64,000 bases of DNA from Globodera rostochiensis (lineage: Eukaryota > Nematoda > Chromadorea > Rhabditida > Heteroderidae). The DNA lies in contig JAEVLN010000040.1 of NCBI GenBank assembly GCA_018350325.1, forward strand, positions 310,001 to 374,000, given 5' to 3'. Position numbers and translations under genes: made by a program. This document shows, one piece after another, positions 1 to 64,000 of this stretch (the stretch's first letter is position 1; each line of letters begins with the position of its first letter). The notes under the pieces were generated by a model. That model searched no databases. It saw nothing but the letters and a program-made list of their open reading frames with translations, and had not been told where the DNA came from.

Positions 1-540
1 GTCGGCGGATTCGGGGTCTGGATGCCAACCCGGCGCTTTTACTGTATCAGAGACTGGCATTGACAAAAGCAAAATGCGGCAATTTTGTTTTTGATTTAAA
101 TCTTCCGACCTTTTTTTTGATTAATTTTTTTGACTTTACAATAAATTTTAGTCAAATACGTTTAGCCAAACAGGGAATGAATCAATGCCAAATTTGAATT
201 CCAATGAATGGATCACACACATCAAATCGAACCATCTTTTTTTACAAATTTCCCATCCTGTACATAAATGTCCGTCCGATTCCTCGGCCTGCAGCGCTTT
301 TTCGGTTTACATGTTATATTCGTGGCGCTGCCCAGCTCGACATTGGTGGACTCAATCTAATAAACAATTAACAATTAATTTGTTTAAATTAACAAAGTTC
401 TGCAACAACAACTCAACATAATGGGTTTTTTGGAAAAATGGCAATAAAAAGCATTTTTCTTAACAAATATAGTAGAAAAATCTTCAAAAAAAATTTTTCC
501 CGGCGTTGCCTATCAATTGTAACATATTTCGCGGACTGGC
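1..540. other. AT-rich sequence, no feature seen
   Basis: I see no convincing exon, repeat or RNA gene here. Short ORFs on both strands lack codon bias and splice-site support. Confidence 0.5.
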
Positions 541-544
541 GAAC

Positions 545-830
545 TTGCTTCAACATTAACCAATTTAGAAAGTCTTAACGCCGCTCAAAAGAGCTCCAAG
601 AGTTGAAGCTAACATTAAGTTAAAGCTTTACGATCGGACAAAAACCAAAAAAGTTATGGCCTTATCTTGATAAAATTTAAAAATCCCGATTTTTGGCGGT
701 TTTCTGGCCATTACTTTTCTGATATTTGTCCAATCACAAAGCTTTAACTTATGTTAGCTTCAAAACTCTTCAAGATCTATCGAATGGCGTTAAGACTTTC
801 TAAATCGGTTAAGATTGAAACAATTTATGC
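545..830. repeat. Foldback (inverted-repeat) element
   Basis: Two arms of about 110-120 bases, roughly 555-665 and 705-822, are imperfect reverse complements (for example AGAAAGTCTTAACGCC on the left and GGCGTTAAGACTTTCT on the right). The loop between them is short. The arrangement is typical of a MITE or foldback element. The right arm reaches the stop codon of the neighbouring galectin-like gene at 809-811. No clear target-site duplication was found. Confidence 0.6.
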
Positions 831-2099
831 TCCATGGATGAGTTGGATATAGATGAGATGGGTTTATCTCCCCGCCAGACCTTTATTATTCATAAAAAAC
901 TGTAAAAATATTTTTTTAAACTTTGGTTGAAAAAAATATTGTAAGAAAACATTCTTACGGTAATGTAATGGACCGCCCATGGTGGAAGCCCGTCCATGTA
1001 AGCGCACATGTACACGTCGTTCAACGTCACATTGAAGCCCTCCGTTTTTGTCGTCTCATTGTATATGGCTTCGATTTTAAAGTCCAACTCCTGCGACGCC
1101 AACGTCAAATTCAAGTTGTTATTGTAGCAAAGTTGGCGGCTTTTCGGTCCATTGTCCTGGCAAAATAAACAAATATAAATAAAATACTCCGTGTCTGTAA
1201 ATATTGGCTTAATATTTTTTACTTTTTAAAATAAAATTTAATTTGTTTAAAAAAGATTAAAGTAAAAAAAAGGGCAAAACAAAACGTACATAACTGTCGA
1301 AATAGAGCAGCCCATTTTGATTCTTGTCGAACTTTATGCTCATCACAGTTTTGCCAACTTTAAAAATAAATTGTACAAAACATTTAAACAAAAGTCGAGT
1401 ATCCGAATCTGACCTCTATTTCGACCAATTTCGAACCCCGGACCCGGATTTGAACATTTTTTTGAAAATTCAAAATAGGTATTCTAGGGGCGGCTTTCTG
1501 GGCCATAGAATACGAATCTGACATTCATTTTGCCCAATTCTGAATCCCCGAATTCATGCTTTTTGAGAAGGATTTTAAGATCAGAATTGATTTTTGAACA
1601 TTTTTGAATTTTCTTAAAAAGTTCGAATCCGGGTCCGGGAATTGGTCGAAATAGAGGCAAATTCGGATTCTACGCCTCCGAAAACCATAATAAAAAATTT
1701 TTATCTTTGACATTCCTCCGTGGCTTTCACATTATGTAGGGTAGCTCCCTTTGCAAGAAATCCTTTTGAATTCCTCCTTGCCTCCGGCATGGAATGACGA
1801 ATCCGGGTTTCCCGGATGCCAAAAACTAATCTAATGCTTTTGCGATCTTCATGATTTGATCACCCTTTTCGTTAAACTGTAGCGCATCGTAGAAGAGGTT
1901 GACGGTCAACTCATCCGATGTCTTGTTGATTTTCACATTAATCACGTCGCCGGGCTTCAGCACGGCCTCATTGTGATCGACACCCATGAAGAATTCTGGA
2001 GTTGATTCTTCTGGATGTGTTACCTCCAACGTATGCACAAACAGGTCACCACGAATCTGATCAGCATGAAAAGTTACGGTGTGTGCCTGAGGGCATTTT
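809..2099 (-). other. Galectin-like domain unit 4 and C-terminus
   Basis: Exon a 2099-1864 (LKPGDVINVKINKTSDELTV); exon b 1357-1290 (GKTVMSIKFDKNQNGLLYF); exon c 1156-959 (LDFKIEAIYNE, LPPWAVHYIT); last exon 880-809 (VWRGDKPISS and on to a TAA stop). Exons c of units 3 and 4 are both exactly 198 bases. Confidence 0.65.
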
Positions 2100-5000
2100 C
2101 TAAGAGATAGAGGCAAAAGAGATGGTCCCGGGCGGGAATCGCACCGGATTAGGGCTGGCGGTTGCTAGGCTTACTCAGTTAACCGAAAGTGTGAGTACTG
2201 AATAGGGATGCCCTTCCGTGCAAGGACGTATTTAGGGGGGGGGGGGGGTACGTACTCGTGATGCACGAGACCCAAAATTTTGCGATACTCGAGACTCGAT
2301 CCCGAGCCAGATACTAGACGGAATTTTATGAAATATGGAACGACAGGCATCCCCGATACTGAAGTGCTGGGCTGCGCTTGGACAACATATTCAACGCGCA
2401 AAAATGGCCCAATTTTTTTGGATTATTTCTGGAGCAGAATTATGGAGCAAATTCGACACCTGAATATGGTCAACGGACCACGGCGGCATCGTGATATTAT
2501 CTTTGGTCGTCGGATATGAGCATTTGAGTTCGCCAAAGTCCACTTCATTAAGGTTGATGACGAAATGCTCCTTCGCGCATTTGATTGTCATGTTGAATCG
2601 TTGGCCATTAACGTTGAGCCGATTGTCAACTACATTTCCGTTTGGTTTCAGCTCATCCTTTTCGTTTTAAAAATGGGGAGGGAGAGGTGAATTCTGTCTT
2701 GAACATAATCTTTGATCATTTAATCATGTGACTGATCAATGATCAGCAACAGATGATTACTCTGTTCAATGATTACTTTGATCAGTTACTCTGATCAGTG
2801 ATTACTCTGATCAGTGATTACTCTGTTCAGTGATTACTCTGTTCAGTGATTACTCTGTTCAGTGATTACTCTGATCAGTGATTACTCTGTTCAGTGATTA
2901 CTCTGATCAGTGATTACTCTGATCAGTGATTACTCTGATCACTGATTACTCTGATCAGTGATCACCAATTGGACTCATTTTACCTGATGTAAGTGGTATT
3001 GACATTGGGTTAAGGTCGTTTCGTTAACAGTGAAAGGCAACGCAAGCACAATGTGGCCGACTAAATGAAGGCGTTTTTGTAAAAAAATCACTCAATCCGT
3101 GATCAAAGCTCTAGTCAAATCACAATCCGTGATCAGAGACAATGAAAGATCGGTCCAAAAACACATTTATCAAAAGCCAACTTCTGTTAGGGTCCGGTTC
3201 CAACGATTCGTCCATCAAACAAATGGCGAAAAATTTGGAGGTATTAAAAATTTCCATATCAATTGTGATGATGTCGTTGTAGTTGAGCAATGTGTACAAT
3301 TCTTTGGTGAATTTGGTAAAAGCTCTGCGATTGTTTCCCCCAGGGCTTTGTCGAAACTAAAAAAAAGTTCGAAATCGAAAGGAAAAAAAAGTCGAAAATC
3401 AAAACAAAATAATAAATGTTTTTGGGATTTTTTGTTAAGAAATTTCATCAAAATTTTTGCAAAAATTGAGCATTTTTATTTTGGTTTACATAAGAGTGAA
3501 GGTTGTCCACAAAAATCCTTTTTTTGCGTTTTAAAATGTATAAAAAATGTTGACACGGTAATGGGGGGGGGGGGATAGAATGTGAAGAACGAAGAAAGAA
3601 AATTCTCGAGTGAAGACTCGAGACCGAGACTCTCGAGCATCCCTATTTGTTAGGGGTGCATTTTTGTTTCAATGCTTTTTATCCATTGAATTTTTAGGGA
3701 AAAATTTAGCGAATTTCACACCTTTAACCGGAAAATGAAAAGAATAAACTTGAAAACTGTTATTTTTCAAAAACCATTTAACTTCAAATTAAAAATGAAC
3801 TCAAATGAAATTTTATTGGTACGAACAGGACATTTCAGTCCAAACGCTCAAAAAAAAAAGAAGAATTTTCTTAAGACAACGTCCGCTTATTGGCACCAAA
3901 ACGCGGATTATTACCGGTGGCATGTTTATACGGGGCGGTCCCAGCTGACTAATGTTGCCGTCGATCTGAAGGATTATGATACTGTAATTTGGCATTTTTT
4001 CAGTAATTTTTCGGCACTCACTCGGACATTGTTTGTGGCCCAAATTGGCAAAACAGAGTAGGAACTGTTCAGTTCCGCATTGTTCACTAACTCTCCATTT
4101 ATTATGAACATGTAGTTGCGATCGCTGACCACAGTGATGTTCACTTCCAATAGGTCGCGCTCAATGTCGTGGGGAACGTCTTTGAATCTATCGTTAATTT
4201 CTTTGTCCTCCTAAAATATCATAAGTTATATAATTGAGTAAATTCAAATTTAAATTTAAAAAATTTACAACAAAATTTGGCGACAGTCGAAGTTTGTTCG
4301 GGTACACTTGAATTTTCAAAACCGTTTTGCCAACTAAAAAAATAAAAGTTAAATTTAGCACTCCATAACATTAACGTTTCGGGGATTGTTCTTTCAGGAA
4401 TCAATCGGAACGCGATTAAACAAAAGCCCGTGCCCCGAGACTCTCGATCAGTCCAAAACCAAAATTCTCGTGCCCGAGACTCTCGATCAGTCCAAAACCA
4501 AAATTCCCGTGCCCCGAGACTCTCGATCAGTCCAAAACCAAAATTCTCGTGCCCGAGACTCTCGATTAGTCCAAAACCTAAATTACCGAGCCCCGGGACT
4601 CTCGACCAGTCCAATCCCAAAATCCCGAGCCCCGGGACTCTCGATCAGTCCAAAACCAATATTCCCGTGCCCCGGAACTCTCGATCAGTCCAAAACCAAA
4701 ATTCCCGAGCCCCGGTACTCTCGATCAGTCCAAAACCAAAGTTCCCGTGCCCCGGGACTCCCGATCAGTCCAAAACCAAAATTTCCAAGCCCCGGGGCTC
4801 GATCAATCCAAAACCAAAATTTCCGTGTCCAAGAGACTCTCGATCAGTCCAAAATCAAAATTAGCGAGCCCCGGGACTCTCGATCAGTCCAAAACCAAAA
4901 TTCCCGTGCCCCGGGACTCTCGATCGATCTAAGACGTACTTGTTGGGTGTTCTTCTGGCCGGTCGTGCAATAGCGTGATGTTGAAGGTGTAATCTTTTGG

Positions 5001-8000
5001 GTTGTGCGGTTTAACGCGAAAGGTTAAAAGAGTGCCTTCTATCAGATTGTCAATGGGGAACGTGTTGAAGTGGTCGGTTTGCATCTTTGGCCTCTACAAA
5101 TATTTTTATTAATTGAAAACTAATATTCTAATTTTTAATTTATTTATGGAAACAAATTTTTAATTAGTTTTTGTAAAAATTAAATCACACATAATTTTCC
5201 CCAATCTTCTTGAATGGCATCACTGGCGGCGGTGGATCATTGAGCAACATAAATTCGCCGCTCAACTTGAAATTATTTAATTGATTGATTGATTGAAAAC
5301 GGAAGTGAGATTTCTAGAACATTTTTGGAGCGGAAATCCCGGTTTCCGGCCTTATTGCGAAAAATCATCCGGAACCAGAAATTTTACAAAAAAAATGGAG
5401 ATTTTGGATCAGTTTTTAGACAAATCAGTTTTGAAATTTAAAAGCATTAAAGAAAAAATAAAAATATTAATAATTTTTTATAATTATATGGTTCATTTTA
5501 TGGACAAAAATGTGAAAAAAAAACCCCTAAAATTGATTTTGGCTTTTTTTTCTTCTTGGCCTTAATAGGGACAACACCCAACTCGTTACCAGTGATGTCC
5601 CGGTTCCGGAACCGGAATCCCCTGTGTCGGAACCGCGGTTCTGGAACCGGAACTACAAAACTGATTTAAAAAATATTTTGGGTCGCATTCACAAATTTTT
5701 TGAATTTGGAACCGGAACTGCCGGAAAAAAGTGAACTGAGAAATCACTGCTCGCTACCCCATGTGTTAAATAGAGAAATCCCTCGCGGGAATGCCCGAAA
5801 TTTTCATTTTTTCAAATCACACTCATCCATTCCCATCAAGGGTGCTCGTAACAATCAAAAAACAAAAAAAAATCGTAACTCGTAATTATGAGCAGCTCTG
5901 ATTCCCATCCATTTTGACCCACCCGATAATAATCCATGTTTTCAAATGGCAATCCCTGCCACCACTTTGGTGGGAAAAATTCCTCTTCAGACAGACGCGT
6001 CAAACGAAATTCGTTATTCACGAAGCGGCCGAACATGATGCCGTAGCTGTATTTGGTGAGCGCAATTCTGAACTCAAGCTGATGAGTGGTGCTCTGATTT
6101 CTACCACAGTCCAGGGCATCACGAAAGTAGCCGCCGTTCACATGACGTTCCTTTAAAACAACATAGATACATATATTTATATATAAATAATATATATTAT
6201 ATATATAGATCCCATAAACTCTCTTGTAATCCCACCCCCACTAATAATCCCGCCCCCTCGGAGTAGGTGAACTCACAAAACCCATTCATTTTCTCTCCTA
6301 ATAATCCCCCCCCCCTAATAATGTTCACCCTTTATGAGAAGAGTGTTTACGGTATATAAAAAAGAATTTTTGAATCCGATTTTAATTATATATTTTTTTC
6401 GGGTACGCATCGGTTCAGTGCCCACGGTTCAGTGCCGCACGGTTCGGTGCATGACGGTTCAGTGCTAGCAATTGAAAGGCTATAACTTTTTTTAAACTCA
6501 ACCAAATCAAACAAACAAGATGTCATTCGAAAGCCCTAAGCTTTTAAAAGATATTGCTAAGCCAAAGCTAATCATTTAAAAAATTAGTGAAAAAGTTATT
6601 TTGATAAAACTTTAAAAAACCCTTGATTTTGCGTGTTTTTTCACATTAAACTTTTTTAAACTAATTAAACCGCTTGGTTTATTTTTTAAATGATTCATAT
6701 CATTTAAAGCTTTCCAATGACATCTTGATTGTTTGATTTGGTTGAGTTTAAAAAAAGTTATAGACCTTTCAATCGCTGGCACTGAACCGTCCGGCACTGA
6801 ACCGTGGGCACTGAACCGTCCGGCACTGAACCGTGGGCACTGAACCGTGGGCACTGAACCGTGGGCACTGAACCGATCGCCGCCGATTTTTTTCACCCTA
6901 GCAGAGCGCATGAATACAAAACCACGTTTGCATGAAATGACGAATGACATCAGCGCTATGTGTGCTTCTGAAATGTGTGTTGATTGATGATTGATCGATC
7001 AGTATTTTTGCCGTCCAGTTCACAGTCAGTCCTTTGCTGATGCCGAATTCCAAGCTCGGAATTCCGGTTTCAGGCCTTTTTTAGGAACCGGGCTTCCGGG
7101 TTTCGGACATTTTAGGGCCCAGAATTCCGGTTTCAGGCCATTTTTTAAGAACTGGGCTTCCGGGTTTCGGACATTTTAGGGCCTGGAATTCCGGTTTCAG
7201 GCCATTTTAGGGGTCGGGATTCCAGTTTTTGGATATTTTTGGGTCCGGAATTCTGGGTTCAGGCCATTTATCCCCGATGCCTGCGTGAAGTCTAACGGTA
7301 TCACGAATGATTGGATATGTGTCCATGTTTTTTTTAAATGGCCGCTTTTTGAAATCTTATTTTCATTTAACCCACACTGCTGATTGATCAAACATGTTAA
7401 TTTAAAAAAAACAATTTGAATGATGATCAATCCACCGATTCATTTATGAACTTTATTTGACTGTCGTGACACTTTATTTTTCGAGAAAACTTACTCCAAC
7501 CCGAAGTGTAAAGCTTGAACGTGACATTTCGGGTGAATTTACTGGCCATCAAACGGATGTGGATCAGATGATCAGGCTTCAGCGGGTTGTTCTTCAAAGA
7601 CACAGTTAAATTGGTTTTTTCTTCTTTTGAACACTCCGTTTCTGCTGAGCCGCGCGTTAGTTCTTTGATATCAGCGGGCTCCGAGTCGGTCGGACGAATG
7701 AACTTTTTTGTTTTTTTAAATAAAATCAACATTAAATGTGATCATTGATCAGACAGAAGCTTTACAAAATGGATCAGGGACGTAACCGGATTCCGGGATT
7801 CCCATGCATTTTTGGGTCAGGAAATTTCGGATTCCGGACATTTTTGCATCCGGAAATCCGGTTAACATTTTTGCGCCCGGAATTCCGGTTGACATTTTTG
7901 CGTCCGGAATTACGGTTTGCGGACATTCTGGGTCAGTATTACGGTTTCCGGACATTTATGGGTCAGGAAATTTCCGGTTTCCGGACATTTTTGGGTCCGG

Positions 8001-10492
8001 AATTCTGTTTTCGGACATATTTGCGTCCGGAATTTTGGTTTCTGTACATTTTTTGCGTCCGGAATTCTGTTTCCAACATCTTTGCGTCAGGAAATTCCAG
8101 ATTCAGGACATTTTTTGGGTCCGGAATTCTGTTTCCGGACATCTTTGCGTCAGGAAATTCCGGATTCAGGACATTTTTTGGGTCCGGAATTCTGTTTCCG
8201 GACATCTTTGCGTCAGGAAATTCCGGATTCAGGACATTTTTTGGGTCCGGAATTCTGTTTCCGGACATCTTTGCGTCAGGAAATTCCGGATTCAGGACCT
8301 TTTTTGGGTCCGGAATTACGGTTTCCGGACATTTTTGGGTTAGGAAATTTCCGGGTAGCGGACATTTTTGCGTCCTGAATTCTGTTTCCGGACATATTTG
8401 CGTCCGGAATTTTGGTTTCTGTACATTTTTTGCGTCCGGAATTCTGTTTCCGGGCATCTTTGCGTCAGGAAATTTCCGGGTAGCGGACATTTTTGCGTCC
8501 GGAATTCTGTTTCCGGACATTTTTTGGGTCAGGAATGTCCGGATTCCGGACATTTTTATGGGATCCGGAATTTCGGATTTTTTGCATCCAGTTACATCCC
8601 TTTGAAATGCACCACCCACCGCTTACCCAAGCCTCCATGAAGCAGTCGCAGTCGCGTTGAACGTGCAGTCTCATTGTGTGGTTCATCCACGGCAACATGT
8701 CCAGGCCCAGAGTCCAAAATCCGACGAAATCCTTCAAATGCGCACCCCTTGGAGCCAGCTGCTTGTATGCTTCCCGTTTAGCCTTTTCGCCCTCAACTTC
8801 AACGGGTTCTCCTGAGAATTGAAAATCAAAAATGGTTTCTTTTAAAATTATAAAAAATACCTTTATCGATCCTCACGTAGGTGACAAATTCACGTTCATT
8901 GCCAAGATGGATGATGAATTGGCGTTGCGCTTGTGGAATTTCAAAGCTAAATCTCGATGTAGAAAAATATTTAAAACCAGGGGTCGCATCGAAAATTTTC
9001 AAAAATAAGGACATCAAGGGCAAAAAATAAGATTTTGGGGTCCGAAATAAGGACATTTTACAAAATGTTCAAAAATGCAGCAAAATGTTTATTTTTGAAA
9101 TGTTTATTTTTGACATTTTTAATCATATTCTCTCCACCTAAATTTTCCCCAAAATTGCTCCCATGGATTTTTTTTTGAAAATTTTGCCGATTTTCGATTT
9201 TCAAAAATACATTTTTTTTTGTTGCGAATTCTGATTTAGTAGGGGGTGAGGGGTCGGCGGTGCAGATAGGCGCCGCCGAGAAAATTTTTGAAATTTCGAC
9301 TCAATTTGGTGAGAAAATTGGTCCTATTCGCTTCGAATTTTCTCATTTTAAAAATTGAATCAAAATATTATGAAAATCTTCACAAATTCGAAAAATAAGT
9401 ACAAAATAAGGACGGAGGCCTCAAATAAGGACATTTTTAATTTATAAGATTGGCACCCCTAAAATAAGGACAAATCTTATAAATAAGGACAGATGCGACC
9501 TCTATTTAAAACAGCTTCTAAGAAATAGCATTGTAATTGTTTCAAAATAATGGCATTTGCCATTAATAGAGGGCATTCTGATAGCCCCGAGGCACTTATG
9601 TATCAGGGACGTAATGACTTCGGGAGGCGGCGTCTTGGGGGTCGGGGCGTCGGGGTTATCCAGGTCGGGGGGCGTGTCGGGGGACAGGGGCGGCGTGTCG
9701 GGGTCGGGGCATCGGGGTTATTCGGTGGTGGTCTAGTTGCACACAAATCTGCCCACACCTGTGACCATCGGAAAGCGATGTGTTCAGCTTCATGGCAATT
9801 GTCCCATCCGACTTTTTCACAGTGTACACTTGGATGCCGTGCCAAAATTCTCTGTCTTTGTATTTTTTGATGCTAATGCGGGCCAACAATTCTTTACATT
9901 CCTTGGCCAAAGAATTCTGAAAATGTTAAAAAATACAACAAAAATTAATCCCTGACTCCATCAATACCTTGGCAGCGCTGTCCACGTTGAACAGCTCGGA
10001 GTTGACTGACATGCCATTGACGATGTGCTTGTTGTCCAGGGGATGGGTGATCAAGGTGCTCGGGTAGCAGATGAGCATGCTAATTATTTTTAAAATTTAA
10101 AAAACAAATTTTCATCGAACCCTTTGTCACATCGTCCGCCTATTTCTGGGAGACGAAATTCAAGTCCGAACGTTTTGGATTCCTCGTACGGGAAGCATTG
10201 GTCCAACAAAGCGAAGGGAATTACGTATTCGTCGGTGGATTGTCCGGTAAGACGTGTCCTATTGAAACTTTTGATTTTAAAGCTCAAAATTCCCCAAATT
10301 ATGAGTAAAATTAAAACCTTTTAAGGCATCGGGATTCTAAAAATGACTGGGCCAGGAGTTGTTTCAGTACCAAAACCCGACAAAATTCTAATCTGATTTG
10401 AAAAATGCTTACGGCTTTGTTTTCTTCTGCGATTGGGCGCCATGGAGTAGCGCCAAAAGGCAGAAAAAGTTTACGGCCAAATGAGCGTTCAT
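809..10492 (-). CDS. Secreted multidomain galectin-like protein, 22 exons
   Basis: The model joins, on the minus strand, 10492-10413, 10282-10121, 10079-9968, 9916-9759, 8952-8861, 8811-8627, 7702-7495, 7355-7297, 6150-5923, 5265-5191, 5093-4940, 4333-4272, 4210-4022, 3965-3915, 3356-3182, 3060-2984, 2657-2460, 2366-2320, 2099-1864, 1357-1290, 1156-959 and 880-809. All junctions are GT-AG, all phases agree, and the sum is 2886 bases (961 codons plus stop). Exon 1 encodes a signal peptide (MNAHLAVNFFCLLALLHG), so the product should be secreted. Four units then repeat one exon plan (a, b, c, d). Each has a hydrophobic strand after L-K-P-G/D, a short b exon (GKTV-type), and a c exon of 63-76 codons of the form FxIxxxxxxFxIxxN. 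Three of the four c exons end near PPWAVHYI, MPPWSVDHI or LPIWATNN. This matches a galectin-type beta sandwich, but the canonical H-N-R and W-E sugar-binding residues are not evident, so binding may be altered. Several N-x-S/T sites are present. Exon 2 has an alternative acceptor 15 bases downstream. The family name is inference; the gene structure is well supported. Confidence 0.75.
1400..1680. repeat. Foldback element (family also near 48.0 and 49.4 kb)
   Basis: The left arm, about 1405-1477, carries CTCTATTTCGACCAATT and GGACCCGGATTTGAACA. The right arm, about 1595-1675, is its reverse complement (AATTGGTCGAAATAGAG). It lies in an intron of the galectin-like gene. The same sequence recurs at 49,279-49,512 and, as a single arm, near 47,985-48,070. 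Confidence 0.6.
2235..2248. repeat. Poly(G) tract
   Basis: Fourteen consecutive G residues. Other long G/C homopolymers occur at 3563-3574, 32152-32164 (C), 39320-39331 and 42011-42025. Confidence 0.9.
2320..3356 (-). other. Galectin-like domain unit 3
   Basis: Exon a 3356-3182 (LLNYNDIITIDMEIFNTSKF); exon b 3060-2984 (GHIVLALPFTVNETTL); exon c 2657-2460 (FNMTIKCAKEHFVINLNEVD, MPPWSVDHIQ); exon d 2366-2320 (HFSIGDACRS). The b-c intron holds a 16-bp minisatellite. Confidence 0.65.
2702..2965. repeat. 16-bp minisatellite
   Basis: Tandem copies of GATCAGTGATTACTCT with a T/A variant at one position (GTTCAGTG or GATCAGTG). The array is degenerate on the left and lies in an intron of the galectin-like gene. 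Confidence 0.85.
3915..5093 (-). other. Galectin-like domain unit 2
   Basis: Exon a 5093-4940 (LIEGTLLTFRVKP, DYTFNITLLHD); exon b 4333-4272 (GKTVLKIQVYPNKLRLSPNF); exon c 4210-4022 (LLEVNITVVSDRNYMFIIN, LPIWATNNVR); exon d 3965-3915 (IDGNISQLGPP). The a-b intron holds a 40-bp minisatellite. Confidence 0.65.
4425..4930. repeat. Minisatellite of about 40 bp
   Basis: About twelve copies containing CTCGATCAGTCCAAAACC and a CCCGTGCCCCGAGACT variant. It fills the intron between exons a and b of galectin unit 2. Long ORFs across it are by-products of the repeat. Confidence 0.85.
6413..6885. repeat. Foldback element with CGGTTCAGTGCCCA subrepeats
   Basis: Arms of about 140 bases (6413-6550 and 6700-6880) are reverse complements, including AACTCAACCAAATCAAAC and its mirror. 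The outer parts repeat CGGTTCAGTGCCCA (left) and TGGGCACTGAACCG (right) several times. It lies in an intron of the galectin-like gene. Confidence 0.65.
7040..7265. repeat. Degenerate CCGGAATTCCGG-type repeat
   Basis: Three imperfect copies of a unit with GGAATTCCGGTTTCAGGCC and GGGTTTCGGACATTTTAGGG. It is related in style to the array at 7780-8610. Confidence 0.7.
7780..8610. repeat. 63-bp compound minisatellite
   Basis: Repeating blocks such as GGGTCCGGAATTCTG and TTTGCGTCAGGAAATTCC. The central part (8100-8290) has an exact 63-base period, itself made of two related halves. It is intronic, and ORFs of up to 286 codons across it on both strands are artefacts. Confidence 0.85.
8978..9504. 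mobile_element. hAT-type non-autonomous element (MITE), 527 bp
   Basis: The termini are CAGGGGTCGCATC on the left and GATGCGACCTCTA on the right, imperfect inverted repeats. They are flanked by an identical 8-base duplication TTTAAAAC at 8970-8977 and 9505-9512. The 8-bp TSD and (C/T)AG-GG ends indicate mobilisation by a hAT transposase. The interior repeats AATAAGGACA and has no coding capacity. Confidence 0.8.
9615..9725. repeat. G-rich intronic repeat
   Basis: Repeats of GTCGGGG, GGGGCGTCGGGG and similar, with many runs of three or more G on the plus strand. It could form G-quadruplexes. It lies just outside the MITE at 8978-9504 in the same intron. Confidence 0.6.
10413..10492 (-). CDS. 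Exon 1: start codon and signal peptide
   Basis: The ATG lies at 10492-10490. The 26 full codons give a short N-region, a hydrophobic core (AVNFFCLLALLHGA) and a small-residue cleavage zone before QSQKKTK. The donor is GCC|GTAAGC. It joins exon 2 in phase. Confidence 0.75.
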
Positions 10493-10496
10493 TTTG

Positions 10497-10504
10497 CTGT
10501 AAAA
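10497..10504 (-). promoter_or_regulatory. Probable SL trans-splice acceptor
   Basis: TTTTACAG ends four bases before the ATG of the galectin-like gene. An acceptor this close to the start, with no upstream exon, is the usual signature of spliced-leader trans-splicing in nematodes. The role is inferred from the motif and its position. Confidence 0.55.
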
Positions 10505-10849
10505 TTATAAAAATAAAATTTGATTAAAATGAATAAAATTGTCATATTCCATTGGTATTTACGCAAAAATGAAGCGATTAGCGATTGGATGTGATTCATT
10601 GAAAAAGCATTGAAAATTCCCACTGTTTTAATCAAACGACCAAATTTATGTTAATTGGAATCGCTAAAACGATGTGTCCGTCCCATTGATCAAAATGTGA
10701 TGGGCTGCTGAATGAATCACTGTTTTAGCGAAATTATTTTAATTATTTTTTATTGTACCGTTTTTCGCTGATTAAAATCGCTTGAAGTTGAAACGATTTC
10801 AGGACCATTTGTGGCAGTTTTGACTTATTTAAGGCCGCCCGAAGAAGTG

Positions 10850-11215
10850 CGTCTTAATTGCCAAATTTTTTGAATTTTTGTGGGCCTACTTTCTCTAATT
10901 TAGTTCCATCTGAAGAATTGCGTCTTTTGCGCGAGAGAAGTGCCGAATTGGAACGCTACGATGAAAAGAGCAAGAAAATGGAGTTGAAGGAAGAACACAG
11001 AACTCGAGCTCGAAAATGTGAATAAAATATTTTAACAAAAACAGTCTTTTTTTTCTTGCCATTTCTTCAGAAGGCACGCCGCCGCGCGAGTTGGAACATC
11101 AGAAGCTGCTAATTGCTCATAAATTCTCTACAAACAAAGATGGAACAGTATCAGAACAAACAGCAACAGACTAGCATTGACGCGTTGACTGAAAACTAAT
11201 GACTAAACTTTAGAG
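10850..11215 (+). pseudogene. Decayed coiled-coil gene fragment (left copy)
   Basis: After a TTTAG acceptor, a segment reads PSEELRLLRERSAELERYD, strongly coiled-coil, and then runs into stops. A second exon-like segment after TTCTTCAG (11070 on) continues with stops and frame breaks. The same exons recur at 28,085-28,650. The heptad-rich LRLLRxRxAELE style recalls coiled-coil N-termini of SPRY-domain proteins in cyst nematodes, but no SPRY domain is seen here, so the family is a guess. Confidence 0.5.
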
Positions 11216-11490
11216 ATCGACCTGGATCTGGCATCCATGGATTTTTTTTTGGATCCAGTATCCAGATCCAATGGGGCAATCCGGTGATTTGGATTTTTAT
11301 GAATTTTTATCAATAAATTTCTATGCCGTTTATCCAAATGTGACATTATATCACCAAGATGCCTACTCACCAGAACCTAATGGACAAGCTGAATTTACAG
11401 CATCAACAAACATATGATTATAGAAATTTTGTTGATTTGCAATTAAAAAGTTAAAAAATGGTGATAGATATTTTTTGAAGCATTCCAGAG
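11216..11490. other. Flank of the LTR element
   Basis: A possible third coiled-coil exon remnant lies near 11365-11420 (after TCACCAG). Nothing else is recognised. The six bases before the LTR (CCAGAG) do not match those beyond the other LTR. Confidence 0.4.
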
Positions 11491-11825
11491 TGAAGCGGGA
11501 GGGCCCTTCCCGGGATCGGGGCGCACGAAGTATTAACCATCAATTTATTGTCTCATCTCAAACTTGGGTAATTAAACCTCGTCTTTTATGACGATTACAT
11601 GATGGAATGGAATTGGAGTGGGGAGAACATTTAAGTGGGGATAAGCATAAAGTCACACCGGGAAGGGGTGAGTTCATCGATCACATCGCCGGCGGTGAAT
11701 GAGTGAATGACAAAGTGAACGGAGTTGATCGGTGGGGACGGAGGCGGACCTTTCCCGGGGTGGGACATTGCCGGAAACGGGAAGGACCAATTAAATCCCT
11801 TAACCAATTCATACTGTGCCTTACA
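11491..11825 (-). repeat. 3' LTR
   Basis: 335 bases. In element orientation it begins TGTAAGGCACAG and ends CGCTTCA. It matches 26840-27185 throughout with scattered substitutions. It carries a near-palindrome around GGGCCC, an AATAAA on the element strand at 11549-11544, and the SL1 sequence. Confidence 0.9.
11557..11578 (-). promoter_or_regulatory. SL1 spliced-leader sequence inside the 3' LTR
   Basis: The minus strand reads the full 22-base nematode SL1 (begins GGTTTAATTACCC, ends AAGTTTGAG) with no mismatch. It is followed by ATGAGAC and an AATAAA, not by the GT donor of an SL RNA gene, so this is not an SL RNA gene. Confidence 0.85.
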
Positions 11826-11836
11826 CCTCTTTTCCT
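11826..11836 (-). promoter_or_regulatory. Polypurine tract
   Basis: AGGAAAAGAGG on the minus strand directly precedes the TGTAAGG start of the 3' LTR. This is the position of the plus-strand primer in LTR retroelements. Confidence 0.75.
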
Positions 11837-11937
11837 GGGGAAGATCGTCCCCGATCTGTGTCCGAAAATGGGATGCTGAGACGAATTTGGGGTTTTGCCC
11901 CCGGGCTTAAATTTTGAATGGTGGGGGCATTGAATGC

Positions 11938-14900
11938 TTAAGTGCGGCAAAATCTTTGGGTGTGTCCGATCTTCCGGCATCGGTAACAGATCACTTCGGG
12001 TCTCCTCCCGACATTCGAGTTCGACTGTCCCCGCTGAGCTGCGCTTGCGAACGACGCTCTCGCTGGTGGATGTTGCTGCGGATATGGAGTCGTTCGGGCA
12101 CTCGGACCGACGCGCGGATGATGTATCACCGAAGGTCTGCTTTCTGCTCGGATCATCGGCGGTCTGATGGTCGAGTTGAAGAAGACGGGTCCCCTCGGGC
12201 CAACGGCTGTCGGGGCACTGATTGGCGGAAATGCTTGCCCTGTGAATGCGACCGGACCACCTGTTGAAACGAAAGGGACCCCCACCATATTAATTCCCAT
12301 CCCCCCTTGGGCTCGGCATTCGTCCTGTGCAATGAGGTCGCGGTCTGCGTAGAATTCGTAGGCCATCGGGACCATTCCGTCTCCTCTGGCAATAGTGGGC
12401 CCCGACCTCTGAGGCCACGGGTTGGCGATCAGGTTCACGTACTCCGGCGTGACCACTGTCGTCATTCGGAGCGCTTCATCCACAAACTTCCTCCACACTG
12501 TCCCCTTATGCCATAATAAGGTGATGTCCCCTATCACCACCAGTCCAAAGCGAGGCCGGGAGAGAGCCACCGTTGTCCTCGCCGAGTCCGCCCAAAACTC
12601 TTTGCCGGCTTCCGCTCCTACTGCTCGGCCTGCCCTCGTTCGGGTGGTGAGCACCAACACCAAATCAGCCTCCTGACTTTGGATGGAGTCCACCGTCCCA
12701 ACTTTCACGTTGTTCCAGTGGCGATTTTCGATCGCCATCGCCATTTGTTTTCGTTCTGCCTGGTAGAAACATACCACCTGAATGAGTCCTGGAAATGTTC
12801 CTTGTATAATCCCTAAAAATCCCAGGGCCGTTTCCCGGTGTTGTGGGTTGTGGGATGAAAATGAAACGTTCTCCGCCTGCATGGCAGATGGTTGATGGAC
12901 TAACACAATTGGACAGTCCGCCGTCACAATTCGGGGTCCCATAAACGAGAGGAACATCCCCATTTCGTTGTCTGGCCGAGCAGCGACGAGTTTGTCGCCA
13001 GCTGGTCGGTAGACTCCCATGTCTAGACTGCGGACAATGGCCGAGTGCGACCTGTAACATTTTGAGAGAACTGTTCGGTCAATTCCCCGGGCCCTTTCCA
13101 ACACTTCCAGTACGGATTCAAATCCGAACTTTCCTCGGACCGACACCATCTGACTCGGTAAATGTACTCTCAGTTGCTGCTTATCTCCTGTCAACAAAAT
13201 TTTCCGCACTGCCCTGAATTGACTGAGCGTCGAAATGATTGCTGCCAGCGACGCTTGTCCACACTCATCCACGATCATGTGTGACACTGCTCCCCAGTCC
13301 AGTGCCAACTCCTCGGCTAAAGCTAACGTCATGAAGTATACCCTGTACTTGTTGTGGTCCAACAGATCTCCGGCCGCCGCTCTTTCTCGAGCTCTTCTCG
13401 GTGCCTCCTCAAAGTCCTGAACGTACTTTTTGTAGGTTTTATTGGAGTCCCATTTCCTTTCCGGGGGTCCCGGAATGTTACCGTCCCTTTGCACGGCTTG
13501 GACCAGCAAATTGTCCCCTAGGGGCCGAATCCGGTCCATGTACTTCCCTTTACCTTGACCACTGAAAAGTGCCAACATTGGCGCTTTTTCATTGCCTAAT
13601 GCTTCCATCGTGTCTTTTACCAATTCACACACTGCTACATTCAGCGGTGAGACGGCCAGTACCACTGCTTTTGGGTCTTTTTTTAGCAGATCGGCAATGC
13701 TTGCCGCTGCGGAAACACTTTTTCCGGTGCCGGCGGGTGCCTGCTGAAAGAGCGTTCGCACTTCATCGTCCAAGAACAGCTGGTGAGCCACTCGCTGATC
13801 TTCATTCAGTCGCTGGCCTGCTCCACCTTCATTTCCTGTCAGCCTACCGGCTGGTCTTACGTCGTCCTCGCCCATTCCCATCAATACTCTGAGAATTTTG
13901 GCCACCGGATCCTTACCTTTCATGATTTCTGAAGGGGCTGATTTTTCGAAGTTTTCTTCCCTAAAAGGCAGACCCCCCAAATTAGGAACTGGTACCACTC
14001 GGGAGTCAACTTCTCCCAAAATGCTTTCCCAGTCCGTCCATCCACGTCCATAGCCTTTCTTCGCTTCAAATGCCAACAACATGCGGACTGTCGCGTTCAT
14101 CGTCCCCCACTCGTCTTCTCTGACCGCCACGTCCAACACTCTGCCTCGTGCGCAAAATTGCGCCTCGTTGTCGTGGGCCACTTTTGCTCGGACCGGCGTG
14201 TCCTCCTCCCACGCTTCCACGAAGTCCGCCACCGCGGCCTTCGTTTCCAGCGTCCACTCAAAAGACAGCAGCTGTGCTCGCGACAGGCGCTTTTGGAGTT
14301 CCTCTGGTCGAACTTGTGGTCGTGTCCAGCTGAGTGTCACGTTCACCGCCTGTTTGGCCAGCTTTTCCTCTTCAAAGCAACGTTGTGCTGCAGCAGCTGC
14401 TCCCATCAATCTTTCTGAAAATTGGTCCAAGGGGAAACGAAATGATTCGGAACATTCCTTCATTCCGATTACAACCAAACTTTCATGGGCCTTTTTCTCG
14501 TCTCCCTTCCTAAATGGTGTAATATTTGGGAGTATATAGCTTTCAGACTGCCACCATTCCTGCGGCGAGGTGATTTTCGTTACCTCCAAATACACAACTT
14601 GATTAACTCGCAGTCCTTCCTGCGAAATTTTGGTCAGCTGCCGGGCATAAACGATCAAAGGGCACAGCAGTTGTGCCGCAACCACAGTTGCTGACTTAAA
14701 GCCGCCCCCGCGGTATCGATTGATTGACGTGATGATGCCTGGCCGATAAAACCCTACACTTAACTTTATTTCTTTGACTTTCAACGCCGATGCCTGCGTG
14801 TTGATTCGGCCTTGGACTAGCCAGGACGGTCTTCCATCTGTTGGGTTCATGTCGTGGGATAAGTTTGAGAATTTTTCGTTCATTTTCCAATCGCTTATTA

Positions 14901-15477
14901 CCGCAGTGTCACCAATTTGCAAAAGCCTTACCAGATCTCTTTTTACCAACTCATCGGGAATCCACATGAAAAATGGGCCAGGGCCTTTAAGCTTTCCCCC
15001 TATAATGCCTTTTGGGTGAGTTTGACAAATCAAATATTTGTTTGGCTCTTTCGCATCATCTTCTAAAGGTAAAGGGGTTGGGTCCCGAACCTGGAAATCC
15101 ATTTCACTTCCCTCCGAAAATCCGCCATTTGCAAATCCTTCCGCCACTTCTTCATTGGGCACCGCCCTTTCTCTTTCTTCCTGTAAGTCCATCCGGTTTA
15201 AAACTTCCTCCAACTCAATTGAACTTCCACGCACTTCCTCTGCACCTGACGGTGCTTCATTTAATTCCTCCCCCATTTCTTCTGCACCCGACACCAACTC
15301 TGAATTCTCTTTCTGCACGCCTAACGGCGTCTCACCGATTTCCACTTCCTCTCGTTCCTTCACCACCATTACCTCGGCTTGCGCCGTTTCCACCTCTTCA
15401 CTAACCACATGCTCACCGTCCGCCACAGTTGTCGCGTCCGCCTTCGGAGTCCGTCGTGCTGAACGTTTCTTGGTCAT
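11938..15477 (-). CDS. Superfamily-1 (UPF1-like) helicase with C-terminal zinc knuckle, in LTR element
   Basis: 1179 codons. Walker A is GTGKS at about residues 583-587. Motif Ia is VSPLNVAVCEL, motif II is VDECGQ (about 735-740), motif III LTGDKQQL (about 762-769), motif IV CYRSHS (about 808), motif V VDSIQSQEADLV (about 930-941) and motif VI ALSRPRFGLVVIGD (about 965-979). The order and the DECGQ form match SF1B helicases of the UPF1/DNA2 group, which unwind nucleic acid with ATP. The last residues are CYRCRKIGHTQRFC, a Gag-type CCHC knuckle (C-x2-C-x4-H-x4-C). The first 150 or so residues are acidic and low in complexity. The start lies 129 bases after the pol stop and in the same frame, so a separate start or separate mRNA is needed. 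A T9 tract followed by TTAAG about 20 bases upstream could be a trans-splice acceptor. A role in packaging, reverse transcription or RNA-decay evasion is conjecture. Confidence 0.85.
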   Translation of the reverse strand: MTKKRSARRTPKADATTVADGEHVVSEEVETAQAEVMVVKEREEVEIGETPLGVQKENSELVSGAEEMGEELNEAPSGAEEVRGSSIELEEVLNRMDLQEERERAVPNEEVAEGFANGGFSEGSEMDFQVRDPTPLPLEDDAKEPNKYLICQTHPKGIIGGKLKGPGPFFMWIPDELVKRDLVRLLQIGDTAVISDWKMNEKFSNLSHDMNPTDGRPSWLVQGRINTQASALKVKEIKLSVGFYRPGIITSINRYRGGGFKSATVVAAQLLCPLIVYARQLTKISQEGLRVNQVVYLEVTKITSPQEWWQSESYILPNITPFRKGDEKKAHESLVVIGMKECSESFRFPLDQFSERLMGAAAAAQRCFEEEKLAKQAVNVTLSWTRPQVRPEELQKRLSRAQLLSFEWTLETKAAVADFVEAWEEDTPVRAKVAHDNEAQFCARGRVLDVAVREDEWGTMNATVRMLLAFEAKKGYGRGWTDWESILGEVDSRVVPVPNLGGLPFREENFEKSAPSEIMKGKDPVAKILRVLMGMGEDDVRPAGRLTGNEGGAGQRLNEDQRVAHQLFLDDEVRTLFQQAPAGTGKSVSAAASIADLLKKDPKAVVLAVSPLNVAVCELVKDTMEALGNEKAPMLALFSGQGKGKYMDRIRPLGDNLLVQAVQRDGNIPGPPERKWDSNKTYKKYVQDFEEAPRRARERAAAGDLLDHNKYRVYFMTLALAEELALDWGAVSHMIVDECGQASLAAIISTLSQFRAVRKILLTGDKQQLRVHLPSQMVSVRGKFGFESVLEVLERARGIDRTVLSKCYRSHSAIVRSLDMGVYRPAGDKLVAARPDNEMGMFLSFMGPRIVTADCPIVLVHQPSAMQAENVSFSSHNPQHRETALGFLGIIQGTFPGLIQVVCFYQAERKQMAMAIENRHWNNVKVGTVDSIQSQEADLVLVLTTRTRAGRAVGAEAGKEFWADSARTTVALSRPRFGLVVIGDITLLWHKGTVWRKFVDEALRMTTVVTPEYVNLIANPWPQRSGPTIARGDGMVPMAYEFYADRDLIAQDECRAQGGMGINMVGVPFVSTGGPVAFTGQAFPPISAPTAVGPRGPVFFNSTIRPPMIRAESRPSVIHHPRVGPSARTTPYPQQHPPARASFASAAQRGQSNSNVGRRPEVICYRCRKIGHTQRFCRT

Positions 15478-15606
15478 TATAGCAGTTAATTAGTTTTGCT
15501 TAACCGAAAAAAAAAAATTTTGATTGAGTTGATGAGTTTGAACTTGAAAATGAAAGTGAAAGATCACGTGAACTAAAGGACTAAGACCTGTGGATTTTGC
15601 CTAAAT

Positions 15607-18600
15607 TTATGGTTTTGGTGAATTGTGTACGTAGCGGGTTGGTTTGGTAAGCTTAGCGCGAGATCTTAGTTCGTAACGCTGTGGGATTATTTCCTTATTT
15701 TGGGATGGGGCGGGAATATCCTTTCCGGACTCCTCTAACTCGTTATCCGATTGGTCAGGGGACATTTCGGAGGGTAAATTTGGATGAGAATGCCCCGGAA
15801 TGTCTGAAATTTCTTCAGCCGAAGCGTCACAAAGTGCCGCTTTTTCTTCGGGATCCAGACTGGGTCTGGTACATGCGGGTCCTAAATTTTCTATACATTT
15901 TTTGAGTTGGTTTACATGAACGCGCCGCGGGTTTGATTGTGGGGAGTTACAGCTTGTGATGGTAGCGTAAATTCCATCTAACTCGATAATCCTAAAAATT
16001 CCTCTCCAGGGCATATGGAATTTTTTAGAGGTGCCAATTTTGCCAGCGTAATTTTTCATAAGGACTCTATCTCCGATTGTTAGAGCCGGTGACCTAACCG
16101 TTTTGTCGTATTGGATTTTCATCCTTTCCTGAGCATCTGCATGAACTTCCGACGCGCTTTTCCACGCTCTCCGAAGAGAGGTCACTAGTTTTTGTTTGAA
16201 TTCGGTTTCGTCTGTGAATGCTATTGGATCCCTGATTTTTGGGTTCAAAATTTGGTCAACGCAGAATATGGGGTCTCTGCCGAATACTAAAAAGTATGGT
16301 GATTCCTGAGTGGATGAATGAACAGAAGTATTATAGCAAAAATTGGCATATTCTAGGAATTCGTCAAAGTCTGGTTGTTCTTTGGTTATGTACTTGGCTA
16401 AGATATTATTGAAAGTCCTAAATGTCCTTTCCGTAGCCGCGTTACCCTGCGACCAGTACGGCACGGCATATTTCTTATTAATGTACAATAGTGCACAGAA
16501 GTCTCTAAAGAATTCCGACGAAAATCCTGTAGCATTATCGCTTACTAACTCAGTGCATCCTCCAAACTTGAGGTAGCAATTTACCAAAAAGGCCTTAGCT
16601 ATGGTTTGGGACTTTGCATCAGGCAACGGAACTGATATGACATATTTGCAGAACCAGCCGATTATATTTAGAATATACTTATTGCCACGGTTTGTCACGG
16701 GAAACGGTCCGGCTAAGTCTAATCCAACTCGTGCAAACAGGGTATTTGCCGGAACCATTTGCATTTCTGCCCGATAGGCTGGTGTGGGGGAATGTCTCAG
16801 TTGGCAAGTGATACATTGCTTATACCACGTTAAAATGTCGGAATATTGAAGGGGCCAATAGTACTTACGACACTTTTTGAGTGTTTTCTTCAAGTCCATG
16901 TGTCCGCCACCTAATGGTGAACAGTGAAATGCGTCAAAGACGAGAGATCTTAGCGAGATCGGAATGTAAATTTTTGGCGGTAAATCGGAATACTTGAAAT
17001 ATAGGATACCCGAGTCCAATGCTAAGTTTTTTGCATTGACCGTTAGCGTTTCTTTGTCTCGGGAGTCCATTTCCACGGGAAATTCGCCCGTTTCCAAAAA
17101 TTTGATCAGTTTCGAGGCTTGAGGGTCATCTCTCTGTTCTTTTTTCATATCCACGTGATACGTGTGTCCATCTTTGGCTCTGAGTATTAGATTGTTGATA
17201 AAAGGGTCGAAAATTATTCTTTGTTCAATGGACAAGGATAGGCAAATTGGAAATTCTGCGATATCCTCCAGTTCGTCTAAATTTTCGACTTCTTTAATCG
17301 GAACATTTTCTTGTACCCTTGACAGGGCGTCTGCCAAACTATTCTGCTTTCCAGCAATATGCACTATTTTGATCTGGTACCCCTGCAGTTCTATTAACCA
17401 TCTGGCTAAATTGGGGTGGGCCTCTGCTTTCTTTAATAGGTATGCAAGTGGCTTGTGGTCGGTATGTAACTCAACGTCCGACATGAAAATGTACGGTCTG
17501 AATTCCCTGAGAGCATAAATTATAGCTCCTAATTCTACTTGAACTGGAGGCCACTTCCTTTCAGAAGCGCTGAGAGTTCTACTGCAATAGCTGACTGCTG
17601 AAAAGGTGCCAGTTTCGTTTTTCTGCATTAGAATTCCAGCTTGCCCTACTAAGGAGGCATCGGTGAAAATGTGAAAGGGTTTTGAGTAATCAGGAAAGGT
17701 CAGGGAGGGCTCTTGAGACAGGAGTTCCTTTATTTGGTGAAAAGCCGACTTTTGCTCTTCTTCCCAACGGAAGTTCGTATTTTTACGCGTTAGGCGAGTT
17801 AAGGGTTCAACAATTGTGGAAAAATTGGGAATGTGCCTTCTGTAGAACGATGCCATTCCCACAACTCTTTTTATTTCCTTTACATTTAGGGGTTCGGGCA
17901 AATTTTTGATGATTTCTATGCGACTCAGACTCGGTCTGTAACCCGTGGAATCTAAAATGTGTCCTAGAAAATTCATTTGTGATGTGGCGAAAATACATTT
18001 CTTGGGACTAAGCTTTAGATTAAATTGGCGAAATCTTTCAAAGACTTTACGTAAGGCCGAGATGTGCTCTTCAAATTTGGGAGATTTGGTGAAAATTAGT
18101 ATGTCATCCACGTATGCTATGACGTCGTCGTTTAGACCAGTTAAGACCCTAGCCATGGCCCTTGAGAATGCCGCAGTGGCATTCTTTAATCCAAACGGCA
18201 TGTGGGTCATTTGATAGACCCTATCCTCCGTGATTACGCCACATTTTCTTGAGGCTTCGGAACTTAACTTAATTTGCAAATAGCCACTAGATAAGTCTAG
18301 AGACGTATAAAAATGGCAATTTGCTACACGTTCCATTATGGCATCCATCCTTGGAAGTGGGTAATGATCCGGGACCGTTACCTCGTTTAGACGCCTAAAG
18401 TCTAGACACGGACGTATTCCTCCATCCTTTTTCTGGACTATGACAAACGGGGTTACCCACGGGGTGTCTGATTCAACCATGACCCCCGACTTTAAAAGTT
18501 GGTCAATATGTTTTTGAAGCTCCTCCCTGTATCTGTAGGGAGTTCTGCGAGGTCTAGCGGAGACCGGATCTTCCGTTGTCGTTATTATGTTGTGTTCACC

Positions 18601-21600
18601 TTCAGTAAATGACCCTAAGTCATATTGAGACCTGCTGAATACATCCTGAAATTCTGCACAAAGTTCTTTTAGCTTTTCTAAGTTTTGTCCTGTGACTGAG
18701 CTTTTTGAAAAGTCAATTTCAAACTGAGGATCTATTAAGATCCCATCTTTATCGGTTATGGCCATTACTATCTCTTCCCTGTCTTCCGAAAATATGCCAT
18801 TACTGATTTGTTTGATTTCACCTGCGTACGCGAGGTGTTTTCCTTTATAAATCTGAACCGGTTTTTCAGTTGGATTCATTAAGAACATTTCCACAGTCCC
18901 TTTACAGGGCGCCGATATAACAGGGATTAGCCCAAAATTTTCTTCCAGTAGTTTGTCGTCCAGGGTATGTATGCATATTGGGTTTTCTGGAAGTATACTC
19001 GAATCTATTTGAGCTTTAACAATGATCCCTAGGTTAGGAGGTATTACAAAGGAGTTTTTGGCCTCAATTCTTAGATTGTTCATTAATTCTTTGCCTGGTT
19101 TATGTGATCCTAGCGAGGTGATATAGTCACCGATCTGAAACCTTTTGTTTCGGTAATCAAAAGTCAATGGAGGTAATTTCTCTAAGACGTCACAGCCTAT
19201 TAGAGCCTTATAGTCTTGGGTTTTGAATTTAGAATCATCGACGAAATGCACGGTTACTTCAATTTCTGTGTTTCCAAGTGAAAAGGTCACAGTTCCCTTT
19301 TCTTCGAGGATAATTGTGTGGCCTGATGCACTAATCACTTTAACTGATGTGGGGTAAGATGAACAGTTCCATTTTCTGGCCATTGATTTGGGAGCTATGC
19401 TAATGCTAGCCCCAGTGTCAATTAAGCATTGAATCGGGGTGGAATTTATCCTAGCCTCAATGATTGAGCAATTCGGTGAAATGGAACCAAGAGCCGTAGC
19501 CGAAATCATATTGATTTGATGGCCACCTGGATGCTCTTTAGACTTCTCATTCGGTGCCCCTTTTTTGTTTCTCCATATGAGTCTACTTGAGACAGGTTCC
19601 CTTCTCCTTGGTCCTTTATTCTTGCTCTGATCGAAGTGCGGGTAGGAAATCCATTCCAGGAGATGTAGGAAAGGATCTTCTGCCGGATCTCCTGATTTAA
19701 ATTTTCCAAAGACCACTCGACGGGTCGACGGGACAATGGTCACCCCTCCAAACCGATCAATCAAATTAGCTCCAATAATGATTTCAAAATCTTCTTTTTC
19801 GAAGAAGCCGTCGTCCATAAAAATGAGTGGTGCCTTTCCTAAGTTATTCCCTTCTCTAGCGAAGTGAGCCCAAGCCATTGTTTTGCCTACCGGATCTTTG
19901 CCCGATGCTTCTGCTTCTTTTGGTGAAGTTCCGAACGAACGCAGTCGAGTCTTGACTGGTGTTCTGTCTGTTTCCGGGATTCTTGACAGGCTTAAAATTC
20001 GTTCAGTTGCTACTGAAGTTTCAGAAGCACTATCAACTAATGCCCGAAATTCTACACCATTCACTTTGATAAGGATGATCGGGAGATCTAAATGTGCGGG
20101 GACAAACTCTGAGTTGTCCAAATTCGCGTGATCTCTAGCTAATCGAAGCATGAACACTGATTCGCACTCATTATTGGCTTTTCTGTCTCTCTTATGAGAG
20201 TTCATTTCGCTGGCGGTGGGAGGGAGTCTATTCACCGGAACATATCGGATAGATGGAACTCTTTCCCAAGATTGAACTATTTGCGCCACTGGGTTTGGTA
20301 TTGGATTAGAAGGCATTGACTGTTGTAGTACCGTTTGTGCTAGTGCCGTTCCCGGGTTCCCTACGAGTAACCGTCCCAGGCGTCCATCTCCAGCGTATAT
20401 TTCTAGTGCAAGGAGCCCAAATCTGATCAATATGTCTGTCAGAGAAATGATTGCGATTATGGAGATACTGACTTTCCAAATGGTGGACCAATCGCCAAAT
20501 ATTTCTTTCTCCAGTTCGTCCTTTGTTCTTTCCCATCCACTGGAAAAGGATGACGACAATTTGGTGTCCCTTTGATGAATTTGGTATGTGATGTCACTCG
20601 TTTTGATCATATTGGTAACGAATGCATGGAAATTAAAGTCAGTAACATTCATCATAACTAGGTGGTGAAATGCATGAGTGGGTATTTGAGAGATTGGACT
20701 GGGAGTCCATCGAAAATTGTCATCCCTGAGTACCGTCACTTTTGAAATTTTCGCAGTGACTTGGTCAACCTCCAGAATTTCTCCATTGAGTTGAAGAGTA
20801 ATTTTCCTGGAGTCTGAACAGCTTACTTTTCGGGAAAAGGGTACAATGTCAATGGACTGAGGATTTAGGAAAGCTGCATTTTCTCCTCCATGTACTTTGA
20901 ATGCCAAGGGAATGAGTTCATAACACTCTGTTTCTGAGCTAGTTGGCACAAACCGGTAATCCTTAGCATTTAGTTGAATGCAGGGCCATATTTTGAGTAG
21001 GGAGGCTCCAGCCCTTTTAGCTACTATCTGAGTTTTCTTGAAAATCATACGGGCTAGTGTTGTCGGATCTATTAGTAGAGCCGTTTCAGCCCACCGATGT
21101 GATTCTTCCATCAGATCGCAGGTTGCGGCAGCTGCGTGCTTAAATGCATATGCCATGGTCTCTGCTATCTCAGCATCTAAATATGTTAGTTCTGATGCTA
21201 GCTGTGAACTTGTCACAAATCCTGATGTTGATCGCTTTCTTCTGGCCTGACGGCCATTCTTGCTAATTTGGTATGCCAGTTTTTGTTCAGTTACTCTAAG
21301 TGTGCCATTGCAGTTTAGTACTGTAGGTCTCCCCGGTGGATCAGTTAGGGCGAGTTGTATCTCATCTGCGAGCCAGGTGTTATTTAGTAAGTGTCCGTTA
21401 TATGACCCAAACAAGCGATATTCGCAGTTCTTTCCTGACTCTGGTTCCCAAATTAGTTGAGTTTTGTCACTCATTGTACAACTACCCCTTCCATAAGGAC
21501 AGTCTTCGAGTTGACCTAATGGAGAGTGGACAATCTTGTCACCAAAACGAGAGTTAACAAGTGTTTTAAAGAGGTAGCAATTCTCGCTTGAGCTTTCTGC

Positions 21601-23184
21601 CCATGAGAAAGAGCCAAGTAACCACATGCGTGGGGTTAGGTCAATCTGATTGTCAGTGAGATATAGCTCATCCTTTTGATTTAGCGAACCCAAATAACAC
21701 TTTTTGAGGCTGATCATAAGTGTGCATTCTTCGAGTGGGACTTTGAGGTGTTCTGTATCATGAAATTTCTCAACGGGGACTCCAGTTAGGGATGTGTATT
21801 TGGAGATCTTTTTCCTTACTATTCGACATGCCCACGCCTCAGTGCTGTATTCGAGAAAATTGGGAGTATAAATTCGCCTTCGCTGGGGAACAGGAACATG
21901 AGTATGTCCGAACGCAGAGAGTGGACATCCACGAAATCTAGGAAGTTCCCAGGTGGCTCCTTGAAGTTTGGTCTGACAGATCAGTGGATGTTCGGGAATG
22001 TGTGAATGCAATGCGTCAATGTTTATTGCAAAAAGCATAAGAAAGGTTAGAGACAACATTAGAATGCGACTTAATTGGGGACCGATGCTAGTGGATCCCC
22101 AATTTGAAATTTTTATGGGGGATGGTGGGGAAACGTCATCACATTCTTCCGATTCGACCAATTCAAATTTTGATGACTGGTCAGGGGTTTCGGGTATGAG
22201 AGCGTTGCATGAATTATTTTGGTTACCCGCTGGTGAGAAATGAGATGGCGCGGGTGACTCTGTGATTTTCATCCTCTGGATAAGTTGTTCCGCCAATGCG
22301 CCAACGTCTACACCCAAATTTTGTGAAGAACTGCTTTGACCAGTTTCATTGATCTGGTGTGGATAACATGGCTGAACCATATTCACGGGCGCATAGTAGG
22401 GGGCTCGACCGACCGGGTATGAATTAGGGGCGCCTGCTCCCTGGAAACCCGCTCGTCTGTCCCGACAGTCATATGCTCGGTGTCCTAACCGACCACAATG
22501 AAAGCATTTTGGTCGACCGCTCCAATTGCGGTCGTTCACATTTCGGTTATCCCTGGGGCGAAATCTGTCTCTTCGCTGGTCCATCATATTGTTTCTCCAT
22601 GGCTGGACCCGATTACTCCCACTCGGTCCTCCTCCGAAGTTACCGTGATTGGGAATACCTTGATTCCCGCCTCTCGACATTTCAAACCTAACCTGACGGT
22701 TATTCACAGTATTGGGATTTCTGAATGTTTGAAAGTTTGGAGATTGCCAAGAGTTCACGTTGGGCGAGGGTAATCGATTGATCACAGGCTTGGGTTGGCT
22801 AAGAGATGCGGGACTCAGAGCTTGAACAGCAAATTTAAGTGGGTCTGAGACATTGTTTTCGTTGGTGTTGCTTAACAGAAGCTCTAGCTCCTGGGCTTGT
22901 GAAAAGACTGCTTCAAAATCTTGGTTTTTGGTGACTCCAGTTAGTCTGGTTAGGAATGCTAAGTTGGGTTTGACCCTTTCTAAGAATTCATCTCTAAGTC
23001 TGGACTGGATTAGAGCCTCACTCTGACCGGCACAGACGGTCGAGACCAAAGGCGAAAGCCTGGCCATAAACTCGCGAACAGTTTCAGATTCGCGTTGCCT
23101 ACAGGTCATGAGCGCGCGTTTGGTCATTTCCTTTCGCTGAGGGGAGTCTAACTTTTCTCGAATGGCATCTAGTGCATTCTCCAC
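15607..23184 (-). CDS. Gag-Env-like-Pro-Pol polyprotein of LTR element
   Basis: 2525 codons, uninterrupted. Gag C-terminal region with a CCHC knuckle (CFHCGRLGHRAYDC, about 226-239). An envelope-like glycoprotein (about 372-935): hydrophobic signal-like stretch, N-glycosylation sites, a furin-type RRKR near 648 and a transmembrane segment near 900-928. Two protease-like domains: a degenerate one with LVDSAS near 1047 and GANLIDRFG, and a canonical one with LIDTGAS near 1255 and IGCDVL. RT has LDFRRLN and YVDD (near 1690). RNase H has FTDAS (near 1838). Integrase has an HHCC finger (about 2085-2125) and the D, D, E residues in GLDLAG, SDNATG and ATERTF. No chromodomain is seen. The start given is the first ATG of the open frame; the true Gag start is in the upstream ORF, one frame away. 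Products act in particles and, after cleavage, in reverse transcription and integration; an envelope would act at membranes. Confidence 0.9.
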   Translation of the reverse strand: MENALDAIREKLDSPQRKEMTKRALMTCRQRESETVREFMARLSPLVSTVCAGQSEALIQSRLRDEFLERVKPNLAFLTRLTGVTKNQDFEAVFSQAQELELLLSNTNENNVSDPLKFAVQALSPASLSQPKPVINRLPSPNVNSWQSPNFQTFRNPNTVNNRQVRFEMSRGGNQGIPNHGNFGGGPSGSNRVQPWRNNMMDQRRDRFRPRDNRNVNDRNWSGRPKCFHCGRLGHRAYDCRDRRAGFQGAGAPNSYPVGRAPYYAPVNMVQPCYPHQINETGQSSSSQNLGVDVGALAEQLIQRMKITESPAPSHFSPAGNQNNSCNALIPETPDQSSKFELVESEECDDVSPPSPIKISNWGSTSIGPQLSRILMLSLTFLMLFAINIDALHSHIPEHPLICQTKLQGATWELPRFRGCPLSAFGHTHVPVPQRRRIYTPNFLEYSTEAWACRIVRKKISKYTSLTGVPVEKFHDTEHLKVPLEECTLMISLKKCYLGSLNQKDELYLTDNQIDLTPRMWLLGSFSWAESSSENCYLFKTLVNSRFGDKIVHSPLGQLEDCPYGRGSCTMSDKTQLIWEPESGKNCEYRLFGSYNGHLLNNTWLADEIQLALTDPPGRPTVLNCNGTLRVTEQKLAYQISKNGRQARRKRSTSGFVTSSQLASELTYLDAEIAETMAYAFKHAAAATCDLMEESHRWAETALLIDPTTLARMIFKKTQIVAKRAGASLLKIWPCIQLNAKDYRFVPTSSETECYELIPLAFKVHGGENAAFLNPQSIDIVPFSRKVSCSDSRKITLQLNGEILEVDQVTAKISKVTVLRDDNFRWTPSPISQIPTHAFHHLVMMNVTDFNFHAFVTNMIKTSDITYQIHQRDTKLSSSFSSGWERTKDELEKEIFGDWSTIWKVSISIIAIISLTDILIRFGLLALEIYAGDGRLGRLLVGNPGTALAQTVLQQSMPSNPIPNPVAQIVQSWERVPSIRYVPVNRLPPTASEMNSHKRDRKANNECESVFMLRLARDHANLDNSEFVPAHLDLPIILIKVNGVEFRALVDSASETSVATERILSLSRIPETDRTPVKTRLRSFGTSPKEAEASGKDPVGKTMAWAHFAREGNNLGKAPLIFMDDGFFEKEDFEIIIGANLIDRFGGVTIVPSTRRVVFGKFKSGDPAEDPFLHLLEWISYPHFDQSKNKGPRRREPVSSRLIWRNKKGAPNEKSKEHPGGHQINMISATALGSISPNCSIIEARINSTPIQCLIDTGASISIAPKSMARKWNCSSYPTSVKVISASGHTIILEEKGTVTFSLGNTEIEVTVHFVDDSKFKTQDYKALIGCDVLEKLPPLTFDYRNKRFQIGDYITSLGSHKPGKELMNNLRIEAKNSFVIPPNLGIIVKAQIDSSILPENPICIHTLDDKLLEENFGLIPVISAPCKGTVEMFLMNPTEKPVQIYKGKHLAYAGEIKQISNGIFSEDREEIVMAITDKDGILIDPQFEIDFSKSSVTGQNLEKLKELCAEFQDVFSRSQYDLGSFTEGEHNIITTTEDPVSARPRRTPYRYREELQKHIDQLLKSGVMVESDTPWVTPFVIVQKKDGGIRPCLDFRRLNEVTVPDHYPLPRMDAIMERVANCHFYTSLDLSSGYLQIKLSSEASRKCGVITEDRVYQMTHMPFGLKNATAAFSRAMARVLTGLNDDVIAYVDDILIFTKSPKFEEHISALRKVFERFRQFNLKLSPKKCIFATSQMNFLGHILDSTGYRPSLSRIEIIKNLPEPLNVKEIKRVVGMASFYRRHIPNFSTIVEPLTRLTRKNTNFRWEEEQKSAFHQIKELLSQEPSLTFPDYSKPFHIFTDASLVGQAGILMQKNETGTFSAVSYCSRTLSASERKWPPVQVELGAIIYALREFRPYIFMSDVELHTDHKPLAYLLKKAEAHPNLARWLIELQGYQIKIVHIAGKQNSLADALSRVQENVPIKEVENLDELEDIAEFPICLSLSIEQRIIFDPFINNLILRAKDGHTYHVDMKKEQRDDPQASKLIKFLETGEFPVEMDSRDKETLTVNAKNLALDSGILYFKYSDLPPKIYIPISLRSLVFDAFHCSPLGGGHMDLKKTLKKCRKYYWPLQYSDILTWYKQCITCQLRHSPTPAYRAEMQMVPANTLFARVGLDLAGPFPVTNRGNKYILNIIGWFCKYVISVPLPDAKSQTIAKAFLVNCYLKFGGCTELVSDNATGFSSEFFRDFCALLYINKKYAVPYWSQGNAATERTFRTFNNILAKYITKEQPDFDEFLEYANFCYNTSVHSSTQESPYFLVFGRDPIFCVDQILNPKIRDPIAFTDETEFKQKLVTSLRRAWKSASEVHADAQERMKIQYDKTVRSPALTIGDRVLMKNYAGKIGTSKKFHMPWRGIFRIIELDGIYATITSCNSPQSNPRRVHVNQLKKCIENLGPACTRPSLDPEEKAALCDASAEEISDIPGHSHPNLPSEMSPDQSDNELEESGKDIPAPSQNKEIIPQRYELRSRAKLTKPTRYVHNSPKP
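20385..22085 (-). other. Envelope-like glycoprotein segment within the polyprotein
   Basis: About 565 residues between the Gag zinc knuckle and the first protease-like domain. It has a signal-like hydrophobic run (MLSLTFLMLFAI), about 270 residues of cysteine-containing ectodomain, a furin-type site (RRKR), a second ectodomain part, and a membrane anchor (WKVSISIIAIISL and on) with a short basic-containing tail. The cysteine content is low for a phlebovirus-type Gc protein. The pattern after the cleavage site recalls glycoproteins of the chuvirus type, but this is weak. It is described only, as an old copy in a genome. Confidence 0.7.
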
Positions 23185-23224
23185 GCTGTCTTTTTTGTTA
23201 TTGGGCAGTTTGTCGAAAATTTTC

Positions 23225-23788
23225 CTAATGGGACCCTCGAGAGAGAAATTTGAGTCTGCCTAGTTTTTCCTTTTCAGACCAGGTCGTTCCGGCATATTCT
23301 AAAAGATCTCGAAATTTCTGAGCCCAATTATCAAAAGCGGTAAGGTTCTCATCCCTACAGGCTGGTAATTGGCTGGCAAAAGGGTCTACGGTAGTGAGAA
23401 CATTAACACTAAGGCATTCGTCAGTTTCCTGTTGTGCGGTTACAACAGTGGCATTTCTATTCCCGGGAGTCCCAAAGTCTTCATTGTCAGACTCATCCCC
23501 ATCTTGGTTCTTCAAGTCTTCTACACTTTCGACCACCTGGTCAATGCGGATTGTAAGGGTTTCCATGTTTGTATTAATCTCATTTGCCATATCGTTTATG
23601 GCGTTAGTGTTTTGCACCACCCTCCTATTGATGCGCCTTAGGCTCCGATTTGCAATGTCCTCTAACCGGACTGTGCCCTGCTGAATTCTTTCCACCAATG
23701 CTATCGGTGCAGGAGTGTTTGGATTAGGACTTGGACTTGAGCATACTGCCCTATCTACTGCAGCTATGTTTATTTCGGATTCATCCAT
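23225..23788 (-). CDS. Gag N-terminal ORF of LTR element, frameshifted from the rest
   Basis: 187 codons from an ATG. It starts with an acidic, low-complexity head, then has a coiled-coil-like region (INDMANEINTNMETL) and a capsid-like start (FDNWAQKFRDLLEYAGTTW). The frame ends at a TAG about 40 bases before the next ORF's first ATG. The protein sense continues in the other frame across a short CT-rich stretch at about 23,236-23,245. Either an indel (sequence error or decay) or a programmed frameshift explains this. The N-terminal half of capsid is therefore here and the rest is in the long ORF. Confidence 0.7.
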   Translation of the reverse strand: MDESEINIAAVDRAVCSSPSPNPNTPAPIALVERIQQGTVRLEDIANRSLRRINRRVVQNTNAINDMANEINTNMETLTIRIDQVVESVEDLKNQDGDESDNEDFGTPGNRNATVVTAQQETDECLSVNVLTTVDPFASQLPACRDENLTAFDNWAQKFRDLLEYAGTTWSEKEKLGRLKFLSRGSH

Positions 23789-26700
23789 TTTCTTACTACC
23801 GGATGGCAGTTCAGACTTAGTCTAGTGTTTTGTTTTATGTCGCCTTAGTTTGGTTCTTTCTGTTAGTCTTACGACTACTCAGGTTCCGTTTCGGTTTAGT
23901 GATAGCTTAGACTGGGTTTGGAGATTGATGAGATGGGCAGGAAATAAAAGCTTGCGCCAATAAATAACTTGTTGATCGCCTGTGAATGAACTCAAGTTAA
24001 AGTGGGTAAGTTTTGATTGGAAGACGCGAGCAAATAAAAGGATGATTTTTTGTTGAGCGCTTAAACGTTTTGTGTTGCGAAGAGAATGAAATGGGAGCTA
24101 TGGGAGGGGAGAACGAGGTGGGGGAAATACATTAGCTTCCCACCAGTGGCGGCAGATAGGATCTTCCCAGGTATCCATTAGCGTCGCAATGTACAAATGG
24201 ATGTTGTAATATAGAGGGAGGGAGGGGACACAGCAGTAACTGGCTGAGAAAAATTTAAAACACCAAAGGTGAAAGTTCGGTAAGTACCGTAGTATAGTGG
24301 ACAAGTGCGCGAACTTTTGGACCGAATTTCAAATACAATAGCGCTGCCAATTTGGTCAGTTACCCCCTGTTTTCATTTCTATCATTATGGGGCTCTCATT
24401 CCACCCCAAAAGGTGCCCACCAGAACTGCACTGTCGACACTCTACACCACACGCCACGCATCGGTTCACGGATTCAATTCGCTCCATACTTGGCCTAAAA
24501 TAAAATTTAATAATGGGTTACGTACATTTTAGGTGACTTGAGATGGTTTCTGACTTTCCGGGGAAGAGTACTCACGATTTTTGTGCTGTGTCTAATCGGT
24601 CAGACAATTTTCTTATCAGCTTTAAAATGATTGATTTGTCTCAAACTTGTCTAAAATTTATTTTATTTGGATTTAGTCCAAAATTTGGGTTGTCCTATGC
24701 ATTTGCATCATCGAGGGGATAGGAGCGAAATTTGCAATGTCATCATAAATTTTGTGAGTGGTGATGGGTATGCAAAACGGCAGAAATGCGTTGTGTTGGT
24801 GGGGGGGGGAAGGAGTTAGGAACGCCAAACATTTCCTTCGTCTTCACTAAAGACGCGGATCACCAACGAAATAGTGTGGGCGATTTGACAGAGAGTCATA
24901 CTCTACGAGGCATATTGCCCAATGGCCATCTCTTCTCTCCGTAAACCACTGCGATGAGTTTTGTTCCTCCAGTGACCAACAACAGCGTTCCTAATGGCGA
25001 CATTTTGGACAAACGATGAAGGGTGGGGGGGGGAAGAAGAGAAGAACGGAATATGAATGGGTAGAGGGCCATTAGTGATTGTTTAGAAATGAGTTCAGAA
25101 TTTTGTTTGTTGTGAGTAATTTTTCGAAAAATTTCTGAGAAGAGAAAAAAAATTGTTTTGTGCACTTATTTGATGGCATTTCTTTGCCTCTGACAAGGCT
25201 TCGAAGCCCCTTTTCGGTGTGACCAGATGAATAGAGTGCTTTACTTTTAGAGATGGGGTTGCTAAACTAGTCTAGCACTAAGATTTTATGTTTTGGGTTA
25301 CACACATATCAACCAAAAAGCAGAAAACATGTCCCTTTTTTTCATTGAAAGTTTGGCTAATTCCGAACCTGAAAATGGCTATCCTCTTAATCCTGAGATG
25401 GCGCACGTCGTCAGCCCACGTCATGGCGCGCATTGGTTCTTGCACTTGAGCCCTTGGTTCTTGTACTTGAGCTGCCCTTTTTGCCTGCCTTCATTAATGA
25501 AAAAAAAAGCAAAAGAACTCTATTAGGTTACACTGATTTCACCATTTTCTTCCTCTTTTTCGGAAAACTTCTGTGTGCGAACAATAAAAATAATTTTATT
25601 AGCCCAAACAGGCCTTCTTTTCGCATAAATGAAATAACTGAGAGTACGATTGATTTGATAGAAGAAGCCGTCGTGAGTTAAGTAAAAAAAAAATTTGTTT
25701 TTGTTGTTTTTTTTTTTTGTTTCTTTTTTTTTGAACCATGTTTTGGCCGCACTGAACCTCCTCTCGGCTTCTTACTCAGATTAACTGAAACCTCTTGGCT
25801 AAGTTCGGGGAGTATAGAGTATTTGTTAGGGTTACGTGACAGGGGGCCTTGAGGTCGCCGGGGAAATTCACAGCACGTCAAAACACCAAAAATTTGGGAT
25901 GCCCAAAGTTTTATTTATTCTTTTGTCTTTATTTATTTTATTTTTTATCTCTTTTTTTTCTTTCTTATCTTTCTTTTTTTTTTTTTAATATTACTAGGCC
26001 ATTGATCAGATTAGCATATAGAGTGATTGGAATAAGTAGATGGAGCGAAAAGAAAGTCCGTTTGGGAGAACTCCAAAATTTTCTCTCACCAAAAACCGAA
26101 TAATTTCTGGCGTATTATTTGATTTTTCGAAGGCACAATGCCAAAACTATTTTTGTGCTATAATTCGTCTAATTTGAATTTCGCTTTTGCCAAGTTTAGC
26201 GAGGTGCGTATTTCAAAGTCCTCTTACGAGGTTCAAGTGATAAGCATGACTTGTCCGACTTTTCAGCTTCTCTAAAGATGATTCGGTGAAATTTGGCCTT
26301 TCCCCGTGATTCTAATAATTTGCTTTGCCCACATAGTTATTCTCCGTACTCCATTTTCCCGTGCATTTTCTTACACTTGCTTGCCTTTTTTCGGCTTTCC
26401 TCCACCTTTTGTGGGCTTTCAGTCTTTGCTGCTTTTGGAGTCACTTATGGAGTCGAATTTCAGCTCTTTTATTGGCCGATCAATCCCTTCCTTAATGGGG
26501 CTTCTTTCTTCACTCTGATTTTATCATCATCTCTTTTCGGTTTAATGGGGCTTTTCTCTTTACTCTGATTTTGTCATTTCTCTTTTCGGTTTAATGGGGC
26601 TTTTCTCTTTACTCTGATTTTGTCATTTCTCTTTTCGGCTTAATGGGGCTTTTCTCTTTACTCTGATTTTGTCATTTCTCTTTTCGGCGGCCGCCTTTTC

Positions 26701-26820
26701 TTTACTCCTGATGGAGTTTCTTTTTCCTCATGCATGGAATTAAAATTTACTTACCACGTGCACGTGGAGGTTCTTACCCAGCATTGCCTTCGGCGTCCAT
26801 TTTTGAACCAAGTAGTTCAA
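23789..26820 (-). other. Long 5' leader of the LTR element
   Basis: 3.0 kb between PBS and gag without a convincing coding ORF on either strand. Contents include poly(G) and poly(T) tracts and a tandem repeat at 26494-26692. Leaders this long suggest packaging or translation-control elements or a lost gene; nothing specific can be assigned. Confidence 0.6.
26494..26692. repeat. Tandem repeat of about 49 bp in the leader
   Basis: Four copies of AATGGGGCTTTTCTCTTTAC followed by a TCTGATTTTGTCATTTCTC-type segment. The first copy is divergent; copies 2-4 are almost identical. Confidence 0.85.
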
Positions 26821-26838
26821 AACCATCCGGTGCTACCA
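26821..26838 (-). promoter_or_regulatory. Primer-binding site (initiator tRNA-Met-like)
   Basis: TGGTAGCACCGGATGGTT starts one base after the CA end of the 5' LTR on the minus strand. It begins with TGG, as required to pair with a tRNA CCA end. It resembles the complement of the eukaryotic initiator tRNA-Met 3' end with about two mismatches in the acceptor stem. Confidence 0.7.
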
Positions 26839-26839
26839 G

Positions 26840-27185
26840 TGAAGCGGGAGGGCCCTTCCCGGGATCGGGGCGCACGAAATATTAACCATACATTTATTGT
26901 CTCATCTCAAACCTCAAACTTGGGTAATTAAACCCATAGTCATTTCATGACGATTACATGATGGAATGGGATTGGAGTGGAGAGAACATTTGAGTGGGGA
27001 TAAGCATAAAGTCACACGGGGAAGGGGTGAGTTCATCAATCACATCGCCGGCGGTGAATGAGTGAATGACAAAGTGAACGGAGTTGATCGGTGGGGACGG
27101 AGGCGGACCTTTCCCGGGATGGGAAATTTGCCGGAAGCGGGAAGGACCAATTAAATGCTTTGAACAATTCATACTGTGCCTTACA
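26840..27185 (-). repeat. 5' LTR
   Basis: 346 bases, TG...CA ends, collinear with 11491-11825. The main differences are an extra 7 bases next to SL1 and a changed block just upstream of it. SL1 starts about 251 bases into the LTR, leaving about 73 bases that include an AATAAA, so SL1 lies near where R would begin. Confidence 0.9.
26913..26934 (-). promoter_or_regulatory. SL1 spliced-leader sequence inside the 5' LTR
   Basis: Full 22-base match to SL1 on the element sense strand, followed by a repeat of its last seven bases (GTTTGAG) and then ATGAGAC. The 3' LTR lacks the extra seven bases. Confidence 0.85.
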
Positions 27186-27250
27186 GTATAGAACCCTCGA
27201 CCCCAAAGTAGCATCACCCTAAAAGTTTAACCACTAGGCCATGTTCAAAC
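27186..27250 (-). other. tRNA-like or SINE-like fragment abutting the 5' LTR
   Basis: On the minus strand TGGCCTAGTGGTTAAAC resembles a pol III A box, and GAGGGTTCTATAC, about 30 bases on, resembles a B box that is cut by the LTR start. It may be a tRNA-derived repeat. No cloverleaf could be drawn with confidence. Confidence 0.35.
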
Positions 27251-27294
27251 TTTACGTATATCTTTGAAACCAAAGAAAATCGTTTTAATAAATT

Positions 27295-27435
27295 TTCTTT
27301 CAGCAGTCCGTATCCGGATATATCCGAAAAACCATATCCGTTATCATTTCGAATCCGGATATATCCGAAAAATCATATCCGTTATCCGTCCATATCCGGA
27401 TTTATCCGCGGATATCCGGATATCCGTGAGCACGC
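27295..27435. repeat. ATATCCGGATAT-rich repeat
   Basis: Repeated ATCCGGATATATCCGAAAA and ATATCCGTTATCC motifs, partly palindromic, in irregular tandem. Confidence 0.7.
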
Positions 27436-28084
27436 CTGCAATATTCTACTATTTGTTTTTGTGAGATTTCTTTTCTGCCCAAATATGTAGGTTGAAATTG
27501 TCAGAAACATGCGCTGAATGGCTTCTTCATCGTCTACGTCTCTGTCGTCGTTGCTGCTCCGTTCTCTCTTCTCGACTTAAAATATCAGCTAATTGTAATG
27601 TGAAGAGAAGCCGGGAAGAATTGTTCACTTTTCGAATCTTTGTTTTTGTGTCAAAAAGTTCGCAAGACCACCGCCCTTCCTCGGCAAAAATTTAAAATTG
27701 AAATTATCTTCGAAAAACTGCCAATTTTCTCGAAAGTCGAAAATCAAAAGGGAAAAGTCGAAATTCGATACAGCGCTGGCCCGAACCCGGCTTCACAGAG
27801 CCATAACTTTGATTTGGGTCAACATTTTGCTGGCCAGCCTCAGTCTATCTTCTACATATATCGGGGATCGCTCCCACCTCAAAAAAACATTTTAGATTTT
27901 TAAATACGAGGGATTTTCAAGTACTGTACTTGCCATTCAAGTACGTATGGGAGCCCTGGAAATAAACATGTTTATTTCGAACGAATCAACCAATGGAGGG
28001 CACCACCAGGTACTCAGGATAAGAAAAACGATTTATTTTAATTAAAGTCCTTTTAATTGCCAATGTTTATAAAACATTTTTGGT
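27436..28084. other. Intergenic, nothing recognised
   Basis: Short ORFs only, without splice-site support or recognisable protein signal. Confidence 0.4.
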
Positions 28085-28650
28085 CAGCTTTCATTGATTT
28101 GGATCGATCTGAACAAGTGCGTCTTTTGCGTGCCAAAATTGCTCAATTCGAATGCCAACAGATTAAGTACGGCAAAACGCTTTAACAAATGCGGGAATAG
28201 GAAAGATTTGAGAAATTCGAGCTCGAAAATGTGAATATATTTTCTAACAAAAACATTTCATTTTTTTCTTGCCATTGTTTAGAAGGCACTCCGCGCTGAG
28301 TTGGCACATCAGAAACTGCTAATTGCTTACATGACTCTGTAGACAAAGATGGAGGAGTATCAGAACAAACAGCACCAGACCATCGACGAGTTGACAGAAA
28401 AACTTATGGGTAAGCTTGTAGAAATTTAAAAAATCCATTTTTAACCTTAATTGGAATGAGCTGCTGCTGATTTACTGTCTTTTTGCCTCAAAATAATTCA
28501 TTTATTTCACTTTTTCAGTTTCCATTGATCAGCTTTCGTTGAAGCATCAACAACAGGAGAAAAAAATTGACCAAAAAGCACTGAGTGTAACGATTGATCA
28601 AGTGGGCTTAAAGGGTTCGGCTGATATTAATGCCGTGTTTTATATTTAGC
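28085..28650 (+). pseudogene. Decayed coiled-coil gene fragment (right copy)
   Basis: Three exon-like segments with acceptors. After GGTCAG comes FIDLDRSEQVRLLRAKIAQF, which soon meets stops. After TTTAG comes KALRAELAHQKLLIAYMTL with an in-frame TAG, continuing TKMEEYQNKQHQTIDELTEK up to a GTAAGC donor. After TTTTTCAG comes a third coil (VSIDQLSLKHQQQEKKIDQK). It is paralogous to 10,850-11,215. The stops indicate a pseudogene. Confidence 0.55.
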
Positions 28651-29139
28651 TTTGTTTCCATCGGACTTGGGGCCAAACAAATGACTGTTGCGAAAAAGTT
28701 CAAAAATATCGATTTTTTAAGTTTTTGGCCATTTTGATTTATTGGCATTATTTAATTGTTTGTTTTTGCAGACTCAATTGTTTGACCAAATTGTTTCCAC
28801 GCGTTATGTTGTTTCATTTTGGGGCTCATTTTGGATAAAAATCCCTGAGGGTTGGAAAAAATTTTCTGCAAAAAACCGTCAAAAGGGGTGAATAGCCCAC
28901 TAAATTCTCTACAGTCACCCTTTGACTCTAAGCTCTCCGACTTTCGCCGAAGAGTTAGGCTTGGGATGAAAAATTTTTGTCGGTCTCGGTCTCGGGGCCT
29001 AAGCTTTCTTGCCACAGAGCAGGAACAGGTCGAAATGCTGATTTTTTTGAACCGCAATCTCCCAATATTCAATTATAAATATAAGAAAGCCAAATTTCCA
29101 AGATAAACGATTTTTTGTTGAAAATTAATTATAAAAAAT

Positions 29140-29295
29140 TTTGGTACCGAATACCGAAAAAGTACCGACAATTTGTTTGGTACTTTTCGGTACCGGTACT
29201 TTACCGAAAAGTACCGACCGAACCTTTTTGGACTTTTTCGGTACTTTTCGGTACCGGTACTTTTTCGGTACTTTACCGAAAAGTACCGACCGACC
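29140..29295. repeat. Palindromic GGTACTTTTCGGTACC repeat cluster
   Basis: Several overlapping copies of CGGTACTTTTCGGTACCGG and AAAGTACCGACCG in both orientations, giving multiple possible hairpins in about 150 bases. Confidence 0.7.
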
Positions 29296-29899
29296 CTTCT
29301 GGCCGGTCTCTACTTTCTACAGTAACCATAAATTTAAAAAAACAAATCAATGCTCTTTTTGCCCATAAAATATTCATTTTAAACTGTGGAGATTTTATTG
29401 CAGTTTCTTAACAATATTTCAATCAAAGTAAGTTTCAAAAAACTGCGGCTTCGCAAATGAGATTTTGTTCACTTGATACTTATTTAATTGCTTCGATTAA
29501 AATTAATTTTAAAAAGTTAACAGTTTAAAAATATTTATTTGTATAGATTATGTTATTTTATTGATCATTTTAGCATATAAACAAAATAAAGAATACAAGC
29601 CCGCTGTCAAAATAAGATTTAACAATTATAAAAAAGTTTTGTCAAACTTCTATCAAATTAAGGATAAGGATATTAGAGTTTGTACAACCACCTCGTGAGG
29701 TTCGAGCAGTTCAACCAATTCGCCAGGTAAAACCAACCTCCCATCACGTCATTTCGTTTTTCCACATAGAAAAAGCTATTTAACATTCCATCGTCGTCTT
29801 TTTCTCGTAATCAATCCAATCCGACTCCATCGTGCGGAGAATATAAAAAACGAATTTGATTTTGTGTATAAATTTTCCTCACTTTTCTCTGATTATAAG

Positions 29900-30362
29900 T
29901 AGGGCCGCGAATTATTTGGACAAAAAATCTCGAAATATGGCCATAAAATTCCTAATAGAAGTATTAAGAGCAACAAAAATGTTTATAAGTAAATTAACGG
30001 CATTTCAGATAAAATTTTTGAATTTTGAACATAAGCAGAATTTTAAAAATTTTCATTTTTTTAGTGGCAAAATTTTTTGTCGCGAAGAAGTGAATTTTTA
30101 GGGGTGCATTTTTTGAAATTTTGAAAAAGTCGATCCTTAGGGGGTGTATTTTCGTTTTTTTGCATTTTTGTTAAGGAATTTTTGAAAAAAAGGCGAAATA
30201 TGGAAAAAAATATGAAATATGGATAAAAATCGCGAAATATAGATATGGATTAAAAATGGGCTCTAGAAGCTCCAACCAAAGCTAAAAACACTATTTATGG
30301 CATTTATACGCTGTTCCGAGTGTACAAAAAAAATATGGATTTCCATATAAATCGCGGCCCTA
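29900..30362. mobile_element. hAT-type MITE, 463 bp
   Basis: Perfect 11-base terminal inverted repeats TAGGGCCGCGA and TCGCGGCCCTA, flanked by an identical 8-base duplication ATTATAAG (29892-29899 and 30363-30370). The interior is AT-rich with repeats of the GCGAAATATGG type and has no coding capacity. Confidence 0.85.
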
Positions 30363-31332
30363 ATTATAAGGCATTTATTTATTTATTCATTAAATTCTTC
30401 TCAATGCCTTGGATTATTTTTATGTACTTTCAAAAAAGCATTTGCCCTTCCTTTACTTTCCTAAAATTGTTTGAATATTTTGAGTGAATAATTTTTGTCA
30501 AATTAACATAACGCCAAGTTTTTAGATGCTTGGCCCGTTCCAACTTCTCATTTGTCTCTGCTCATTGAGCAAAATTCTCTCGGCCAAAGTTGAAATTTTT
30601 AAGAAGGTAGAGTTATTCTGTACAGTATCTCTGTTAAAATAATTCAAATATAAAATTATTTCGATAATTTTGAAAAATGCCAAATCACAAAATTTTATTT
30701 TTAGGGGGTTAATTTGGGGACAATATTAAAATTTGATCATTAGGGACGTAATTTCAGGTTTTAACCTATTTTTTACGAACTAGGTTTGATGAAAGAAGCC
30801 CATAAATGTCATTCATTTCGGAAAATTTTGTATGTAAAGCGAATTTTTAGTCAATATATAAACATATTTTAGCCTTTTTGAGAATGAGTCAATATTTTGA
30901 TATAAATCTCAGCCCTAGTGATCATTCGGTCTCTCGCCAACCTTTTATCCCAGGCTTAAAAAAGCATTATACTTAAAAAAACAAAATGGTTTTTACGATT
31001 TTGACATTCTTAGGAGTCAATTTTTATTAAATTGGAAAATGTTACAAAGAAAGAAAGAGCTTGGCGTTTGAAGACACTGGACGTATAAAAAAGAAGTGAA
31101 TTAATTAATTGGGAAGTAATGAGTTTTAATTTAATGCAAAATTTTATTGCAACAATAAAACGTCAATTCTTCTTAAATTGTGAAATATTTTAATGATTTA
31201 CAAAGAAAGAAAGAGATTCGCGTTTTTATGACGACAAAACTTATTTAACAATCTGATTAATTATTATGGAATCTTAATTGTTTTCGCTGTTTTGAGAAAT
31301 ATTCAATCACAAATTTGATTTGTTATCTTTAG
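30363..31332. other. AT-rich intergenic region or 5' region of the next gene
   Basis: No ORF of interest. The first exon or exons of the cysteine-rich gene starting at 31333 could lie here, but I could not identify a start codon with a signal peptide. Confidence 0.4.
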
Positions 31333-34300
31333 CCTTTGCCCTGGGAGTTGCGCGTGCGTCAAGAATGTAAAGAAGAAGCGCAAATTGTGTGCAAAGAATG
31401 CGGCTGGGCGCAATGCGTGCCATCGGACGCTGAAGACACGAACTTCGACCCAAACTACGAATGCTGCCCAAATGTTCGAAAAGGGCACAAGGCATACTGC
31501 TGCCCCCTGGGCTACGAGTTCAAATGCTGTGCTGTGGTAGGCATTTGGGGCGAGTAAATGTGGAGTTTAGTAAATACTCAAACTTAAAATAAAATTAAAA
31601 GCACCTTCTATTATTTATTTCCTCTCATAGTTGCCGCAGCAGAAGTACGCCTTGAAGCCGACGCATTTCGTAAAATTAAATTAAACACTCCGATTAAATA
31701 TTCTCACTATTATTGCTACAGCCGGAGACCATCGAAGAATTTGAAAAGACATGCAAAAATGGCAAAATTTGCATTTGCGGTTTAAATTCTCACGGTTTAA
31801 TGCGCGGATTTTGCTGCGACAAAAGCTCGAATTGTGGATGTTGTGGCACGGTAAGAGTTTGGTGTGCAAAATTAACATAAATGATTTTTGAATTATGCTT
31901 GCCAGTTAGACTTTGATGATTGAAAGCCCAATTACCGTATTTCCTATAACTAGGGATCGGATTTATATACACTAAAAATGGTCAAAACATGCATTTTTAA
32001 CAATTTTTTGCCAAAATATGCAAGAGATGCAATTTCAAAATGTTCAAAAACAAAAAAGACCAACTAACAACACCTTTTTTTAGCTAATTTTTTTTTCATC
32101 GAAACTTAATTGGACTAAATGCATATCAGTTCCCTACCTATAATAGAGCCACCCCCCCCCCCCCTCAATTAGAGCACCCCTCTCTAAAAGAGCCCCCCTT
32201 TTTGGGGGAGGGAGGGGGGGGGAGGGGGGGCGGGGGAGGGATTGAACAATATGCAGAGCCCCCGGGGACTCTATTATAGGAAATACGGCATCTATCAAAT
32301 TTTATCTTAATTTGTTAAAATTTTAATTTGGTCATTCCAGGATCCGACAATATCAAAGAACCCAGCGGTATTATTTTTAGTACTTACTTTCTTTACTACA
32401 AATACTATTCTTGAAGCTGGACCATGAGATAGCTAGAGAGGAGGCATCGTGCAAAGCTGAAATTATAGCAAAGGTGTTGAATACAAAACGTGCAATCTGC
32501 GAGTGGACTGTCATGAAGCATTCTTATCTTAATCTTGCTTGTTGTGGCGAAGACCTGAAATTTATATACGAGACATCTGACTATTGGGGTAATATTTTTG
32601 TTTGTCTACTAAAAAACCAGTAAAAAAATAAATTATTAAATTAAAAGAGAAGATGGATTTTCTCCCAAAAGTCAATTTTCGCTGCAAAATCTTCCAAAAT
32701 GCATGCATTCGATATTTTGCTTGTTAAATAATTTTAGGTCGACATGCATATTATCCTACCATACACAGCCACTACGATGCAGTATGGTGGCTTTATTTTT
32801 ATTGCAGGAAGAAGAACTTACCACAGCCGTGCAAAGACGACATATTGGAGAAGGCACTTACGGGACCGCTGGATAGTTTTGCTGGATGCGATGATAATGT
32901 ACACCCAGCTTCTGATTGTTGTGTCGAACACTACGCACTTTCCCTTAAGTGGAAGAACGACTTGCCTAGCGTTAAAGTTGTTTTAAATAAGAACGCTTAT
33001 TATTCTTTAATTATAGCCGGCAAAAATACTCATATTTTACACAATAAAATTCAAATTCTAGTTTTTTTTTAAACAAAACGACTGTACTTAGTTGGCCGGT
33101 TCCTCCTAAAACCTTTTTTTGAGCAAATCATGAATTTGGAATCTTTTCTTTCTTCATGCTATGAATTTTATTAAATTTTATTGCCGATTTCGTATTAAGT
33201 TGTGTTAACTTACATTAAATAATATGTTAATTTAATTAATTAGGACGGCAATGTAAGGCCGAAGGATGGACAAGCGTGCCAAAAGCAGATTGATGAAGAA
33301 GCTCGCAGGCAGCACTTGAGGGCGGGACATTGCATATGGGCGGAAGGATGGAAAGCCTCTAAATGTTGCCATGAAAACTACAAGCTACGGATTCAGGACG
33401 ATTACTCTTATGTGAGTTTTACTTTTTTAAATAAGTACAACCCCGAGGAATGAAGTTTTAACTTTGACCTCGGAATATAGCTTACAAATTAAGGCTTTTT
33501 CGCTAATATTTGGGTACATTAATTTCCCCCAAGGTCTTAAAACAAGAGTACGAAAGCGACAGCGGCTGGCATTGGGTAATGTTTTTCTTCATTTCTCTAA
33601 TTTGTTGAAAGATTACTAATATATTTATTTATCCCGTTTAGATAATGCACTCAATTCCTGAACTCACATCCACATACGTATGTTTTTTTGGGATATACTC
33701 ATTTTCAAACATTGTTGACTGGAATTTAATAGGATGTATACGTATTATGAATTGTTGACAACAATTACAGTAATAGATAATGTATAAATGAATTGTTGAC
33801 AACAATTACAGTAATAGATAATGTATTAATGAATTGTTGACAACAATTACAGTAATAGATAATGTATTGATGAATTGTTGACAACAATTACAGTAATAGA
33901 TAATGTATAAATGAATTGTTGACAACAATTACAGTAATAGATAATGTATTAATGAATTGTTGACAACAATTACAGTAATAGATAATGTATTAATGAATTG
34001 TTGACAACAATTACAGTAATAGATAATGTATTAATGAATTGTTGACAACAATTACAGTAATAGATAATGTATTAATGAATTGTTGACAACAATTACAGTA
34101 ATAGATAATGTATTGATGAATTGTTGACAACAATTACAGTAATAGATAATGCATTAATGAATTGTTGACAACAATTACAGTAATAGATAATGTATTAATG
34201 AATTGTTGACAACAATTACAGTAATAGATAATGTATTAATGAATTGTTGACAACAATTACAGTAATAGATAATGTATTGATGAATTGTTGACAACAATTA

Positions 34301-36769
34301 CAGTAATAGATAATGTATTAATGAATTGTTGACAACAATTACAGTAATAGATAATGTATTAATGAATTGTTGACAACAATTACAGTAATAGATAATGTAT
34401 TAATGAATTGTTGACAACAATTACAGTAATAGATAATGTATTGATGAATTGTTGACAACAATTACAGTAATAGATAATGTATTAATGAATTGTTGACAAC
34501 AATTACAGTAATAGATAATGTATTAATGAATTGTTGACAAAAATTACAGTAATAGATAATGTATAAATGAATTGTTGACAACAATTACAGTAATAGATAA
34601 TGTATTAATGAATTGTTGACAACAATTACAGTAATAGATAATGTATTAATGAATTGTTGACAACAATTACAGTAATAGATAATGTATTGATGAATTGTTG
34701 ACAACAATTACAGTAATAGATAATGTATTGATGAATTGTTGACAACAATTACAGTAATAGATAATGTATTAATGAATTGTTGACAACAATTACAGTAATA
34801 GATAATGTATTAATGAATTGTTGACAACAATTACAGTAATAGATAATGTATTAATGAATTGTTGACAACAATTACAGTAATAGATAATGTATTGATTGTT
34901 GACAACAATTACAGTAATAGATAATGTATTAATGAATTGTTGACAACAATTACAGTAATAGATAATGTATTAATGAATTGTTGACAACAATTACAGTAAT
35001 AGATAATGTATTGATGAATTGTTGACAACAATTACAGTAATAGATAATGTATTGATGAATTGTTGACAACAATTACAGTAATAGATAATGTATTAATGAA
35101 TTGTTGACAACAATTACAGTAATAGATAATGTATTAATGAATTGTTGACAACAATTACAGTAATAGATAATGTATTAATGAATTGTTGACAACAATTACA
35201 GTAATAGATAATGTATTGATGAATTGTTGACAACAATTACAGTAATAGATAATGTATAATGAATTGTTGACAACAATTACAGTAATAGATAATGTATTAA
35301 TGAATTGTTGACAACAATTACAGTAATAGATAATGTATAAATGAATTGTTGACAACAATTACAGTACTAGATAATGTATTAATGCATTGTTTACAACAAT
35401 TACAGTAATAGATAATGTATAAATGAATTGTTGACAACAATTACAGTAATAGATAATGTATAAATGAATTGTTGACAACAATTACAGTACTAGATAATGT
35501 ATTAATGCATTGTTGACAACAATTACAGTAATCTCTTAAATCAGGGATTGGAGGGCAAAAGGTACATTTGGAGGAATGTGACAACGGTAAGTAGGCGATA
35601 AGCTTAATTACCTAATTAACTGTCATTTAGGCTGAAATGGTTCGGGCATTGGATGAGAGTTCGGACTGCAAACAAAAAGAAGTGTACTGCGCCTGCGGCA
35701 CGTTGCATTTCGATCAAATAATGAACGGAATGTGCTGCGACAGCGACACTTCCTGTGCATGTTGTTCAAAGGTGACAAACCCAAAGAAATATTTAAATAA
35801 TTTAAATGATTTTGCTCGACATTATTGAAATCCAAGACAAATATATTTAAATTATAGATTTAAATACAGCTTTTTACATTTTCCTTAATAATTATTTGGA
35901 TAATTACTATATTCTTTTTAAATATTGTATTTTGTAATTAGGCCAAAGTTTAAAACTTAACATCAAATTGATATTTGCAACTTTAGGATTCGACAATTTC
36001 AAAGCTTCCAGAGGTATTATTTTTGCTTTGACACCCCATAAAAGATTGATTATCTTGGGGAAGTGGGTGCGCAAACCTCGGCAAGTGCAAGAGTGCAAAG
36101 ACCAAATGCTTCTTGAACTTGGTGGACAAGAGCAAAAAACAGAGGCATTCTGCTTGTGGTCGGAAGGGTGGAAGGACGACAAATCAAAATGTTGCGACAA
36201 AGACTATCAGCTTGTCCTCATGGACAAACGATATGCCGATTATAAAATCCGCGTGAGATTTTTTCTTTGAAATTAGACGATCTATAAATTAACCTTTTTA
36301 GGTCGCTGAGACTCCATTTGCGGTAAGTGTTCATAATCGTGGCTTCTTTAGTCACGAAGTATCCAATTGGTTCGGATTTTCCTAAATCCGTCACTCTGAT
36401 AAAAAAGAATGGCGTTAAATTTGGCCATCCACAAATGCAATTTAACCGTTTTTATCACGGGTCTTGTTGAACTAAAGAATATCCGGAATTGGCCCCTCCC
36501 ATTTGATCGGTTGCCGCTAAAGTTTAAAATAAATAGAGCCATTAGCTAATTTTTGGTATTGATTGATCCAATCACTTTTTATTGGTTTTCCCGCCAGGCC
36601 ATTCGCGGCTTCGACCGGCACCACCCCTTTTGTACCGCCCGTCGGCCGTGGATTCATCCGAAAGTGTGCGCCTTCGAGTGGTATTGGGTAATTACTTTAC
36701 TTTTTATTTTAATTATGTCCCCTAATTACAAGAATTCTGACCTTTCAGGTCCCATATCTGAGGCCATAG
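31333..36769 (+). CDS. Modular cysteine-rich protein, 16 exons, N-terminus missing
   Basis: Exons 31333-31536, 31631-31669, 31722-31850, 32341-32367, 32417-32588, 32738-32976, 33244-33411, 33534-33575, 33642-33677, 35545-35586, 35631-35771, 35987-36013, 36064-36252, 36302-36322, 36598-36687 and 36749-36769 (TAG). They join in frame to 528 residues. Every junction except one is phase 0. The same module recurs: a 43-47-residue exon with CxCG...CCD...CxCC (exons 3 and 11), a 27-base mini-exon (DPTISKNPA and DSTISKLPE), then exons with C...CxW...CCxxxYxL (exons 5, 6, 7 and 13). Exon 1 has CKECG and YCCPLGYEF. Many disulfides suggest a secreted protein, but no signal peptide is seen because the 5' end is not located. 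I do not recognise the family. The exon 6 donor is uncertain by 6 bases. Confidence 0.6.
31934..32287. repeat. Foldback element with CCGTATTTCCTATAA ends
   Basis: The ends CCGTATTTCCTATAA (left) and TTATAGGAAATACGG (right) are perfect inverted repeats of 15 bases. The interior has poly(C) and G-rich tracts around AGAGCCCCCC. It lies in the intron between exons 3 and 4 of the cysteine-rich gene. No clear TSD. Confidence 0.65.
33749..35530. repeat. 41-bp minisatellite, about 43 copies
   Basis: Period 41, for example GAATTGTTGACAACAATTAC followed by AGTAATAGATAATGTATTAAT. Each copy holds the perfect palindrome ATTGTTG-A-CAACAAT. Copies are nearly identical, with A/T/G variants at one site and a few shortened copies. 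It fills the intron between exons 9 and 10 of the cysteine-rich gene. Confidence 0.95.
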
Positions 36770-37735
36770 GGCGAATAGAGGCCAAGACAATTTCAGCGGA
36801 TGCGTTGTAACATTTTTTGAAATATTAATGAATCCCCAAGCTTAGTCTATTCAAATAAGCGCCGCCAAATGTTCGGTACCAAACAGTTCAAGCTTTAATT
36901 ACAATTATCTTTCAATTTTTTCACAATTTAAGCACTGCTTTTGTTGGATGAAAATGCCCTCAACGAAGCGCCACCGACCCCCAACTTTTTTTCTTCCATT
37001 TTTGTGTCCACTAATTTAAAGTGCCGTAGCGTGCATTGACCTGCTTTAAAAAAAATGCCGTAAATGCAAACAGTTATTGGTTAATTCGACCCAAAATTTC
37101 CTATAATTAAAATTATTTTAGGAGAAATTTTTTCTAAAAAGGAAATTTCAAAGAATTTTGCCCGGTGAGTCAATCTGACCAAATTAAAAGCCCAAAATTG
37201 GCCGAAAATTTTGCCCCCCCCCCTCCTTGCTCAAAAGCAAAAGCTCGCTACGGACTCTTTTTGCATAATATTTCCACATTTTCTTCCCTTATAATAATCC
37301 AACAAATTAATCATTATAATTTATTATTTTTGTTTTAAGTTTAATCAGTTTAAATCATTTCTGTTTATCTATTCCTATTCATTATTTTCTTTTATGCAAT
37401 AATCCATAACCTTAGTTTTATAATAATTGTTTATTTTGTTTTTCGCAATAATTCCGTTTATTTTTATTCATAATTTAGTTATTTTGTTTTTCGCAATAAT
37501 TCCGTTTATTTTTATTTATAATTTGCTTATATTGTTTTTCGCAATAATTCCGTTTATTTTTATTATAATTTGTTTATTTTGTTTTTCGCAATAATTCCGT
37601 TTATTTTATTTATTCATTTATTTTAATTATTTATCCACGACGCTTTTCCAATATTTCCTGCGGCTGCAATAATCCCAAAGATCATTTTAATTGTATTTAA
37701 AAATGTTAGAAATAAAGATTAAAAAACAAATAATA
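36526..37735 (+). repeat. Segmental duplication, copy 1 (contains the last two exons)
   Basis: Shares with 38076-38975 the sequence from AATAGAGCCATTAGCTAAT through exons 15-16, the 3' flank (CGTAGCGTGCATTGACCTG) and a tail with TTTCCTGCGGCTGCAATAAT. The copies are about 1.55 kb apart. Copy 1 also has an extra tandem repeat at 37430-37612. Confidence 0.8.
37430..37612. repeat. 52-bp tandem repeat
   Basis: Four copies containing TTTTCGCAATAATTCCGTTT between AT-rich spacers. Confidence 0.8.
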
Positions 37736-38075
37736 TCTATTTTTATTATGGTTGGCAATTCATTTTTTGGTAACAATTGCAAATCTAATGAAAATATAGT
37801 AAATAATGAAATTTTTTATAAAAATTTTAAATGCGCAAGGAGTGCCCTGGTCGTGCTCACGGGCCTGTGAATTCGGATGAACCAATCAGATTGGTAACAG
37901 CCCATAGACATGGAAAAGTCACACTAAGGAATTAATGAAATTTGTTAAAAGTTAAAAGAAAAATGTTTTTTTTTGTGTGAAAAGCTGATTTTGGCACTGA
38001 TTTTGTCTTTCTTTTTTGTTGTTGCTTTAATTAGGTCCACAAGTTTCGGGCCGCAAGTTTCGGGCCGCAAAAGTG

Positions 38076-38975
38076 TAATAAATAGAGCCATTAGCTAATT
38101 TTTTTGTATTGATTGATCTAATCACTTTTTACTGGGTTTCCCGCCAGGCCATTCGCGGCTTCGACCGGCACCACCCCTTTTGTACCGCCCGTCGGCCGTG
38201 GATTCATCCGAAAGTGTGCGCCTTCGAGTGGTATTGGGTAATTATTTTATTGTTTGTTTAAGTCCTTTAAAATGAAAATTCTGTCCTTTCAGTTCCTATA
38301 TCTGAGGCCAATGGACAGATAGTGGCCAGAACATTTCAACAGATGCCGTTGTAATCTTTATTTTGATTTATTAATACGTCTAGCTTAGTCTATTCAAATA
38401 AGCGCCGCCAAATGTTCGGTACCAAACAGTTCAAGCTTTAATTACAATTATCTTTCAATTTTTTCTTTGTTGGATGAAAATGCCCTCAACGAAGCGCCAC
38501 CGACCTCCAACTTTTTTTATTCCATTTTTGTGTTCCTCCAATTTAATGAGCCGTAGCGTGCATTGACCTGTTATTTTAAAAAAGCGCAGTAAATTTAAAA
38601 GGTTTATTGGTGTTAATTCGACCCGATCTGTGATCATTTATTTTAGAAGTGATTTCTCTAAAAAGGTTAAATTTCAAAGAATTTGCCCGGTGCGTCAATC
38701 GGACTAAATTTATGGAACTCTGTTTTGAATTAAAGGTGACATTAATGGGTAAAAGGCCAAAATTTTCCAAAATCTTTTTTTTTGGTAACCGAAAATTTTG
38801 ACCCCCCTCCTTTCGCTCAAAAGCTCGCTACGGACTCTTTCGCATGATATTCCCATATTTTTCCTCCTATAATAATAATCCCGCAAATCTAAAAAATCAT
38901 TATAAATTCAATATTTCCTGCGGCTGCAATAATCCCAATGCGCATTTAATTTTTAGAAATAAAGATTAATAAAAG
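38076..38975 (+). pseudogene. Segmental duplication, copy 2, with a duplicated terminal exon
   Basis: Exon 15 is repeated almost exactly at about 38149-38238, with acceptor CCCGCCAG and donor TGG|GTAATT. It is followed by a copy of the last exon whose stop is displaced by a few codons. The upstream exons are absent, so this is a partial copy, probably not functional on its own, although it could serve as an alternative 3' end. Confidence 0.65.
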
Positions 38976-39659
38976 AAAAAGTTAGACCCAGGCTGGGCCC
39001 CGGTTCAAATAATCCGAGTAGTTCTCTGGGTTTTCTAACACCCGAAATGACGTTTTTCTAAAACATTTTGGCACAGAAAATCGTTCTTTTTTTCAATGCA
39101 AGCGCATAAATAAAAATCAATCAAAAATAATAACGTTCGTTTTTTGCTTCAACTTATAGGCATTCAACAACATGAATAACTTAATTATGTAATTTGAGTC
39201 AAACCAAAAAATTGGAAGAAATTTAAAATGTTTGCCTAAAAATGGAGTTGGAAACCTCATTAATGCCATCGGAGAAGTAGGGAAAATAGTGGAGGCTATC
39301 GATATATTTGTTGTTTGGTGGGGGGGGGGGGTCGCTTTTGAGCTGTTCCTAGGCTTTTTTTTAAATTTTAATTTGTTGAATTTGTTTATTTATTTTTTAT
39401 TTTGATTAATTTTCTCTCTACTTAACTTTTCGCTACAACTTTTGGCCGAGGCAAAAAAAATTTGTGCGCAATACCCAACGAATGCAGTGAAAAGCTTGCC
39501 ACTGAAATTTTCGGATCTCGTGTCTGCTTCGGCAAAAGACCCTCCGATTCAACAAAGTTCTCAAATTCATCCGATCGCAGTGGCCGAATGAAAAACAGCT
39601 GACCAACGAAGATGATCAGGTCAAGAACTTGGCCGAAGAAAGGCCGATTTATCGATTTT
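38976..39659. other. Intergenic, AT-rich, 12-base poly(G) tract
   Basis: No supported gene. A 116-codon minus-strand ORF (39422-39772) overlaps the gypsy remnant on the other strand and lacks recognisable motifs. Confidence 0.4.
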
Positions 39660-40190
39660 AAAGCCGCCGCCCCAGCCCTATTAGCAAGATGATCCGGTGG
39701 ACGGAACTTAATAGTCGGTTCGGTACTCGCCCGCAGAACTTTGCACCTCAGGAAGCAGTTTTCGCGCGACACCGTCTCTCGCAGAAATGGAGGCCGGGAA
39801 TCATTGGCGGCGGCAGCGGTGTCATTTACAATGTTCGATTCCTGGATCCACCTGCCGCTATCATGCGAATCAGTTGAGACTGCGCCATTCGCCGCAGTCT
39901 ACGGAGGACCCACTGAACATTTTGAACGAGGCGTTCAAGTACCCGAAGCGCCAGCGCCGAAGCCCTGTGCGCTTCTCCCCGGGCTGACACGTTCAACCAA
40001 AAGGGGGAGGTGTTCGGGTAAGAAAGCACCCGACGACATTCAAACCCAATTATCTGTTTGTTGCCCTCCCACCATTTACTCAGTCCTCTGACCCATTCCC
40101 TCCATTGTTTCTATGTGTCTGCACTCCCACTACTGAGTCAGACACTTCCTTTTCATACCGAACCGAACCAGGGTTGTGATCTCAAAATTT
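39660..40190 (+). mobile_element. 3'-end remnant of a gypsy (Mag-like) retrotransposon
   Basis: In broken frames the plus strand shows an integrase C-terminal pattern: FAPQEAVFARH, KWRPGIIGGGSGVIYNVRF, then HANQLRLRHSP. A polypurine tract AAAAGGGGGAGG at 39999-40010 is followed by TGTTCGGGTAAG, the likely start of a 3' LTR at 40011. Frameshifts separate the segments. The LTR's far end is uncertain (about 40180). Confidence 0.65.
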
Positions 40191-40905
40191 TAAAAATCAG
40201 CATCGGAGCATTAAAATCCTCATTTAGTACCTAAAATCCGCAAATTCAACATTTCTTCATTAAAATCAAATATTTAAGTAAACTTAGCATTATTCGTTAT
40301 CGTTACCAACAAGTGATTTAAGCTTCCTGTCGCAAAAGAGCATTGCCGATAGGCGCCGTCGGAAATCTTTTGAAATTTTGACTCCATTTATTTACCAATT
40401 TTATATGTAAAAAAGGGTCTCCACTACGGTTTTGTGATTTCGTCCTACCAAAGAAATGAAAATTACAAAAAGTTGTAAGCCGTCCAAAAATATTTTTTAA
40501 AATTAGAGAAATTTAAGAAATTGTTCCCTCCAATATAAACCTCACCGAAAGCCAACAAACATTGTTAAAATCCTCAAAAAAATTACCCCGGCAGCGCCTA
40601 TTTGCACCGCCGGCTCTTCCCATTACTAAAAAGCTTCAAAAAGCACCAATATTTTTTAAACTTTTTGATTGCAAATCTCAACAAAAACAACAAAATTTGG
40701 TACTTTCCTATTTTGCGACCCCCTCCCAAATTTGCTACATTATATATGGGGTTTTCAAGGGTGCTGTCACGAATCTGACAATATTTTTAAGATCTGACAA
40801 AGTCTAAGATTTTGAAAACCTATGATTTTTTATTATTTTGTTTTACCATTAATCACACAAAACCGGTTTTATAGGTTTTCTTAGGTGCTGAAAACAATGA
40901 AACAG
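40191..40905. other. Intergenic, nothing recognised
   Basis: AT-rich, with short unsupported ORFs. Confidence 0.4.
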
Positions 40906-41645
40906 GCAAAAAACTTAGCGGTTAGGCCTAAACCAACCTGGCTTGGGGTTCGTTAGGCTTAAGCCTATGCCACCCTGGCTTGGGGTTCATTAAGCTTAGG
41001 CCTAAACCAACCTGGCTTTGGGTTCGTTAAGCTTAGGCCTAAGCCACCCTGGCTTGGGGTTCGATAGGCTTAGGCCTAAGCAAACCCTGGCTTGGCTTGG
41101 GTTCGTTAAGCTTAGGCCTAAGCCACCCTGGCTTGGGGTTCGATAGGCTTAGGCCTAAGCAAACCCTAAACCCTGGCTTGGCTTGGGTTCGTTAAGCTTA
41201 GGTCTAAGCCACCCTGGCTTGGGGTTCGATAGGCTTAGGCCTAAGCAAACCCTGGCTTTGGGTTCGTTAAGCTTAGGCCTAAGCCACCCTGGCTTTGGGT
41301 TCGTTAAGCTTAGGGCTAAGCCACCCTGGCTTGGGGTTCGATAGGCTTAGGCCTAAGCAAACCCTGGCTTGGCTTGGGTTCGTTAAGCTTAGGCCTAAGC
41401 CACCCTGGCTTGGGGTTCGATAGGCTTAGGCCTAAGCAAACCCTGGCTTGGCTTGGGTTCGTTAAGCTTAGGCCTAAGCCACCCTGGCTTGGGGTTCGAT
41501 AGGCTTAGGCCTAAGCAAACCCTGGCTTGGCTTGGGTTCGTTAAGCTTAGGCTTAAGCCACCCTGGCTTGGGGTTCGATAGGCTTAGGCGTAAGCAAACC
41601 CTGGCTTGGGTTCGTTAAGCTTAGGCCTAAGCCACCCTGGCTCGC
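40906..41645. repeat. Minisatellite built on TTAGGCCTAAGC
   Basis: About fifteen copies of blocks such as GGTTCGTTAAGCTTAGGCC and TAAGCCACCCTGGCTTGGG, with two alternating block types (GTTAAGC and GATAGGC). Each copy contains TTAGGC and its complement GCCTAA back to back as TTAGGCCTAA. TTAGGC is the nematode telomere hexamer. Confidence 0.85.
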
Positions 41646-42780
41646 AAAACCCAAAAATTTTTGGTCATTTTTTGGGTTTTAGGTTTTTTGGGTTGACAAA
41701 ACCCAAAATTTTGTACAAAACCCAAAAATTTTAGAAAACATAAATGCCCAAATTTCCGATTTTTTAAAATTTTTTTAATAAAAGTTTTATTCAACGCATA
41801 GACTAATAAATCCATAATATTAATATCAGGGTAGCCACCTGTCAAACCCAAAAACACAGAAAAAATCAGGAATATTTTTTAGGTGTGTAAATATATGAAT
41901 TTAATGCCAAACTTTTTTATTCTTAAGAAAATTGTGTAAAATTTCGATAATTTGCCGATTTTTGAATTTTCAGAAAAAATCTAATTTCTTTTCACGAATT
42001 CTGCTTTACAGGGGGGGGGGGGGGGTGGGGTGACAAAGTGATTCATCACGTGCTAGTGATGCTCGAGCCCTAAATTTACCGCGACTTGACCCCGAGACTC
42101 AACATTCACCATTACACCCTCAAGGCAATGTTCTGTTCTGAAATCTTAGACAGAACAGAACAGGAACAGCACAGGTACAGAAGAGGCCAAGCTGAAACAG
42201 CAAATAACTGGTTTTTAAGATACAAAGATTTGTTCATTATTTAGGGTCTTTTAAATTTTAAATATTTTAAAGTTTTGTATTTTATTTAAGATTTCTTGAA
42301 TTTTTGAAGAGTTACCCTTTAAATTTTGAATTAATCTTTAGACAGCTGGCCAAATTAGTTAATTTTCACGCATTTTTTCATTACTTTTTGAAACAAAATG
42401 TAACAATATTTGCTCATTTTTATCCAAATTCTAAAATTTAAAGCAATCGTAATTTGCTATATTTAAAAATTAAAATTCAGTATTAAAATTAGCAAATAAG
42501 CCCAATAGCTAGGGGTGCTTAAACCGCCAGTTTTATTCATGAGACTTTGCATTTTTTTGCTTGAAATGATTTTTTCCAACTTCCCAATTTAAGAATGGGA
42601 GAGGCCCGGCGTTGTAGAAGGCTCTGCCGAGAAAATTTTAAGTAAATTGGCGCAAAATTATTAATTTTTGTAAACCAAAAGGTCCCCGCCCCCTATGGTT
42701 TTTCCCTCAAAAATCGGGAGAGGGACCTCTATAATAAAGTGGAAGGAGGTCAAGGAGCCGAATGCTTATTATACAAAGAT
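41646..42780. other. Intergenic, AT-rich, 15-base poly(G) at 42011
   Basis: Includes a short AAAACCCAAAAATTTT-rich stretch (41646-41740) and a poly(G) tract. No coding feature is supported. Confidence 0.4.
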
Positions 42781-42789
42781 AGCAACGCG

Positions 42790-43445
42790 AAAAAACACAC
42801 AATTCAACAGAAAATTGGACATCAAGTGGACTGTTGTTTCATCTAAAAGCCAAACATAAAGGCACCAAATTTTACGAAGAATTTGTGCATTTGGAATCTG
42901 ATAAAGAAGATGCGCAGAAAAAAGGTAAAATCGAAAAGTTTATAAATGAAAAGCAAAAATGATTCTTTTTCTCCAACGTGTACTCCCACTTATCAATTAC
43001 AAATATTAATATTACAATACTTGTGATCTCTGGTCAGAAAAATATGTTGAATACAATTTTATTAAACAATAAAAAATCTGAAATTTGCATTTATAAATTT
43101 TATAAAAAGCAGCGCCTTTTCTTTTGAAGGCACCGATCCAGGCGCGATTAGGAACAGCTCATCTCCAAGGGACGAATATTGTATTGAGGCCACCTGCACG
43201 GCATGTAATTAAATTTGTTATCAGTTAAAATCAACTTAAACGGTCCAAATTTTAAATATTAAGTGGACCAGCTTGGAAACACCATCATTATTTGGGGTTG
43301 CGAACCTTCCCAGCAACCATGTGACCTTTATGAGCAGACAATAGCGGACCACATCAAATCCAAGAATGTTTCTTGCGCTTGCAGCTACGGCGAAAAGGGA
43401 ATAAATTTGACAAATGTGCCGTCTTCTGCTGCCAAGAATAGTGGG
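42790..43445 (+). pseudogene. Fragments of cysteine-rich family exons
   Basis: A segment near 42,815-42,925 reads KFYEEFVHLESDKEDAQKK in one frame and contains GHQVDCCF in another. 43,135-43,205 reads IRNSSSPRDEYCIEATCTAC. 43,263-43,440 reads IWGCEPSQQPCDLYEQTIAD and then SCACSYGEKG. The cysteine spacing recalls exons 3 and 11 of the 31-37 kb gene. Frames and splice sites do not connect, so I treat this as decayed or as an unresolved gene. Confidence 0.4.
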
Positions 43446-43996
43446 TCTTTAGCAGAAATTGGAAACGTGAGGCGCATCCCTAAATGCAAAATTCGCAATT
43501 TTTATCCAATTTAATTATCTTTCGACTTCAATTTTTTCCCGGCGGTAGACCTCTCCCATTCTTAAAAAGCTTCAAAAAATTACACGTATTTTTAAACTTT
43601 TGATCTCGAGTCTCGGAGCATTTCTCGGCTTCAAGGCTCGATGCATTGAAATAAAGTCTCGATTCCACTGCTCGAATATTTTATTAATTGAAAGTTTACA
43701 AAAATTAATTAGTAAATTAATGAAAATAAAATATCTTTATTATTTTGATTGAAAAATATTTTCAAACCGTTTTTGAGAACTGAACAGATCCAAAAAGTTG
43801 GAACAGTAAAACACTTGTCATAAACTGAAAAAACCTAACCGGTCAAAAGTTCTAAACCGGTCACGAATCTTGTGGATTGTGACATGGCTTGCTTTATATG
43901 GACAGAATTCGCCAAGCATTTGTCAAGTAACATCATTGTTAACAATATTTTCAATTTTTATATTTAAATTTACCGGCATACAAAAGTGCCAAAAGT

Positions 43997-44300
43997 ATGA
44001 ATTACATGCACCCGATTGCCGATTACAACCAAATGATTAGGGAGGTGATCCCTGACCTACAGCTTTTCGCCAATTACAAATGGCAGCAAGTCTACTAGTA
44101 TATAATTCGAGCATTTTTTAGGGTTTCTGGTCATAAATTTTTATGATCATATCGCAAAACTGGCCATGACGAGAAGATATGTACAATTTAATCGTAAAAA
44201 CAGTTTAAATTTGTTGTAGTATGACGACAACCCCATATTTGTTAATATGACGGGTGCATATGCTGCCGCTGGGCAAAATTTGCCTCAAGGGTTTGTTCCA
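43997..44300 (+). other. Two possible exons of unknown type
   Basis: An ATG-led segment (MNYMHPIADYNQMIREVIPD and on to KWQQ) and, after TTTGTTGTAG, a second (YDDNPIFVNMTGAYAAAGQN). Both look protein-like but I recognise neither, and the donor of the first (CAA|GTCTAC) is weak. Confidence 0.25.
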
Positions 44301-44623
44301 TGAATAATAATGAACTTGGACTTTTAAGTGATTTAAATGACATAAAAGGTTTATTGGAATGTTATTTTTTTTCATAATTAGTATTATTCGTAAAAAGATT
44401 TGGTTCATCATTAAAATGGGGATTTAATTGGACGATATTCTTTCGGCCATTTGTCCGCAAGCACTTTCAATTTGCAGGCAAAAAAATTCAACGGACATGG
44501 CACTTGCAATCGCTGAAACAGGGAATCTTTTCAGGCCTAAATTTTTTGCGTATGCACCGAGAAGCACGCGGGCATGCATGGCGTGTGACCGGGCTGTCTC
44601 TAGCCAGTTTGTGTTTTACATAT

Positions 44624-45222
44624 TCCGTGAACTCGCTCCGCGCGCTTCGCGCGCTCGCCCGTTCTTATACAACGGGCATGGCCCATTTCCCCCCTCCACA
44701 TTCCGTGAACTCGCTCCGCGCGCTTCGCGCGCTCGCCCGCCCGCAAACGGGCACGACCCCTTTCCCCCCTCCACATTCCGTGAACTCGCTCCGCGCGCTT
44801 CGCGCGCTCGCCCGCCCGCAAACGGGCACGACCCCTTTCCCCCCTCCACATTCCGTGAACTCGCTCCGCTCGCTTCGCGCGCTCGCCCGCCCGCCTTTAC
44901 CCCCTGGCATGGCCCCTTTCCCCCCTCCACATTGCGTGAACTCGCTCCGCGCGCTTCGCGCGCTCTCCCGCCCGCCAGTACCCCCGGGCATGGCCCGCCC
45001 CTTTCCCCCCTCCACATTCCGTGTACTCGCTCCGCGCGCTTCGCGCGCTCGCCCGCCCGCAAACGGGCAAGGCCCCTTTCCCCCTTCCACATTCCGTGTA
45101 CTCGCTCCGCGCGCTTCGCGCGCTCGCCCGCCCGCCAATACCCCCGGCCATGGCCCCTTTCCCCCCGCCATATTTCGTGAACTCGCTCCGCGCGCTGCGC
45201 GTGCTCGCCCGCCCGCATGGAA
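44624..45222. repeat. 75-bp GC-rich minisatellite with a palindromic core
   Basis: Eight copies of a 75-base unit with CCGTGAACTCGCTCCGCG and the hairpin GCGCGCTTCGCGCGC. It is strongly GC-rich within AT-rich surroundings. It is open in several frames on both strands, giving ORFs of up to 250 codons that I regard as artefacts. Confidence 0.9.
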
Positions 45223-45239
45223 AATTGTATGAAAGAACG

Positions 45240-45835
45240 TAAAATTGTAATGAATAAAATAATAATGATTTATGATTTAGGAAAGCCAGACTATACAAAA
45301 ACAGAATTACATTTGGCTTTTGTAATTTGTTGGCATTAAAGAATCGAATGCAAATAAAAAATCTAAATTGAGGAAAAAACGAAATGAATCATAAAATAAA
45401 CTGAAACAAATCAAATGTCGTTGGTGGTTAATCATTTGAATCGAACAAAAGCCAAAATGGAATGAACATAAATTTCAAAAAATGAATAACAAAATGTGAA
45501 AATTAAATGTTAACAAAAAACTATATTGTTAAATTTAAATAATATTGGCAAAACTTGGCAATTTAAACAACGCAACCAAATCCCGGAAAATTCCCTTTTT
45601 GGACTTTGTTGATGATGATTGGTTTTTGATTAAAAATCATTTTAATAAATTTACAAATTATCAGAAATTTTCCATTAATAAGTGATGTGATTCATCAGCT
45701 CGGTGCTTTTTCCTCAAATTATAGTAAAAAAAGCAACTGAAAGTTCCGACTTAACGCTTTTGTAGGGTTTGCTTAGTTAGTTAATTACATATAAGCCTTA
45801 GCCTTCCCACGACTATTGAAAAAAGTATTTAAATT
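45240..45835. other. AT-rich intergenic
   Basis: Nothing recognised. Confidence 0.4.
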
Positions 45836-46200
45836 ATAATTTTAAATTCAGCTTTTACAGTTTCTTTAATTAATTATTTTGGTTAGGGATTATTACTTTA
45901 TTCTGTTTTTTAATTTAGCCAAAGTTTAAAACTTCCCATAAATTGATATTCGCAACTTTAGGATCCGACAATTTCAAAGCTGCCAACGGTATTATTTTGG
46001 CATTGGCATCGCAAAAAAAAGAATAATTATCTTGGGGAAGTGGGAATTATCAAAATTTTGGACTGAACAGAGCCAAGCTTTTAATTACAATTACCTTTCA
46101 GTTTTTTTCACAATTTAGGCACTGCTTGTGTTGGTTGAATGAAAATGCCCTCCGGGAAGCGCCACCGCCTCCAACTTTTTCTGTTTATTGATTAAATCGA
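45836..46200 (+). pseudogene. Degenerate copy of exons 12-13 region
   Basis: Closely follows 35,840-36,075: GGATCCGACAATTTCAAAGC, then TATCTTGGGGAAGTGGG. It then jumps to sequence like 36,890-36,990 (TTTAATTACAATTA, GAAAATGCCCTC). The cysteine-coding part between is deleted. A decayed paralogue of the 31-37 kb gene. Confidence 0.65.
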
Positions 46201-46488
46201 CTAATCTCCAATAATTAAAATTATAAAAGAGATTTTGTATAAAAAAATACATTTTTTTTGTCCGGTGAGTAAATCGGACCAAATTATTGCACTCTGTTTT
46301 GAACCAAAAGTGACATTAATGGTTAAAAAAAGCCAATATTTATTTTCAAAATAATTTTTTAAATCTTTTTTGGTAACCGAAATATAAATAGCTTAAATTA
46401 ATCACAGCTTTAAAATGTTTTAAAGTTTGTTGAGCATATGTATTTCCTTATCTGAATAAAATTGATGAAATCTATAATTAATTTACAG

Positions 46489-46614
46489 CTCTGCTTCCTG
46501 CCTAACTGGGAGGGGTCCGTCGGTGCCGATAGGCACTGCTCCAGGGCTGGGCAAAATCGAAAAATAAAATCCGACATCACCAAAAGCCCCGACATTTTCG
46601 GGGGGAGGGGAACT
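46489..46614 (+). CDS. Exon of a cysteine-containing gene (copy 1)
   Basis: Acceptor TTTACAG at 46482-46488 and donor ACT|GTAAGT. 42 codons open in phase 0, including GADRHCSRAGQNRKIKSDIT. The 3' part is repeated at 47,046-47,151 without the acceptor end. No similarity recognised. Confidence 0.45.
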
Positions 46615-47558
46615 GTAAGTTTGATAATTATTAAGGAACGATTTACTTATATGTTCTGAAGCATTCGGCCCAAAAATAGTCTTTTTGCGTTGATTTCAGC
46701 TTTTTTTGACAATTTTAAATTTCGAGTGATCAATTGGCGTTATGTTTTATCATTTCTACAAATTCCTTTCTGATTAATTAAAAATTTCTGCTGGTATTGA
46801 AAGGCGGGACATAAATGTTATGGTTGGACATGTCCAGATGCTTTGCCCCAAAAAATGGGTTGCACGAGTCGTCGATGAAACGTTTTCCCTTCCAACCATC
46901 GCTTTGGTTGAAATTGGCCAAAAGCGATGTCTTTGATTTAATCGATAAAACAAATCAAGATTTGAGTAGTATGATCAGAGAGAAAGAAGAGAGAAGACGA
47001 TGCGATTCCGAGGTGAAATGCAGCCGATGCAGCCGATGTGGTCTGGGAGGGGTCCGTCGGTGCCGATAGGCACTGCTCCAGGGCTGGGCAAAATCGAAAA
47101 ATAAAATCCGACATCACCAAAAGCCCCGACATTTTCGGGGGGAGGGGAACTGTAAGTTTGATAATTATTAAGGAACGATTTACTTATATGTTCTGAAGCA
47201 TTCGGCCCAAAAATAGTCTTTTTCGCGTTGATTTCAGCTTTTTTTGACAATTTTAAATTTCGAGTGATCAATTGGCGTTATGTTTTATCATTTCTACAAA
47301 TTCCTTTCTGATTAATTAAAAATTTCTGCTGGTATTGAAAGGCGGGACATAAATGTTATGGTTGGACATGTCCAGATGCTTTGCCCCAAAAAATGGGTTG
47401 CACGAGTCGTCGATGAAACGTTTTCCCTTCCAACCATCGCTTTGGTTGAAATTGGCCAAAAGCGATGTCTTTGATTTAATCGATAAAACAAATCAAGATT
47501 TGAGTGGTATGATCAGAGAGAAAGAAGAGAAAAGACGATGCGATGCCGAGGTGAAATG
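46507..47558 (+). repeat. Tandem duplication, unit about 539 bp
   Basis: 46507-47015 and 47046-47558 are nearly identical over about 510 bases (few substitutions seen). The junction (CAGCCGATGCAGCCGATGTG) truncates the cysteine-rich end of the first copy. Confidence 0.85.
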
Positions 47559-47664
47559 CGCTCGATGTGGTGGCCTTTATGCGTGTGAAAAGTTGTACAG
47601 TTGGTACGAGAACAAAGATGGCTGCTGTCCCACAGGCTACCGCACGACTGTTGTCAGACGGTAA
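47353..47664 (+). CDS. Exon related to exon 1 of the cysteine-rich gene (copy 2)
   Basis: The open frame ends with CDAEVKCARCGGLYACEKLY and DGCCPTGY, matching the cysteine order of 31333-31536 (CKEEAQIVCKECG, YCCPLGYEF). The frame from 47,377 follows an acceptor-like TGTCCAG. The 3' end is either the TAA or the donor AGACG|GTAATG near 47,660. The first copy (46815-47069) loses this motif at the duplication junction. Confidence 0.5.
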   Translation: MLWLDMSRCFAPKNGLHESSMKRFPFQPSLWLKLAKSDVFDLIDKTNQDLSGMIREKEEKRRCDAEVKCARCGGLYACEKLYSWYENKDGCCPTGYRTTVVRR

Positions 47665-49270
47665 TGATTTTTGGGCATCTTTAATTGATGTTTATTCCCT
47701 ATTAATGTTCAATCACCGTTTTTGAGCGATTTCGAACCATTAGTCGTAATTCGAGCATTGCTTTTCCACAGGTCAGTAAAACAATTCCTTTAATTTTGCA
47801 TGGGCGGTTTGAATTCCCGTTCCCGTATTTCGTCACAAAAGTAACTTTAAAGGTTTTTAACGACGGCACCTATTGACGCCGTCGAAGGCCCAAAAAATTA
47901 AACATTAGTTCTTATGTAACAATTATGGTAATAGTGTGTTTTGCCCCCCCCCCTCCTCGTAGAATCCAAATATGACCTTCTTTAGACCAGTTTCGAACCG
48001 TGCCCGAATTCGGACAATTTTTCAAAAATCAAAAATTTCCAAAAATCAGTTTCGGCTTCAAATCCTTAAAAGGGTGATTTCGTTTTTTTTGCTGCATTTT
48101 TTTCTTAACAACTTTTCCGAAAATGGCAAAATAGCCACTGAACCCCCGAATTTCCGAAACTGATGACCTCCTCCGAACCCTAATTCGAACAATTTATCGA
48201 AAAATCAAAATTTTCCAAAAATCAAATGTGCCCTTAATTTTTGATTTTTTTTGGGGCATATATAGGCGCATATTTGGCAATCGATTCCATCGCTAGTCAA
48301 TAATTTATAAAATCTGCTGCATCTATCATAAAATAATTAATTTAGCTAAAATCTTAATGATGCTCGCGCTCTTAGCAACAGTATTAACATCTCTCTTTTT
48401 TAAATTCCATAGAATTGCGGTGGCGCTTAAATAAGAAATATAAAAGCACATACATAACATAAGCATGTGTATATTCTAGGCTAACAAAAAGGCGTTGAAC
48501 ACGAATGTCTGAGAGTTCAGAGATTTTCGTAAACGTCGACGAACCTAAACCCCCGGATTTCGAACAACCGGAACTAAAACATCACAAACTTCTTCACAAG
48601 CATTTGAGAAATTTTATAGCTCAAAATTGTTGGCATCAAATTTTGTAGTGAATGTGAAAGTGCAAAAAAACATTTTACATTCATAGCTTAGGCCTAAGAT
48701 TTTTTGGGTTTACCATTTTTTTCTGCAGCTTTGTTTAGGCGATTTATGCACGAAAAACCTGGTTTTAGTAGGAAATTTCGTCGTTTTAACGAGGCTATTC
48801 GGACCTAAAATCCTATTTTAAAGTTTCAAGCATTTTTATATTTAAAAAAAACTGTTTTTCTCTAATTTTTTTTTAAATTTAAAAAAAGATAAGAAATTTT
48901 ACCATGAAAAAAAACCTAATTCTTTTACTGGGTGAAAAAGGAGCGCACCGCGCGCAATTTTTTCTTTTTTAAAACAATTTTTTTTCTATTTTTAGGAAAA
49001 TTTTAAATTCCGCAATCGCAGGGCTGCCAACTGTCCTTTTTTTAAAGATTTGTCCTTTTTTGAGGTACCCCAATCTTTAAAATTTGAAATGTCCTTTTTT
49101 TAAAGATTTATCCTTTATTTAAGTTACACTTCCTTTTTGTCCTCTATTTGAGTTTTTGGAGCTTTTTTGAAGAATTTTTGTTTAAATTTTGAATAATCTT
49201 TAGACAGATGGCCAAATGTGTTAGTTTTCAAGCTTTTTCGCATTCTTTTTTGAATTTTCGCTCCAAAATA
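47665..49270. other. Intergenic with repeat fragments
   Basis: Contains a single arm of the 1.4-kb foldback family near 47,985-48,230 and a hAT-like terminus CAGGGCTGCCAACTGTCC at about 49,019 without a visible partner. No gene is supported. Confidence 0.4.
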
Positions 49271-49278
49271 TAACATTC

Positions 49279-49512
49279 GACCAATTCCGAATCAGACCCG
49301 AATTCGAACAAATTTTAGAAAATTCCAAAATTTTCAAAAATCAATTTTAGCCTCAAAATCATTCAAAAGACAAATTTAATCATTCCTTTGCCTTTTCGTT
49401 GTAATTTTGGCTTTTTGAATGATTTTGAGGCTAAAATTGATTTTTGAAAATTTTTAATTTTCTAAAATTTGTTCGAATTCGGGTCCGAGGTTCAAATTGG
49501 TCGAAATGGAGT
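49279..49512. repeat. Foldback element, same family as 1400-1680
   Basis: The arms at 49279-49370 and 49412-49512 are reverse complements, including GAATTCGAACAAATTTTAG and CTAAAATTTGTTCGAATTC. The loop is short. Confidence 0.7.
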
Positions 49513-50030
49513 TTCATTCGGAATCTACAGGCCCGTGTATCTCTAGAAAAATCTTTGAGTTGCGTGAACACGACTCGGCCAAACAAAATGCTCAAGACAA
49601 CAATTAAGTGTGGTGGTTCAGGATCAGCATGCCGTTGTTATTGGAAGATCAAGGTATTTAAATATGTTCTTGCATCGACCCAACTTATTTGTTAGCGCTC
49701 CACTCACAACGCCGGGGGCAAAAAGCCTGAATTTTTGTAAAGATAAAAAATTCTAAATGGCAAAAACGCGAATTCAACTGACTTACACCTATTTGAGCGA
49801 GTTGTTCTCAAATGTGTCGATGCGGAAAAAGCCGACGTGGACTTTTCATTTTGCACATTCCCATAAATTTGACCAATTCAACGACTTTGTTCGAGTTGAC
49901 AAATGAGGCTGGTAATTGAGGGCGGCTTAATATTGATACATTTTTTGTCTTTTTGGCATTTGAATTTAAATTTTCAAATTTTTTGTTGTCTTCATGCGTG
50001 CGTTTCATCCTCTTTTCTCTTATCCTCAAA

Positions 50031-52285
50031 CAGGGAGGCCAACTCATCTGCGACAAAATATGGCAACCGGCTTTAAAAATGGCATTTTTATGGCATCGAG
50101 GGGTCAAAAATATGGCATTTTTATGGCATCGAGGGGTCAAAAATATGGCATTTTTATGGCATCCGTTTTTCACACCAAAACGTAGAAAATAATAAAAATC
50201 TGATTTATTGCGTTCGCCCGTACTTTTCAAAACCTTTCGCGGCGTTCAAAAGCTCATTTTGCGACAAAAAAAATCATGCGCTGAGTTACAGTCCAGATCA
50301 GAGTTCAGTTTGTGACACAAACAAAGGCAATGACCGTTTCCGGGAAAAATTGATTGGATTGATCAGTCCAAATATGATTGACAACAGAAAAGACCGATCC
50401 GCAGAATGCATTTGAAGGGAATATTGAGAGAAAAATTGACACCAATGATTTGATGTGTTTGAGATTTTTGTCCTTCAGCACTTCACCCCATTTCTTCTCC
50501 AAATTCTTTTTGGAAAACCCTTCCGTTGCTTCTAATTCTCTGATTACATCTTTCAATTCTACCACCTCGTCAGGCAGGTTGTCCAGCTCGTCCGGTGCAT
50601 CCGTGCAAAACTTTTTGAAAACTGCAAATTTTGTCGAAACTGATTTCTTCGAAAGCGATCCAGCCAAAATCTTCATATTCCGCCAAAAATCCGAGCCATT
50701 TGTCAAGATAACCGAGCGAATCCGAGTAAAATTTCTCAAATATTAGTTCTTAATTATCACATTTTCGAGACAAGACCTTAAAAGACTCCTTCAACCGCCC
50801 ATAGATTAAGCTGAGTCCATTTTCTTCCATTTAGACCAAAGTATCCATTGTTTCAGCGCCGAAAAACGGCTCATCAAAGTATGACTGAAAACGACGGCGA
50901 AACTTTGCAATGTTTTTGTCTAGCTCAAAAATTGTCAACGATTGTGCCTTAATAACTACCTATTTTAGATATTAAATAATTAAAAAAGCACTTGAGTCGC
51001 AGAATTTGCTGCATTAAATTGTTCCAGTGAAAAGGAAGCAAACTGGAGCAAGTATTTGTGCTCCAAACTTCTTTGATGATTGTCTTCCGCAAAAATATTT
51101 GCCAATTTTTTGGGAGCATCCTCAATTGATCGAAAATAAGCCTCAATGACTGGCCATTGCTTCACAATTGTTGAACAAAGTCGTCCCAATGTCAACCATC
51201 GCACGGACAAATGACTCGGAAATCTTTTTGAAGGCAGCTAAAACAAATTTAAAAAAAAATAATAAAAATTGCACGCGCACATTAAATGATTCGGCTAAAT
51301 CACAGAATATTTGCCAAAGCCCCAGATGGTTTGAAAAATGTGAGACGATTGACGTTGCAAAAGATTCAATGTCATAAGAGCACTTTGAAGTAGAAAATAA
51401 CACAATGAAACGCAAAGGCGCATTCAGCGGCAATTGCCTTCTTTTCCTCTGACGCCTAAAGAATCTTATTTTTCAAATTCATTATTTTGTGTACCGTCGT
51501 GCGTTTGACATATGCAGTCATTGGCGCAACTCTGTTGAGTGATCTAACGCACTCGGCATGTTTGTTGCTTGTGACGTGCACGTTGATTGCTCGCTCTCCT
51601 ATCTTTTGAAATTTGTTGTGTGCGTTGCAAGCGCGGCAGTAAAAATAGCCGATTCCTTTTTCCGATTTTTCAACAAAAGCGTATTTGTCGCTGTAGCACT
51701 GGCGCCATTTCGATAAACCACCGGAAATATTGGGTACAGCAACGGCTTTATCGTGTGAGACCTTTCGACGCTTGAGCTTCTGCGTTGCGAGTGAGAGGCA
51801 ACCAGTCTAAAATTGCGCTTAAGTTAATCATAAAATCAATAGTTTTACTTGACAGTCACTCACCTCTCCTCCAAATTCCTCACTTGAATCCGATGAAATT
51901 TCTTCCGCTTCTGTTTCATCTATTGCTGCCGAACTAGTGCCTTCAGTATCTTCCGCTGATGCTCTTTTATTTTTAAGCCAATTAAACATTTAAAAATGAA
52001 TCTGAAGGTAATTTTTAAAATTAAAAGAACAAAGCTGTCAATTTTGCAACAAGTTTCCTGCAAGAAAAGCATAAAATAACAAACAGAACGCCAAAAAGCA
52101 ATTTAAATATTCAAATTGTAAGAATCAAAGAGCACTTTCTCATATTCTTCAATTAAAAAATGAGAATTTTTACCAAAGTAAAAAATATGGCAAAATTATG
52201 GCAAGTGTGAAAATATGGCAAACAATAAGGCAAATTTCCAAAATTATGGCATTTGCCTTAAAAATAAGGCATTTTGGCCTACCTG
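50031..52285 (-). mobile_element. hAT transposon with TIRs and 8-bp TSD, 2.26 kb
   Basis: The left end CAGGGAGGCCAA and right end TTGGCCTACCTG are inverted repeats (one mismatch in 12). An exact 8-base duplication TCCTCAAA flanks it at 50023-50030 and 52286-52293. Subterminal ATGGCATTTTTATGGCATCG repeats (left) and ATTATGGCA repeats (right) are typical transposase-binding arrays. It contains a broken transposase gene on the minus strand. Confidence 0.9.
50305..51989 (-). pseudogene. hAT-family transposase, broken
   Basis: The start is ATG at 51989 (MFNWLKNKRASAEDTEGTSS), followed by an acidic stretch and a GTGAG donor. After CAATTTTAG comes a BED-like zinc finger (YFYCRACNAHNK, then INVHVTSNKHAE). 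The central part reads RWLTLGRLCSTIVKQWP and KYLLQFASF. The C-terminal dimerisation motif is SNAFCGSVFSVVNHIWTD near 50,400. Frameshifts and stops separate the segments (about 51,480, 51,210, 50,950 and 50,750), so it is probably inactive. Confidence 0.75.
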
Positions 52286-52293
52286 TCCTCAAA

Positions 52294-53257
52294 CTTTTGA
52301 CCGTCATTCACATATTTCTGATACTCATTTTTATAATTGATCACTGAATTCTCATATTTTTAACACTGATTTAGCATTCCTCAACCGGCAGTCCGGATAA
52401 TTCTAGTAATCATTTCTCACAATTCTGACGTTTTTCTCGGTATTTTCCTCCCTCTCGCTGATTCTTCTTTTTGTCTTCAAATCGTCATATTATTGAGCAT
52501 TCTTCTCATATTTGTCACCTTTGTTCTAATAGTTGTAAGTCTGAGTTTCGATTTCATGTTGTAAGTTTTCTTTGTTTTCAATGAAATTTCCTTAAAATTT
52601 TCAAATTGTTTCCCTTTTCAATAAAATTCATCCCGACAGTCGTTTTTTGAAAGATCGGCTCAATGTTTTTTCTATTTCAATTTCAGTTTTAACCCGAAAA
52701 AATTGACGACAAATTTTCAAGTTTTTTGATTTTTAACCGAAAAAAAATCAACCGACCCTTCCATCTCTCCAAAATTGGAAATAAATATAAAAGAGCAAAA
52801 ACAGACAAAATAGAATCTTTAAATAAAATATATATTATAAAAATTCCATCAGAATTATTTTTCCAGGCTCCTCCGCTTCGGGCACTAAAATAAATACTTT
52901 CAATTGCAAATAAATGCCCCTATTTTTGGGCGTTTTTTAAATATATTTTTATATAAAATGCAATAATTCAAATTTTACCTATGTTTGCATAAATCCGGTT
53001 TTTGGCACTAATTTTGGCATCTTTTCTCACCTATTTAGAACCTATTTTGATATTTTTTTGAACCTAAAATCTCATCCTGAAAGCGAGGGCTGCACGATTG
53101 CTTTATTTATAAATAATAAAAAAGACATTAATATAAGCTTCAATCAAAATTAATAGATTAAAAAAATTTTATTGTTTAAATACACTGTTTGGTTGGAGGT
53201 GCTTGTTAATTGGTGAGCGGCAGAAACGTGTCTTTAAGGTTGTGGTTTAATTACTTT
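52294..53257. other. Intergenic, AT-rich
   Basis: No supported gene or clear repeat. Confidence 0.4.
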
Positions 53258-53622
53258 TCAGTTAAATGATAAAACTACCAACTCTTTGATTGTTATTTCG
53301 TCATTCGACGGGCCAACGTGGAATTGGCATCTTTTGTACAGGTCGAAACCAAATTCGTCAACTTTTTGCCGGTACAATTGGGTCATGTTGGAGATGCATC
53401 CCCATTCCATGATTTCTTTATTTCGGTTGGTAATTTAATAAAAATAATGCACTAATTGTTGAATAAAAAATTAGAATTAAAAGAAAGGCAAGATTTTAAA
53501 TGCATTAATATATTTTATTGGCTTCATTCTAAAAAAAATCTTACTATTTTTGCAATAAATTGCATAGCAGTAGTGACTCATGCCTGGACGACAGTCGTCT
53601 TTTGGCAGAATTTTTTTTCCGT
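53258..53622 (-). CDS. Last two exons of a small cysteine-rich protein
   Basis: Exons 53622-53545 (DDCRPGMSHYCYAIYCKN, donor AATA|GTAAGA) and 53415-53258 (KIMEWGCISNMTQLYRQKVD, then YKRCQFHVGPSNDE, stop TGA) join in phase. The spacing CxxxxxxxxCYxxxC...WGC...C is reminiscent of Ly6/three-finger-type secreted domains. The upstream exon or exons, including any signal peptide, were not found, and the CTGCAG acceptor of the first exon is not certain. Confidence 0.5.
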
Positions 53623-54269
53623 CTGCAGTTAAATGAACTCGTTTGCATTTGGATGCCAGTAGTTACAGCCTTCCATTTCACCGGGTACGGTAGCAGCCCA
53701 GACCTATTGAGGGGGTGGGGCGCCAATTGAGCGCCAGCCAGCCAGGTGAGCGCCAGGCCAACTGAGGCCCAACCAACTCAGGCCCTAAGCCAAAACCTAT
53801 TTGCAGGGTCCTGCGCGGGATTATGCAAATTTTTGCCCTGCGCGACCCTCTCGCGCACCTGCCTCGCGCACCTGCGCGATATTATGCAAATTTCCCCTGC
53901 GCGACCTTATATATTATTTATATTTTATTTATTTTAATTGTTTTAATTTTTTTTCACTGCGCGACTCACTCGCGCACCCTGCGCGACTTTTTTTAATTAT
54001 TTAAATTTAAATTTTGAATTTTTCACTGCGCGAGATTTCAAATATTCTCAAAATTATTTTTAAATCAAATAAAATTATTTTCATCGAGCGGGACATCTCT
54101 TCGCTCAGTTGATTCCCCTTTTTCCAAACTTTTTCAGCCCTTTTGCTTGCCCGGATTTGGCGATGCGGCCGTTGCACCACTTTGTCGTGATTCTTTACTC
54201 CCAGAGCTTAGACCTTCCTGAGCAATAGAATCTCAGGGAACCGATTTATGTGTAAACCCGAAGAGGCTC
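53623..54269. other. Spacer with TGCGCGAC-type short repeats
   Basis: Recurrent CTGCGCGAC, CTCGCGCACC and GATTATGCAAAT words between 53,800 and 54,080; otherwise nothing. Confidence 0.5.
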
Positions 54270-55318
54270 AAAACTGTCAATCAATTGCCAAGGACCAAAT
54301 TCACAAGCAGCCAAAGGCTGATTTGATTGTCAATATCAAATCGGCTATTAAAATTTTAAGTTCGATCAATATCCTGCCAACAAACGATTGCAAACAAACT
54401 GGATTCAATTAAGATCTGGTATCCAACAAAACTGTTAATCAATTGCGAAGGGTCAAATTCACTAGCAGCCAAAGGCTGATTGCCAATATCAAAGGAGTTA
54501 ATCCTGCCAGCAAACGATTGACAAGCGAACTGCGCTCGGGCGCCTCTCAGCCAGCCCGGTCGTGTGGCCAAATAAAGCTGGCGCCAAACCTCTTGTTTAC
54601 CCAATCTAAACGAGTAATCAAATAAGCGCCGCCAAATCAAAGAACACCCCAAGCCTACGGGAATTCCCAAATCAGCATTACCTAAAAATTCAAAATTACT
54701 CACTCGTTGGCAACTAGCATACAATTGAGCCCAAACTGAAGGCGGTTAAGATCTGGCAGGCAAAAAATTATCAATCAATTGAGCGGGTCCCCAAATTCCT
54801 AAGGCCCTAATAAGGGACTCAGCGCCGCTTGTTGCCTAATCTAAGCTACCATTCAATTGGGGGAGGAACCAAATTCAATAGCAGCTAAAATCGGTTACGA
54901 AAATCACACAAACAGAATTATTTTAGTTAACACAAAAAAGAAAAAATATTTAAAAAACACAAAAAATATTTGAAAAACCTTGAATCTGTAAGGATTTTTT
55001 TTACAAAAACCTTCATAAATTTTATAATGAATCGGTAATTTGGGGTTAAAATTTTCTCAATTCCCTGTCTTCGCTCTCTCTCCCCTTACTTCGCCTTCTC
55101 TCTTCCCCTAACCTCATTCTCTCTCACGCTCTTTCTCGCGCTCTCTTCGCCTACCTTCCCTCTCACTCTCTCTCTCTCTCTTTCACTTTATCTCTCCCGC
55201 GCCCTTCTCTCTCTCCGCCTGGTGTGCGTACAAAGCCACCTGTTGCGCAAATCTACGCTGGCAGAGGGCAAGTACGCAAAGCCCTGAAACATTATTGTTG
55301 GCCTATTTTTATATCAAA

Positions 55319-55714
55319 GGGGCTATTAAAAGTTTAAGTTCGATCAATATCCTGCCAACAAACGGTTGCAATCTGGCAACCAACAAAACTGTCAACCAAT
55401 TGCAAAGGGCCAAATTCACTAGCAGCCAAAGGCTGATTGCCAATATCAAAGGGGCTATTAAAAGTTTAAGTTCGATCAATATCCTGCCAACAAACGGTTG
55501 CAATCTGGCAACCAACAAAACTGTCAATCAATTGCGAAGGGCCAAATTCACTAGCAGCCAAAGGCTGATTGCCAATATCAAAGGGGGTTATTAAAAGTTT
55601 AAGTCGATCAACATCCTGCCAACAAACGGTTGCAATCTGGCAACCAACAAAACTGTCAATCAATTGCGAAGGACCAAATTCACAAGCAGCCAAAGGCTGA
55701 TTGCCAATATCAAA
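55319..55714. repeat. Three 132-bp satellite monomers (representative unit)
   Basis: Monomers start at 55319, 55451 and 55583 with an exact 132-base period. They differ by a few bases each (for example GCGAAGGGCC versus GCGAAGGACC), and the last leads into GGAGTTAATCCTGCCAGC, which opens the unit-specific segment. Confidence 0.9.
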
Positions 55715-58700
55715 GGAGTTAATCCTGCCAGCAAACGATTGACAAGCGAACTGCGCTCGGGCGCCTCTCAGCCAGCCCGGTCGTGTGGCCAAATAAAGCT
55801 GGCGCCAAACCTCTTGTTTACCCAATCTAAACGAGTAATCAAATAAGCGCCGCCAAATCAAAGAACACCCCAAGCCTACGGGAATTCCCAAATCAGCATT
55901 ACCTAAAAATTCAAAATTACTCACTCGTTGGCAACTAGCATACAATTGAGCCCAAACTGAAGGCGGTTAAGATCTGGCAGGCAAAAAATTATCAATCAAT
56001 TGAGCGGGTCCCCAAATTCCTAAGGCCCTAATAAGGGACTCAGCGCCGCTTGTTGCCTAATCTAAGCTACCATTCAATTGGGGGAGGAACCAAATTCAAT
56101 AGCAGCTAAAATCGGTTACGAAAATCACACAAACAGAATTATTTTAGTTAACACAAAAAAGAAAAAATATTTAAAAAACACAAAAAATATTTGAAAAACC
56201 TTGAATCTGTAAGGATTTTTTTTACAAAAACCTTCATAAATTTTATAATGAATCGGTAATTTGGGGTTAAAATTTTCTCAATTCCCTGTCTTCGCTCTCT
56301 CTCCCCTTACTTCGCCTTCTCTCTTCCCCTAACCTCATTCTCTCTCACGCTCTTTCTCGCGCTCTCTTCGCCTACCTTCCCTCTCACTCTCTCTCTCTCT
56401 CTTTCACTTTATCTCTCCCGCGCCCTTCTCTCTCTCCGCCTGGTGTGCGTACAAAGCCACCTGTTGCGCAAATCTACGCTGGCAGAGGGCAAGTACGCAA
56501 AGCCCTGAAACATTATTGTTGGCCTATTTTTATATCAAAGGGGCTATTAAAAGTTTAAGTTCGATCAATATCCTGCCAACAAACGGTTGCAATCTGGCAA
56601 CCAACAAAACTGTCAACCAATTGCAAAGGGCCAAATTCACTAGCAGCCAAAGGCTGATTGCCAATATCAAAGGGGCTATTAAAAGTTTAAGTTCGATCAA
56701 TATCCTGCCAACAAACGGTTGCAATCTGGCAACCAACAAAACTGTCAATCAATTGCGAAGGGCCAAATTCACTAGCAGCCAAAGGCTGATTGCCAATATC
56801 AAAGGGGGTTATTAAAAGTTTAAGTCGATCAACATCCTGCCAACAAACGGTTGCAATCTGGCAACCAACAAAACTGTCAATCAATTGCGAAGGACCAAAT
56901 TCACAAGCAGCCAAAGGCTGATTGCCAATATCAAAGGAGTTAATCCTGCCAGCAAACGATTGACAAGCGAACTGCGCTCGGGCGCCTCTCAGCCAGCCCG
57001 GTCGTGTGGCCAAATAAAGCTGGCGCCAAACCTCTTGTTTACCCAATCTAAACGAGTAATCAAATAAGCGCCGCCAAATCAAAGAACACCCCAAGCCTAC
57101 GGGAATTCCCAAATCAGCATTACCTAAAAATTCAAAATTACTCACTCGTTGGCAACTAGCATACAATTGAGCCCAAACTGAAGGCGGTTAAGATCTGGCA
57201 GGCAAAAAATTATCAATCAATTGAGCGGGTCCCCAAATTCCTAAGGCCCTAATAAGGGACTCAGCGCCGCTTGTTGCCTAATCTAAGCTACCATTCAATT
57301 GGGGGAGGAACCAAATTCAATAGCAGCTAAAATCGGTTACGAAAATCACACAAACAGAATTATTTTAGTTAACACAAAAAAGAAAAAATATTTAAAAAAC
57401 ACAAAAAATATTTGAAAAACCTTGAATCTGTAAGGATTTTTTTTACAAAAACCTTCATAAATTTTATAATGAATCGGTAATTTGGGGTTAAAATTTTCTC
57501 AATTCCCTGTCTTCGCTCTCTCTCCCCTTACTTCGCCTTCTCTCTTCCCCTAACCTCATTCTCTCTCACGCTCTTTCTCGCGCTCTCTTCGCCTACCTTC
57601 CCTCTCACTCTCTCTCTCTCTCTTTCACTTTATCTCTCCCGCGCCCTTCTCTCTCTCCGCCTGGTGTGCGTACAAAGCCACCTGTTGCGCAAATCTACGC
57701 TGGCAGAGGGCAAGTACGCAAAGCCCTGAAACATTATTGTTGGCCTATTTTTATATCAAAGGGGCTATTAAAAGTTTAAGTTCGATCAATATCCTGCCAA
57801 CAAACGGTTGCAATCTGGCAACCAACAAAACTGTCAACCAATTGCAAAGGGCCAAATTCACTAGCAGCCAAAGGCTGATTGCCAATATCAAAGGGGCTAT
57901 TAAAAGTTTAAGTTCGATCAATATCCTGCCAACAAACGGTTGCAATCTGGCAACCAACAAAACTGTCAATCAATTGCGAAGGGCCAAATTCACTAGCAGC
58001 CAAAGGCTGATTGCCAATATCAAAGGGGGTTATTAAAAGTTTAAGTCGATCAACATCCTGCCAACAAGCGGTTGCAATCTGGCAGCCAACAAAACTGTTA
58101 ATCAATTGCGAAGGGTCAAATTCACTAGCAGCCAAAGGCTGATTGCCAATATCAAAGGGGCTATTAAAAGTTTAAGTTCGATCAATATCCTGCCAACAAA
58201 CGGTTGCAATCTGGCAACCAACAAAACTGTCAATCAATTGCGAAGGACCAAATTCACAAGCAGCCAAAGGCTGATTGCCAATATCAAAGGAGTTAATCCT
58301 GCCAGCAAACGATTGACAAGCGAACTGCGCTCGGGCGCCTCTCAGCCAGCCCGGTCGTGTGGCCAAATAAAGCTGGCGCCAAACCTCTTGTTTACCCAAT
58401 CTAAACGAGTAATCAAATAAGCGCCGCCAAATCAAAGAACACCCCAAGCCTACGGGAATTCCCAAATCAGCATTACCTAAAAATTCAAAATTACTCACTC
58501 GTTGGCAACTAGCATACAATTGAGCCCAAACTGAAGGCGGTTAAGATCTGGCAGGCAAAAAATTATCAATCAATTGAGCGGGTCCCCAAATTCCTAAGGC
58601 CCTAATAAGGGACTCAGCGCCGCTTGTTGCCTAATCTAAGCTACCATTCAATTGGGGGAGGAACCAAATTCAATAGCAGCTAAAATCGGTTACGAAAATC

Positions 58701-61390
58701 ACACAAACAGAATTATTTTAGTTAACACAAAAAAGAAAAAATATTTAAAAAACACAAAAAATATTTGAAAAACCTTGAATCTGTAAGGATTTTTTTTACA
58801 AAAACCTTCATAAATTTTATAATGAATCGGTAATTTGGGGTTAAAATTTTCTCAATTCCCTGTCTTCGCTCTCTCTCCCCTTACTTCGCCTTCTCTCTTC
58901 CCCTAACCTCATTCTCTCTCACGCTCTTTCTCGCGCTCTCTTCGCCTACCTTCTCTCTCACTCTCTCTCTCTCTTTCACTTTATCTCTCCCGCGCCCTTC
59001 TCTCTCTCCGCCTGGTGTGCGTACAAAGCCACCTGTTGCGCAAATCTACGCTGGCAGAGGGCAAGTACGCAAAGCCCTGAAACATTATTGTTGGCCTATT
59101 TTTATATCAAAGGGGCTATTAAAAGTTTAAGTTCGATCAATATCCTGCCAACAAACGGTTGCAATCTGGCAACCAACAAAACTGTCAACCAATTGCAAAG
59201 GGCCAAATTCACTAGCAGCCAAAGGCTGATTGCCAATATCAAAGGGGCTATTAAAAGTTTAAGTTCGATCAATATCCTGCCAACAAACGGTTGCAATCTG
59301 GCAACCAACAAAACTGTCAATCAATTGCGAAGGGCCAAATTCACTAGCAGCCAAAGGCTGATTGCCAATATCAAAGGGGGTTATTAAAAGTTTAAGTCGA
59401 TCAACATCCTGCCAACAAGCGGTTGCAATCTGGCAGCCAACAAAACTGTTAATCAATTGCGAAGGGTCAAATTCACTAGCAGCCAAAGGCTGATTGCCAA
59501 TATCAAAGGGGCTATTAAAAGTTTAAGTTCGATCAATATCCTGCCAACAAACGGTTGCAATCTGGCAACCAACAAAACTGTCAATCAATTGCGAAGGACC
59601 AAATTCACAAGCAGCCAAAGGCTGATTGCCAATATCAAAGGAGTTAATCCTGCCAGCAAACGATTGACAAGCGAACTGCGCTCGGGCGCCTCTCAGCCAG
59701 CCCGGTCGTGTGGCCAAATAAAGCTGGCGCCAAACCTCTTGTTTACCCAATCTAAACGAGTAATCAAATAAGCGCCGCCAAATCAAAGAACACCCCAAGC
59801 CTACGGGAATTCCCAAATCAGCATTACCTAAAAATTCAAAATTACTCACTCGTTGGCAACTAGCATACAATTGAGCCCAAACTTAAGGCGGTTAAGATCT
59901 GGCAGGCAAAAAATTATCAATCAATTGAGCGGGTCCCCAAATTCCTAAGGCCCTAATAAGGGACTCAGCGCCGCTTGTTGCCTAATCTAAGCTACCATTC
60001 AATTGGGGGAGGAACCAAATTCAATAGCAGCTAAAATCGGTTACGAAAATCACACAAACAGAATTATTTTAGTTAACACAAAAAAGAAAAAATATTTAAA
60101 AAACACAAAAAATATTTGAAAAACCTTGAATCTGTAAGGATTTTTTTTACAAAAACCTTCATAAATTTTATAACGAATCGGTAATTTGGGGTTAAAATTT
60201 TCTCAATTCCCTGTCTTCGCTCTCTCTCCCCTTACTTCGCCTTCTCTCTTCCCCTAACCTCATTCTCTCTCACGCTCTTTCTCGCGCTCTCTTCGCCTAC
60301 CTTCCCTCTCACTCTCTCTCTCTCTCTTTCACTTTATCTCTCCCGCGCCCTTCTCTCTCTCCGCCTGGTGTGCGTACAAAGCCACCTGTTGCGCAAATCT
60401 ACGCTGGCAGAGGGCAAGTACGCAAAGCCCTGAAACATTATTGTTGGCCTATTTTTATATCAAAGGGGCTATTAAAAGTTTAAGTTCGATCAATATCCTG
60501 CCAACAAACGGTTGCAATCTGGCAACCAACAAAACTGTCAATCAATTGCGAAGGGCCAAATTCACTAGCAGCCAAAGGCTGATTGCCAATATCAAAGGGG
60601 GTTATTAAAAGTTTAAGTCGATCAACATCCTGCCAACAAGCGGTTGCAATCTGGCAGCCAACAAAACTGTTAATCAATTGCGAAGGGTCAAATTCACTAG
60701 CAGCCAAAGGCTGATTGCCAATATCAAAGGAGTTAATCCTGCCAGCAAACGATTGACAAGCGAACTGCGCTCGGGCGCCTCTCAGCCAGCCCGGTCGTGT
60801 GGCCAAATAAAGCTGGCGCCAAACCTCTTGTTTACCCAATCTAAACGAGTAATCAAATAAGCGCCGCCAAATCAAAGAACACCCCAAGCCTACGGGAATT
60901 CCCAAATCAGCATTACCTAAAAATTCAAAATTACTCACTCGTTGGCAACTAGCATACAATTGAGCCCAAACTGAAGGGCGGTTAAGATCTGGCAGGGGCA
61001 AAAAAATTATCAATCAATTGAGCGGTGTCCCCAAATTCCTAAGGCCCTAATAAGGGACTCAGCGCCGGCTTGTTGCCTAATTCTAAGCGACCATTCATTG
61101 GGGGAGGAACCAAATTCAATAGCAGCTAAAATCGGTTACGAAAATCACACAAACAGAATTATTTGAGTTAACACAAAAAAGAAAAAATATTTAAAAAACA
61201 CAAAAAATAGTTGAAAAAACCTTGAATCTGTAAGGATTTTTTTTACAAAAACCTTCATCAAATTTAACAATGAATCGTAATTTGGGGTTAAAATTTCTCA
61301 ATTCCTGTCTTCGCTCCTTCTCGCCCTTACTTCCGCCTTCTCTCTCTTCCCTAACCTCATTCTCTCTCACGCTCGTTCTCCCTCTCTGCG

Positions 61391-61904
61391 CTTAATGTGC
61401 AATCAAAACTCACAAGGGTTAAGTCAAACTACACAAAGTATTGCAATTAAAAAAAAGTTAATGCAAACAAGCAACAAAGGTTGCAATCACACCAACAAAT
61501 GTCAATCAATTGAAAAACAAAGTCAACGCCAAAGGCATTGCCAATAGCAAGGCTTACCAATAAAAAAATTTGCCAAAAACGTGGACAACCCCCCCTCAAA
61601 AACGGGCCAAAACTGCCCAAATCTAACAAATAAAAGAATCAAAGCACCAACAAATCCACGCACCAACAATTGCCCAGGACAAAAATTGCAAAAATGTTCA
61701 ATTGAGCAATAAAACCAAGCCTTAAGCTCCCCTTAAACCCAATAGCGCCAAAAATTTAGAGCCAATCTGCAACTAATGTTCCAAACAAACAAAAAAATTT
61801 TGGGAAAAAAAAAAAAATATTTAGAAAACCAAAAAAATTTTAAAAAAACAAAAATTTTAAAAACCCTATAATTTTAAATTTAATCCTTCCTTAAATTTTT
61901 TACA
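61391..61904. repeat. Divergent interruption in the satellite
   Basis: The regular unit breaks after about 61,390. What follows has only loose resemblance (AATCAATTG, CAACAAA words), more A-rich sequence and poly(A) runs, and then rejoins the regular unit at ACAAGCGAACTGCGCTCG (61,902). It is flanked by units with many small indels (60,975-61,390 and 61,990-62,350), suggesting older or error-prone sequence. Confidence 0.6.
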
Positions 61905-64000
61905 AGCGAACTGCGCTCGGGCGCCTCTCAGCCAGCCCGGTCGTGTGGCCAAATAAAGCTGGCGCCAAACCTCTTGTTTACCCAATCTAACGAGTAATCA
62001 AATAAGCGCCGCCAAATCAAAGAACACCCCCAAGCCTACGGGAATTCCCAAATCAGCATTACCTAAAATTCAAAATTACTCACTCGTTGGCAACTAGCAT
62101 ACAATTGAGCCCAAACTGAAGGCGGTTAAGATCTGGCAGGCAAAAATTATCAATCAATTGAGCGGGTCCCCAAATTCCTAAGGCCTAATAAGGGACTCAG
62201 CGCCGCTTGTTGGCCCTAATCTAAGCTACCATTCAATTGGGGGAGGAACCAAATTCAATAGCAGCTAAAATCGGTTACGAAAATCACACAACAGAATTAT
62301 TGTTAGTTAACACACAAAAAGAAAAAATATTTAAAAAACACAAAAATATTTGAAAAACCTGAATCTGTAAGGATTTTTTTTACAAAAACCTTCATAAATT
62401 TTATAATGAATCGGTAATTTGGGGTTAAATTTTCTCAATTCCCTGTCTTCGCTCTCTCTCCCCTTACTTCGCCTTCTCTCTTCCCCTAACCTCATTCTCT
62501 CTCACGCTCTTTCTCGCGCTCTCTTCGCCTACCTTCTCTCTCACTCTCTCTCTCTCTCTTTCACTTTATCTCTCCCGCGCCCTTCTCTCTCTCCGCCTGG
62601 TGTTGGTACAAAGCCACCTGTTGCGCCAAATCTACGCTGGCAGAGGGCAAGTACGCAAAGCCCTGAAACATTATTGTTGGCCTATTTTTATATCAAAGGG
62701 GCTATTAAAAGCTTAAGTTCGACCAATATCCTGCCAACAAACGATTGCAACCAAACTGATTCGATTAATGGCAACCAACAAAACTGTCCATCAATTGCGA
62801 AGGGCCAAATTCACTAGCACCCAAAGGGTGATTGCCAATATCAAAGGGGTATTAAAAGTTTAAGTTCAATCAATATCCTGCCAACAAACGGTTGCAAGCA
62901 AACTGGATTCGATTAAGATCTGGCACCCAACAAAACTGTCAATCTATTGCGAAGGGACAAATTCACTAGCAGCCAAAGGCTGATTGCCAATATAAAAGGG
63001 GTTATTAAAAGTTTAAGTTCGATCAACATCCTGCCAACAAGCGGTTGCAATCTGGCAACCAACAAAACTGTCAATCAATTGCGAAGGACCAAATTCACAA
63101 GCAGCCAAAGGCTGATTGCCAATATCAAAGGAGTTAATCCTGCCAGCAAACGATTGACAAGCGAACTGCGCTCGGGCGCCTCTCAGCCAGCCCGGTCGTG
63201 TGGCCAAATAAAGCTGGCGCCAAACCTCTTGTTTACCCAATCTAAACGAGTAATCAAATAAGCGCCGCCAAATCAAAGAACACCCCAAGCCTACGGGAAT
63301 TCCCAAATCAGCATTACCTAAAAATTCAAAATTACTCACTCGTTGGCAACTAGCATACAATTGAGCCCAAACTGAAGGCGGTTAAGATCTGGCAGGCAAA
63401 AAATTATCAATCAATTGAGCGGGTCCCCAAATTCCTAAGGCCCTAATAAGGGACTCAGCGCCGCTTGTTGCCTAATCTAAGCTACCATTCAATTGGGGGA
63501 GGAACCAAATTCAATAGCAGCTAAAATCGGTTACGAAAATCACACAAACAGAATTATTTTAGTTAACACAAAAAAGAAAAAATATTTAAAAAACACAAAA
63601 AATATTTGAAAAACCTTGAATCTGTAAGGATTTTTTTTACAAAAACCTTCATAAATTTTATAATGAATCGTAATTTGGGGTTAAAATTTTCTCAATTCCC
63701 TGTCTTCGCTCTCTCTCCCCTTACTTCGCCTTCTCTCTTCCCCTAACCTCATTCTCTCTCACGCTCTTTCTCGCGCTCTCTTCGCCTACCTTCCCTCTCA
63801 CTCTCTCTCTCTCTCTTTCACTTTATCTCTCCCGCGCCCTTCTCTCTCTCCGCCTGGTGTGCGTACAAAGCCACCTGTTGCGCAAATCTACGCTGGCAGA
63901 GGGCAAGTACGCAAAGCCCTGAAACATTATTGTTGGCCTATTTTTATATCAAAGGGGCTATTAAAAGTTTAAGTTCGATCAATATCCTGCCAACAAACGG

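What the first reader, a model, noticed from the sequence alone, without database searches (positions are those of the whole stretch)
26840..27185. Exact SL1 spliced-leader sequence embedded in the LTR near the presumed start of R
Both LTRs carry the complete 22-base SL1 on the element sense strand, about 250 bases into the LTR and about 16 bases before an AATAAA. This suggests that the element RNA either was once trans-spliced and fixed the leader in its LTR, or begins with SL1 so that it mimics a trans-spliced mRNA. Either case links reverse transcription to host trans-splicing.
Basis: partly seen in the sequence, partly recalled or inferred. Interest (0 to 1): 0.92.

Follow-up and report, generated by a model that had tools for sequence, protein, structure and literature searches.

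The report
Host spliced-leader exon inside retrotransposon LTRs
In a cyst nematode genome, retrotransposons of two different kinds carry the worm's own 22-letter mRNA leader, letter for letter, at one fixed place in their terminal repeats, which suggests that their RNA genomes carry the host leader and use it to copy themselves.

Summary
Confirmed, and wider than one element. The 22-nt SL1 is exact in both LTRs of a Ty3/Gypsy-like element. The genome, taken as Globodera rostochiensis from protein identity, holds 122 exact SL1s: 54 in SL RNA genes (24 clustered, 30 unfetched array units assigned by position) and 68 in ten other flank clusters, seven with LTR pairs, five of those around BEL/Pao pol. 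A poly(A)-type signal starts 2-22 nt after SL1 in 21 of 24 representatives. Searching with SL1-free LTR pieces, 37 of 46 matches carry exact SL1, one has one mismatch, five lost the site, three lack exact SL1 but are unread. In the largest cluster the other conservation peak is a TATA box about 400 nt upstream. Some LTR pairs switch homology at SL1. Best reading: the RNA starts upstream, is SL1 trans-spliced, and SL1 is the start of R, where strong-stop DNA transfers. No RNA was examined; initiation at SL1 is the main rival. Capped literature listings showed no precedent, but key older papers are not held.

The parts
26838..27185 (-). 5' LTR of the element (element sense is the minus strand)
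   Evidence: direct repeat with 11489-11825, 92% identity
11489..11825 (-). 3' LTR of the element
   Evidence: direct repeat partner
26913..26934 (-). exact SL1 exon in the 5' LTR, proposed first 22 nt of R
   Evidence: exact 22/22 match, none in shuffles
11557..11578 (-). exact SL1 exon in the 3' LTR
   Evidence: exact 22/22 match
26893..26898 (-). AATAAA, 14 nt after SL1 in the 5' LTR
11544..11549 (-). AATAAA, 7 nt after SL1 in the 3' LTR
26906..26912 (-). GTTTGAG, a second copy of the 3' end of SL1, in the 5' LTR only
   Evidence: alignment of the two LTRs; slippage after insertion is the simpler reading
26935..27185 (-). LTR part upstream of SL1 (U3 in the proposed anatomy; would hold promoter and outron)
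   Evidence: no TATA-like motif found here
26838..26912 (-). R remainder plus U5
23225..23788 (-). 187-aa ORF, gag-like by position only
   Evidence: no Pfam match
15607..23184 (-). 2525-aa ORF: zinc knuckle, Monjiviricetes-type fusion glycoprotein domain, aspartyl protease, RT, RNase H, integrase (Ty3/Gypsy-like)
   Evidence: Pfam; rve below its cut-off
11938..15477 (-). 1179-aa superfamily-1 helicase ORF upstream of the 3' LTR
   Evidence: Pfam AAA_11/AAA_12; relatives in Heterodera at 60-61%

Best explanation
The SL1 in these LTRs is the 5' part of R of retroelements whose genomic RNA is SL1 trans-spliced. Transcription starts upstream inside the LTR, and the stretch down to SL1 acts as an outron. 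The SL1 snRNP joins the host SL1 exon at an AG at the end of the LTR-borne SL1, so the RNA begins SL1-R'-U5 and ends U3-SL1-R'-poly(A). Strong-stop DNA ends with a copy of SL1 and is transferred onto the SL1 of the 3' LTR, so each cycle rewrites SL1 from host SL RNA. Shown: exact SL1, its place just before a poly(A)-type signal, its conservation while flanks diverge, a conserved TATA box about 400 nt upstream in the largest cluster, presence in two superfamilies, and homology switches at SL1 in some LTR pairs. Inferred: that the RNA is trans-spliced, which AG is used, the strand-transfer step, and the re-copying of SL1.
For: The shared block is the 22-nt exon: the next base is A, C or T in 52 copies and G in 70, none is followed by GTAA, and upstream bases differ between clusters. 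A poly(A)-type signal begins 2-22 nt after SL1 in 21 of 24 representatives (17 AATAAA, 3 GATAAA, 1 AATAAT), giving a short R if R starts at SL1. In 8 LTRs of the largest cluster, the 22-nt bins beside SL1 score 0.51 and 0.58 mean pairwise identity and the TATA bin 0.93; SL1 scores 1.00, but these rows were chosen for exact SL1. TATA boxes lie at -311 to -431 in 10 of 12 representatives of cluster 1 and 3 of 4 of cluster 2. Sampling without SL1: 37 of 46 LTR matches, query copies included, have exact SL1. L043 keeps SL1 exactly at 80% flank identity (0.8^22 = 0.007). Homology ends at SL1's last base for L078 with the L030 group and the L066 group with the L025 group, and at base 22 or 28 for L043 with the two window LTRs; it starts 3 nt before SL1 for L027 with L078. 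AG is rarer upstream of SL1 (obs/exp 0.37 at -150..0; GA 1.07) than in SL1-less BEL LTR-like stretches (0.78) or the rest of the window (0.73). In Heterodera glycines SL1 maps to 180 loci, 22 of them near an Sm motif (PMC6362198, passages). In Hydra about 30% of transposon Iso-Seq reads carry an SL (PMC12220107, passages).
Against: No RNA was examined. SL1's last AG is a GAG and the inner one an AAG; the usual nematode acceptor is TTTCAG (recalled). No AG stands consistently just before SL1. AG is about equally depleted downstream of SL1 (0.47), and CT, its reverse complement, is depleted upstream too (0.57), so the AG signal is not specific. Clusters 4, 5, 6, 7 and 9 show no conserved TATA box. 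Six BEL loci with a recognisable LTR-like end have no SL1-like sequence there. Breaks of homology away from SL1 also occur: L036/L059 at -145/-166, L034/L052 at -266/-176. L009 aligns with L024 only from SL1 on, but with L021 from -53 and with L072 across the LTR, so that case may be divergence rather than a switch. Downstream likeness of the L066 and L069 comparisons is low but not nil (z 3.9-4.9). The GTTTGAG repeat is in one LTR of the window pair only, so it probably arose after insertion by slippage.
Confidence: 0.55

Rival explanations
1. SL1 DNA works as an initiator: RNA polymerase II starts at its first G, as in SL RNA genes, so element RNA begins with SL1 without trans-splicing. The element captured the leader as a promoter part.
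For: SL1 sits where R should begin, just before the poly(A)-type signal. The 22-nt SL was reported as a promoter element of the Ascaris SL RNA gene (recalled, Hannon et al. 1990; not read). Clusters 4, 5, 6, 7 and 9 show no conserved TATA box.
Against: A TATA box about 400 nt upstream is the strongest conservation peak outside SL1 in the largest cluster. No blastn link over 60 bits joins the flanks of SL RNA genes and LTRs. The conserved block ends at the exon boundary.
Confidence: 0.23
2. SL1 was captured once or a few times and is kept by selection for an RNA feature of the leader (translation, cap recruitment, evasion of silencing), or spreads between LTRs as a short stretch of homology used by recombination and gene conversion; trans-splicing is not part of replication.
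For: LTR pairs that switch homology at SL1 could come from DNA recombination at a shared sequence; other breaks of homology exist as well.
Against: Does not explain the fixed place before the poly(A)-type signal in clusters with dissimilar flanks or why just the exon is kept.
Confidence: 0.17
3. The two window LTRs hold SL1 because the element inserted in or recombined with an SL RNA gene, a one-off accident or assembly artefact.
For: None found.
Against: 68 copies in ten clusters other than the SL RNA gene cluster, no GTAA after any SL1, LTR pairs up to 100% identical and a GTTC target duplication in the L009/L010 element.
Confidence: 0.02

Closest known systems
BEL/Pao LTR retrotransposons (Belpaoviridae)
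   Same: Clusters 1, 2, 4, 6 and 9 have a Peptidase_A17 domain between paired SL1 LTRs; one 4.8-kb cluster-1 element has a DUF1759/DUF1758 gag and no RT found
   Different: The words 'spliced' and 'SL1' do not occur in the main text of the BEL/Pao survey PMC3118150; six BEL loci here with a recognisable LTR-like end lack SL1
Ty3/Gypsy LTR retrotransposons (Metaviridae)
   Same: The window element has Gypsy-type protease, RT, RNase H and integrase zinc-binding domains
   Different: SL1 in the LTR, an in-frame Monjiviricetes-type glycoprotein domain and a helicase ORF
Cer1 of C. elegans
   Same: A retrotransposon whose spliced 2.4-kb mRNA receives SL1 (PMC3315495, passages)
   Different: There SL1 is added at an internal acceptor, the 8-kb gag-pol RNA was reported as not trans-spliced at that site, and the passages seen mention no SL1 in the LTR
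Transposon transcripts of Hydra with a spliced leader
   Same: About 30% of transposon Iso-Seq reads begin with an SL (PMC12220107, passages)
   Different: No genomic SL copy inside the elements is described in the passages seen
Dinoflagellate retrogenes tagged with relict SL
   Same: SL remnants fixed in DNA through reverse transcription (PMC12014239, start of abstract in the listing)
   Different: Tags on host retrogenes, not a part of an LTR

Membership tests
LTR retrotransposon | pair of direct LTRs flanking a coding region | tested here: met
   window pair; 25 pairs compared over about 750 nt each side of SL1, both LTR ends seen in 10 of 25 and at least the 3' end in 18 of 25
LTR retrotransposon | target-site duplication | tested here: inconclusive
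   GTTC in the L009/L010 element; none seen for the window pair; other elements not examined
Ty3/Gypsy (Metaviridae), window element | protease, Gypsy-type RT/RNase H, H2C2 integrase | tested here: met
   PF17919, PF00078, PF17921, PF13975 over cut-off; rve below cut-off; no PF05380 hit listed for contig C35
BEL/Pao (Belpaoviridae), other SL1 clusters | Peptidase_A17-containing pol between the LTRs | tested here: met
   8 PF05380 hits between paired SL1 LTRs and 2 beside a single one, by coordinates; met for clusters 1, 2, 4, 6, 9, not shown for 3, 8, 10
Nematode SL RNA gene | SL1 followed by a splice donor GT and an Sm-site-bearing intron | tested here: not met
   window SL1s are followed by GTTTGAGATGAGAC (a GT, but none of the SL RNA intron) and ATGAGAC; 0 Rfam hits in 11400-27300. 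Rfam gave no SL1 hit in SL RNA loci L028, L040, L011, L014 either, so that scan is a weak test
SL trans-spliced transcript | SL1 joined to RNA from another locus | not testable with these tools
   no RNA data
Retroelement with SL exon as start of R | RNA 5' end and strong-stop DNA end at SL1 | not testable with these tools
   inferred from homology switches at SL1

The most novel reading that the evidence does not exclude
Retroelements of two superfamilies let the host supply part of their genome: the 5' end of R is not set by the start of transcription but by SL1 trans-splicing, SL1 is re-copied from host SL RNA in every cycle, and the common 22-nt end serves as an adaptor that lets strong-stop DNA of one family land on another, shuffling LTR halves.
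Probability: 0.37. Interest if true: 0.93.

Novelty: new variant of a known kind. Interest (0 to 1): 0.86.

Why it matters
In retroviruses and LTR retrotransposons the 5' end of R is the transcription start (established knowledge). Here it appears to be set by host RNA processing, which would tie reverse transcription to trans-splicing and make the leader both cap donor and strand-transfer end. It offers a possible explanation for published SL1 copies without an SL RNA gene (in Heterodera glycines 22 of 180 SL1 loci are near an Sm motif, leaving 158; PMC6362198), warns that SL-based transcript calling in cyst nematodes can pick up retrotransposon DNA, and gives a genomic test for how mobile elements cope in hosts that cut off outrons.

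Tried and rejected
Hairpin next to SL1: I first thought an inverted repeat stood directly upstream in all families; folding showed one touching SL1 only in parts of clusters 1, 4 and 7. Dropped.

TTTGAG repeats after SL1 (L034, L053; GTTTGAG in the window) as footprints of splicing to the inner AG of an LTR-borne SL1: the window repeat is in one LTR only, so slippage explains it at least there. Kept only as a lead.

L009 with L024 as a homology switch at SL1: L009 aligns with other cluster-1 LTRs across that point. Dropped as an example.

SL1-less BEL elements: no 22-mer closer than 7 mismatches to SL1 on the sense strand in ten 3-kb windows (50 shuffles reach 7-10; one antisense match has 6) and none closer than 8 in six further ones. 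An LTR-like end was recognisable, by a PBS-like motif and a poly(A) signal and not by an LTR pair, in six loci only, two of them copies of one family; absence is shown for those.

Single origin of SL1 within BEL: the tree needs at least 4 label changes on well-supported branches, but the 'no' label of most of its 21 rows rests on lack of an exact SL1 nearby. Not settled.

SL1 in other collections: 0 in viral contigs and 0 in prokaryote genomes. Other nematode genomes could not be searched.

Tas of Ascaris (Felder 1994) and the bdelloid elements Juno and Vesta came to mind as possible precedents (recalled; Tas is cited in PMC3118150). I did not see either paper, and they limit the claim of novelty.

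Full report
What is there. The window holds two exact copies of the 22-nt nematode spliced leader SL1 on the minus strand, at 26913-26934 and 11557-11578, with none in 100 shuffles. They lie in a direct repeat, 26838-27185 and 11489-11825, 92% identical. Between the repeats, on the same strand, are a 187-aa ORF, a 2525-aa ORF with zinc knuckle, a Monjiviricetes-type fusion glycoprotein domain, protease, RT, RNase H and integrase domains, and a superfamily-1 helicase ORF. The element is Ty3/Gypsy-like. The helicase is 100% identical to a Globodera rostochiensis entry and 60-61% to three Heterodera trifolii and H. schachtii entries, so the genome is taken as G. rostochiensis.

Genome-wide count. 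The 92.6-Mb assembly has 122 exact SL1s and none of the reversed control: 52 are followed by A, C or T and 70 by G; none is followed by GTAA. Allowing 3 mismatches adds 24 places, with 4 in the control; I could not list these 24. I read 92 of the 122 places; the other 30 are further units of two tandem arrays and were assigned to SL RNA genes by position alone. Masking SL1 and linking flanks by blastn over 60 bits gave 11 clusters: 24 rows are SL RNA genes or near copies of them (SL1 then GTACTTG; both arrays also hold 5S rRNA), the other 68 rows fall in ten clusters of 24, 9, 8, 8, 6, 5, 3, 2, 2 and 1, which I number 1 to 10 in that order (the window is cluster 7). Of 25 pairs compared, both LTR ends were seen in 10 (clusters 1, 4, 6, 7, 9) and at least the 3' end in 18, which adds clusters 2 and 3; clusters 5, 8 and 10 have no resolved pair. 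Pairs are 97-100% identical except the window's.

Two superfamilies. Peptidase_A17, the BEL/Pao marker, has at least 49 hits in the genome; by coordinates 8 lie between paired SL1 LTRs (on C3, C9, C14, C22, C31, C56, C66, C67; clusters 1, 2, 4, 6, 9) and 2 beside a single SL1 LTR (C16, C80). One element of about 4.8 kb, read inside, carries a DUF1759/DUF1758 gag and no RT and looks like a non-autonomous BEL derivative; others of that size were not read inside. The window element is the Gypsy case; PF17919 has at least 71 hits genome-wide and I did not examine the LTRs of the others. In a tree of 31 BEL pol pieces the 10 SL1-associated rows need 5 label changes, at least 4 on well-supported branches. 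Six SL1-less loci with an LTR-like end could be read.

Anatomy. A poly(A)-type signal begins 2-22 nt after SL1 in 21 of 24 representatives (17 AATAAA, 3 GATAAA, 1 AATAAT); L026 has a GATAAA overlapping SL1's last base, L043 and L029 have none close. TATA boxes stand at -311 to -431 in 10 of 12 cluster-1 representatives (not L026, L072) and in 3 of 4 of cluster 2 (not L027), and a CATAAATA at about -520 in 5 of 5 of cluster 3; clusters 4, 5, 6, 7 and 9 show none conserved. Across eight cluster-1 LTRs, mean pairwise identity by 22-nt bin is 0.93 at the TATA bin, at most 0.78 in any other bin but SL1, and 0.51 and 0.58 beside SL1; SL1's own 1.00 follows from choosing exact carriers.

Conservation without using SL1. 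Searching with LTR pieces that exclude SL1: cluster 1 promoter, 21 matches, 18 exact SL1 by coordinates, one with 1 mismatch (L156), two with deletions that remove the site (L154, L155); cluster 4, 9 matches, 8 exact, 1 without exact SL1 and not read; cluster 2, 10 matches, 8 exact, 2 weak partial ones without exact SL1 and not read; the window family, 6 matches, 3 exact, 3 truncated before the end of SL1. In sum 37 exact, 1 near-exact, 5 lost, 3 unread of 46, the query copies included.

SL1 as a joint. Of 595 pairs of 35 representatives, 7 were alike upstream of SL1 (z over 8) and unlike downstream (z under 5), 10 the reverse. Local alignments end at SL1's last base for L078 with the L030 group and for the L066 group with the L025 group; L043 ends at base 22 with one window LTR and 28 with the other; L027 with L078 starts 3 nt before SL1. 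L027 has the stretch from SL1 to the LTR end and no recognisable U3, which is what an inserted strong-stop DNA would look like, though a chance deletion is possible. Against this, L009 with L024, which I first counted, aligns through SL1 with other cluster-1 LTRs, and breaks away from SL1 occur (L036/L059, L034/L052).

Mechanism. The simplest account of an exact exon, placed just before the poly(A)-type signal in LTRs with dissimilar flanks and, in two clusters, with a promoter far upstream, is that SL1 is the start of R in trans-spliced genomic RNA. The transcript starts upstream, the outron is removed, and SL1 is joined at the AG ending the encoded SL1. Both RNA ends then carry SL1-R', as first-strand transfer needs, and each cycle rewrites SL1. 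The weak points are the poor acceptor (GAG), AG depletion on both sides of SL1 together with CT depletion, clusters without a TATA box, and the lack of RNA data. The main rival is SL1 as an initiator of transcription.

Literature. Passages of PMC3315495 report SL1 on the spliced Cer1 mRNA at an internal acceptor and not on the 8-kb RNA. PMC6362198 reports 180 SL1 loci in H. glycines with 22 near an Sm motif and does not explain the rest in the section and passages seen. PMC12220107 (passages) reports SL on about 30% of Hydra transposon reads. PMC9984361 (abstract) reports that marginally trans-spliced worm mRNAs can form SL-like 5' hairpins. PMC4558846 (passages) describes an LTR transcript that competes for an SL acceptor. 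Eight listing searches aimed at the question showed no title or abstract start about an SL exon inside LTRs; several lists were capped, I opened passages of a minority of the papers listed, and the library holds open-licence papers only, so this is weak evidence of novelty.

Noticed in passing
window 15607-23184 (-): A Monjiviricetes (chuvirus-type) fusion glycoprotein domain lies in frame between the zinc knuckle and the protease of a Gypsy-like polyprotein, which seems an unusual place for an envelope domain.
   Followed up: no
window 11938-15477 (-): A superfamily-1 helicase ORF with a C-terminal CCHC motif (seen by eye) lies between pol and the 3' LTR; relatives at 60-61% in two Heterodera species.
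   Followed up: partly
window 26491-26687: Tandem repeat of roughly 50-bp and 98-bp units just inside the 5' LTR.
   Followed up: no
window 33583-35067 and 40917-41681: A 41-bp tandem array and a 37/42-bp array.
   Followed up: no
window 54259-63969: Higher-order repeat of 132-bp units inside copies of about 1.2-1.35 kb.
   Followed up: no
L028, L040 (C12 and C23 arrays): SL1 RNA genes alternate with 5S rRNA in two arrays with units of about 1.23 and 1.57 kb.
   Followed up: partly
L020, L021, L026, L066, L072 about 30-57 nt upstream of SL1: An inverted repeat like GTGATCACC...GGTGATCAC seems kept across cluster-1 LTRs (read by eye); not tested for covariation.
   Followed up: no
L011-L013, L044-L046: SL1 followed by a variant intron (GTACTTGAAAATG...), possibly divergent SL RNA genes or pseudogenes.
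   Followed up: no
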